DNA of 40,904 nucleotides from Defluviitaleaceae bacterium (GTDB taxonomy: Bacteria; Bacillota; Clostridia; Lachnospirales; UBA5962): contig WRKF01000183.1 of assembly GCA_009778165.1 (NCBI GenBank), forward strand, positions 1 to 40,904, in the 5' to 3' direction. Shown piece by piece: positions 1 to 40,904 of this stretch. Position numbers and translations under genes: made by a program. The notes under the pieces were generated by a model, which had not been told where the DNA came from, did no database searches, and saw only the letters and a list, made by a program, of their open reading frames with translations. Position 1 is the first letter of the stretch; every line of letters begins with the position of its first letter.

Positions 1-578
1 TCCCCGCTCTGCGGAAACATCTGTTGCAGATACCCTTTCTTTAGCTCTTTCAGCACACCCAGCTTACGCTGTTGGAAGAGGGCAGCATTATCAAGGGTAC
101 GGAAAAAGTTGCCGATTGCGGTTTGTTCAGCAATTTCGGGGCATGGAATATCCATTTTTGTTATCATGTCACGTCTAACAGAATCAACAGAAGTTTTGGC
201 ATTGTACTTTTGCGATTCTTTGATGAAGTTTTGAGCAAAATAGTAGTAAAAGTACATACCATCAACGCCAACAAAATCGGAAATCTTATATACCCTTTGA
301 TGATAATCAAACTTCCCGGTAACGTAGTGGAAAACTTTCCCTACGCCCACGCCATCACCCACTGTCAAAACAGCTTCGCCATCAAAAGAGTAAGAGTTTA
401 TTTTTTCAATATTTGGTGAACGTACATAAAAATCATATTCGCCTTCAGCTACTGCATCTTGTGTGTCTTTGTTGCCGGTTCCAACTTGAGCAAAATCTTC
501 AACCTTACGTTGTCCCCAAGCGACAGTATACCCCTTAAAGCGGATTTGTGGCACTAAATTTCCATTATCGCTCATCAT
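1..578 (-). CDS. hsdS: Type I restriction enzyme specificity subunit HsdS (partial, 3' end outside window)
   Basis: DNA-recognition subunit of a type I restriction-modification complex with HsdM and HsdR. About 192 residues are visible. The N-terminus carries the typical VPQIRFKGYTVAWGQRKVED lead-in, followed by the first target recognition domain (roughly residues 20-145) and then the central conserved segment (EQTAIGNFFRTLD, QRKLGVLKELKKGYLQQMF). The second recognition domain lies beyond base 1. Two adjacent ATG codons (578 and 575) are possible starts; the second has the better spacing from the upstream GAGGTG. The start overlaps the stop of the upstream rhuM remnant as ATGA, suggesting translational coupling. 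The family call is secure; the DNA target cannot be predicted. Confidence 0.93.
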   Translation of the reverse strand, partial: MMSDNGNLVPQIRFKGYTVAWGQRKVEDFAQVGTGNKDTQDAVAEGEYDFYVRSPNIEKINSYSFDGEAVLTVGDGVGVGKVFHYVTGKFDYHQRVYKISDFVGVDGMYFYYYFAQNFIKESQKYNAKTSVDSVRRDMITKMDIPCPEIAEQTAIGNFFRTLDNAALFQQRKLGVLKELKKGYLQQMFPQSG

Positions 579-819
579 TTTTCACCTCTAATTACACCGT
601 GTTGAGTGGTTATTTCCAAAATGGAAACAACCACATCTTCATCAAGCTCACCTTCCTCAAAAATATTGACAAGGTGTTTGCTGATTGCCGGAACGCCGAC
701 ACCAAATAACTCACTCATGATTTTTGCGTGAGCCAAATGGTTTCATCTTTCACAAGAGCATTTATTTCATTTTCGTTATCCAACTTATAGAGTTGGTAGT
801 GTAAGCTGTTTTTATCCAT
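575..819 (-). pseudogene. RhuM-family protein, frameshifted N-terminal remnant
   Basis: Reading from ATG 819, the protein runs through DETIWLTQK and then meets TGA. One extra base in the short A run at about 719-726 restores the phase, and reading continues as IMSELFGVGVPAISKHLVN, FEEGELDEDVV and EITTQHGVIRGEK to the stop at 575. This matches the N-terminal DNA-binding-like part of RhuM-family proteins, which are normally over 300 residues and often sit inside type I R-M operons. Only about 80 codons remain; the C-terminal part is missing and hsdS begins at the stop. A second possibility is that the ATG after the shift (about 717) starts a 48-codon protein. The one-base shift could be real decay or a homopolymer sequencing error. 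Confidence 0.72.
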
Positions 820-827
820 AAATCCCC

Positions 828-2420
828 CTACGCAAATATCCGCTTTGTAGCCTCAATCAGCTCTTTGGTATTATCCGTTACCACAAGCTCATCAAGCAAG
901 GCTAAAAAGTCTGTTTCGTTTTGTCTTATCTGCACATTTAAGTCCGTCATTTCACGGCTCAAAGCCACAATGTCAATCTGTTCTTCTTCCTCGAAAGTGT
1001 CCACATAGCGAGGGATGTTGAGGTTATAATCATTCGCCGCTATCTCGTCAAAAGTGGCTAAGTGGGCGTATTTGTCAATATTCCCACGCTTTTTGTAAGC
1101 GTCTACAATTTTCTGAATATCTTGTGGGCGCAGATTGTTTTGGTTTTTCTGCTTTTCAAAGTCATTTGAGGCATCAATAAGCAGCACGTCACGCCCATTG
1201 TTTTCCCTGTTCTTTTTGAGAATCAATACAACCGTGGGTATGCTTGTACCATAGAAAATATTGGCCGGCAAGCCGATAACTGCGTATATTGCACCCATTT
1301 CAAGGAGTGCTTTACGGATAGTTCCCTCGGCAGCCCCACGGAACAAAACGCCATGCGGTAGCACAATTCCCATAGTGCCGCTGTCTTTTAGATGGTAATA
1401 GCCATGCAACAAAAACGCAAAGTCGGCTTTGGACTTTGGGGCAAGTTTGCCGTATGGCTCAAAACGCGGGTCGCTCAGAAACTTGTCGGAAGCACTCCAT
1501 TTTGCTGAATATGGGGGATTCATGACCACCGCATTAAAAACAAACGGCTCGTCTGTCGGCCAGTCCTCGTCTAAGGTATCGCCGTTGTTAAGCCTCATCT
1601 GCTCACGCTCTACACCGTGCAAAATTAGATTCATTCGGGCGAGATTGTATGTCGTGGTGTTTAGCTCCTGTCCGTGGAAAAACACCATTTGAGGATTGTT
1701 CAAAAACTGTCGGATGTTCAGCATCAGCGAACCCGAACCCATAGCCGGGTCATAGATATGAAAGGGAGCGGTATCTTCCTGTCCGATACTCACAATCTCC
1801 GAGATTATTTTTGACACGGCTTGAGGGGTATAAAATTCCCCGGCTTTTTTGCCCGCTCCGGCGGCAAATTGGGAGATAAGGTACTCATAAGCATCGCCGA
1901 TAATATCGCCCTCATGCCCGAAAAGGTTGATTTCGTCTAAGGTCTTGATAACTTCCATTATGGTAACGCTCCGCTGCTGGGCGTGTGTTCCGAGTTTTGT
2001 AGAGCTTAGGTCAACATCATCAAACAAGCCAACAAATGTTTCGCCTTGCCGTGAAAGCTCGTTAAAAGCGGTCTGCAAATCCTCAATCTGAAATTCGTAG
2101 CTTGATGCTCTGTTTCTTAGTGTGAAAAACAGATATTTCGGCTCAATGAAGTATCCGAGTTTACGGCGCATGATGTTTTTTAGTTCCTCTGCCTCTTTTT
2201 CGCTTTCCTCGTGCCACTCCATCATTTCGGTATACTGTGTTTCACGAGCAGGGTATTCATCGGGCACTCCATTCATCTGCTCATATGTGGCGCGGAGTTG
2301 TAAATCAGACAGATATTTATAGAAAACAAGCCCCAGCAAGTAGTTTTTGTACTCGCTGGCATCCATTTTCCCTCTTAAAATATCGGCACTCGCCCATAAT
2401 TGCTGTTCTAAACGGCTCAT
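828..2420 (-). CDS. hsdM: Type I restriction enzyme methyltransferase subunit HsdM
   Basis: N6-adenine DNA methyltransferase subunit of the type I complex (530 residues, normal for the family). It shows the N-terminal helical HsdM domain (LWASADILRGKMDASEYKNY), the SAM-binding motif DPAMGSGSLML near residue 225 and the catalytic NPPY motif in VVMNPPYSAKW near residue 302. The C-terminal region ends in a probable coiled coil (ALSREMTDLNVQIRQNETDF). The start has an AAAGGAAG ribosome binding site about 8 bases upstream. It lies 126 bases downstream of hsdR and 8 bases before the rhuM remnant, in one leftward operon. It probably works with HsdS for host modification and with HsdR for restriction. 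Confidence 0.96.
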   Translation of the reverse strand: MSRLEQQLWASADILRGKMDASEYKNYLLGLVFYKYLSDLQLRATYEQMNGVPDEYPARETQYTEMMEWHEESEKEAEELKNIMRRKLGYFIEPKYLFFTLRNRASSYEFQIEDLQTAFNELSRQGETFVGLFDDVDLSSTKLGTHAQQRSVTIMEVIKTLDEINLFGHEGDIIGDAYEYLISQFAAGAGKKAGEFYTPQAVSKIISEIVSIGQEDTAPFHIYDPAMGSGSLMLNIRQFLNNPQMVFFHGQELNTTTYNLARMNLILHGVEREQMRLNNGDTLDEDWPTDEPFVFNAVVMNPPYSAKWSASDKFLSDPRFEPYGKLAPKSKADFAFLLHGYYHLKDSGTMGIVLPHGVLFRGAAEGTIRKALLEMGAIYAVIGLPANIFYGTSIPTVVLILKKNRENNGRDVLLIDASNDFEKQKNQNNLRPQDIQKIVDAYKKRGNIDKYAHLATFDEIAANDYNLNIPRYVDTFEEEEQIDIVALSREMTDLNVQIRQNETDFLALLDELVVTDNTKELIEATKRIFA

Positions 2421-2545
2421 TTTATTTTCTTCCTTTCATTGTTCGGCTATCGCTGTACCTAAGCGTAAGTGTCGCAAACCAAATTTTTTTCGCCTTTCGG
2501 CGAATGGCATTTGTTCACTGCGAGAAACACAAGCAAAGGAAAGTG

Positions 2546-5500
2546 CTATAACTCCCCCTGTAGCGGTATCAGTTTTTCCTCAATTACGGATTTCCAATAC
2601 TGCTCAATGACAAGCAGACGTTTTCTGTATTCCTTATTAAAAGCGGCTTCAAAAGCGTCTTTGTCTAACTGTGAAGCGTTGCAGATTTCGTTGACAAACG
2701 GCACAGCACCAACATCTGTACGGTATTCGCTGAAACTTGTCTGTAACCCCGCAATCGGCACTTTTAATAAATCGGCTGATGCTTCAATTATGCGGTTTAT
2801 CTCGTCCTCAAAATATACCGTCCAGTCCTTTGTAAGCCTGTTGTTGTCAATGTCGGTTAAAATATCATCATATATAGCTTGCACTGATTTTGGTTTTGAG
2901 TTAATTTCTTGCATAATTTTTTCACGCAAAGCATCTTTGTCGGTTTTGTCCGTCGTTTTCTGATACTCGCCCAATAGCCGATTGATGTAATAGCTGTCGA
3001 TACGTTCTGCATGAGTAGCTGATAGATTACTTGAAAACTCAATGTCCTTTAGCCAATCATCTACATCATCCCGCACTTGGCCTTCCAGTTCTTCACGAAT
3101 CTCAACTTTCAGATTTTCGCAATGCCCCCGCTCAATGGGCATAGCCTCTGCTATATGTTCAAGTTCTTCATAATCGTCCTCGTAATCCTCATAGCTTCTT
3201 ATTGCTTTTTGGACTTTTTCAAGCCGCTGAAACGCCTTGACTTGTGCGATTTTGTGTTTGATGTTGTTTGGGTCACTTGTCAAATCTTCTTTTGCTTGTT
3301 GCAACTCCTCGTGAGCGGCTACGAGTTCCGTTTTTACATCGGAATATTCTCGCGGCACTAAATCCTCCCAATCTTGCTGTTGGTTGGTAAACAGTCTTAT
3401 AGCATCTTCCACGTTTTGTCGCATTGTTTCGGGCTTGCGAAACGACACCACTATTCCGTGTTCTTTACCGGGTGCTATGCGATTTGTGCGTGAAAATGCT
3501 TGTAGCAGCTTTTGATATTTTAACTCTCTATCAACATAAAGCGTTTGTATGGTTGGGGCATCAAAGCCTGTGAGCAAGCGGTCAACCACTATAACCATAT
3601 CAAGCCATTTCCCGTCTGCTTGGAACCTCGCTTCTTTTCGAGCCAAACGGCTGTTGATGTTTTTGTTAAATAGGTCGGGGTCGGTGTAGTTTGTGTCAAA
3701 AACAGCGTTGTATTCTTCCATAATGGCATTGATTTCAGCCTGTGCCTCATTAATTCCGGTTGCATGGCCGAGCAGTTCGCCGTTAGGCGAACGACCAGGC
3801 TTTTCTTGGTTTTCGCTGATGGAGTATGTTATTGCAACTCTCGGAAAATCGGGGTCAATGAGAGTATTCCGTTCGTCCAGCTCTTTGCCGTTTAATAATG
3901 TTCCGCTTTTCTTCATTTCTTGCAGTTTGTGATATATCCGCTTGGCTTGGGCGATTGAGTGAGTGGTCAGTACCGCACTCATGGTCGGAAAGCCATTTAT
4001 CACTTTGAAGCGCTCTATTATGGATTGGCGTTTGAAAATCTTTCTCAGCATTGCCCGGACATAATCGTCACGCTCGAATAATTCCCTGTCTTGCAGTTCC
4101 TCTTTTTCGATTTCTGTCATATTGGCAAGTTTTTTTATTGGGTCGAGCTTTGGGTAAAGTTCGCTTACCATTCTGTACAAAAATTCCTCCCTGCTGTCAG
4201 CCTCCAAAAGACAATGATACTCCACTTGGAAATTCAAGACGGAGTTATCGTCCATCGCATTTTTTGTGGTGTATGCGTGAAGGGGGTCTTTAGTTACAGC
4301 TTCACCTTTAGAATTTTTAGGGTTGTACTGGTTTGCCGTTGTTCTCGCAAACTTGCCACTCTCTTGCTTGCGGTTTTCAAAAAAGATGGGTGTGCCTGTA
4401 AAGCCGAACCATGTTGAGTTTGGTAAAAGCTCTTTTATTTCTTGCATCTGCTCATCACTTACGGCACGATGGCACTCGTCCACCACAAAAACAATGTGTT
4501 CGCTTCTCAGTTTGTCAAATTTACTGCTCTCTGCTTCTTTGGCACGTCTGATAGCGGCACTCAATTTTTGGATTGTCGTAACGATGATGGTATTATTGTT
4601 TTTCTTGCTCAAAAGGCTGCTTGATAATTGCCGCTGATTATCAACACCAACAATCAAAGCATTATCACGGGCATTGCCCGATGCCGAGCCTGTGTGAAAC
4701 TCGGATGCAAACTTGCTAAACTCATCTTTGGTTTGGCTATCTAAATCCCTACGGTCTACAACCATAACGGTGCGGTCTACGCCGATTGATGTTTGTGCCA
4801 ACAGTTTTGTGGCAACAAAACTGGTAATGGTTTTACCCGAACCTGTAGCGTGCCAGATATAGCCGCCCTCATGCTTTGCAGCTTGCATGATAATCTTTTG
4901 TATGGCGTGGATTTGATATGGCCTTAATACCATCAAGAATTTTTGGTTTTTCTTATCATCCACTAAAATGGTAAACTTGGCAATAAGCTCATGGGCCGCC
5001 GGAATACTTAAAACAAGCCGTGTAAACTCGAAAAGGTTTTCTACAGGATTGTTATCGGGAGTTCTCCAGTTAAACATAAATTTTTTAGCGGTTTCAAAGG
5101 CTTTGGCGGTGTTTGTGCCGGGCCTTGCAAAATACTTGGTAGCCACTTTATTGCTTACCACAAATATTTGAGTGGTTGCATAAATCCCATTAAAAAAGCC
5201 GGCCTCCGCATACCGTTTAATCTGCTCAAAGGCTTGCATATATCCGTCTTTTGCCGATAATGCTTTAAGTTCTATATGGATAATAGGTAAGCCGTTGATA
5301 AGCAAGGTTACATCGCCTCGCATATCGGTATTGGCATCGGGTTTTACTTGGCTCACCACTTCATAGCTTGATATTCCTCCGGCTATGTCTTTATTGCTGT
5401 ACAGTACAAGCGAAACCTTGCCGAGTTTCACATTCTCACGCTCTATGCTGATGGCGGCTACGCCATTTTCCCCTCTGAGCCATTGGGATGCACCAAAAGG

Positions 5501-5719
5501 CGTGGCAGTCAGTCGCTTAAACTCAACTTCCAATTGCTTAAACTCCTTGTCGGTTAGCGGTACGCCCTCCAATCTCGCTATGTTAATGCGGTTTATATGT
5601 TTTCGTAGATTACTCCATAGGGCTGCTTCGGTCTTAATATCATCCCGATACGTCCATTGGTTATCTCTGCGGGTCAGAATGTCTATGAAGTCCTTTTCCA
5701 TTTGCTTTTCAGTGTTCAT
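2546..5719 (-). CDS. hsdR: Type I restriction enzyme endonuclease/translocase subunit HsdR
   Basis: ATP-dependent motor and nuclease subunit of the type I complex, 1057 residues from the chosen start. It has an N-terminal PD-(D/E)XK nuclease domain (GDVTLLINGLP then HIELK near residues 136-152) and SF2 helicase motifs: Walker A ATGSGKT near 291, DECHR near 414, FTGTPIF, a DRLLTGFDAP segment and motif VI QAFSRTNRI. A C-terminal helical region follows. ATG 5719 was chosen because GGAGG lies 7 bases upstream; the frame is open 24 codons further up, to 5791, but without a ribosome binding site. All nuclease and motor motifs appear intact, so the enzyme is probably active if HsdS is complete. First gene of the leftward R-M operon. 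Confidence 0.97.
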   Translation of the reverse strand: MNTEKQMEKDFIDILTRRDNQWTYRDDIKTEAALWSNLRKHINRINIARLEGVPLTDKEFKQLEVEFKRLTATPFGASQWLRGENGVAAISIERENVKLGKVSLVLYSNKDIAGGISSYEVVSQVKPDANTDMRGDVTLLINGLPIIHIELKALSAKDGYMQAFEQIKRYAEAGFFNGIYATTQIFVVSNKVATKYFARPGTNTAKAFETAKKFMFNWRTPDNNPVENLFEFTRLVLSIPAAHELIAKFTILVDDKKNQKFLMVLRPYQIHAIQKIIMQAAKHEGGYIWHATGSGKTITSFVATKLLAQTSIGVDRTVMVVDRRDLDSQTKDEFSKFASEFHTGSASGNARDNALIVGVDNQRQLSSSLLSKKNNNTIIVTTIQKLSAAIRRAKEAESSKFDKLRSEHIVFVVDECHRAVSDEQMQEIKELLPNSTWFGFTGTPIFFENRKQESGKFARTTANQYNPKNSKGEAVTKDPLHAYTTKNAMDDNSVLNFQVEYHCLLEADSREEFLYRMVSELYPKLDPIKKLANMTEIEKEELQDRELFERDDYVRAMLRKIFKRQSIIERFKVINGFPTMSAVLTTHSIAQAKRIYHKLQEMKKSGTLLNGKELDERNTLIDPDFPRVAITYSISENQEKPGRSPNGELLGHATGINEAQAEINAIMEEYNAVFDTNYTDPDLFNKNINSRLARKEARFQADGKWLDMVIVVDRLLTGFDAPTIQTLYVDRELKYQKLLQAFSRTNRIAPGKEHGIVVSFRKPETMRQNVEDAIRLFTNQQQDWEDLVPREYSDVKTELVAAHEELQQAKEDLTSDPNNIKHKIAQVKAFQRLEKVQKAIRSYEDYEDDYEELEHIAEAMPIERGHCENLKVEIREELEGQVRDDVDDWLKDIEFSSNLSATHAERIDSYYINRLLGEYQKTTDKTDKDALREKIMQEINSKPKSVQAIYDDILTDIDNNRLTKDWTVYFEDEINRIIEASADLLKVPIAGLQTSFSEYRTDVGAVPFVNEICNASQLDKDAFEAAFNKEYRKRLLVIEQYWKSVIEEKLIPLQGEL

Positions 5720-5840
5720 TGCAATTCCTCCACAAAATTTATTTTTTTGGTTTTTCGATTTAACATCATCAGTATAACATTTCTCAAACAATATTGCGAT
5801 AGGGAAATCCCCCTTGTTTTATCCATGCCGTTCTGCCAAC

Positions 5841-5864
5841 TTTTTGAATTTAAAAATTCAAAAA
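5841..5864. repeat. Perfect AT-rich inverted repeat between divergent hsdR and deoR-type genes
   Basis: Arms TTTTTGAATTT (5841-5851) and AAATTCAAAAA (5854-5864) are perfectly complementary across a 2-base centre. It sits inside a very AT-rich stretch (about 5838-5905) between the divergent R-M operon and the regulator gene. It could be a protein-binding palindrome or a weak hairpin; no function can be assigned from sequence. Confidence 0.6.
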
Positions 5865-5906
5865 ATTTAAAAAATCTAAAGAATTTTTAGAATTTAAAAA
5901 CTAAAT

Positions 5907-5936
5907 TTGCTATATTACCTGACATGTGTTAATATG
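5907..5936 (+). promoter_or_regulatory. Predicted sigma-A promoter of the DeoR-family regulator with operator half-site
   Basis: TTGCTA (5907-5912), 17 bases, then TAATAT (5930-5935) upstream of the AAGGAGGAG ribosome binding site. CATGTGTT at 5923-5930 followed by AATATG overlaps the -10 box. The same 14 bases, with one difference, occur at the same position relative to the -10 box in the rhaB promoter, suggesting autoregulation. Confidence 0.6.
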
Positions 5937-5965
5937 TTAATAGGTAAAAAAAGAAGGAGGAGCAC

Positions 5966-6721
5966 ATGCTGGCTTTTGAACGTAGAGAAAAAATACTAAA
6001 ACACATTTTAATAGACAAAAAAGTGCGGATAGGAGACTTAGCCACAGCCTTTAGTGTAAGTGAAGAAACTATACGCAGAGACATGAAACAATTAGAGGGC
6101 AACGGGATGTTAAAGAGGTTTTACGGTGGAGCTGTAATAACCGGTCTCACAAGAGAAATACCTTCTCGAGACAGACATTTAGCCCAAATAGAGGAAAAGG
6201 GTAAGATTGCCCAAAAAGCAGCCGAATTAATTAATAACCAAACCACAATAATGGCGGACTCCGGGTCTACTGTTTTTGAAACTCTAAAAGAAATAAATCG
6301 CACCAAAAAAGACATCATTATTGTTACAAATTCCGTAAATGTCTTATATGAGCTTAGGGATTCAAATATCGATATTTTTTCTACAGGTGGAAATCTAAGA
6401 AAAGAATCAACAAGCCTGGTGGGACCTGCCGCAAGTGATTTTATCGGTAATTATTATGCAGATATAGCTATTTTTGGGTGTAAAGGATTATCTGTCGAAC
6501 ACGGCATTACAGAATCCAACGAACCGGAAAGCCAGTTAAAAATGCAAATGCACAAACATTCAAAAAAAATAATGGTTTTGGCAGATCACACAAAATTTGA
6601 CAAAGTAGCTTTTATAAAGACTTTTAACTTTTCACAAATAGATTATCTTGTAACAGATATTGCCCCATCACAATTATGGCTAGATTTTTTAGAAGAAATG
6701 AATGTGGAAGTTGTTTGGTAG
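5966..6721 (+). CDS. DeoR/GlpR-family transcriptional regulator, probable rhamnose-locus repressor
   Basis: 251 residues, normal for the family. The N-terminal winged helix-turn-helix is clear (ERREKILKHILIDKKVRIGD, then FSVSEETIRRDMKQLEGNGM), followed by the DeoR sensor domain with the phosphosugar-binding pattern IMADSGSTVFE and ending LVTDIAPSQLWLDFLEE. The start has AAGGAGGAG 5-6 bases upstream. It directly precedes rhaB in the same direction, with a separate promoter for each. Bacillus subtilis uses a DeoR-family RhaR to repress rhamnose genes with rhamnulose-1-phosphate as probable inducer, so the same role is inferred here, supported by the shared half-site at its own promoter and the rhaB promoter. 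The effector is not visible from sequence. Confidence 0.9.
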   Translation: MLAFERREKILKHILIDKKVRIGDLATAFSVSEETIRRDMKQLEGNGMLKRFYGGAVITGLTREIPSRDRHLAQIEEKGKIAQKAAELINNQTTIMADSGSTVFETLKEINRTKKDIIIVTNSVNVLYELRDSNIDIFSTGGNLRKESTSLVGPAASDFIGNYYADIAIFGCKGLSVEHGITESNEPESQLKMQMHKHSKKIMVLADHTKFDKVAFIKTFNFSQIDYLVTDIAPSQLWLDFLEEMNVEVVW

Positions 6722-6841
6722 AAAAAAGGGATTTTCTCATTAATTCCCATTATTTTTCTATCGTTTTCCTATTATTTTTCCACTGTTTTTCCATCGTTGT
6801 GGATTTGTGCAATATTTTATTGAAATTTTACTGTATTTATG

Positions 6842-6879
6842 TTGACAAAATTGGTTTCATGTGTTATTATGAACACATG
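6842..6879 (+). promoter_or_regulatory. rhaB operon promoter with palindromic operator over the -10 box
   Basis: Near-consensus sigma-A promoter: TTGACA (6842-6847), 17 bases, TATTAT (6865-6870). A perfect inverted repeat with arms CATGTGTT (6858-6865) and AACACATG (6872-6879) around a 6-base spacer covers the -10 box, where a bound protein would block RNA polymerase. The adjacent DeoR-family protein is the obvious candidate. Upstream, at 6747-6791, are two imperfect T-rich tandem copies of about 22 bases without an assigned role. Confidence 0.78.
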
Positions 6880-6931
6880 ACCGTTTATTACACCTAAATT
6901 AGGCAAATGAGGAGTAAATGAGGAGGCGTTT

Positions 6932-8305
6932 TTGTTAAACAACTACATAGCCGCAGATATTGGAGCTTCCGGCGGAAGGCTTATTCTTGCGAATGTAACA
7001 GAAGGCAAACTTAACTTGCGAGAAATACACCGTTTTCCCAACAGTTTCACGCAGAAAAACAACATATATGTTTGGGATGTTGATTATTTGCTTGAACAAA
7101 TTTTGATTGGCTTAGCAAAAGCAAAGCAAATGGGAATTATGCACTGCACTTTGGGTATAGACACTTGGGCTGTTGATTATGTGCTAGTTGATAAAGATGG
7201 GCAAAAAATAAAAGATGCCGTATCTTACAGAGATAGCAGAACAAAAAATGTAATCGCCCAAGTTTCAAAACTTATCCCCAAAGATGAGCATTACAAAAAA
7301 ACGGGTATACAGTTTCTTGACTTTAACACGATTTACCAACTATACACAGAACCCACAGACATCATGGCAAAAACCAAGCATATTTTGCTGATTCCGGACT
7401 ATTTGGGGTTTTGTCTGACCGGCAAAGCCGTTACGGAATACACAAATGCTACAACCACCGCTCTTTTAAATCACGAAACCAAAAAATTTGACAAAGACCT
7501 ATTAAAAATTGCAAAAGTTAGCGAAGAGCAATTTGCCCCCTTTGCACAACCGGGGCAAGAATTGGGAGATGTTAAAGGTTTTGATAATTATGATTTACCA
7601 AAATGCAAAGTGGTTGTTACAGCAAGCCATGATACGGCTTCTGCCGTGCTTGGTACCCCGGGTATTGGTGATAACCGAGCATTTTTGAGTAGTGGAACTT
7701 GGTCGTTGTTAGGTATAGAAACAAAGCAAGCGATTGTTACAAACAAAGCAAGAGAAGCAAATTACTCTAACGAAGGCGGAGCATATGGTACGTATCGGTT
7801 TTTAAAAAATATTATGGGAATGTGGCTTTTGCAGGAAGTACACCGAAACTTAGAGCAAAAAGTAAGCTATGAGGAATTGGTGCAATTGGCAGAAAAAGCA
7901 ACTCCGTATCAATATTTTATAAACCCAAACGACCCCGCATTCCTTAACCCGCCAAATATGCTAAAAGCTATACAAGCAAAAACAAACAGGCTTGCAGATA
8001 CAGGAGAAGTGGTTCGTTGTATATTTGACAGTTTAGCCGTTTTTTATAAATTATGTATGGATGAACTGGAAGAAATAACGGGAAAAAACATAACGGAGCT
8101 AATAGTCATAGGCGGCGGCTCCAGGAATTATATGCTTAACCAATTGGTAGCAGATAAGTTAAACAAAACCGTAACAACGGGTCCTGTAGAGGCAACAGCA
8201 ATGGGCAACATTGCTTGTCAGCTAATATCAACCGAAGGCTTTAGCATAACAAAAACGAAAGAACTTATTAAAAACTCCTTTGAAAGTAAAACTTTTACGC
8301 CCTAA
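6932..8305 (+). CDS. rhaB: Rhamnulokinase RhaB
   Basis: Phosphorylates L-rhamnulose to L-rhamnulose-1-phosphate with ATP in the cytoplasm. 457 residues, an FGGY-family kinase: N-terminal phosphate-binding loop YIAADIGASGGR, substrate-domain motif GIDTWAVDYVLVDKDG, SHDTASAVLGTP near residue 233, SSGTWSLLG near 254, and the adenosine motif VIGGGSRNYMLNQL near 390. The start is TTG at 6932, 5 bases after a perfect AGGAGG (6921-6926); no ATG fits. It is the first gene of rhaBAD and lies 46 bases before rhaA. The palindromic promoter at 6842-6879 implies repression without rhamnose. Confidence 0.96.
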   Translation: MLNNYIAADIGASGGRLILANVTEGKLNLREIHRFPNSFTQKNNIYVWDVDYLLEQILIGLAKAKQMGIMHCTLGIDTWAVDYVLVDKDGQKIKDAVSYRDSRTKNVIAQVSKLIPKDEHYKKTGIQFLDFNTIYQLYTEPTDIMAKTKHILLIPDYLGFCLTGKAVTEYTNATTTALLNHETKKFDKDLLKIAKVSEEQFAPFAQPGQELGDVKGFDNYDLPKCKVVVTASHDTASAVLGTPGIGDNRAFLSSGTWSLLGIETKQAIVTNKAREANYSNEGGAYGTYRFLKNIMGMWLLQEVHRNLEQKVSYEELVQLAEKATPYQYFINPNDPAFLNPPNMLKAIQAKTNRLADTGEVVRCIFDSLAVFYKLCMDELEEITGKNITELIVIGGGSRNYMLNQLVADKLNKTVTTGPVEATAMGNIACQLISTEGFSITKTKELIKNSFESKTFTP

Positions 8306-8351
8306 ATGTCAATTTTACAATGGGGAAAGGGTTAGAAAGGTGCAAAAACCT

Positions 8352-9593
8352 ATGGACACAAACAAATATTATGAATTCGCAAAAGAAATGTATTCAAAAG
8401 TTGGCGTTAACACAGACACCGCTTTAGACAGTTTGGGAAAAATAAAAATTTCCATACATTGTTGGCAAGGCGACGATGTGGCAGGCTTTTTAAACAAAAG
8501 CGACCAACTAACGGGTGGTATACAAGTTACGGGAAATTACCCCGGAGCAGCAAAAACAGCAGATCAACTGCGCGCAGATATTAGCAAGGCGTTATCGTTA
8601 ATTCCAGGAAACCACAAGCTAAATTTGCACTCCATTTATGCGGACACAACAGAAAATATAGACTTAGATCTAATGGAACCAAAGCATTTTGAAAGCTGGC
8701 TAAATTTTGCGAAAGAAAAAAATCTGGGACTGGATTTTAATCCAACATTTTTTTCCCATCCAAAAGCAAGTGATGGTTTTACATTAAGCAGCGCCAACAA
8801 AGATATAAGAGCTTTTTGGATAGAACACGGTAAACGCTCCAGGAAGATTGCCGAACACTTTGGTAGAGAGCTGGGGCAGACTGCCATCAATAATATTTGG
8901 ATACCGGACGGTTTTAAGGATAAACCAGTAGACAGATTGTCCCCCAGAGAGCGGCTTTGCAATTCTTTAGGTGAAATATTAAAAGAAAAATACGAGAATA
9001 TGGAAGATGCACTGGAAAGCAAACTTTTTGGCATAGGTGCGGAAAGTTATACAGTGGGTTCCCATGAATTTTATGCGGGTTACGCAGTTAAAAACAACAC
9101 GTATCTTTGTTTAGACAGCGGTCATTTCCACCCAACGGAAATGGTAAGTGACAAATTATCTGCAGTCAGCTTGTTTGTTAAAGGTATATTATTGCATGTG
9201 AGCCGCCCGGTGCGCTGGGACAGCGACCACGTCGTAATATTAGACGACGAACTGCAAGAAATAGCAAACGAGCTTATATATAATAACTTGCTTACTAAAA
9301 CAGCAATAGGCTTAGATTTTTTTGATGCTTCTATAAATCGTGTTGCTGCTTGGGTTGTTGGGGTTAGATCAACTCTAAAGGCTTTGTTAAAAGCAATGCT
9401 TATGCCCCACACATCATTACGCAAAGCAGAACAAGAAGGCGACTACACAACCCGTCTGGCACTGGCAGAAGAGATGAAAACTTACCCGTTTGGTATAGTT
9501 TGGGATTACTACTGCCATATAAACAATATACCAAAAGACTGGCTCGCAGAGGTTAAAGACTATGAGTGCCGGGTGTTGTCGAAAAGGAGATAA
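8352..9593 (+). CDS. rhaA: L-rhamnose isomerase RhaA
   Basis: Interconverts L-rhamnose and L-rhamnulose using divalent metal. 413 residues from ATG 8352, close to the usual 415-420. Family motifs: SIHCWQGDDVAGF, GNYPGAAKT, NLHSIYAD, DFNPTFFSHPKASDG, WIPDGFKD, ESYTVGSHEFYAGYA, CLDSGHFHPTEMVSD and RPVRWDSDHVV; the metal-binding acid and histidine residues lie in the last segments. The frame is open upstream into rhaB. ATG 8352 gives MDTNKYYEFAKEMY, which fits the family; an in-frame GTG at 8340 right after AGAAAG is an alternative. Ends 5 bases before rhaD. Part of rhaBAD. Confidence 0.96.
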   Translation: MDTNKYYEFAKEMYSKVGVNTDTALDSLGKIKISIHCWQGDDVAGFLNKSDQLTGGIQVTGNYPGAAKTADQLRADISKALSLIPGNHKLNLHSIYADTTENIDLDLMEPKHFESWLNFAKEKNLGLDFNPTFFSHPKASDGFTLSSANKDIRAFWIEHGKRSRKIAEHFGRELGQTAINNIWIPDGFKDKPVDRLSPRERLCNSLGEILKEKYENMEDALESKLFGIGAESYTVGSHEFYAGYAVKNNTYLCLDSGHFHPTEMVSDKLSAVSLFVKGILLHVSRPVRWDSDHVVILDDELQEIANELIYNNLLTKTAIGLDFFDASINRVAAWVVGVRSTLKALLKAMLMPHTSLRKAEQEGDYTTRLALAEEMKTYPFGIVWDYYCHINNIPKDWLAEVKDYECRVLSKRR

Positions 9594-9598
9594 ATGTA

Positions 9599-10411
9599 AT
9601 GAGCGTATTGCAAGCAAAGTTTACCACGGAGATGGTAGAAACTATTTCTAATATGTACCGTTTGGGATGGAACGAAAGAAACGGCGGAAATATTACATAT
9701 TTGCTAGAAAAAAAAGAATTGAGCGAAGTGCTTGATATAAACCAAGTGCAACGTGAAATACCAATCAGTTTTGATGCCAAAAGACTTGCGGGAAAATTTT
9801 TTATGGTGACAGGTTCCGGAAAATATTTTAAAAACATAAAAGATAACCCAAGTGAAGTTTTAGGCATAGTAAAAGTATGTGATTGCGGTAAAAAACTTAA
9901 TTTGCTATGGGGGTTGGAAAAAAACACAAAACCCACAAGCGAGTTACCTACCCATTTTATGAGCCACATTGCAAGGCTTGAACAAGATCCAAACAACAGG
10001 GTTGTAATTCATTGCCACGCAACACACTTGATTGCAATGTCTTTTACCCATTGTTTAAAAGAAGAAAATTTCACAAAAACACTTTGGGAAATGTGTACAG
10101 AATGTATAGTTGTTTTTCCGGAAGGTGTGGCTGTTATCCCTTGGATAGTGCCGGGTACAAATGAGATAGGTGAAGCTACTGCCAAAAAAATGGCTGCTTG
10201 CCGCCTTGTGCTTTGGCCGCACCACGGTATATATGGCACCGGTTGCAGTTTAGATGAAACCTTTGGGTTAATAGAAACAGCAGAAAAAGCAGCCCAAGTA
10301 TACACATATGTGTGTGCCCAAGGCGGGAAAAAACAAACAATTACAGACAGTGAACTAAAAGACTTGGCAAAAGCGTTTGGGGTTACACCCAGGGTAGGAG
10401 TTTTAAAATAG
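9599..10411 (+). CDS. rhaD: Rhamnulose-1-phosphate aldolase RhaD
   Basis: Class II zinc aldolase that cleaves L-rhamnulose-1-phosphate to dihydroxyacetone phosphate and L-lactaldehyde. 270 residues, as expected for RhaD. Motifs: ERNGGNITYLL, FMVTGSGKYFKNI, PTSELPTHFMSHIARL, the zinc-ligand HCHATH (near residues 141-146) and the third histidine in LWPHHGIYGTG. ATG 9599 was preferred over an upstream in-frame ATG (9566) because AAGGAG lies about 9 bases before it and it removes an unlikely extension. Last gene of rhaBAD; a hairpin follows, then the importer genes. No lactaldehyde reductase is nearby. Confidence 0.96.
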   Translation: MSVLQAKFTTEMVETISNMYRLGWNERNGGNITYLLEKKELSEVLDINQVQREIPISFDAKRLAGKFFMVTGSGKYFKNIKDNPSEVLGIVKVCDCGKKLNLLWGLEKNTKPTSELPTHFMSHIARLEQDPNNRVVIHCHATHLIAMSFTHCLKEENFTKTLWEMCTECIVVFPEGVAVIPWIVPGTNEIGEATAKKMAACRLVLWPHHGIYGTGCSLDETFGLIETAEKAAQVYTYVCAQGGKKQTITDSELKDLAKAFGVTPRVGVLK

Positions 10412-10449
10412 GAATTGCCGGTTAATAAATCTCACAATCCGCTTATACG

Positions 10450-10474
10450 AAATGCAGACAAAACTTCTGCGTTT
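10450..10474 (+). terminator. Hairpin between rhaD and the solute-binding protein gene
   Basis: Arms AAATGCAGA and TCTGCGTTT form nine pairs (one T-G wobble) around a 7-base loop. The downstream bases are not a real T tract, so this looks like a weak terminator, attenuator or processing site rather than a full stop. Confidence 0.45.
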
Positions 10475-10518
10475 CTACTCGCAACGTGAACTCATTTTCA
10501 TGACAATTCCACACGATG

Positions 10519-10530
10519 CCACTAAAGTGG
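10519..10530 (+). promoter_or_regulatory. Short palindrome upstream of the solute-binding protein gene
   Basis: CCACT and AGTGG flank a 2-base AA centre, 24 bases before the start codon at 10555 and just ahead of its AAAAAGGAGAG ribosome binding site. Possible operator; also within reach of a leader hairpin involving ATGAC (10500-10504) and GTCAT (10530-10534). Weak evidence. Confidence 0.3.
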
Positions 10531-10554
10531 TCATAATTTAAAAAGGAGAGAAGC

Positions 10555-11883
10555 ATGAAAAAAACATTAAACTTTTTGATAGGGCTATTTGCCGTTACAA
10601 TCTTTACTGCGTGTGGCGGTGGTGCTGCACAAAACGGCGGTGATGCAGCAGTAACGACTCCCCCCACCCCGGGCACAGCCCCGGCAACTGGCGACCAAGT
10701 AGAAATTAGCGTTGCTTGGTGGGGTAGCCAGGTACGCCACGACCGTACGGTGGAAGTTATAAACTTGTTTATGGAACAATACCCACACATTCGTGTTACG
10801 TACCAATTTTTTGACCCGGACGGATACTGGACAGTAATGAACACAGGCGTAGCAGCCAACGATGTTTGGGACGTTTTTCAAATGGGAGGAAATTTCCCGC
10901 AGTTTATGAACGTTATCTTACCTCTAAACGACCTCATCGAAAGAGGTTATATAGACATCACAAACGCCGAACCATCCTACATAGAAGCCACATCTGCTGA
11001 TGGGATAGTGGTTGGTATATCCAATGGTGTTAATACCCACGGTGTGGCATGGGATCCGGCGATGTTTGATGCCGCAGGTGCCCAACACCCAAACGAAGAC
11101 TGGACATGGGCTGATTTTGAAGCCGCCGCAATGCTCATACACCAAGAACTGGGCGTTTGGGGTAGCAGCCAAATCACAAACGACTTTATTAACCTTACAT
11201 TATGGGTTACACAAAGCGGTTACAACTTCTTCGATCCGGAAACTTTTAGCACCACACTTGGTTTTACCGACCCGCAAATTACTGCTGGTTATTATGCTAT
11301 GCGTAGCCGTATAGTGCAAGCAGGAGCCATGCCGGACCCGGGCGACGAAATGGTAATAACCGATATAGAAGGCGACCCGTTAGTAACAGGGCAGGCGGCA
11401 ATGACATGGATTGCAAGTAACCAATTTGTTGCCTTGGCAAACGCTGCCGGCCGTGACCTCAGGCTCGCCCCTCTTCCACGTGTTTTTCATGGTGGCGAAA
11501 GTGGTATGGCTATAAATTCTTCACAAATGTTTAGTATATTTAACGGCACTCCGCATCCGGAAGCAGCAGCACAATTTGTTAGCTTCTTCCAAAACAGCAT
11601 AGAAGCAAATCAAATTTTACTGGGAGAACGTGGTGTGCCTATAATGTCTCACGTGCGTTATGCCCTGCAAGCTGATATGGATCCAATGGTGGCACAAACA
11701 TACGAGCTAATAGACGTAGCAGGAAGGTTGGACACGGGAGCAGGAAACCCGATAGAAAGCCCAAACAATCCTGAAATAGAAGACCACCACAACCTATTAA
11801 TGCAGCAAGTTATTTTTGGCATTATTACTCCGGAACAAGCAGCTCAACAGATATTTGACTTTGCTACAAGTGTTTTAGGATAA
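10555..11883 (+). CDS. Extracellular sugar-binding lipoprotein of ABC importer 1
   Basis: Membrane-anchored family 1 solute-binding protein that delivers oligosaccharide to the two permeases downstream. 442 residues: lipoprotein signal peptide with lipobox FTAC (Cys near residue 20), a low-complexity Gly/Ala/Thr/Pro linker (to about residue 45), then the periplasmic-binding fold (VEISVAWWGSQVRHDRTVEV, VWDVFQMGGNFPQF, AAMTWIASNQFVALANAAG). The ribosome binding site AAAAAGGAGAG is well spaced. Its neighbours (rhaBAD, GH43, GH4, a six-hairpin protein) suggest the ligand is a rhamnogalacturonan-derived oligosaccharide; this is inferred from context only. A strong hairpin after the stop may raise its expression relative to the permeases. 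Confidence 0.9.
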   Translation: MKKTLNFLIGLFAVTIFTACGGGAAQNGGDAAVTTPPTPGTAPATGDQVEISVAWWGSQVRHDRTVEVINLFMEQYPHIRVTYQFFDPDGYWTVMNTGVAANDVWDVFQMGGNFPQFMNVILPLNDLIERGYIDITNAEPSYIEATSADGIVVGISNGVNTHGVAWDPAMFDAAGAQHPNEDWTWADFEAAAMLIHQELGVWGSSQITNDFINLTLWVTQSGYNFFDPETFSTTLGFTDPQITAGYYAMRSRIVQAGAMPDPGDEMVITDIEGDPLVTGQAAMTWIASNQFVALANAAGRDLRLAPLPRVFHGGESGMAINSSQMFSIFNGTPHPEAAAQFVSFFQNSIEANQILLGERGVPIMSHVRYALQADMDPMVAQTYELIDVAGRLDTGAGNPIESPNNPEIEDHHNLLMQQVIFGIITPEQAAQQIFDFATSVLG

Positions 11884-11903
11884 ACTCTACACATGCCGGA
11901 TGG

Positions 11904-11933
11904 CGTGCGGGCAAATATATTTTTGCCCGCACG
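11904..11933 (+). terminator. Strong hairpin between binding protein and permease genes
   Basis: Perfect 12-pair stem, arms CGTGCGGGCAAA (11904-11915) and TTTGCCCGCACG (11922-11933), 6-base loop, then TTGTAAAATTTTTT. It can act as a partial terminator or 3' stabiliser giving more binding protein than permease mRNA, a common arrangement in sugar importers. Confidence 0.8.
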
Positions 11934-11986
11934 TTGTAAAATTTTTTAAAAATTTCAAAAATTTCTAGCACAAAGAGGTGTTAAAT

Positions 11987-12910
11987 ATGAAAAATAAGAA
12001 CACAAAAACTAGTGTAGAGCAGACAAAATTCCAAAAACTTATACATAGTGAAAATTTTGTGGGGTATTTTTTTGCTTTCCCATTTTTAATCGGTTTTTTG
12101 TTTATTATGGCTGTACCCATGGCGATGTCGCTTTATTATTCTTTTACCGATCTAACTCTTGGCGGCACTGCCACTTTTACAGGTCTGGATAACGTACGCA
12201 GGCTTTTAAACGATGCACGCTTTTTTAATTCCATTGGTGTAACAATAAGGTTTGTTGTGTTTTCTGTACCTTTTAGACTGGCGTTTGGACTTTTTGTTGC
12301 TTATATCCTAACAAGACAAGTTCGTGGTGTTGCCTTTTACCGCTCCCTTTATTACTTACCCACTCTTATTGGCGGCAGCATTGCTGTTGTGCTTGTTTGG
12401 GGTCAGTTGTTTGCAAGAGAAGGTGTTGTAAACGTCTTTTTGCAAATATTGGGGCTTGAAGGTGTACATTGGTTTGGCCAGTTGCAAACCGCAATCATCC
12501 CCATCGTTTTAATGTCTGTTTGGCAATTTGGTTCGTCTATGATAATTTTTGCCGCAGGATTAAAAGAAATACCAACGTCATATTACGAAGCGGCTGAAAT
12601 AGACGGTGCCAACAAGTGGCAAGTATTTTACAAAATAACTTTGCCGTGCTTATCGCCCGTTATTTTGTACAATTTGCTAATGCAAACAATAGCCGGTTTT
12701 ATGACATTTACACAAGCATTTATTATGACAGGTGGCGGCCCGGCAGATGCCACAAACTTTATAGCCCTATACATTTACAACCACGCATTCGCTTGGCGTA
12801 ATATGGGTTATGCCAGTTTAATGTCTTGGGTACTGCTGATAATGATAACATTTGTTACAGTAATAATTTTTAAAACATCCAAAAAATGGACGTTTTATGC
12901 TAATGATTAA
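11987..12910 (+). CDS. ABC sugar importer 1, permease (MalF/LplB type)
   Basis: Integral membrane subunit, 307 residues. Six predicted membrane segments begin at VGYFFAFPFLIGFLFIMAVP. The cytoplasmic EAA loop for ATPase contact is visible as YYEAAEIDGANKWQVFYKITLP near residues 195-215. ATG 11987 was chosen: AAAGAGG lies 8 bases before it, while the in-frame GTG at 11978 overlaps that site. Followed after 16 bases by the partner permease. No ATPase gene is present, as in Bacillota importers powered by a shared MsmX-type ATPase. Confidence 0.93.
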   Translation: MKNKNTKTSVEQTKFQKLIHSENFVGYFFAFPFLIGFLFIMAVPMAMSLYYSFTDLTLGGTATFTGLDNVRRLLNDARFFNSIGVTIRFVVFSVPFRLAFGLFVAYILTRQVRGVAFYRSLYYLPTLIGGSIAVVLVWGQLFAREGVVNVFLQILGLEGVHWFGQLQTAIIPIVLMSVWQFGSSMIIFAAGLKEIPTSYYEAAEIDGANKWQVFYKITLPCLSPVILYNLLMQTIAGFMTFTQAFIMTGGGPADATNFIALYIYNHAFAWRNMGYASLMSWVLLIMITFVTVIIFKTSKKWTFYAND

Positions 12911-12926
12911 AAGAGGGAGGTAAGAT

Positions 12927-13766
12927 ATGGTTGGCAAAACAACAAAAAAATTTATGTACCACTTTTTAGTACTTGCCTTTGGCTTTGTAATGATATATCC
13001 GGTTTTGTGGATGATAAGCGGCTCATTAAAAACCAATTTAGAGATAGCGACCGGCTCCCTTTCTTTAATCCCTCAGTATTGGCAATGGGAAAACTTTGCG
13101 AATGGATGGCGAGGCTTTGCCGGTATTGGTTTTGATGTGTTTTTCCGTAACTCCTTTTTCGTTGCAACTCTTTCTACAATCGGTACTGTTCTTAGCAGTT
13201 CTGTTGTAGCTTATGCTTTTTCTCGCTTGCGGTTCAAAGGGCGTAAACTGTATTTTGGTATTATGCTTTCAACTATGATGATACCTGCTCAAGTTATAAT
13301 GATACCCCAGTTTTTAATCTTTCATCGTCTAGGGTTGGTAGGCACTTTTGTACCACTAATATTGCCGTCGTTTTTTGGTCATCCGTTTTTTGTTTTTTTG
13401 ATGATGCAGTTTATGGTAAGCATACCGAAAGAATTGGACGAAGCAGCCATTATAGATGGTTGTAGCAAGTATAGCGTATTTTTCAGAATAATTTTCCCGC
13501 TCCTTGCCCCTGCACTTGTTACAAGTGCTATCATACAGTTTTACTGGGCTTGGGACGACTTTATGGGACCTCTGATTTATCTAACAGACCCCAATACTTA
13601 TACAGTGTCTTTGGCTTTGCGTATGTTTGCAGATACTGCATCCATCACCGATTTTGGAGCCATGTTTGCTATGTCTACATTGTCGCTGTTACCGGTGTTT
13701 ATTGTATTCTTGATATTTAACAAACGACTTGTAGAAGGCATAAACACATCCGGGTTAAAGGGGTAA
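12927..13766 (+). CDS. ABC sugar importer 1, permease (MalG/LplC type)
   Basis: Second membrane subunit, 279 residues, forming the channel with the preceding permease. Family signs: FVMIYPVLWMISGSLKTN at the N-terminus, the FRNSFFVATLSTIGTVLSSS segment, and the EAA loop ELDEAAIIDGCSKYSVFFR near residues 168-190. It ends NKRLVEGINTSGLKG, typical for the carbohydrate uptake family (CUT1). GGGAGG lies 6 bases before the start. The 685-residue glycosidase-like gene begins 3 bases after its stop, so they are likely translated from one mRNA. Confidence 0.94.
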   Translation: MVGKTTKKFMYHFLVLAFGFVMIYPVLWMISGSLKTNLEIATGSLSLIPQYWQWENFANGWRGFAGIGFDVFFRNSFFVATLSTIGTVLSSSVVAYAFSRLRFKGRKLYFGIMLSTMMIPAQVIMIPQFLIFHRLGLVGTFVPLILPSFFGHPFFVFLMMQFMVSIPKELDEAAIIDGCSKYSVFFRIIFPLLAPALVTSAIIQFYWAWDDFMGPLIYLTDPNTYTVSLALRMFADTASITDFGAMFAMSTLSLLPVFIVFLIFNKRLVEGINTSGLKG

Positions 13767-13769
13767 AAT

Positions 13770-15827
13770 ATGATAGACAGAAAATCGCTTGTAGCAAAAC
13801 ACAACCCTATATTAACCCGCCCGGACACAACCTCTCCGTTAACCGTTGGTAACGGAGAATTTGCCTATACTGTAGATATAACAGGCACACAAAGTTTGTA
13901 TCAAACATATGCAAATGACGACATGCCTCTATGCACCATGAGCCAATGGGGTTGGAACAGCACAAAAGAAATCGGCACAACCGGCACATATGATATGAAA
14001 GATGTGGAACAAACTCAATATACCCACAATGGGAAAAAAGTAAACTATCCCGTAAAAAGGCTTGTGGGCAGCGAAAAGGCGTATGATTGGCTACGCCAAA
14101 ACCCCCACAGAGTTAACCTTGGTAAAATTTCTATTATTTACAAAGGTGAGGATATTTCTATTTCTCCGGAGGATATCGGCGATATACATCAAGAACTCCA
14201 TCTTTATGAGGGTAAAATAGTGAATACATTTACCTTAGATGGGCATCCTGTAAAAGTAGTGACGGTTTGCCACGGAACGGCAGATGTTTTGGCAATAAGT
14301 GTAGATTCCACTGCAGAATTGGGCATAAAAATTCAATTTCCCAAGGATTCTTGCAATATGGCAGGGGCAGATTGGCACAATTTCCCCTCAAACAATCTTC
14401 ATACAAGCAATTTGCAAGGAAGTCTAATTACAAGGGTTTTGGATTCGTTTACATATTATGTAAATGTATCTGCCGCAGACGGTTATAAACTAGAAGAAAC
14501 AAATCAGCACGAATTTACACTACATTGGCAAACGCAAATCGGTAGCAAATTTAACGTGGCTTTGGGGTTTTCCGAGCTTGAACCGCAGATTGCCCCATAC
14601 ACATTTCACGACTGCTTAGAGGCTAGCGAAGAAATGTGGCACAATTTTTGGGAAACAACGGGAATAGTAAGTTTTGCAAACTCTACAGATCCAAGAGCAG
14701 AGGAGCTTGAGCGGCGTATAATACTCTCTCTTTATTTATCACGAATACAATGCTGCGGTAGCCTGCCACCGCAAGAAACAGGGCTAACTTGTAATAGTTG
14801 GCACGGCAAATTTCATTTAGAAATGCATCTATGGCACAGTGCATATTTTTCTTTGTTTAATAATGGCCATTTGCTTGAAAAAAGCCTGGGCTGGTACAAA
14901 AAAATATTGCCAAAAGCTCGAGAAAATGCCGCAAAAAACGGCTACAAAGGTGCTAGATGGCCAAAACAAGTGGCTTATGATGGGATAGACAGCCCGTCTA
15001 TAATTTCACCATTGCTTGTATGGCAGCAACCCCACATTGTTTATATGTTGGAGCTAATGTATTGCCAAATAAAAGACCAAGCAAAAGCTGCGGAATTTTT
15101 GCAAAAATATTGGGAAATAGTAGAAGAAACAGTATGTTTTATGTGCGATTTTTTGGTTGAAGACAAAAACGGCAAATACAATTTGGAAGCACCGCTAATC
15201 CCGGCTCAAGAAGAGCATAATCCTGTAGACGTTAAAAACCCCACATTTGAAGTGGAATATTTTCGCTATGCCATAGATATTGGCGTTAAATGGTCAAAAA
15301 GGCTACAAAAACAAAGGCAGGAGTGGGTTCATATTGTTGGCAATATGGCTCCTCTGCCGATTAGCGATGGGTTATACCTGGCACACGAAAACTGCCCAAA
15401 CACATTTACTCATTTTAACAGGGATCACCCTTCCATGTTAGCAGCCTTTGGTCTTATACCCAGTGAGCGGATAGATACAGCAACAATAAAAAACACATTA
15501 GAAAAAGTTCTTGAATGTTGGGAATTTGAAACAATGTGGGGTTGGGATTTTGCACTGATGGCAATGACGGCAACCCGCCTGGGAGATCCCTTGTTGGCAA
15601 TCGATTTGCTATTAATGGACACTCCAAAAAACACGTACGTAACTAGCGGTAACAATTTTCAAAAAACACGCACCGATCTGCCCTTATATCTGCCCGGCAA
15701 TGGTTCGCTGCTTTTAGCAATAGCACTCATGCTTGCAGGTTATGGCGACAATACCGACACTCCGGGAATACCAAAAAACGGAAAATGGCAGGTAGAGTTT
15801 GAAAACATTTCAAAGTTTCCAAATTAG
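13770..15827 (+). CDS. Predicted six-hairpin (alpha/alpha)6 glycosidase-like protein, family not assigned
   Basis: 685 residues, no signal peptide, so cytoplasmic. I recognise the general plan of N-terminal beta-sandwich plus helical barrel enzymes (GH65/GH95-like) but cannot assign a CAZy family. Visible are the N-terminal TSPLTVGNGEFAYTVDITG and PLCTMSQWGWNST, and a barrel segment LTCNSWHGKFHLEMHLWHSA near residue 345, then GYKGARWPKQVAYDG, EAPLIPAQEEHNP, and a late WGWDFALMAMTATRLGDP. Acidic residues in FHLEMHLW and AQEEHNP are catalytic candidates. It does not show the GH78 rhamnosidase signature. Context (importer upstream, GH43 and GH4 downstream, rhaBAD) suggests removal of a rhamnose or uronate residue from imported oligosaccharides. 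It follows the permease stop by 3 bases. Confidence 0.72.
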   Translation: MIDRKSLVAKHNPILTRPDTTSPLTVGNGEFAYTVDITGTQSLYQTYANDDMPLCTMSQWGWNSTKEIGTTGTYDMKDVEQTQYTHNGKKVNYPVKRLVGSEKAYDWLRQNPHRVNLGKISIIYKGEDISISPEDIGDIHQELHLYEGKIVNTFTLDGHPVKVVTVCHGTADVLAISVDSTAELGIKIQFPKDSCNMAGADWHNFPSNNLHTSNLQGSLITRVLDSFTYYVNVSAADGYKLEETNQHEFTLHWQTQIGSKFNVALGFSELEPQIAPYTFHDCLEASEEMWHNFWETTGIVSFANSTDPRAEELERRIILSLYLSRIQCCGSLPPQETGLTCNSWHGKFHLEMHLWHSAYFSLFNNGHLLEKSLGWYKKILPKARENAAKNGYKGARWPKQVAYDGIDSPSIISPLLVWQQPHIVYMLELMYCQIKDQAKAAEFLQKYWEIVEETVCFMCDFLVEDKNGKYNLEAPLIPAQEEHNPVDVKNPTFEVEYFRYAIDIGVKWSKRLQKQRQEWVHIVGNMAPLPISDGLYLAHENCPNTFTHFNRDHPSMLAAFGLIPSERIDTATIKNTLEKVLECWEFETMWGWDFALMAMTATRLGDPLLAIDLLLMDTPKNTYVTSGNNFQKTRTDLPLYLPGNGSLLLAIALMLAGYGDNTDTPGIPKNGKWQVEFENISKFPN

Positions 15828-15863
15828 GAAAGAGTGAGCAAAAAAGGAAAGAAAGGAAAAGTG

Positions 15864-16730
15864 ATGAAAACAAATGATATAGTGCTAAGGGACCCATACG
15901 TAATATTGCATGAAGGAAAATATTATATGTATGGAACTCGTAGCCTGCTGTGTTGGAAAAAACCGCAGGACATAAGCACGCAAGGTTTTGATGTATATGT
16001 AAGCGAAGACTTGGAAAACTGGAGCGACCCAATAGAAGTATTTAAACGTCCCAACGATTTTTGGGCAGACAAAAATTTTTGGGCACCTGAAGTGCATCTA
16101 TACAAAGGCGAGTTTTACATGTTTGCGACATTTATAGGTGAGGGGAAATGCCGCGGAACGCAAATACTGAAAGCAACAAGCCCGTTGGGTCCGTTTACGG
16201 TACACAGCCCAAAGCCTATAACCCCGCCCGATTGGGAGTGTTTAGACGGAACTTTGTATATAGATAAAAAAGGTGTGCCGCATATGGTTTTTTGCCATGA
16301 ATGGGTACAAATAAAAGACGGAACGGTAAGCGCTGTTCAGCTAAGTGAGGATTTAAAACAGCCCGTGGGTAAACCTTGGGATTTGTTTTGTGCATCCCAG
16401 CCAAAATGGGCAGATAAAAATGCAGACCGTTACGTAACAGACGGCCCATGTTTTTATCGCACCAAAACAGGGGAGTTACTGCTTTTTTGGTCATCATTAA
16501 AAGACAACCAATATGTGCAGGCAGTAGCAAAAAGTAGCAACGGAGATATAGATGGCGACTGGGAGAATTTTGACGAGCTGCTGTATGACACAGACGGTGG
16601 TCACGGAATGGCGTTCAAATCAAAAGAAGGGCAGCTTTACTTTACTTTGCACGCCCCCAATATAAATTATCAAGAACACCCTGTTTTCCTTAAAATAGAA
16701 GATATGGGTGATAAAATAGTACGGCTATAG
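15864..16730 (+). CDS. Glycoside hydrolase family 43 enzyme
   Basis: 288 residues, five-bladed beta-propeller glycosidase without a signal peptide. The likely general base Asp lies in LRDPYVILHEGKYYMYGT at the N-terminus; blade 2 carries FWAPEVHLYKGEFYMFAT; the second Asp is in ECLDGTLYID and the likely general acid Glu in VFCHEWVQ; GGHGMAF supplies the usual late histidine. GH43 members act on arabinose, xylose or galactose linkages; a role on arabinan or galactan side chains of rhamnogalacturonan is inferred. ATG 15864 was chosen (AAAGGAAAAGTG just before) over a GTG at 15834 that adds a lysine-rich tail. Same operon as its neighbours. Confidence 0.88.
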   Translation: MKTNDIVLRDPYVILHEGKYYMYGTRSLLCWKKPQDISTQGFDVYVSEDLENWSDPIEVFKRPNDFWADKNFWAPEVHLYKGEFYMFATFIGEGKCRGTQILKATSPLGPFTVHSPKPITPPDWECLDGTLYIDKKGVPHMVFCHEWVQIKDGTVSAVQLSEDLKQPVGKPWDLFCASQPKWADKNADRYVTDGPCFYRTKTGELLLFWSSLKDNQYVQAVAKSSNGDIDGDWENFDELLYDTDGGHGMAFKSKEGQLYFTLHAPNINYQEHPVFLKIEDMGDKIVRL

Positions 16731-16754
16731 CTATTCCACGAAAGGAGCATTATA

Positions 16755-18152
16755 TTGAAATACAAAAACGAAAAAGTAAGTGATATAAAAATAGCCTATA
16801 TTGGCGGCGGTTCCCGCGGATGGGCGTGGAGTTTTATGGGCGATCTGACGCAGGAAAAAGATATTAGCGGCACAATAGCCCTCTATGATATTGATAAAGA
16901 AGCTGCCGAGCAAAATGAAACCCTGGGCAATATGCTAAACAAAAAAGAGGACGGCAACTGGGTATATAAAGCTGTGGAAACACTGCCCCAAGCCTTGTTG
17001 GGGGCAGATTTTATTGTAATATCCATACTGCCCGGAACATTTGATGAAATGCACAGTGATGTACACACACCCGAACGGCACGGCATATATCAATCTGTTG
17101 GGGATACGGCAGGACCCGGCGGCATTATACGCTCACTGCGAACAATACCCATGTTTGTAGATATTGCCAATGCCATAAAAGAACATGCCCCTACAGCCTG
17201 GGTTATAAACTACACAAACCCAATGAGTATATGTATGAAAACTTTATATCATACCTTTCCTGAAATAAAAGCATTTGGTTGTTGCCACGAGGTTTTTGGC
17301 ACGCAAACACTGCTGCGCGACATTGTAAAACAAACATTTGATCTGCAAAATGTTTCTCGCAGTGATATAAAAGTAAATGTACTGGGCATTAACCATTTCA
17401 CTTGGTTTGACTATGCAAGCTACAAAGGTATCGACCTTTTCCCTGTTTATCGCCAATTTATAGATAAAAATTTTGAAAATGGATACAACGAAAAAGAGGA
17501 ACACTGGGCAAATTCGAGTTTTGCATCTATGAACAGGGTGAAGTTTGATTTGTTTCTTAAATATGGTTATATAGCTGCCGCAGGGGATAGGCATTTAGCG
17601 GAGTTTTTGCCAAGCGAAATTTATTTGAAAGACCCAAAAACAGTAGAAAGCTGGAGTTTTGGCCTTACGACAGTAGACTGGCGAAAAAATGATTTAAAGG
17701 AGAGGGTAAAAAGAGGTAAACGCCTTGTGAGTGGCGAAGATGAATTGGAAATAAAACCATCCGGCGAGGAGGGTATACTGCTTATAAAGGCTCTTTGCGG
17801 TCTTGGGCAGATTATCAGCAATGTTAACATACCAAATACGTATGGGCAAATAACTAATTTGGAAAAGGACGCAATAGTGGAAACAAACGCTGTTTTTGAA
17901 AGAGATTTTATTCGCCCCATAGCCGTTGGTAGCTTACCAAAAAGTATTTATGATATGACCGTGCCACATGTTCAAAACCACAAACTAATACTTGAAGCCG
18001 CACTAACGCATACGGTTGTACCGGTTGTGCAAGCGTTCAAAAACGACCCATTAATAAACAACAAAATATCAGAAAGCGAGATTGAAGCACTGGTAAATGA
18101 TATGATAAAAAATACAGCAAAATTTTTGCCACAGCCGTGGCAGCAAATATAA
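16755..18152 (+). CDS. lplD: GH4 family alpha-galacturonidase-like enzyme (LplD type)
   Basis: 465 residues, cytoplasmic NAD- and manganese-dependent glycosidase. It shows the Rossmann motif KIAYIGGGSRGWAWSF, VINYTNPMSICM, the family metal motif CHEV within FGCCHEVFGTQ near residue 176, and GINHFTW. In GH4 the CHEV form marks uronate-specific members (alpha-glucuronidase and alpha-galacturonidase) rather than alpha-glucosidases (CHSV), so release of galacturonate from imported oligomers is the best guess, as proposed for Bacillus LplD. The start is TTG at 16755, 7 bases after AAAGGAG. Last gene of the plus-strand arm, followed by two long inverted repeats. Confidence 0.88.
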   Translation: MKYKNEKVSDIKIAYIGGGSRGWAWSFMGDLTQEKDISGTIALYDIDKEAAEQNETLGNMLNKKEDGNWVYKAVETLPQALLGADFIVISILPGTFDEMHSDVHTPERHGIYQSVGDTAGPGGIIRSLRTIPMFVDIANAIKEHAPTAWVINYTNPMSICMKTLYHTFPEIKAFGCCHEVFGTQTLLRDIVKQTFDLQNVSRSDIKVNVLGINHFTWFDYASYKGIDLFPVYRQFIDKNFENGYNEKEEHWANSSFASMNRVKFDLFLKYGYIAAAGDRHLAEFLPSEIYLKDPKTVESWSFGLTTVDWRKNDLKERVKRGKRLVSGEDELEIKPSGEEGILLIKALCGLGQIISNVNIPNTYGQITNLEKDAIVETNAVFERDFIRPIAVGSLPKSIYDMTVPHVQNHKLILEAALTHTVVPVVQAFKNDPLINNKISESEIEALVNDMIKNTAKFLPQPWQQI

Positions 18153-18157
18153 AGAAA

Positions 18158-18208
18158 AGCAAATTAACTTTCCCGATTTATAAAGAGGCAAAGAAAAGTT
18201 AATTTGCT
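18158..18208. terminator. Inverted repeat 1 in the convergent gap (bidirectional terminator candidate)
   Basis: Perfect 14-base arms AGCAAATTAACTTT (18158-18171) and AAAGTTAATTTGCT (18195-18208). The leftward transcript has a U-rich tail after the stem. It begins 6 bases after the lplD stop. The same arm sequence recurs at 21006-21060 beside rsgA. Confidence 0.6.
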
Positions 18209-18234
18209 GTAAAATTGCTGAATTAAGGAAGCAG

Positions 18235-18277
18235 TTCCGCTTAGTAATATTTTGAAGAAGTACTATACTAAGCGGAA
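18235..18277. terminator. Inverted repeat 2 in the convergent gap
   Basis: Perfect 12-base arms TTCCGCTTAGTA (18235-18246) and TACTAAGCGGAA (18266-18277), 19-base loop, just downstream of the P5C dehydrogenase stop on the minus strand. Together with repeat 1 it insulates the convergent arms. Confidence 0.6.
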
Positions 18278-18312
18278 TTGCCATGTAAAAGGGAAGTGCT
18301 ATATTTTTTGTG

Positions 18313-19935
18313 TTACCCTTGGTAAGGGTAGGGAACACTGGTAGGCGATACAAACGTTTCTTTTATAGTTCTAGGGCTGCTCCAGCGTAGCATATTAAGT
18401 ATACTGCCCGCTTTATCGTTGGTACCGGAGGCACGTCCGCCCCCAAAGGGTTGCTGTCCAACAACTGCTCCCGTTGGTTTGTCGTTTATGTAAAAATTGC
18501 CTGCTGCGTCTGCCAGTTTCTTTTCCATATAAGCCAACGCTTGGCGATCTAGCCCAAATATTGCTCCTGTTAAGGCATATGGAGAGCCGGTTTTGCAACT
18601 TTCCAACGCCGCTTCCATCTCATTATCGGGATAAACGTACACTGTAAGCACAGGCCCAAAAATCTCCTCTACCATAGTTTTGTATGTTGGCTTTTTGGCT
18701 TGTATTAGTGTTGGATGCACAAAGTAGCCTTTGCTACCATCGTAGCTCCCAACAAGCACCTCCGCATCCGGAGATTCTTTTGCGTCGTCTATATATTTTG
18801 TAATGTTGTCAAAGGATTTTTTGTCAATAACCGCTCCCATAAAATTGGTGAAATCGGATATATCCCCTATTTTTATTTTAGCAATTTCTTCAAGAAGCCC
18901 TTCTTTTACCTTTGGCCATAGGCTCTCAGGTATATATGCACGGCTTGCAGCGGAACACTTTTGACCCTGATATTCGTATGCTCCACGCACAAGAGCAGTT
19001 ACTAAAGGAACAACAGATGATGTTGGGTGAGCAAACACAAAATCTTTGCCGCCGGTTTCCCCCACAATACGCGGATAGTTTTCGTATTTTGTTATATTTT
19101 CCCCAACATGACGGAAAACGGTGGAAAACACCTCTGTAGAGCCTGTGAAATGGAATCCTGCCATACGTTTGTCTGTAACAACGTGTTTGCTAATATCTGC
19201 ACCACTTGCCGGCACAAAATTTATAACCCCGGGGGGCAAACCGCACTCTTCCAATATTTGATAGAAAATATAGTTAGACAAAACAGCTGTACCTGCCGGC
19301 TTCCACACTACCGTGTTTCCCATAATAGCGGGAGCAGAAGGTAGATTACCGCCAATGGCAGTAAAGTTGAAGGGGCTGATGGCAAGAACAAAACCGCTCA
19401 AAGGACGGTGTTCGAGCCTATTCCACAGAGTAGGCGAACTTTCCGGCTGTATTTTGAAAATTTCTTGGGCATAGTATACATTGAACCGCAAAAAATCGGC
19501 AATTTCGCAAGCGGAGTCTATCTCAGCTTGTTGCACAGTTTTGCTTTGACCCAACATGGTTGCGGCGTTCATCTTGGCTCTATACGGACCCGCTATAAGA
19601 TCCGCAGCCTTCAAAAAAATACCTGCCCGGTGAGCCCAAGGCAAACTGTACCAACTTTCCCTTGCATCCATAGCTGTATTTACAGCATCCAAAAGCTCGG
19701 CTTCCCCTGCCATACTATATTCCGCAAGTACGTGTTTGTGGTCGTGAGGTTTGTTAACTGTCCCTTTTTTGTTTGTGGTAATATGCTTACCATTTATTAC
19801 GATTGGCACCTGTACAACTTCACCGGACTGGCGAACCAGCTCAGCTTCTATTTGTGCACGTTCCGGGCTACCCGGAGCATAGTTAAATACCGGTTCGTTA
19901 ATGGGGGGTGGTACATTAAAAATAGAATTGTTCAT
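18313..19935 (-). CDS. pruA: 1-pyrroline-5-carboxylate dehydrogenase
   Basis: NAD-dependent oxidation of glutamate semialdehyde/P5C to glutamate. 540 residues, the usual length of the stand-alone enzyme, with no proline dehydrogenase domain. Aldehyde dehydrogenase signs: SPFNFTAIGGNLPSAPAIMG, VVWKPAGTAVLS, FTGSTEVFSTVF, the glutamate motif VGETGGKDF and the catalytic cysteine in YQGQKCSAASRAY, plus the C-terminal QQPFGGGRASGTNDKAG. The ribosome binding site AAGGAGG is 9 bases from the ATG. It lies 64 bases downstream of proC. Proline dehydrogenase is absent here, so P5C may come from ornithine. Unrelated in function to the pectin genes. Confidence 0.95.
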   Translation of the reverse strand: MNNSIFNVPPPINEPVFNYAPGSPERAQIEAELVRQSGEVVQVPIVINGKHITTNKKGTVNKPHDHKHVLAEYSMAGEAELLDAVNTAMDARESWYSLPWAHRAGIFLKAADLIAGPYRAKMNAATMLGQSKTVQQAEIDSACEIADFLRFNVYYAQEIFKIQPESSPTLWNRLEHRPLSGFVLAISPFNFTAIGGNLPSAPAIMGNTVVWKPAGTAVLSNYIFYQILEECGLPPGVINFVPASGADISKHVVTDKRMAGFHFTGSTEVFSTVFRHVGENITKYENYPRIVGETGGKDFVFAHPTSSVVPLVTALVRGAYEYQGQKCSAASRAYIPESLWPKVKEGLLEEIAKIKIGDISDFTNFMGAVIDKKSFDNITKYIDDAKESPDAEVLVGSYDGSKGYFVHPTLIQAKKPTYKTMVEEIFGPVLTVYVYPDNEMEAALESCKTGSPYALTGAIFGLDRQALAYMEKKLADAAGNFYINDKPTGAVVGQQPFGGGRASGTNDKAGSILNMLRWSSPRTIKETFVSPTSVPYPYQG

Positions 19936-19999
19936 GGTGTGAAACCTCCTTTTAATAGCAAATTAGCTTTTCATTAACTTTTTAGATGGTAAAAGTGCT

Positions 20000-20809
20000 T
20001 TAATCTTCCATTTGCTTTGCTTTTTCAACACAAGCACTAACGGCGGATATTACTGCATCTCTAAATCCGTTAAACTCCAAATCGCATACGGCCTCTATCG
20101 TTGTTCCGCCAGGGGAACACACAGCATCTTTTAACACTGCCGGATGCTGCCCTGTTTCAATAACCATAGTGGCTGCTCCCATTACCGTTTGTGCCGCAAA
20201 CGTTAGTGCCTGTGCCTTGGTAAGACCGTGCTTAACCCCTGCATCTCCCATAGCTTCTATAAACATAAAAACATAGGCGGGAGCAGAACCGGCTACACCG
20301 GTAAATATGTTAAATAAACTTTCGTTTAAAACGGCACTTTTGCCAACGCTGTTAAATATGGCAGATACACCGTCAATCTCTTCTTTTGTGAGGCCCGATC
20401 CCGGGCAAATAGCTGTCATGCCTTGGTTAACAAGAGCCGGGGTGTTTGGCATGGTACGCACAATTTTTGTGCCGGACTCAAATTGGGATGCTACCATATC
20501 TAAAGTTTGCCCTGCTGCAATCGTTACTACAACAGTGTCTTTTGGAATAACGTTTTTTATTTCTTTTATGATTAAACTGTACAGATTGGGTTTAACGCAA
20601 AGAAATAAAATATCACTGTTTTGTGCCACTTCTGTATTAGATGTGGTTGTATTAATACCGTAAGACTTTTCTAAATCAGCTAAAAAGTCTGTGTTGATGT
20701 CAGAGGCTGTGATGTTGTTTGGTGTGTATAGATTCGCTTTTACAACTCCCCCTATAATAGCGGATCCCATATTGCCTCCCCCTATAAAGCCTAGTTTTTT
20801 TTCACTAAT
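20000..20809 (-). CDS. proC: Pyrroline-5-carboxylate reductase ProC with apparent ATT start
   Basis: Reduces P5C to proline with NAD(P)H; 269 residues, normal for ProC. Motifs: LGFIGGGNMGSAIIGG (nucleotide binding), VVTIAAGQTLDMV, RTMPNTPALVNQGMTA, GVAGSAPAYVFMFIEAMGDAGVKHGL and the C-terminal SPGGTTIEAV. No ATG, GTG or TTG is suitably placed. The ribosome binding site GGAGGGG (complement of 20815-20821) lies 7 bases before an in-frame ATT at 20809-20807, giving (M)SEKKLGFIGG. An in-frame TTG at 20830 lies upstream of the ribosome binding site and looks wrong. A base error turning ATG into ATT is the alternative. Confidence 0.9.
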   Translation of the reverse strand: MSEKKLGFIGGGNMGSAIIGGVVKANLYTPNNITASDINTDFLADLEKSYGINTTTSNTEVAQNSDILFLCVKPNLYSLIIKEIKNVIPKDTVVVTIAAGQTLDMVASQFESGTKIVRTMPNTPALVNQGMTAICPGSGLTKEEIDGVSAIFNSVGKSAVLNESLFNIFTGVAGSAPAYVFMFIEAMGDAGVKHGLTKAQALTFAAQTVMGAATMVIETGQHPAVLKDAVCSPGGTTIEAVCDLEFNGFRDAVISAVSACVEKAKQMED

Positions 20810-20883
20810 ATTAACCCCTCCTTTAAACAATTAATAGTTAATAGTTAACAATATTGTCGCAAAATTTGCACCTTATATTAATC

Positions 20884-20912
20884 ATAATAACATATTGTAG
20901 ATTAAATTGCAA
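20884..20912 (-). promoter_or_regulatory. Predicted sigma-A promoter of proC
   Basis: On the minus strand TTGCAA (20907-20912), 17 bases, TATTAT (20884-20889). Between it and the gene lie three 7-base near-repeats, TTAATAG, TTAATAG and TTAACAA, at 20831-20851 on the plus strand. Confidence 0.65.
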
Positions 20913-20947
20913 CTCAAAATAAAAAAATGTGTAACAAAAAAGGCAAC

Positions 20948-20974
20948 AAAAAAAGGCAACTTTAAAATATTGCC
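20948..20974 (-). terminator. Rho-independent terminator downstream of rsgA
   Basis: On the minus strand a GGCAA/TTGCC stem (20970-20974 with 20955-20959) is followed by seven T residues (A run 20948-20954). The stem is short, but the U tract is good and the position between rsgA and the proC promoter fits. Confidence 0.6.
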
Positions 20975-21005
20975 CTCAAAAAGTGTTTGCAAAAAGTATT
21001 TAAAT

Positions 21006-21060
21006 GTAACAAATTAACTTTTTGCTATTCCTTTTAAAATCGGAAAAGTTAATTTGCTAC
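21006..21060. repeat. Long inverted repeat at the rsgA 3' end, related to that at 18158
   Basis: Arms of 17 bases with 16 matches: GTAACAAATTAACTTTT (21006-21022) and AAAAGTTAATTTGCTAC (21044-21060), 21-base loop. The right arm covers the rsgA stop codon. The core GCAAATTAACTTT is the same as in the repeat at 18158-18208. Confidence 0.7.
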
Positions 21061-22079
21061 AACTTATTTTTCGTGAGTTTCTTTGCTTTTTTCATTCCAC
21101 CAACATCTTTAAACATTTCATTTAGCTTATTATTTTGAATTTTCCTAGATGTTAAACCACTGTAACTGGCTTCTCTTTTTAGCTTTCTATAGTTATCTAA
21201 CCTAGCCTGGGTTAAAAGGTTGTCTTTTATGGCTTTTTTAACCGCACAGCCAGGCTCACTGGTGTGGTTACAATCATTAAACTTGCACTGTTCAGCCAGC
21301 TCATCAATATCTACAAAGGATTTTGAAAAATCGGCGTTTTCTATACCAAGCTCCCTCATGCCGGGGGTATCTATCACATATCCGCCATTGGACAAAAAAA
21401 ACAAGCTACGAGTTGTGGTCGTATGCCTTCCTTTATCATCACTATCTGTTGCACTAGTTTTCAAAATTTGAGAACCTAATATGCGATTAATAATAGTAGA
21501 TTTTCCTACCCCAGAGGACCCAATAAAAACAGCTGTTTTGCCTTCTTTTATAAAATCTAAAACCTGTTCCATCCCCTTATCAAAAATGCTTGATGTGGTT
21601 ACTATATCTACCCCCATAGCTACAGAGCTAACTTCATCTACCTTCTTTTTCATTTCTTCTGTATCAAAACACAAATCGGACTTTGTTAGCAACACTATAG
21701 GCATTGCACCACTTTCCCAGGCAACCGCCAAATACCGCTCAAGCCTACGCAAGTTAAAATCGTTGTTTAAAGACATACATATAAAAGCTATATCTATATT
21801 AGCCGCAACTATTTGATCGTCTGGACGTTTGCCTGCCGCTTTTCTTATAAAAGCAGTTTTCCTAGGCAAAACCGAAACTATAACTGCATTACCATTTTTG
21901 TTGTTGTTTCGGTCAAGGGAAACAAAATCCCCAACTGTTGGAAAATCAGACAAATTTGCCGTGCTGTGTTTTAATTTGCCGGAAATCTCTGCTACAATAT
22001 CGTTTTCGTCGCATACAACTCTATACAAATTTTTATGTTGAGAGATAACTCTGCCGTTGTAAATCTGATAATCATTCAT
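21057..22079 (-). CDS. rsgA: Ribosome small-subunit-dependent GTPase RsgA
   Basis: Circularly permuted GTPase involved in 30S subunit maturation; 340 residues. Domains in order: N-terminal OB fold (QYN-like start, VVCDENDIVAEISGKLKH), G4 motif LLTKSDLC near residue 135, Walker A GSSGVGKSTIINR near 190, G3 DTPGMRELG near 240, and the C-terminal zinc site CKFNDCNHTSEPGC near 265-278. The permuted order G4-G1-G3 is diagnostic. AAGGAG lies 5 bases before the ATG. It is a housekeeping gene lying between the uronate genes and the proline genes. The C-terminus ends in a lysine-rich tail (MKKAKKLTKNKL), as in many homologues. Confidence 0.96.
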   Translation of the reverse strand: MNDYQIYNGRVISQHKNLYRVVCDENDIVAEISGKLKHSTANLSDFPTVGDFVSLDRNNNKNGNAVIVSVLPRKTAFIRKAAGKRPDDQIVAANIDIAFICMSLNNDFNLRRLERYLAVAWESGAMPIVLLTKSDLCFDTEEMKKKVDEVSSVAMGVDIVTTSSIFDKGMEQVLDFIKEGKTAVFIGSSGVGKSTIINRILGSQILKTSATDSDDKGRHTTTTRSLFFLSNGGYVIDTPGMRELGIENADFSKSFVDIDELAEQCKFNDCNHTSEPGCAVKKAIKDNLLTQARLDNYRKLKREASYSGLTSRKIQNNKLNEMFKDVGGMKKAKKLTKNKL

Positions 22080-22101
22080 CTTTTCTCCTTACACAACAAT
22101 C

Positions 22102-22138
22102 AGAGTGCGTTCGCACCAATGCAGGCGGAACACACTCT
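22102..22138. terminator. Hairpin between uxaA and rsgA
   Basis: AGAGTG (22102-22107) pairs with CACTCT (22133-22138), and after one C-A mismatch GTTC (22109-22112) pairs with GAAC (22128-22131). It lies just after the uxaA stop on the minus strand; the U tract is weak. Confidence 0.5.
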
Positions 22139-22150
22139 AATCGCTTGAAT

Positions 22151-23632
22151 TTATAACGTTACACCGTCTTTGAAAATAGAAATTTCTCTATAGTCGTTTA
22201 TTTCATTTAGAGTTTTTATTTTGCCGCTTGCCACATCCAATATGTAATCAAAAAAAGATTGGCCTAAGTTATCCAGTGTTGTGTCCTCAAGTAATGGGGA
22301 GGCATCAAAGTCTATCCAATTTTTTTTGTTATGAGCCAAATCTCTGTTGCTAGACACTTTTACAGTAGGTACAGGCCCCCCAAGGGGTGTGCCGCGCCCC
22401 GTTGTGAACAGTACAATATGTGCACCTGCCGCAGTCAAGTTAGTAACAGCAACTATATCGTTACCGGGACCCTGCAAAAGGTTAAGACCGGTACTCCTTA
22501 CCCTTTCACCATAATTCAACACATCGGTAATATTACCGATACCGCCTTTTTGCGTGCAACCAAGAGATTTTTCTTCCAGGGTAGATATACCCCCATCTTT
22601 GTTTCCCGGCGAGGGGTTTTCATATATTTCTTGGTCATGACGTATAAAATACTCCTTAAAGTCATTAATAAGGCGTACAGTTTTGTCAAATATTTGGGGG
22701 TTTACGCAACGGTTCATTAGTATTGTTTCTGCTCCAAACATTTCCGGCACTTCCGTTAAAATGCTGGTGCCGCCATGATCAATTACAATATCAGACAAAC
22801 GCCCTACCAAAGGGTTTGCGGTTATGCCCGAAAAACCGTCGCTACCGCCACATTTTAACCCAATAACAAGATTGCCCACATTAACGGGTTCTCGAACAAA
22901 AGATGTAGCGTAACCCACCAGCTCTTCTATTATCTTTAGCCCTTCTTCTATCTCATCTTGCACATCTTGAGTATTAAGGAACTTCACCCTTTCCTTGTCC
23001 CAGTTGCCCAAGGCATCTTTAAACAAGGGGATATTGTTGTTTTCACAACCTAACCCAAGAACCAGCACTGCGGCGGCGTTTGGGTGCATAACAAGGTTTT
23101 TTAGCACATCTTGGGTATGAGTGTGATCGTCCCCAAGCTGAGAGCAACCATAGGGATGAACAAATGTGTATATACCATCTGTTTTTCCCTCGTGTAATAT
23201 ATTTGCCTTTGCGGCGATTTTTTCTGCTGTTTTGTTCACGCAACCTACAGTGTTAATTATCCACACTTCATTGCGTATACCAAACTGTCCATCTTTGCGT
23301 TTGTAACCCAAAAAAGTTTTTTCTTTTTTTTCGGCCTTTGACGTAAGCGCCGGATGGTACTCATACTCCAACAGCCCCTTCAAATTTGTGGCAATGTTGT
23401 GAGTGTGAATATGTTCCCCAACAGCTATATCCGTCTTTACGTGACCAATGGGATAACCGTATTTTATTACGTTTTCGCCTTTTTTTATAGGAAGCAGGGC
23501 AATTTTGTGGCCTTTTGGTATTTCTTGAGTAGTAGTTATATTAAAGACTTTTTCGCCAACTCCTATTGGTTCAAGAGCCACAGCCACATTGTCGTGCATA
23601 TTTATTTTTATTGCTATATCAGTTTTAGTCAT
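22151..23632 (-). CDS. uxaA: Altronate dehydratase UxaA
   Basis: Dehydrates D-altronate to 2-keto-3-deoxy-D-gluconate in galacturonate catabolism. 493 residues, matching the family. N-terminal SAF domain (IKINMHDNVAVALEPIGVGEKV), then the catalytic part: TFVHPYGCSQLGDDHTHTQ, LGLGCENNN, LKCGGSDGFSGITANP, LGCTQKGGIGNITDVLNYGE and TTGRGTPLGGPVPTVKVS. Cysteines in these motifs are the likely iron ligands. ATG 23632 was chosen because GGAGG lies 8 bases upstream; the open frame extends to 23665. A hairpin (23713-23761) separates it from uxaB, so it may be partly independently expressed. Confidence 0.96.
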   Translation of the reverse strand: MTKTDIAIKINMHDNVAVALEPIGVGEKVFNITTTQEIPKGHKIALLPIKKGENVIKYGYPIGHVKTDIAVGEHIHTHNIATNLKGLLEYEYHPALTSKAEKKEKTFLGYKRKDGQFGIRNEVWIINTVGCVNKTAEKIAAKANILHEGKTDGIYTFVHPYGCSQLGDDHTHTQDVLKNLVMHPNAAAVLVLGLGCENNNIPLFKDALGNWDKERVKFLNTQDVQDEIEEGLKIIEELVGYATSFVREPVNVGNLVIGLKCGGSDGFSGITANPLVGRLSDIVIDHGGTSILTEVPEMFGAETILMNRCVNPQIFDKTVRLINDFKEYFIRHDQEIYENPSPGNKDGGISTLEEKSLGCTQKGGIGNITDVLNYGERVRSTGLNLLQGPGNDIVAVTNLTAAGAHIVLFTTGRGTPLGGPVPTVKVSSNRDLAHNKKNWIDFDASPLLEDTTLDNLGQSFFDYILDVASGKIKTLNEINDYREISIFKDGVTL

Positions 23633-23656
23633 GATGATGACCTCCAGAGATGGTTT

Positions 23657-23685
23657 TAATAACATTCTAATAACGCTCTAATAAC
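23657..23685. repeat. Three direct repeats with 11-base period upstream of uxaA
   Basis: TAATAAC occurs at 23657-23663, 23668-23674 and 23679-23685, each preceded by a pyrimidine-rich tetramer. The 11-base spacing places the copies on one face of the helix, 25-53 bases upstream of the uxaA start. Candidate regulator-binding array or chance in AT-rich DNA. Confidence 0.45.
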
Positions 23686-23712
23686 AATAGAAGCATCGTT
23701 TGCCGATTTTAA

Positions 23713-23761
23713 TTTAGGGCGTGTCCCACTACGGAATGGAGTAGTGTGAACACGCCCTAAA
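23713..23761. terminator. Long two-part hairpin between uxaB and uxaA
   Basis: Outer perfect 12-base arms TTTAGGGCGTGT (23713-23724) and ACACGCCCTAAA (23750-23761), with inner arms CACTAC (23727-23732) and GTAGTG (23741-23746). It lies 20 bases after the uxaB stop. No long U tract follows, so it may act as an mRNA processing or partial stop signal. Confidence 0.65.
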
Positions 23762-23781
23762 TCGCTATGAGTTTCGGTAAT

Positions 23782-25212
23782 CTAAGAAACAATGCTTTTT
23801 ATCGTTGCAACCATGCCATTGTTTATTATATTAGTAATGTTTTCTGTAGTGGTTTTTGTTAAATGTGGCACATTATTCAAATCTAACCCCCAAAAACTCT
23901 CGTTTGCGAGAACCTTTTGCGTAACAGTTTCAATATTAGTTTCTTGCCACACATTTTTAAAAAAGTCGATTATATCTGTATCGTCGTTTGCTTTGTCCCC
24001 TTTATAAAATACAATAAGAGCCGCAAGAGAAAAAGTGATGTTTTTTGGCAACTCGCCTTTGCGTTTTTGATACTCTAGCAAAGTCGGTAACACCCTAGCC
24101 TTATATTTAGAAACAGAGTTTAAGGCAATGCTAAGCAGATAATGCTTTATAAAAGGATTGGAAAATCTGTCAAAAACGGAATCAGCAAAAGATACCAAAT
24201 CTTCTTTGCTAAGGTCTAGCGTGGGGATAACTTCGTTATACATGCCCTGACGCAAATATTCTGATAACACAGGGTCTTGCATCATTTCCCCAACCGTTTC
24301 TTTTCCGCACAAGTGGGCCGCAAGAACGCTCATTGTATGTCCGCCGTTTAACAAGCGTACCTTCCGTTGCTTATATGGGGTTGCGTCCGATGTCCATATT
24401 ATACTTTTGGATATTTTTTGTAAAGGGAACTCCTCTTTTAAAAGCTCAAGATTTTTCTCTTCACCCTCTAACACAAAAAAGTGGAAAATTTCTGCTGTAG
24501 CTAGTAAGTTGTCTTTATAGCCCAGTTCTTCCCATAGTTGCTCTGCTTCATCCTTTGGGTAGCCGGTAACTATTCTGTCCACAAGCGTGTTTACGAAATA
24601 GTTTGCATTGTTTATCCAATCAATAAAATCGGCTTCCAACCCCCAGGTTTTTGCGTATTGCAACACAATCTCTTTTAGTTTTGAACCGCTGTTATCTATC
24701 AGCTCACAAGCCACAAATATGAACCCCTTTGTAGCATCTCCATTAAAATGGGTAAAACGGCGGTACAAAAACTGCGTAACTTTTGCCGGAAAACTTGCGG
24801 GCGGCTTGTCTTCAAGGGTATCCCCCTCTATATATGTAATACCGGCCTCTGTTGTATTAGATATTATAATACGTAACTGTGGGTTTTTTACATTTTCCAT
24901 ATATAAATCGTATTCTTCATATGGATTAATGCAACGGTTAAGTGCTGTAACCAAACGTTTTTCGGTCACTTCTTTTTTGTTTTCCAAACCCCGCAAAACG
25001 ACTGTGTACAGACCGTTTTGGTCATTTATCATCTTGCCCATTCCTTGAGCAATGGGCTGTACAGCAACGATACTACCGTTTATAAGCCCTTTTTCGTTAG
25101 CTTGATCCACAAAAAAGTCAATAAATGCACGCAAAAAGTTACCTTCACCATATTGCATTATTTTTTCTGTTGGCGGCCGTTTGTTAATATCTTTTTTCGT
25201 AAGAAGTTCCAT
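23782..25212 (-). CDS. uxaB: Tagaturonate reductase (altronate oxidoreductase) UxaB
   Basis: NADH-dependent reduction of D-tagaturonate to D-altronate. 476 residues, in the long-chain mannitol dehydrogenase family. The N-terminal nucleotide-binding segment is MQYGEGNFLRAFIDFFVDQA; the conserved Lys-Asn-His catalytic set appears in RKVRLLNGGHTMSVLAAHL near residues 285-302; FSNPFIKHYLLSIALNSVSK and RVLPTLLEYQKRKGELP are typical of UxaB. AAGGAGGG lies 8 bases before the start. It precedes uxaA in the pathway and follows kduD by 18 bases. Uronate isomerase, which supplies its substrate, is not in the window. Confidence 0.94.
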   Translation of the reverse strand: MELLTKKDINKRPPTEKIMQYGEGNFLRAFIDFFVDQANEKGLINGSIVAVQPIAQGMGKMINDQNGLYTVVLRGLENKKEVTEKRLVTALNRCINPYEEYDLYMENVKNPQLRIIISNTTEAGITYIEGDTLEDKPPASFPAKVTQFLYRRFTHFNGDATKGFIFVACELIDNSGSKLKEIVLQYAKTWGLEADFIDWINNANYFVNTLVDRIVTGYPKDEAEQLWEELGYKDNLLATAEIFHFFVLEGEEKNLELLKEEFPLQKISKSIIWTSDATPYKQRKVRLLNGGHTMSVLAAHLCGKETVGEMMQDPVLSEYLRQGMYNEVIPTLDLSKEDLVSFADSVFDRFSNPFIKHYLLSIALNSVSKYKARVLPTLLEYQKRKGELPKNITFSLAALIVFYKGDKANDDTDIIDFFKNVWQETNIETVTQKVLANESFWGLDLNNVPHLTKTTTENITNIINNGMVATIKSIVS

Positions 25213-25230
25213 AGATATAGCCCTCCTTAT

Positions 25231-26025
25231 CTACGGTTGTTTGCCAATATAGGCTAATATGCCACCGTCTACATATAATATGTGTCCATTAACAAAGTTA
25301 GAAGCGTCGGAAGCTAAGAAAACAGCAGGCCCTTGCAAATCTTCTGTTGTACCCCAGCGGGCAGCAGGAGTTTTTGCTATAATAAATTGGTCGAATGGGT
25401 GGCGACTGCCGTCTGCTTGTGGTTCCCGCAGTGGTGCTGTTTGCGGTGTGGCAATATAACCCGGTCCAAGACCATTGCACTGTATGTTTGCTTCTCCAAA
25501 CTCGGAGCAGATGTTTCTTGTGAGCATTTTTAGCCCGCCTTTTGCAGCAGCATAAGCAGAAACTGTTTCGCGGCCTAGCTCACTCATCATAGAGCATATG
25601 TTAATTATTTTGCCGTGTCCTTTTTCTAACATTCCCGGTATAACTGCCTGGGATACAATAAAGGGTCCGTTCAAATCCACGTCTATAACTTGTCTGAAAT
25701 CTTCTACAGACATATCTAGCATTGGAATACGTTTTATAATACCGGCGTTATTTACAAGTATGTCTATAATGCCAACTTCATTGCGGATTTTTTCCACTTT
25801 TTCTTTTGTCGTAACCGCATCGGTTACGTCAAAAACATAGCCATGGGCGGTTATCCCTTTTTCTTTATAGGCGGCAATGCCTTTGTCTACCGCTTCTTGG
25901 TTAAGATCGTTAAATACAATTGTAGCTCCCGCACCGTGCAATGCCTCTGCAATTGCGAAACCTATACCATAAGATCCCCCTGTAACAAGGGCAATCTTTC
26001 CATCCAGCTTAAACATGTTTTTCAT
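25231..26025 (-). CDS. kduD: 2-dehydro-3-deoxy-D-gluconate 5-dehydrogenase KduD
   Basis: Short-chain dehydrogenase that reduces 2,5-diketo-3-deoxygluconate to 2-keto-3-deoxygluconate. 264 residues. It shows the cofactor motif TGGSYGIG near residue 15, NNAG near 92, catalytic serine in ICSMMSELG and the YAAAK catalytic pair near 158-162, then GPGYIATPQTAPLR. The adjacent kduI gene (13-base gap) strongly supports KduD over gluconate 5-dehydrogenase. GGAGG lies 5-6 bases before ATG 26025. A second ATG three codons in is possible but less well spaced. Confidence 0.93.
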   Translation of the reverse strand: MKNMFKLDGKIALVTGGSYGIGFAIAEALHGAGATIVFNDLNQEAVDKGIAAYKEKGITAHGYVFDVTDAVTTKEKVEKIRNEVGIIDILVNNAGIIKRIPMLDMSVEDFRQVIDVDLNGPFIVSQAVIPGMLEKGHGKIINICSMMSELGRETVSAYAAAKGGLKMLTRNICSEFGEANIQCNGLGPGYIATPQTAPLREPQADGSRHPFDQFIIAKTPAARWGTTEDLQGPAVFLASDASNFVNGHILYVDGGILAYIGKQP

Positions 26026-26038
26026 TTTTTCCTCCCTA

Positions 26039-26875
26039 TTATCTTAGATCATCCATGTCCACAAAGTCCATGTCTGTAAAAGTTATATTTTCGCCGCACA
26101 TGCCCCATATAAAGGTGTAGCGTCCCGTTCCTGCCCCGCTGTGTATAGACCAGCTAGGAGATATTACAGCTTGCTCATTACCCACAACCAAATGCCTTGT
26201 TTCCGTTGGCTGCCCCATCAAATGAATAACTTTTGTTTTGTCTTCCATATCGAAGTACATATAAACTTCCATGCGGCGTTCGTGAGTGTGGGACGGCATG
26301 GTGTTCCAAACAGAACCGGTGTCAAGTATAGTCATTCCCATGCTAAGCTGACAGCTGTCAACCACATCCGGGTGTATATATTGGTTTATGGTGCGTTTGT
26401 TTGATGTTTCATCGCTACCCAAATGTACTTTATTTGCGTTTTCTAGCGTTATTAATTTTGTTGGATAAGGGTGGTGTGCAGGCACAGAGTTAAAATAAAA
26501 CTTTGCCGGGTTAGCCTTATCGCTAGATTTAAAGGAAGCGTTTTTAACGCCCTTTCCAATGTATAAGCAGTCTTTGTTATTTAGTGTGTATTCTGACCCA
26601 TCTATTACTGCAACACCGGGACCCCCAATATTAATTATCCCTCCTTCTCTTCTTTCAAAGAAAGTGTCGGAACCTGTTTCTTTTCCTCCCACAAGAGACA
26701 ATTCTTTTTCTATGGGCATTATACCACCCACTATTATTCTGTCAATGTGGGAATAAGTAAAACTGAGTGTGTCCGGGGTAAAAACTTTTTCTATCAAAAA
26801 TTTTTCTCTGAGCTGCTCTGTGTTATATGTTTTTATTTCCTCCGGGTGGTTTCCGTAACGTATATTTAGTTTCAT
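26039..26875 (-). CDS. kduI: 5-keto-4-deoxyuronate isomerase KduI
   Basis: Isomerises 5-keto-4-deoxyuronate, the product of unsaturated galacturonate, to 2,5-diketo-3-deoxygluconate. 278 residues, cupin fold. The zinc ligands fit MPSHTHERRMEVYMYFDM (two His and one Glu, near residues 196-204) and the later His in WSIHSGAGTGRYTFIWG. Also visible are IMPIEKELSLVGGKE and ERREGGIINIGGPG. The preceding GH105 enzyme would feed it unsaturated galacturonate. It is separated by 28 bases from the TIM-barrel gene upstream. Its presence confirms that the imported sugars are lyase products. Confidence 0.96.
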   Translation of the reverse strand: MKLNIRYGNHPEEIKTYNTEQLREKFLIEKVFTPDTLSFTYSHIDRIIVGGIMPIEKELSLVGGKETGSDTFFERREGGIINIGGPGVAVIDGSEYTLNNKDCLYIGKGVKNASFKSSDKANPAKFYFNSVPAHHPYPTKLITLENANKVHLGSDETSNKRTINQYIHPDVVDSCQLSMGMTILDTGSVWNTMPSHTHERRMEVYMYFDMEDKTKVIHLMGQPTETRHLVVGNEQAVISPSWSIHSGAGTGRYTFIWGMCGENITFTDMDFVDMDDLR

Positions 26876-26903
26876 TGTGAAAAATCTCCTTTTTTGATAT
26901 TTT

Positions 26904-27725
26904 TTATGGTTTTTTATGATATGTTATGATTTTTTCTATTGCGTCCCTGTCTTCTTTGTAGCTGTCCATTTTTACATCTTCTCGTAGCAAATTAACGGAC
27001 GGCAGAAAATCCATTATAAACCGATAATTTATAATCCCCCGACCTATATTTGCCCAGGTTTTTTCGCCATTTGCAATTATTGTGTCTTTAACGTGCAAAA
27101 CGACGATACGATCGCTAAACAAATCAAACATTTCCTTGTATATTTCTTCTTGCCTGTGTGCTGTTTCAGGCAAAAGCATATTAAATGGGTCAAAAATTAT
27201 TTTTAGCCTTTTTGAACCAACTTCATCTATTAGCCTTTTAGTAAGGATAGGGGTGTTTAAAGTGTGGTCTGCTACAGGCTCTATACCTATGTTTACCTCA
27301 TGTTTTTCTGCTGTTTCTGCCATTCGCAACACACTGTCCTTAAGTAGCTGATAGGCTTTTTCTCTTTCTTTTTCCGGGGTGGTTGGGTGCATATGGGTCG
27401 TTTCGGTACCCACAACACTAACATCTAACGTCTTTGCATAAGCAAGGTGGTTTTGAAAAATCGCTACATTTGATAACCGCAAATCTTTGTCGGAAACAGA
27501 AGGTTCTATGTAACAACCTAACACCGTTATATCAAGTTGATTTTTTTCAAAACTGTTAAAAACCTGCTCCAAGTGTCGGTCAGTTATATCAGCAAAGCTA
27601 TTTATACCCTCTATTGCTTTTGCGAGTGCAAGCTGAACACAGTCAAAACCCGCCTCTTTTATAATCTTCGGCAAATCTTCAACAGAATGGCGACCAAAAT
27701 CGTGAGCTCTAACCCCTATTTTCAT
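26904..27725 (-). CDS. Sugar-phosphate isomerase/epimerase-like TIM-barrel protein
   Basis: 273 residues, xylose-isomerase-like TIM barrel (AP endonuclease 2 fold). Metal-ligand style motifs are visible: GIEPVADHTL near residue 153 (Glu), KIIFDPFNML near 182 (Asp), VVLHVKDT near 213 (His and Asp) and an early TETTHMHPTT. No signal peptide. The gene overlaps the GH105 end by 17 bases and has AAGGAG 7 bases before its ATG, so it is coupled to the uronate operon. The specific reaction is unknown; an isomerase or epimerase step on a uronate or keto-sugar, possibly filling the missing uronate isomerase role, is only a hypothesis from position. Confidence 0.85.
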   Translation of the reverse strand: MKIGVRAHDFGRHSVEDLPKIIKEAGFDCVQLALAKAIEGINSFADITDRHLEQVFNSFEKNQLDITVLGCYIEPSVSDKDLRLSNVAIFQNHLAYAKTLDVSVVGTETTHMHPTTPEKEREKAYQLLKDSVLRMAETAEKHEVNIGIEPVADHTLNTPILTKRLIDEVGSKRLKIIFDPFNMLLPETAHRQEEIYKEMFDLFSDRIVVLHVKDTIIANGEKTWANIGRGIINYRFIMDFLPSVNLLREDVKMDSYKEDRDAIEKIITYHKKP

Positions 27726-28866
27726 TACCCTGCTCCTTTCTCAAAACTTCGGTATAGGCAAACAAGAAGGGTGCAACACCTTTTGCATCGTTGTTCACTT
27801 TTGGTTCAGATATGTAATATTCATAAGTGCCGTCACGCTCTTTGTAACTGCCCTTTCCGGGCATACCACCAAGCCCCGCCACCAGACAAATATCCTTTAA
27901 TATAAACTGTTCCGGTTCAAGTTTATGCTCTACAATAGCATCAAAAATTTCTTTTCCATGGTCGTAATAATAAATCGGCAAATAGCCTAATCTTGCCCCT
28001 TTCATGAGAGAGTAGGCAATCGCACAGCTTCCGCTTGTTTCCAAATAATTGCCCTCTTTACCGCCCATATTTGTAACTTGGTAATACAATTTTGTATCGG
28101 GGTCTTGAAACTTTTGCAGGGCATCTAACAGAGCTTTAAAATAGCTTTGCAGAGTTTCGTATTCATAAAAAAACTGCTCATCCAACTTTTCCAGTGTATC
28201 CACAAGAGCCATGGCATACCAACCCATAGAGCGAGTCCAAAAGTTTTTGCTAAGCCCCGTTGTTTTGTCCGCCCAAAACATTTGCCGAGATTCGTCGTAA
28301 CCATGGTAAAACAAACCGGTGGTATTATCTCGCATTATATCTTGCACATTTTTAAACTGGGCAAAAATGTCTTTATAATTCGCCTTGTTGTTAAATGTCA
28401 TTTCATATTCCATAAAAAACGGCTGCACCATATATAAACCATCTAACCATACTTGGTTTGGGTATATTTTTTTGTGCCAAAAATTCCCCGCCTTTATTCT
28501 GGGATGGGTAACTACTTGAGAATAAATAAGCTCTATTGCCTTTTTGTACTTATCTTCTTTGCACAGCTTGTACAGATCAAAAAGCACTTTTCCTTCGTTT
28601 ACGTTGTCGCAGTTGTACTCATCCACTTTATAGCCAAGTATTTCCCCTTTTTCATTCACATAAAAATCTATGAAATTTTTTGCGAAAGCAAGGTATCGGT
28701 CATTTTTTGTGGCATAATACATATCCAGCACAGCCTTTATCATACAGCCGTCTATATAGTTCCATTTCGGAGCAATATTTTCCAAAATATGCTCTATATT
28801 CCAAGCGGGTTTTGCAGGTGTGCTTTCATCAAGCAAATTATCAAAAAAAGTTATTATTTTTTGCAT
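27709..28866 (-). CDS. GH105 unsaturated rhamnogalacturonyl/galacturonyl hydrolase (YteR/YesR type)
   Basis: Removes the 4,5-unsaturated uronate left by lyases from oligosaccharide ends, inside the cell. 385 residues, (alpha/alpha)6 barrel, no signal peptide. Visible family motifs: WNYIDGCMIKAVLDMY, VDEYNCDNVNEGKVLFDLYK near residue 90, VWLDGLYMVQPFFMEYE near 145, and NFWTRSMGWYAMALVDTLEK near 215, which carry the aspartate and aromatic residues of the active site. ATG 28866 was chosen (GGGAGAGG 5 bases upstream) rather than the TTG at 28881. The start overlaps the GH28 stop by 13 bases and its end overlaps the TIM-barrel gene, so translation is coupled. Confidence 0.93.
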   Translation of the reverse strand: MQKIITFFDNLLDESTPAKPAWNIEHILENIAPKWNYIDGCMIKAVLDMYYATKNDRYLAFAKNFIDFYVNEKGEILGYKVDEYNCDNVNEGKVLFDLYKLCKEDKYKKAIELIYSQVVTHPRIKAGNFWHKKIYPNQVWLDGLYMVQPFFMEYEMTFNNKANYKDIFAQFKNVQDIMRDNTTGLFYHGYDESRQMFWADKTTGLSKNFWTRSMGWYAMALVDTLEKLDEQFFYEYETLQSYFKALLDALQKFQDPDTKLYYQVTNMGGKEGNYLETSGSCAIAYSLMKGARLGYLPIYYYDHGKEIFDAIVEHKLEPEQFILKDICLVAGLGGMPGKGSYKERDGTYEYYISEPKVNNDAKGVAPFLFAYTEVLRKEQGNENRG

Positions 28867-30302
28867 ATAGACCTCTCCCAATCAACTTCGGCATTTTCTG
28901 TATACACATCCAAAGGCTGTGATGGCTCAAAACCATCCATCATGGCAGGAGATTCTACCACTCTTTCCTTTGCAAAAGTAAATGTGCAGTCTATTATAGC
29001 TACACCGGTTACAATGTTTTCCGGCAGACCATAAATGAATACTGCGGTGCCTGTTACATTTGTCGCAGTTACGTTTTTTAGGGTTATATTTTTTATGGTT
29101 GGTGTAAGGTTATCAGCAACCGCTATATCTTTGTTGCTCACATAGTCGCTCTTGCCGTCCGGATCGCAAAAATAAAACATATTCACAACAAAGCAATGTC
29201 GCACACCCTCCATTTGTATGTTTGTAAAATTAATATTGTTTACGATAGCTAAGGGACCGCGGCCTCGTCTTGTTTTTATCCGCAACCCCCTATCGGTATT
29301 TACAAACAAGCATTGCGAAACATCTATATTTTGCACACCACAAGACATTTCAGAGCCAATAACAACAGCACCGTGTCCTTTTTCCATAAAGCAATTGCGT
29401 ATAACAATTTTTTGGGTTGGTTGTTGGTGGGCGACACTCATATAGTATTTGCCGGCTTTTAAGGCAATGCAGTCATCCCCAACACTAAAATGACAACCTA
29501 CAATTTCTACATTTGTGCAACTCTCCGGATTGATTCCGTCTGTGTTTGGAGAGTCTTGTTCACTTTCTAATTTAACACATCTAAAGGCAATATAATCACA
29601 ATAAAGCGGATGTATATTCCAAGAGGCAGAGTTGCGGCTTGTTATTCCGGTTATAGTAATATTTCGGCAAAATGCCAAAACAATGTTTTTGGGTCTAAAT
29701 GCTTTGTTTTTCATTTTTGGGTTTTCCCAAAAACCGCCTATATCCCCATTACCGTCTATTACCCCTTGACCATATATATTTACATTATCCACATTTTTTC
29801 CGTAAATCACACTGGAGTAACAGTCAAGTGGGTGTCCTTCCCAAGATGCGTTTATCTCTTTTCGGCTATGATTGTAGCTTTTTTGGTAGCCTTTTATGAT
29901 AGCTAACCGCTCCCTGTCCGTGCTTTGTTTTATTATTGCCCCTTTTGCCAAATAGATATCCACATGCGATTTTAGCAGAATCTGATCCACTATATATTCC
30001 CCTGCAGGTACATACACGACAGAACCTACAGGGGCACTGTATATTGCCATATTTATGGAACCGTTATAGTCAGCTACATTTATCAAATATGACACAGGTA
30101 GAGTTTTAACAAAAAATTGTGTATCCCCTGCTTCTATTTCATACTTTGTAGAGGGTTTTAAATCAAATATTGCCACCACGTTTTTGTTTGTTTTTGCATA
30201 AAAACAGCCGTTTATATAAATCTCATATTCTTTTGTAAAATAGCAGTCTGTGTTATCCATTTCAAAAACAAAACCAAAAGCTGTTGTTTGTAGTATTTTC
30301 AT
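28854..30302 (-). CDS. GH28 polygalacturonase/rhamnogalacturonase-type glycosidase, cytoplasmic
   Basis: Inverting hydrolase of galacturonide bonds, 482 residues, right-handed parallel beta-helix. N-terminal FN3-like segment (YEIYINGCFYAK, LKPSTKYEIEAGDTQFFV), then the four family motifs in order: NTDGINPESC, VGDDCIALKAGK (the DD pair), GHGAVVIGSEM and RGLRIKTRRGRG. No signal peptide, unlike secreted pectinases, so it acts on imported oligomers, probably exo. ATG 30302 overlaps the RDD gene stop as ATGA. The start has only a weak site (AAGGGTG) upstream, so it probably relies on coupling to the RDD gene. The 3' end overlaps GH105. Confidence 0.93.
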   Translation of the reverse strand: MKILQTTAFGFVFEMDNTDCYFTKEYEIYINGCFYAKTNKNVVAIFDLKPSTKYEIEAGDTQFFVKTLPVSYLINVADYNGSINMAIYSAPVGSVVYVPAGEYIVDQILLKSHVDIYLAKGAIIKQSTDRERLAIIKGYQKSYNHSRKEINASWEGHPLDCYSSVIYGKNVDNVNIYGQGVIDGNGDIGGFWENPKMKNKAFRPKNIVLAFCRNITITGITSRNSASWNIHPLYCDYIAFRCVKLESEQDSPNTDGINPESCTNVEIVGCHFSVGDDCIALKAGKYYMSVAHQQPTQKIVIRNCFMEKGHGAVVIGSEMSCGVQNIDVSQCLFVNTDRGLRIKTRRGRGPLAIVNNINFTNIQMEGVRHCFVVNMFYFCDPDGKSDYVSNKDIAVADNLTPTIKNITLKNVTATNVTGTAVFIYGLPENIVTGVAIIDCTFTFAKERVVESPAMMDGFEPSQPLDVYTENAEVDWERSICKK

Positions 30303-30682
30303 ATTCTTTTCACCCTTGTTTCTGTCATTACTTCGTGGGGACCTATTTTGCCGAAAAGCACCGGTATACATATTAGGTAACAAGACATTACCTTTGCTAT
30401 AACTTCTCTGTGAAAAACAACAAAAGGGGTGATTGCTCTACCCTCATTGGTAGACACAATATGTAGCCCGAAAAAGGCTTTTCCTATAGTTTGCCCCACT
30501 TTCATAAAAGGGTACTGCAACAGAGAAGGTACAGCGATTGCGACTACCAAAAGAGCCACAACCGACACCGCTGATTCCTCACCCAAAATAGGCACCGCAA
30601 AAACGAAAAAACCGATAATAACGATAAAAAACACCAGTATGTCAACAATAGTGGCAAGCATACGCATTATTACAAGTATCAT
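30299..30682 (-). CDS. RDD-family membrane protein
   Basis: 127 residues with three hydrophobic membrane segments (about residues 8-32, 40-57 and 95-110). The RDD features are the Arg and Asp in RMLATIVDILVFFIV and the later GQTIGKAFFGLHIVS. The gene starts in the TAATG overlap with the permease stop and ends in an ATGA overlap with GH28, so it is translationally embedded between transporter and enzyme genes. RDD proteins are poorly understood; some are proposed ion transporters. A role in oligosaccharide import, proton or sodium balance, or placing GH28 near the importer is speculation from position. Confidence 0.85.
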   Translation of the reverse strand: MILVIMRMLATIVDILVFFIVIIGFFVFAVPILGEESAVSVVALLVVAIAVPSLLQYPFMKVGQTIGKAFFGLHIVSTNEGRAITPFVVFHREVIAKVMSCYLICIPVLFGKIGPHEVMTETRVKRI

Positions 30683-31545
30683 TATTCTTTTCCACCACTA
30701 CTAGTTATGCTTTGTACAAAGTAGCGAGAGCAAGCGAAGAATATAGCTATTGTTGGCAGCAATCCCAATGTGGCTGCTGCAAGTACCCGTCCAATTTGCA
30801 CCAGTTCTGTAGGGTCAATCAAAACAGAAAGAGCGAGTGATAGTGGTCTGTTATCGGCACCTGTAAGGTAAATGAGGGGCCCTAAAAAGTCGTTCATACC
30901 CCACATGAATGTTAGTAGCCCAACAGATATTAAAATTGGCTTTAGCACCGGAACAAGGATATACCATAACGTTTGTAACACGTTACAGCCGTCTATTGCG
31001 GCAGCTTCGTCCAATTCCCTGGGGATTGTACGCATAAACTGTATTATCATAAATACAAAAAATGAATTAACTGCAAAAGCATCTTGTATCCAAAGAGATG
31101 TAAAAGTGTTGAGCAAGTTTAGATCTCTCATGATTACAAAAACAGGTATTCTAAAGGCTACTTCCGGCATTAGCAATGTGGCAATAACTATTGTAAAAAA
31201 AAGTTTTTTGAAACGGAAGTTGAAACGTCCTATCGCATATGCCGTTACAGTACAAGAGATAATTGTGAAAATAACCCTGGGGATTAAAAACCTAAGGGTG
31301 TTTAAATAGTAAAACAATATGGTGTTGTTGGCAGAAAGCTGCCATGCGTTTGGAAAGTGGTCAAGAACGATATTGTCCAATGGCGGCAATATGTTGAAAT
31401 TCCCAAAAATGTCGGCATTTTCTTTAAAAGCTCCCCCAACCATCCATAGGATAGGGTACAATAAAATAAAACCGATAAATATTAATATTGAGTACCTTAT
31501 AACTGCATTGATTTGTGATCTTTTGATTTTAGGCTGTTTTGTCAT
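30682..31545 (-). CDS. ABC sugar importer 2, permease (MalG/LplC type)
   Basis: 287 residues with six membrane segments; starts after a basic N-terminus with YSILIFIGFILLYPILWMVG. The EAA loop is RELDEAAAIDGCNVLQTLW near residues 176-195, and the ending RYFVQSITSSGGKE is typical. The ribosome binding site AGGGGGAG precedes the ATG. It lies 15 bases after the partner permease and overlaps the RDD gene by one base. Within it, at 30974-30987, is a TGTAAC/GTTACA palindrome resembling the operator at the operon promoter. ATPase not encoded here. Confidence 0.93.
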   Translation of the reverse strand: MTKQPKIKRSQINAVIRYSILIFIGFILLYPILWMVGGAFKENADIFGNFNILPPLDNIVLDHFPNAWQLSANNTILFYYLNTLRFLIPRVIFTIISCTVTAYAIGRFNFRFKKLFFTIVIATLLMPEVAFRIPVFVIMRDLNLLNTFTSLWIQDAFAVNSFFVFMIIQFMRTIPRELDEAAAIDGCNVLQTLWYILVPVLKPILISVGLLTFMWGMNDFLGPLIYLTGADNRPLSLALSVLIDPTELVQIGRVLAAATLGLLPTIAIFFACSRYFVQSITSSGGKE

Positions 31546-31560
31546 GCTCTCCCCCTTTTA

Positions 31561-32451
31561 TTAATCATTGTAGTGTACCCAAGATTTTTGTGTGGCAAAG
31601 ATTATAGCACTTATGGACCCTATACCTAACAACAGTACCATAGTTAAAGCAGCCGCATATCCCAAACTAACCATGGGAAAAGCATGAAGATAGATTCGTA
31701 AGTTCAAAAACATTGTGGCATTTAGTGGTCCACCTTGGTTAGTTATAAGAAATGGTGCGTTAAACTCTTGAAAATGGCGCAACAACACATTCATTGTGTT
31801 GAACAATATAACCGGCGTTATTATTGGTAATGTTATTGTGAAAAGCTGTCTTGTTTTTGAAGCACCATCTATGGATGCAGCCTCATATAGACTGGGAGAA
31901 ACATTTTGCAGTGCCGCTAAAAATATGAGCATAACAGAGCCAAACTGCCATGCCGAAAGGAGTATTATGGTGAAAGGTGCAAAAGTTGGGTTCATTATCC
32001 AGTTAATTGGACTTCCACCAAAGGCAACTATAACTGAGTTTACAGGACCTTGTGGATCAAACATGCTTCTCCATAAGATAGACACAGCCACATTGCCACC
32101 CAAAATAGAAGGGATATAGTATGCTGTTCTAAAAAAATTTACGCCCCTTAGTTTGAAGTTAAGGATAGAAGCAATAAACAGAGCCATTATCAAAACCAAA
32201 GGTGTACCCACAAGAACATATTGCAATGTAGCTCGCACAGATGGCCAAAAAACAGGGTCTTGGGTAAACATGAAGATATAGTTTTGAAGCCCTATGAATA
32301 TGGGGGCTCCCATAGGGTGAAACTCTGTAAAGCTATAGTAAAATTGAAGCCCCATAGCAAAAAGCCTAAACACAGAAATGCCGATAAACCAAGGTATTAG
32401 TAATAAATATGGTGCAGGTATACGTCTTAGAATTTTCATTATTGTTTTCAT
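31561..32451 (-). CDS. ABC sugar importer 2, permease (MalF/LplB type)
   Basis: 296 residues from ATG 32451. Membrane segments begin at YLLLIPWFIGISVFRLFAMG. EAA loop: SLYEAASIDGASKTRQLFTITLP near residues 190-212. The open frame continues to 32520, but that would put the start inside the hairpin at 32492-32524; 32451 has only a weak GGGAAAC upstream, and 32439 (MKILRR) is a second option. It pairs with the next permease to form the importer for pectin-derived oligosaccharides. Similar in plan to Bacillus LplB. Confidence 0.92.
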   Translation of the reverse strand: MKTIMKILRRIPAPYLLLIPWFIGISVFRLFAMGLQFYYSFTEFHPMGAPIFIGLQNYIFMFTQDPVFWPSVRATLQYVLVGTPLVLIMALFIASILNFKLRGVNFFRTAYYIPSILGGNVAVSILWRSMFDPQGPVNSVIVAFGGSPINWIMNPTFAPFTIILLSAWQFGSVMLIFLAALQNVSPSLYEAASIDGASKTRQLFTITLPIITPVILFNTMNVLLRHFQEFNAPFLITNQGGPLNATMFLNLRIYLHAFPMVSLGYAAALTMVLLLGIGSISAIIFATQKSWVHYND

Positions 32452-32491
32452 AAGTTTCCCATTCGTATAATATAGTTGTTTAACCTTAAAA

Positions 32492-32524
32492 GGGCGTGTT
32501 GGCTTTTGATTTTTCAACACGCCC
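32492..32524. terminator. Hairpin between binding protein 2 and its permeases
   Basis: Perfect 10-base arms GGGCGTGTTG (32492-32501) and CAACACGCCC (32515-32524), 13-base loop; on the minus strand TTTT follows. Same position as the hairpin after binding protein 1 (11904-11933), so probably a partial terminator that keeps binding protein in excess. The GGGCGTGT core is shared with the hairpin at 23713-23761. Confidence 0.7.
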
Positions 32525-32597
32525 CTTACATTTAACCGAAATTAGTCATATCTAATTTTTTAGGTCTTTAGGTTTTAAATAGAGCCTTTAATACAGC

Positions 32598-34001
32598 CTA
32601 TTCGCTAAATATTGTGTCTAGTGCAGATTGTTGTTCGTTTACAAAACGTGCAGCAGCAGTGGCGGAATCTATGGTTCCGTGGCGGAACTCACCAAATATA
32701 CCTTGGCGGGGTTCACGTAAACGTGGGTCTTCAAAGTATTCGTCTATAACACCTACCGCTACGGCAAGTATTTCCATACCCTCTATTTGTGGGTCAGAAA
32801 CGATACCTTCGCCCCATGTTATTTCGGCTGCTGTTCTGGAGAAAGGAACACCAAGAGTTGCACCAATCGCTCTTATCGCGTCAGGGTCTGTGTATAAGAA
32901 GTTAAGCAAGTATGCAGCAACTTCTGGGTGGGATGTGTTACGAGATATTGCATGGCCCAAAGATGGACGTTGCATTGTAACAGGGCTAGTACCAGCAGGC
33001 ACAGGAAGAGGAGCAACGCCTAGGTCTTCCCAGTGGTCTGAACCTTCAACTAAGAATGTGTTTTTAAAGTTATTTACATCACTTACCCAAACTAACGCAC
33101 CACCGGCACGACCACTTGTCCAAACGGGGTCATTGTGGTTGGGGAAACCGGCAGTTTCTTGCAATGGGTTTTGAACTGTGCCGGTAGCTTGCAATTCGTA
33201 CACAAGGTCAAAAATAGCCGCTACTTGTTCTTCAGTGTGTAGCATTTGCCCGCCTTGTTGCAATGGGTTACCGGTAGTTGCGTATAACCATGTTAAAATG
33301 GACAAGTCAAACAGTAAGTTGTCCAAGTTAGCTAATGCGTAACGGTTGTCTCCAAGATCCATACCAAGGTTGTTGCCAACAGATACTTGCTCACCAAAAG
33401 CAATAAGCTCTTCTACTGTTGCTGGGAAAGTGTCAAGACCGAACTCTTCTAATAGAAGGCGGTTGTAAACTACAATACGTCCGTTCATGCCGTGAGGAAC
33501 ACCGGCAAGCTCGCCCCCAACATTCATAAATGAAAGGTCGCCGCTTGTCCACTCGCTAAGGTCAACTATGTCGGACACGGCGTTGATGTCGAAGAAAACA
33601 TTGTTTCCATCTGGTGCCAAAGAGTGTACCCAAGCATAGTTTACTTGCATTATGTCGGGTTCTTCACCAGTTGCTAATTGTAGTATCAGGCTGTCCAAAT
33701 GGCCACCAAAAGGACCCCAATCTCCGGCAATAGTAACGTTTGGATATCTTGCCATAAAGATATCAAAAGCAGCTTCCATGGCCTCGGCACGGGCTTCTAC
33801 GCCCCACCAAGAAAAGTTAATGGTTACGTTTCCTGCGTCTGCAGGTGTCCATTCACCGGGGGTTTCTACAACCGGTGGTGGTGGGGGTGGTTCTACAACA
33901 GCTGGTGGTGTAACCACCGGTTCCGGTGCTGGTGCCGCACATGCAGCGAAAACAAAACCGGCTAACAACATTATTGGTAATACTTTGATAAGTTTCTTCA
34001 T
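32598..34001 (-). CDS. Extracellular sugar-binding lipoprotein of ABC importer 2
   Basis: 467 residues: lipoprotein signal with lipobox FAAC (Cys near residue 20), a Pro/Val-rich linker to about residue 50, then a family 1 binding-protein fold (VTINFSWWGVEARAEAMEAA, PDIMQVNYAWVHSLAPDG, VPHGMNGRIVVYNRLLLEEF, GALVWVSDVNNFKN). The start has AAGGAGG 4 bases upstream. It is the first gene of the uronate operon with permeases, RDD, GH28, GH105, KduI and KduD, so the ligand is probably unsaturated or saturated oligogalacturonide or rhamnogalacturonan fragments. It is preceded by a roughly 200-base structured leader and a palindromic promoter. Confidence 0.92.
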   Translation of the reverse strand: MKKLIKVLPIMLLAGFVFAACAAPAPEPVVTPPAVVEPPPPPPVVETPGEWTPADAGNVTINFSWWGVEARAEAMEAAFDIFMARYPNVTIAGDWGPFGGHLDSLILQLATGEEPDIMQVNYAWVHSLAPDGNNVFFDINAVSDIVDLSEWTSGDLSFMNVGGELAGVPHGMNGRIVVYNRLLLEEFGLDTFPATVEELIAFGEQVSVGNNLGMDLGDNRYALANLDNLLFDLSILTWLYATTGNPLQQGGQMLHTEEQVAAIFDLVYELQATGTVQNPLQETAGFPNHNDPVWTSGRAGGALVWVSDVNNFKNTFLVEGSDHWEDLGVAPLPVPAGTSPVTMQRPSLGHAISRNTSHPEVAAYLLNFLYTDPDAIRAIGATLGVPFSRTAAEITWGEGIVSDPQIEGMEILAVAVGVIDEYFEDPRLREPRQGIFGEFRHGTIDSATAAARFVNEQQSALDTIFSE

Positions 34002-34098
34002 GTTTCCTCCTTGTAATGTAAATAAACTGGAAATTTAGGGATTGTTGAATATTGTCGATATTGTCAAATATAGAAATAACTCAACATTCCCGGTTAAT

Positions 34099-34203
34099 CG
34101 TTACCCTTAGCAGATTAGGCTATATGTTTTTCCTCTTAATTTTTCCCTGTTTTCTTGTTTCTTGAAAAAATAATATCACAAAAGCCTAATCTGCTCTGTA
34201 ACG
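34099..34203 (-). promoter_or_regulatory. Large stem-loop in the leader of the uronate importer operon
   Basis: Within the predicted 5' untranslated RNA (minus strand), AGCAGATTAGGCT (34195-34183) pairs perfectly with AGCCTAATCTGCT (34121-34109). After a small internal loop, CGTTAC (34203-34198) pairs with GTAACG (34104-34099). That is 19 pairs enclosing a 61-base loop. The start codon is about 100 bases further on. No known riboswitch class is recognised. Confidence 0.65.
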
Positions 34204-34242
34204 TTCTTGTTACATTATATTTAATCCTTTTGCAAAAAGCAA
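34197..34242 (-). promoter_or_regulatory. Promoter and palindromic operator of the uronate operon
   Basis: On the minus strand TTGCTT (34237-34242), 17 bases, TATAAT (34214-34219). Overlapping the end of the -10 box and the start site is an inverted repeat with arms TGTAAC and GTTACA around 6 bases (34197-34214). A repressor of unknown family probably binds here; its gene is not obvious in the window, apart from the DeoR protein, whose inferred site differs. Confidence 0.7.
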
Positions 34243-34251
34243 CTGTTTTTT

Positions 34252-34280
34252 GTGATTTTGTGTACTCCCACAAAAATCAC
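34252..34280. repeat. Inverted repeat just upstream of the uronate operon promoter
   Basis: GTGATTTTGTG (34252-34262) against CACAAAAATCAC (34269-34280), with one bulged base, 6-base loop. It lies immediately upstream of the -35 box of the operon promoter and 70 bases after the second pectate lyase gene. It could be an activator site or an inefficient terminator. The rest of 34281-34352 is T-rich with no other feature seen. Confidence 0.45.
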
Positions 34281-34352
34281 GATATTTAACAGATTTTTTT
34301 TTGATTTTTTTGTGAAACTTGCTGTAGTAGTATACATGAAAAATGCCTAATA

Positions 34353-37166
34353 CTATTGAGTGAAGCTAAAGGGCTTTGTAAGGCTTCCGTTTGGAGTTTC
34401 TAATGTTAGTACCAACTCATATGTACCCGAAGGTAGGTTCGGGTTGTTGGCTATAACAAAATATCCAGTGCCGTTTACTATTTGAGTAATACCTATGCCG
34501 CCGTTGCCGGTTGTAGGACCATCATCTGCTCCCCACGTAACAGTATCGCCCATTATGGCCTTTAGGGTTATATCTCCTGTAAAGTCGTGTGCTGCCGGCC
34601 AAGGCATAACATCTCGTGCTACGCTTCGAGGTACGCTTAAAGAGATTGGGGCAATCCCATTTTCTACACCAACTGTGTTTATGGCAAAACGAGTTCCCAA
34701 AGAGTTTGTATACATTTGAGTTATATTCATGTCCCCTTGGAAACCATAGTTTAAGCTGTACTCATTCCAAGCACTTGCTCCTGCATCGTTTATTGCACGT
34801 ATCCTAAAGTTTACTGTTCCGCCACCCGGGTTAGCAAGTACCCATGGAGCTGTCCTAGTTAAATTGGCTACAGATAGGTTACCTTCTCTTGGGTATAATA
34901 TCGTGTGACCGTTGCTCGTTAGTTGCAAAAACACATAATCTCCGGAAGGACCGTTAAACACGAGATTGCCCAGGTCTGTTATGTCTTGGGTTACAAATGT
35001 GTTTGGTCTGCCGTTATTTGCCCTTATTTCTGCTATTTGTCGCCAGGTTCCACCAACGTTGTGCTCTATTTGGTAATATGCCGCTGTTGGGTCGTTAGAG
35101 TCCCAGTCTATTGTGAAAGTGTTGTTGTAAGTTGTTACTCTAAAAGATGGCATTGGCGAGTTTTGAGCGTGCATAGTAAATGCCAAGTCGTTTACTTCAA
35201 CAGAAGTTATGCTAGGTGCAATTGGAGTAAAAGCTGCATTTGGCATAGAACCGGCGTAGCTTTCTATGTGACTGCGTAAGATTGCTGCATCTTGAGGGGT
35301 CGATGTTGACCATACATTGCCTAATGATGTTGGTATAAAATCACCGGCAAAAGCCCAACCACGTTGGTTAGGTTGTGCGCCAAGTGCAGGAAAACCAGGT
35401 GTTCCAAACAGTTGGTCATCGGCTGGAGGATCTACTAACAAAACGTCTGTATCTACTACTATACCTATATCACGAGTAGGATCAAAATCGCCTTGGGTGT
35501 ATGAATCCAACACGTTTGGCTGTAGCCCTTGTATTATCGCCATTAGGCTATTTAGCTCGGCTTGTGTTGAAATTCCTACTATAGACGGAACGACCTCACC
35601 TTCTTGTGGGCCTGTTGGTGGTATAAAATAGCCAAACTCGGCAATAGTTGCCGGTATATGCATTGCACCGATAGAGTTGCCTGTCGTTGCATCTATGTTA
35701 TCACCGGTTACCATGAACCCCGGACCATCGCCAAACAAGTGGTTATGACCAAGATGTGGGTAGTATCCGCGAGCATGGCCGTGGCGGCTTCTTATAAACG
35801 GGAAGTTTACAGTGTCAAAAATGTTCCCTTCTGCCCAAACGGTGGCGTTGTTTCCTGCCGCTATTGCATAGCCTGTTTGCCTGTCCATTAGCCTATAGTG
35901 AAACTGGTGTCCTTGTATATCTTGGAAAAGGTTGTTAAACACGTGTACATTGTGGTGGCGTACCCTTGGGTTACGCTCACGAGTTCCCTGATACCAATTG
36001 TGATGGAATGTACCATAATGGTTGTCCAGAGTTGTGCCAACGGGAATGTTTTGGTTACCGCCGAGAACAAGGTGAGTTTTGTCTACATCTATAAAGTGGT
36101 TGTATGATATAGTGTACCCACGAACCATAGGTTCAACGTCTATAACGCCGCGAGCTTTTGATCTGTCTGTTTCGTCGTCACCGTACAAGAACAAATTTTG
36201 CCCATACATTAGCGTAAGATTATGTACCCACACGTTACTGGTTGCCTCTTGCGGGGATACCGCATTACCGCCAACTATACGTATACCAAACTGCAAATAC
36301 ATGTCTACTGAAAAATTACGGAAAACAAGGTTGCTTGAGCCTGTAGCATTTGCACCAACTCCACCAGCACCTGTTGATATTCCCCAACCATACAAACCGG
36401 CATCCGGACCTATGCCCTCAAATGTGGTGTGGTGAGCCTCGCTACCGATAGGAAACATGCGGCCTATATTTTGACCGTCCACAAGAGCTGCTTCAGGTAG
36501 AACCGCTCCCGCTGTTTGATAATCCCATGTTACGTAGTCAAAATGACCTACTGTACCTAAAAAGCGTACTACTAGCGGGCGACCTTGTCTAAAATCGCTG
36601 TTTAGCTGTAAGTTTTCCGGGGTAAAGTCGTCCCAGTTGTTGTGGGAAACGTACATTACGACAGCTTCCGGGTTTATGCGTCCGTCTGACAGATACCCGC
36701 CGGTTGCTCCATAGGGAGCAAAGTTTGTGGGACCCGGTAGTTGGTGAGAGGGAACAAAAGCTGCGCCATAACGCGGGAAAGCCCATGTTTCAAGCCCACT
36801 TGCAGAGTGTATTACACTGCCACCTCTATGAACCTCTATATCGTAGCTTCCTTGAGGAAGACCGGGTATGTCTACCCGCCACATGCTTCTGTTACTGTCC
36901 ACAAAACGTACAAGAGGTGCGTCTACCGGCTCAAATTCTTCTAACCAGCCTGTTATGGGAACGTTGTTGCGCCAATATGTGGCTCTGTTTGCTCGTACAT
37001 ATACGGTATAGCTTGCCCCGGGGCTACCTTCCCACATTGCCCAAGCAGTTTCAAACCAAGTACCGTAAGTTAACCCTTCTTGTGCTTGATCAGCATTTGC
37101 ATTAACAGCGGGCATTACACTAAAAGCTAAAAGGAACGCAAGGGATATTGCAATAATTCTTTTCAT
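34353..37166 (-). CDS. Secreted multidomain pectate lyase, PL1-like (second of pair)
   Basis: 937 residues. A Sec signal peptide (MKRIIAISLAFLLAFSVMPA, cleavage near NANA-DQ) is followed by an FN3-like N-terminal domain starting TWFETAWAMWEG. A PL1 beta-helix follows (about residues 130-520): VWVHNLTLMYGQN, GVIDVEPMVRGYTISYNHF, DVDKTHLVLGGNQ with the conserved Lys, and HHNWYQGTRERNPRVR containing the catalytic-type R-x-P-x-x-R. C-terminal FN3-like domains start near residue 650 (SITSVEVNDLAFTM and FTIDWDSNDPTAAYYQIEH). No cell-wall anchor or dockerin is seen, so it is probably released. AAAGGAGG lies 5 bases before the ATG. Cleaves homogalacturonan by beta-elimination, needing calcium. Confidence 0.9.
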   Translation of the reverse strand: MKRIIAISLAFLLAFSVMPAVNANADQAQEGLTYGTWFETAWAMWEGSPGASYTVYVRANRATYWRNNVPITGWLEEFEPVDAPLVRFVDSNRSMWRVDIPGLPQGSYDIEVHRGGSVIHSASGLETWAFPRYGAAFVPSHQLPGPTNFAPYGATGGYLSDGRINPEAVVMYVSHNNWDDFTPENLQLNSDFRQGRPLVVRFLGTVGHFDYVTWDYQTAGAVLPEAALVDGQNIGRMFPIGSEAHHTTFEGIGPDAGLYGWGISTGAGGVGANATGSSNLVFRNFSVDMYLQFGIRIVGGNAVSPQEATSNVWVHNLTLMYGQNLFLYGDDETDRSKARGVIDVEPMVRGYTISYNHFIDVDKTHLVLGGNQNIPVGTTLDNHYGTFHHNWYQGTRERNPRVRHHNVHVFNNLFQDIQGHQFHYRLMDRQTGYAIAAGNNATVWAEGNIFDTVNFPFIRSRHGHARGYYPHLGHNHLFGDGPGFMVTGDNIDATTGNSIGAMHIPATIAEFGYFIPPTGPQEGEVVPSIVGISTQAELNSLMAIIQGLQPNVLDSYTQGDFDPTRDIGIVVDTDVLLVDPPADDQLFGTPGFPALGAQPNQRGWAFAGDFIPTSLGNVWSTSTPQDAAILRSHIESYAGSMPNAAFTPIAPSITSVEVNDLAFTMHAQNSPMPSFRVTTYNNTFTIDWDSNDPTAAYYQIEHNVGGTWRQIAEIRANNGRPNTFVTQDITDLGNLVFNGPSGDYVFLQLTSNGHTILYPREGNLSVANLTRTAPWVLANPGGGTVNFRIRAINDAGASAWNEYSLNYGFQGDMNITQMYTNSLGTRFAINTVGVENGIAPISLSVPRSVARDVMPWPAAHDFTGDITLKAIMGDTVTWGADDGPTTGNGGIGITQIVNGTGYFVIANNPNLPSGTYELVLTLETPNGSLTKPFSFTQ

Positions 37167-37185
37167 TTTTCCTCCTTTGGTTTTC

Positions 37186-37226
37186 TGAGGGAACGTTTAA
37201 TATAGCAAAAATCAAACATTCCCTCA
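37186..37226. repeat. Inverted repeat between the two pectate lyase genes
   Basis: TGAGGGAA (37186-37193) pairs with TTCCCTCA (37219-37226); after one C-A mismatch GTTT pairs with AAAC. It lies in the 79-base gap of the leftward pair. No U tract follows on the minus strand, so it is more likely an mRNA-processing or partial stop element than a strong terminator. Confidence 0.5.
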
Positions 37227-37245
37227 TATTGTGTTTTTGGTATTT

Positions 37246-40200
37246 TTATTGTACTGCTACCACAATATTGTCTATTAGCAGGTTCATTGTAGAGTTTGCG
37301 TGGTTTCCGGTTGGAGTGTTTGCTAAAATGTAGCCTATGCCGTATATATGGCTTGGAATAGGTACATTGTACTCATAAAGGAACCAACCTTCTCCCGCGC
37401 TCAGCCAAACATCAAACTCCATTTCATCGAAGTCTAAAACTACCTCTATGGAAATCCATATGTTTGTGTCTGCTTGCCAGCTTGGATAAACAAGGCTAAG
37501 GCCAGGGTTGTAATCGCCATTTATTGCAGGGGAGCCGTTTGCTGTACGACGCATTATAAAATTGCCGTTTATATCGTACAGTTGTATCGGCCAAATCCCG
37601 GCACCCATATTTGCGTGGGAGCGGTTTAGCATAAAGTCATAGGAGATGCTCATTCTGCCGGATGTTATGCGTGCTTGCTCGGGAAGAGTTAGGTGCATAA
37701 ACGTTGCGTAACGCTCTTGGTCGGAATTGTTGTTCCAGTTCCAATCCCTAAGTAAGAGGGCGCCTCCGTCTATATCAACATTTCCGATACCCCGCACCAT
37801 TGCCGATGCAGAATCCATTGCAGCTTGTTGGGCATCTGTCGGTGCACCTACCAAGTTGTTAGGACGGCCACCAAGTATGTGGCCTTCATTAAATGTTGCT
37901 GCTGCTAAAACATTTGAGTTGTTTACGATATATGCGTCGTTTCTGCGTATATCAGGCATATTTGCATTGTCTAGCCTTGGAGTTGGGTTGTTTACGATAA
38001 ACTCTCCATCACTGCCGCGCAAGTGGGTTACACCGGCTGCAAGCCTGTTGGGGTCAAAGTTTATGTTTGTGTAGAACAAGTAACCAAATCTCCTTACACC
38101 TATCCCCAAATAGTCGAGTTGTTGTTGGTTACGTATCGGCCCGGGTCTCCATTCCGATCCGTTAAAGTTTTCTGAAAAAACAACTCTGTTAAGGTCGCTT
38201 CGCACTACCGGAGTAGCAGTAGCCATATTCACATAGTGGTGAGTTATAGTAAATACTTCAGAGGTAGCAGATGTATCTACCCTAGAGTTGTGAGCAGTGA
38301 TTCTGAACTGGTATGTACCGCCTTGTTGAGCAACAAAAGGATGTTCTGTAGTGAACTGGTATGCATCTGCAACGCCAGGTCCGCCCTCTATAACTTCCCA
38401 TGTGCTACCGCTTGTACCCATATCCCATTCCCATGTATACCCTGTAGCCCATGGTGAACGAGCAGTACGGATATAAAATGTCATGTCGGGGTTAATGTGC
38501 ATTTGAGTTATAATAGGCTGTTGTATGTGGCTGTGCGGGTCAAGAGTGTCTACTATAGCAGGGGCGCCCGTGTCGCGCATTGTGCCTGCAAAAGCACGCA
38601 CGTGAGCTTCTACCTCACTTGCCGGCATTACATTTATACCAGGTAAAAGGTTGCGTGGGTTAAACGGGTCAAAAGCCGTTACCCAGTCATTTATATGCCA
38701 ACCGATATTGTTGCCATCGCCATTCACATTACCTATATCTCTAGCTGCTCCGGCTTGCATAAGCCCGATTTGGGAGAGAGAAGGTGGTACAGAACGCTGC
38801 ATGAAAATACTGGGAACAAGACTGTCTATAAACTCTTGGTGGTTGCCGAAAACTCCCGTTGAACCCTGCACTCTTTCAAGCATTGCCAAGTTTTCGGGGG
38901 TAAGACCGTGCCAAACACCGTTTATATTTGTGGATGGGTTATTGCCTGTTTGTGCTGCCACAAAATCTGACGGATCGTCAAAGTCTGCTGCGTACATATT
39001 TTCTCTGGGCATTTCGTATGCAATCATCCCCGCACCAACAAAACCTTGGGTAGCAAGCCACAAAGATGTGTTGTTGCCAGTGAGATTGTCTGTAACATCA
39101 AGAAAAACATTACCTTCTACTATTACGCTAGAGCGATCTCTACCACTTGCACCTTCCCCACCGGGGGAGTGACCGGGTATATCAACAGCGGGTCGCTCTA
39201 CAAAGTCATAAAGGTTGTTAAACACATGAGCTTGAGCCGCTCGCAAAAGAGGGTGACGGCTGTGTGCATGGAAAAACCAGTTACCGTGGTACGTGGCTCT
39301 AAACTCTGCCTCGCCATCGTTACCGTTTGCAAGCATTGTTTGAATTGTTCCTACATAGATGTTGTAAGAAATTGTGAAGTTTGAAGCACCGCTACCCGTG
39401 TCGCTTGCACCATCTCCGCTTACAGTAAATGTATTGTGAGTTATCCAAGCGTGGGTAGAGGGACCCCTAAGCCAAACAGAATCGTGTCGGCTGTGTTCAA
39501 ATGTAAGATTACGGATTATTATGTTGTCTGTAGAAGAGGGAGAAAAACCAAAACCTTCTATAACTGCATCGGGGCCTACGCCCTCTATCGTTATATTTTG
39601 GCTGTTTTCTATCATGATGTGATATTGGAAAGTAAGATTTGCAGGTAAGTCAGCTGTACTGCCTGTAGAAGCATCTCCTACACGTCCAATAATACGTACA
39701 ACAAGGGGTTCTGTTCTGTTTGACAAAAGAGCTAAATCGTTTCTGTTTTCGTGTGTTATGTACCATATTTCTGTACCAGGTGCAACGGAGCCATCTGGGC
39801 TGTTACCGCCTGTTGTGCCGTGCGGGAAATGCCGCACCGTGCCATCCCAACGGGTAGCAGGGTTTCGATAAAAAGCAAATCCTTGGCGGTTAAAGGGTAA
39901 TGGAGATAACCCGTCAAGCCTAAAATATTCGGTGCCTCTGTTAAGGATTCTGAGGGTGTATACTTGATTGTTGTCGGCGGCAAGCCCGGGAACGTCTACA
40001 CGCCATGTGCCGTCACCCATGTAACGCACAAGTTGGTAATCAACGTTTCTCCAGTTTTCACCGGCATTAGATGATATTTGGGCCCCAAAAATGTCCCACT
40101 GTGTACCCTCCCACACAGCATAAACAGATTCGAACCAAGTGTTTTGCCCGTGGCTACCCGGGCTTGTGGCGTTTACACTGTTAACTGCCCCCGGTGCAAG

Positions 40201-40257
40201 CACAATAACACCAAACACAAGAAATGCAAACATAGCCTTTAGAGTTGTATTCTTCAA
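37246..40257 (-). CDS. Secreted multidomain pectate lyase, PL1-like (first of pair)
   Basis: 1003 residues from TTG 40257, chosen because AGGAGG lies 6 bases upstream; the in-frame ATG 40296 lacks a ribosome binding site and would lie in the promoter palindrome. Signal peptide (LKAMFAFLVFGVIVLAPGAV), then an FN3-like N-terminal domain beginning TWFESVYAVWEG, as in the neighbour. PL1 beta-helix: ITIEGVGPDAVIEGFGF, AWITHNTFTVSG, NFTISYNIYVG and the Arg motif WFFHAHSRHPLLR. The usual Lys after the DG/ISYN region is replaced (GTIQTMLANGND). C-terminal beta-sandwich with a LamG-like ending (about residue 800 on: GRMSISYDFMLNRSH, WISIEVVLDFDEMEFDVWLS). Probably acts extracellularly on pectin. No anchor domain. 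Confidence 0.88.
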   Translation of the reverse strand: MKNTTLKAMFAFLVFGVIVLAPGAVNSVNATSPGSHGQNTWFESVYAVWEGTQWDIFGAQISSNAGENWRNVDYQLVRYMGDGTWRVDVPGLAADNNQVYTLRILNRGTEYFRLDGLSPLPFNRQGFAFYRNPATRWDGTVRHFPHGTTGGNSPDGSVAPGTEIWYITHENRNDLALLSNRTEPLVVRIIGRVGDASTGSTADLPANLTFQYHIMIENSQNITIEGVGPDAVIEGFGFSPSSTDNIIIRNLTFEHSRHDSVWLRGPSTHAWITHNTFTVSGDGASDTGSGASNFTISYNIYVGTIQTMLANGNDGEAEFRATYHGNWFFHAHSRHPLLRAAQAHVFNNLYDFVERPAVDIPGHSPGGEGASGRDRSSVIVEGNVFLDVTDNLTGNNTSLWLATQGFVGAGMIAYEMPRENMYAADFDDPSDFVAAQTGNNPSTNINGVWHGLTPENLAMLERVQGSTGVFGNHQEFIDSLVPSIFMQRSVPPSLSQIGLMQAGAARDIGNVNGDGNNIGWHINDWVTAFDPFNPRNLLPGINVMPASEVEAHVRAFAGTMRDTGAPAIVDTLDPHSHIQQPIITQMHINPDMTFYIRTARSPWATGYTWEWDMGTSGSTWEVIEGGPGVADAYQFTTEHPFVAQQGGTYQFRITAHNSRVDTSATSEVFTITHHYVNMATATPVVRSDLNRVVFSENFNGSEWRPGPIRNQQQLDYLGIGVRRFGYLFYTNINFDPNRLAAGVTHLRGSDGEFIVNNPTPRLDNANMPDIRRNDAYIVNNSNVLAAATFNEGHILGGRPNNLVGAPTDAQQAAMDSASAMVRGIGNVDIDGGALLLRDWNWNNNSDQERYATFMHLTLPEQARITSGRMSISYDFMLNRSHANMGAGIWPIQLYDINGNFIMRRTANGSPAINGDYNPGLSLVYPSWQADTNIWISIEVVLDFDEMEFDVWLSAGEGWFLYEYNVPIPSHIYGIGYILANTPTGNHANSTMNLLIDNIVVAVQ

Positions 40258-40295
40258 TGAACACCTCCTAATAAAACAACAGTATATGCCTTTCA

Positions 40296-40342
40296 TATAC
40301 TATACTCAAATATAGTATACACATCTTTTTTAACAATGTCAA
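40296..40342 (-). promoter_or_regulatory. Promoter and palindromic operator of the pectate lyase pair
   Basis: On the minus strand TTGACA (40337-40342), 17 bases, TATACT (40314-40319), a near-consensus sigma-A promoter. A perfect inverted repeat with 9-base arms TATACTATA (40296-40304) and TATAGTATA (40311-40319) and a 6-base spacer covers the -10 box. Same design, different sequence, as the rhaB operator. Confidence 0.78.
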
Positions 40343-40904
40343 TAAAATGTACGTTTTTTTGAATGTTTTGGTATTTTTTGTATAATTGCACAACAACATT
40401 AGGTTTGGGGTGAGTCTTTTTCCTTTTTTTTGTAAAAATTTACCTACAATCAATCCGTAATCAATTCGTGATATTTACTATGGAGCCGCCCTGGAATAGT
40501 TCTGAAATTTTTCTCTTGTTTTGCCTGTACAGATTGTTTTATAATGTTTTTTTATGATTTCGCTGAATGATTTATCCAGCAAAAAATTTTATCAAAGCAC
40601 ACATTGAGTCACTCATAGAGAGTTTCATAGTTCGCATTAGAACGGCTCTAATTTTGCGTCAACCCCCCCTCATATCACCGTTTTCTCCTTATTTATCTAC
40701 GTTTTCCCCCTCAAATTCCACCTTAAAAATTCGTAGGTTTTCATCGGAAAAATTGTTGCAAAAAAATTGCTGCAATTTTTTATTTGTCGTAAATACAGAC
40801 AAATTTGAGTTAAGACAAATTATAGTTGTGCAATATGCATGAAAATATGTTGGTAATAAGCGATAATTTTATGCAAAATACTATTGTTTTTTTTTTTTTT
40901 TTTT
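40343..40904. other. AT-rich non-coding end region
   Basis: I see no gene here. An open frame at 40567-40842 has no ribosome binding site and no recognisable protein. AAAATTGC and GCAATTTT (40763-40779, one-base centre) followed by a T run may be a weak terminator for a plus-strand gene or chance. The window ends in 18 consecutive T residues (40887-40904), possibly an assembly edge artefact. Confidence 0.55.

Follow-up and report, generated by a model that had tools for sequence, protein, structure and literature searches.

A clan GH-L-like glycosidase family in a rhamnogalacturonan operon of a Defluviitaleaceae bacterium: a candidate cytoplasmic alpha-L-rhamnosidase

The locus and its surroundings

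The stretch of DNA analyzed here (the window) comprises 40,904 nucleotides of contig WRKF01000183.1 from a Defluviitaleaceae bacterium. On its forward strand, the gene for a DeoR-family regulator (5966..6721; Pfam DeoRC, 1.4e-48) precedes the rhamnose genes rhaB (rhamnulokinase, 6932..8305; TIGR02627), rhaA (L-rhamnose isomerase, 8280..9593; NF002203 and TIGR01748), and rhaD (rhamnulose-1-phosphate aldolase, 9566..10411; TIGR02624), each assigned by models scoring above their cut-offs. A solute-binding protein (10555..11883) follows, and its closest solved relative is YesO (5z6b, 3.7e-54), which selectively binds oligosaccharides of rhamnogalacturonan I (RG-I) (PMC7596534). Two ABC permeases (11978..12910 and 12927..13766, both PF00528) lead to the gene of interest at 13770..15827, also on the forward strand, which encodes a 685-residue protein from an ATG start; no signal peptide is evident in this protein. 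Directly beyond it lie a GH43 enzyme of the arabinanase or arabinofuranosidase type (15834..16730; PF04616, 6.3e-30; 5c0p, 3.4e-62) and a GH4 alpha-galacturonidase of the LplD type (16755..18152; PF02056/PF11975), which matches the LplD structure 3fef at 5.6e-149, with the next chain at 5.5e-25.

A preliminary description had placed the 685-residue frame between an importer and GH43/GH4 enzymes in a rhamnogalacturonan operon, and the gene order agrees with it throughout: the coordinates and ATG start are exact, and rhaBAD, the YesO-like binding protein, and the LplD-type GH4 supply the rhamnogalacturonan setting. Only 4 bases separate the permease stop codon from the start of the frame, a Shine-Dalgarno-like AAAGGGG lies a few bases 5' of it, and the GH43 gene begins 7 bases past its end, with the GH4 gene next. 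The frame is part of a tight operon. A chance open reading frame is excluded because full-length homologues with 37-56% identity occur in dozens of genomes. In common with the B. subtilis yesOPQR/lplD system for RG-I, the window has a YesO-like binding protein, permeases, an LplD-like GH4 and, in a second operon, a GH105; unlike that set, compared by named parts only, the present one has the 685-residue enzyme in addition.

Several other features of the window were observed. A strong terminator-like hairpin of 16 pairs followed by a T run (window 11900-11937) separates the gene for the binding protein from that for the first permease, and fits, as expected, unequal expression of the importer parts. 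A perfect palindrome (TCATGTGTT-N6-AACACATGA, window 6857-6880) overlaps the -10 of a promoter-like site 5' of rhaB and is a likely operator; a shared operator was rejected, the palindrome being present once only in the window. Genes hsdM and hsdR of a type I restriction-modification system (window 828-5791) adjoin the rhamnose operon, and no hsdS was identified within the window. On the reverse strand, a second pectin cluster (22151..34001, assigned with Pfam) encodes an altronate dehydratase, a mannitol-DH-family oxidoreductase, a KduD-like SDR dehydrogenase, KduI/IolB, a TIM-barrel protein, GH88/105, GH28, two permeases, and a binding protein, and two large pectate-lyase-4 proteins (34353..40296, PF00544) lie on the same strand. 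The earlier statement that all other steps for trimming RG-I fragments are accounted for was too strong, since none of the window's genes was recognized as a beta-galactosidase that would serve the RG-I side chains.

Family, fold and conserved residues

No Pfam or NCBIfam family matches the 685-residue protein above its cut-off. The Pfam catalytic domains of GH65 (21.5 bits) and GH95 (20.2 bits) both fall below their cut-offs of 27, which bears out the earlier remark that the protein has no CAZy-family signature; the GH95 model matches only 6 of 37 family members at E<=0.001. The NCBIfam kojibiose hydrolase model scores 36.7 bits (E 1.6e-9) for a cut-off of 800, and GH78 and GH106 domains give no Pfam match even at E<=1. 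When a profile of the 37 members was compared with the PDB, GH65 enzymes were found, the best being the kojibiose hydrolase FjGH65A (1.8e-11).

An AlphaFold model built from 32 sequences (pLDDT 93.3, pTM 0.94) has an N-terminal beta-sandwich, a linker, and an (alpha/alpha)6 barrel, as also found with Foldseek, and so upholds the beta-sandwich and six-hairpin enzyme guessed beforehand. Model and Foldseek agree with the clan GH-L fold, in which the acid on the alpha5-alpha6 loop was placed by alignment. In the PDB, the folds that match best (E 1e-24 to 1e-20) are those of the GH65 kojibiose hydrolase, the GH65 phosphorylases, and the GH95 fucosidases; GH139 comes next, and identities are about 10-15% throughout. 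FjGH65A (7fe3) matches at E 4.4e-24 with a TM score of 0.69 by query length, at 14% identity. The GH95 alpha-L-fucosidases and alpha-L-galactosidases (2eab, 4ufc, 7kmq, 2rdy) reach TM scores of about 0.64-0.71 and share a near full-length profile alignment, N-terminal GNG, EM, and H-x-S/P motifs, and a GN before the last helix, but the hhalign probability is only 69%. The GH139 2-O-methyl-fucosidase (9hyq; TM about 0.62) resembles the present protein in having pectin as its target and in being without the GH95 Asp766; it differs in giving no sequence match and having other neighbors, and the residue at the spacing of its Asp723 is only partly kept (D636 in 34/50).

GH139 and GH95 are separate in CAZy at 12-15% identity (PMC12282258), and by this yardstick the family of the 685-residue protein counts as separate. 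RefSeq labels its plasmid homologues "hypothetical protein", while true GH95 proteins there are named as such, and no named family of this kind was found in the literature. HMM and structure-based comparison thus left the protein without an assignable family, as first supposed, with only sub-threshold GH65/GH95 matches and folds at 12-15% identity. We consider it very probable that these proteins form a new, clan GH-L-like family with RG-I fragments as substrates, one without a name in Pfam 2025 and NCBIfam 2026.

Residue conservation was scored over 50 family members (numbering of the window protein). D36, E312, R315, R316, E336, N342, W344, E351, W397, K399, Q420, E481, E494, Y497, Y640, P642, and N644 are invariant in 50/50, and H349 and D593 are each present in 49/50, with H349 replaced by N in one member. 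FjGH65A uses Glu472 as general acid and Glu616 as base, with Asp344 in its -1 site and Trp391 in its +1 site (PMC8626586). In sequence alignment, E481 falls on Glu472 in a DE motif (50/50), which makes it a well-supported candidate for the general acid; catalysis by the 685-residue protein is a prediction. The acidic -1 residue Asp344 aligns with E351 and the +1 Trp391 with K399. Unlike FjGH65A, the family has not conserved Glu616, whose position falls near N629/Q631, or Lys538-Gln539 and Trp343 of the -1 site, and the glucose-related neighbors of FjGH65A are absent.

The GH95 base machinery is also altered. The base-activating Asp766 of the DGNF motif aligns by profile with P642 of a PGNG in 50/50 members, and the NIN motif that holds the base Asn N423 is not kept in the same form; the alignment there is ambiguous, with H349 at the place in 49/50. 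Across the 50 members, no acid is conserved where GH95 or GH65 would have the base or its activator, which counts against a rhamnosidase. E336 adjoins, in the alignment, the GH65 residue lining the phosphate or water site. E481 would be the proton donor, and the water-activating base would lie off its canonical place, with E336, H349, D593, and the amides N629/Q631 as candidates. K399, at the GH65 +1 site, could hold a galacturonate carboxylate.

Distribution and gene neighborhoods

A pattern-based contig scan returned two loci, one of them a weak fragment, and prevalence was therefore taken from whole-genome searches. These found the family in 33 of 392 genomes of the order. In the phylum, the family profile matched 22 of 399 genomes; five of these matches, with E values of about 1e-11 to 1e-12, are GH65-like, and the clear family members number 17. 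Plasmid-borne members occur in Asticcacaulis, Arthrobacter/Paenarthrobacter, Streptomyces, and Nonomuraea, and the closest named relative of the window protein comes from a Turicibacter MAG (54%). A tree of 50 members places the window protein inside a supported clade of importer-linked members. A second family copy in genome G018 (L060, 7629-9704) has Ser for D593 and is without the D552-H553 pair, so that its active site is possibly changed or lost. A weak second match in the genome of the window (L004, G000:C108:11277-11768; E 0.014) lies within a 755-residue open frame that is probably another GH65-like enzyme.

About 10 other loci repeat the arrangement of binding protein, two permeases, and enzyme; GH4 occurs in 8 other family loci, GH43 in 11, GH105-like genes in five, rhaA in three, and UxaA/UxaB in three (L048, L108, L110). 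GH28, GH42, PL11, GH106 family members, and GH88-like proteins lie near further homologues, and the Asticcacaulis homologue sits between pelA (pectate lyase)/GH28/GH88 and galB. The setting is firmly RG-I in Bacillota and Asticcacaulis, and is less telling in actinobacteria. A GH106 family member stands beside a homologue in two loci (L103 and L105), which counts against a rhamnosidase. In two loci (L106, 11901-14474; L107, 12076-14616), a second clan GH-L protein with a GH95 domain lies two genes 3' of the family member, past a GH105-like gene. Near an LplD-like GH4 in another locus (L129, 5557-7713) is a 719-residue frame whose start, judged by eye, may resemble that of galactosyl-rhamnose/lacto-N-biose phosphorylases (GH112).

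Candidate activity and its alternatives

Our leading hypothesis, to which we give an even chance, is that the 685-residue protein is a cytoplasmic alpha-L-rhamnosidase for RG-I fragments. It draws on the operon shared with rhaBAD, the YesO-like importer, and the LplD-like GH4, and on a genome without detectable GH78 or GH106: PF17389 and PF05592 (GH78) and PF17132 (GH106) find no match in the window's own genome, which is 91% complete, in agreement with the earlier view that a known rhamnosidase is missing. With GH105 and GH4 both encoded, the cleavage still to be assigned is that of the alpha-1,4-linked rhamnose at the non-reducing end. The hypothetical enzyme would have the clan GH-L fold, belong to the GH65/GH95/GH139 superfamily, and cleave as an inverting exo-alpha-glycosidase; its substrates, met in the cytoplasm, would be the RG-I oligosaccharides that the neighboring YesO-like importer takes up. 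GH105 would first take off the unsaturated galacturonate, the 685-residue enzyme would then take off the exposed alpha-1,4-linked L-rhamnose, and the LplD-type GH4 would take off the next galacturonate before the cycle repeats, the monomers passing to RhaBAD and the uronate pathway. The fold, relatives, operon, and conservation are observations; from them we infer the bond cleaved, the order of steps, the base, the role of K399, and inversion. GH78 and GH106 alpha-L-rhamnosidases would cleave the same bond if the hypothesis is right, but they give no Pfam sequence match, and neither is among the top fold matches listed.

Genome counts bear on this hypothesis in both directions. Within the order, rhaA occurs in 22/33 family-positive genomes and in 66/359 others (Fisher p 1.3e-8, ignoring phylogeny), and this co-occurrence favors rhamnose use. 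The preliminary description's choice of the protein as best candidate for the missing rhamnosidase stands as the leading hypothesis, but the activity is not established: rhaA is missing from 11/33 family-positive genomes, seven of them at 98-99% completeness, which counts against a rhamnosidase; uxaC, in 31/33, is more universal than rhaA; and GH78 occurs in 16/33, with GH106 also in 11 of those 16. The Gram-positive rhamnose isomerase TIGR02635 is absent from all 11 rhaA-less genomes, and two near-complete genomes without rhaA (G035 and G347) belong to the window protein's own clade. Four rhaA-less members form a clade of their own in the 50-member tree and have a changed FNRDHPSM motif; specificity may differ there. 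A rhaA-less genome may also still need a rhamnosidase to reach galacturonate, discarding the rhamnose, and rhamnosidase genes without rhaA do occur, since G347 has GH78 and GH106 matches and no rhaA. Both GH78 and GH106 are missing from 17/33 family-positive genomes, nine of which have rhaA, compared with 15/47 rhaA-positive, family-negative genomes, a weak anti-correlation. An exchange of the family for a known rhamnosidase was rare: among 20 loci of rhaA-positive genomes that have GH4 but no family member, one had a clear GH106 neighbor and none a GH78.

The main rival is an exo-alpha-1,2-galacturonidase cutting GalA-alpha-1,2-Rha, which would leave the alpha-1,4-linked galacturonides to GH4. 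The wider occurrence of uxaC than of rhaA and the UxaA/UxaB neighbors in three loci speak for it, as does the cleavage of alpha-1,2 bonds by the GH65 kojibiose hydrolase and many GH95 enzymes. We nonetheless think it unlikely: such an enzyme would be redundant with the LplD-type GH4 of the same operon and of the 8 other loci, rhaBAD lies within the operon, and an invariant acid that sequence alignment puts at the -1 site (E351), with K399 at +1, appears unfavorable for a carboxylate in the -1 position. A GH95-type enzyme acting on RG-I side chains rather than the backbone, and releasing alpha-L-fucose, alpha-L-galactose, or a related L-sugar, is likewise unlikely. In its favor, the nearest folds include GH95 and GH139, GH139 works on the 2-O-methyl-fucose of RG-II (PMC12282258), and the N-terminal VGNG and HPSM-GLIP motifs are GH95-like. 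Against these stand the Pro in place of the base-activating Asp in every member, the altered NIN motif, and an operon of rhamnose and galacturonate genes in which no fucose gene was seen.

A divergent but ordinary GH65 or GH95 member would account for the sub-threshold Pfam matches to both families and for the E value of the kojibiose hydrolase model. Membership in either was rejected, and we hold this reading to be improbable, because scores lie below the curated cut-offs (far below in the case of the NCBIfam model), the base residues of both families are absent, and the identity in structural alignments equals the distance between GH139 and GH95. A GH65-type phosphorylase using phosphate in place of water, which the close fold of the GH65 phosphorylases, the apparently cytoplasmic location, and the want of a canonical base might suggest, is highly improbable, and was rejected on the putative loss of the GH65 phosphate ligands (two Ser, His, and Lys; PMC8626586), at whose positions the sequence alignment puts Gly/Trp, Tyr640, and Thr337.

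Returning to the rhamnosidase, we put forward tentatively, at somewhat under an even chance, the broader proposal that the protein belongs to the founding lineage of a new GH family of intracellular clan GH-L-type alpha-L-rhamnosidases, which act on RG-I oligosaccharides with a non-canonical base and supply the rhamnosidase that many Bacillota without GH78/GH106 are missing. If true, this would explain how rhamnose is stripped from imported pectin backbone fragments in bacteria without those families. The GH65/GH95/GH139 superfamily would gain a new sugar among its substrates and one more case of altered base machinery. The family reaches roughly 4-8% of the sampled genomes of the phylum and order, as well as actinobacteria and alphaproteobacteria, and proteins now labeled hypothetical would gain a name and a testable function.
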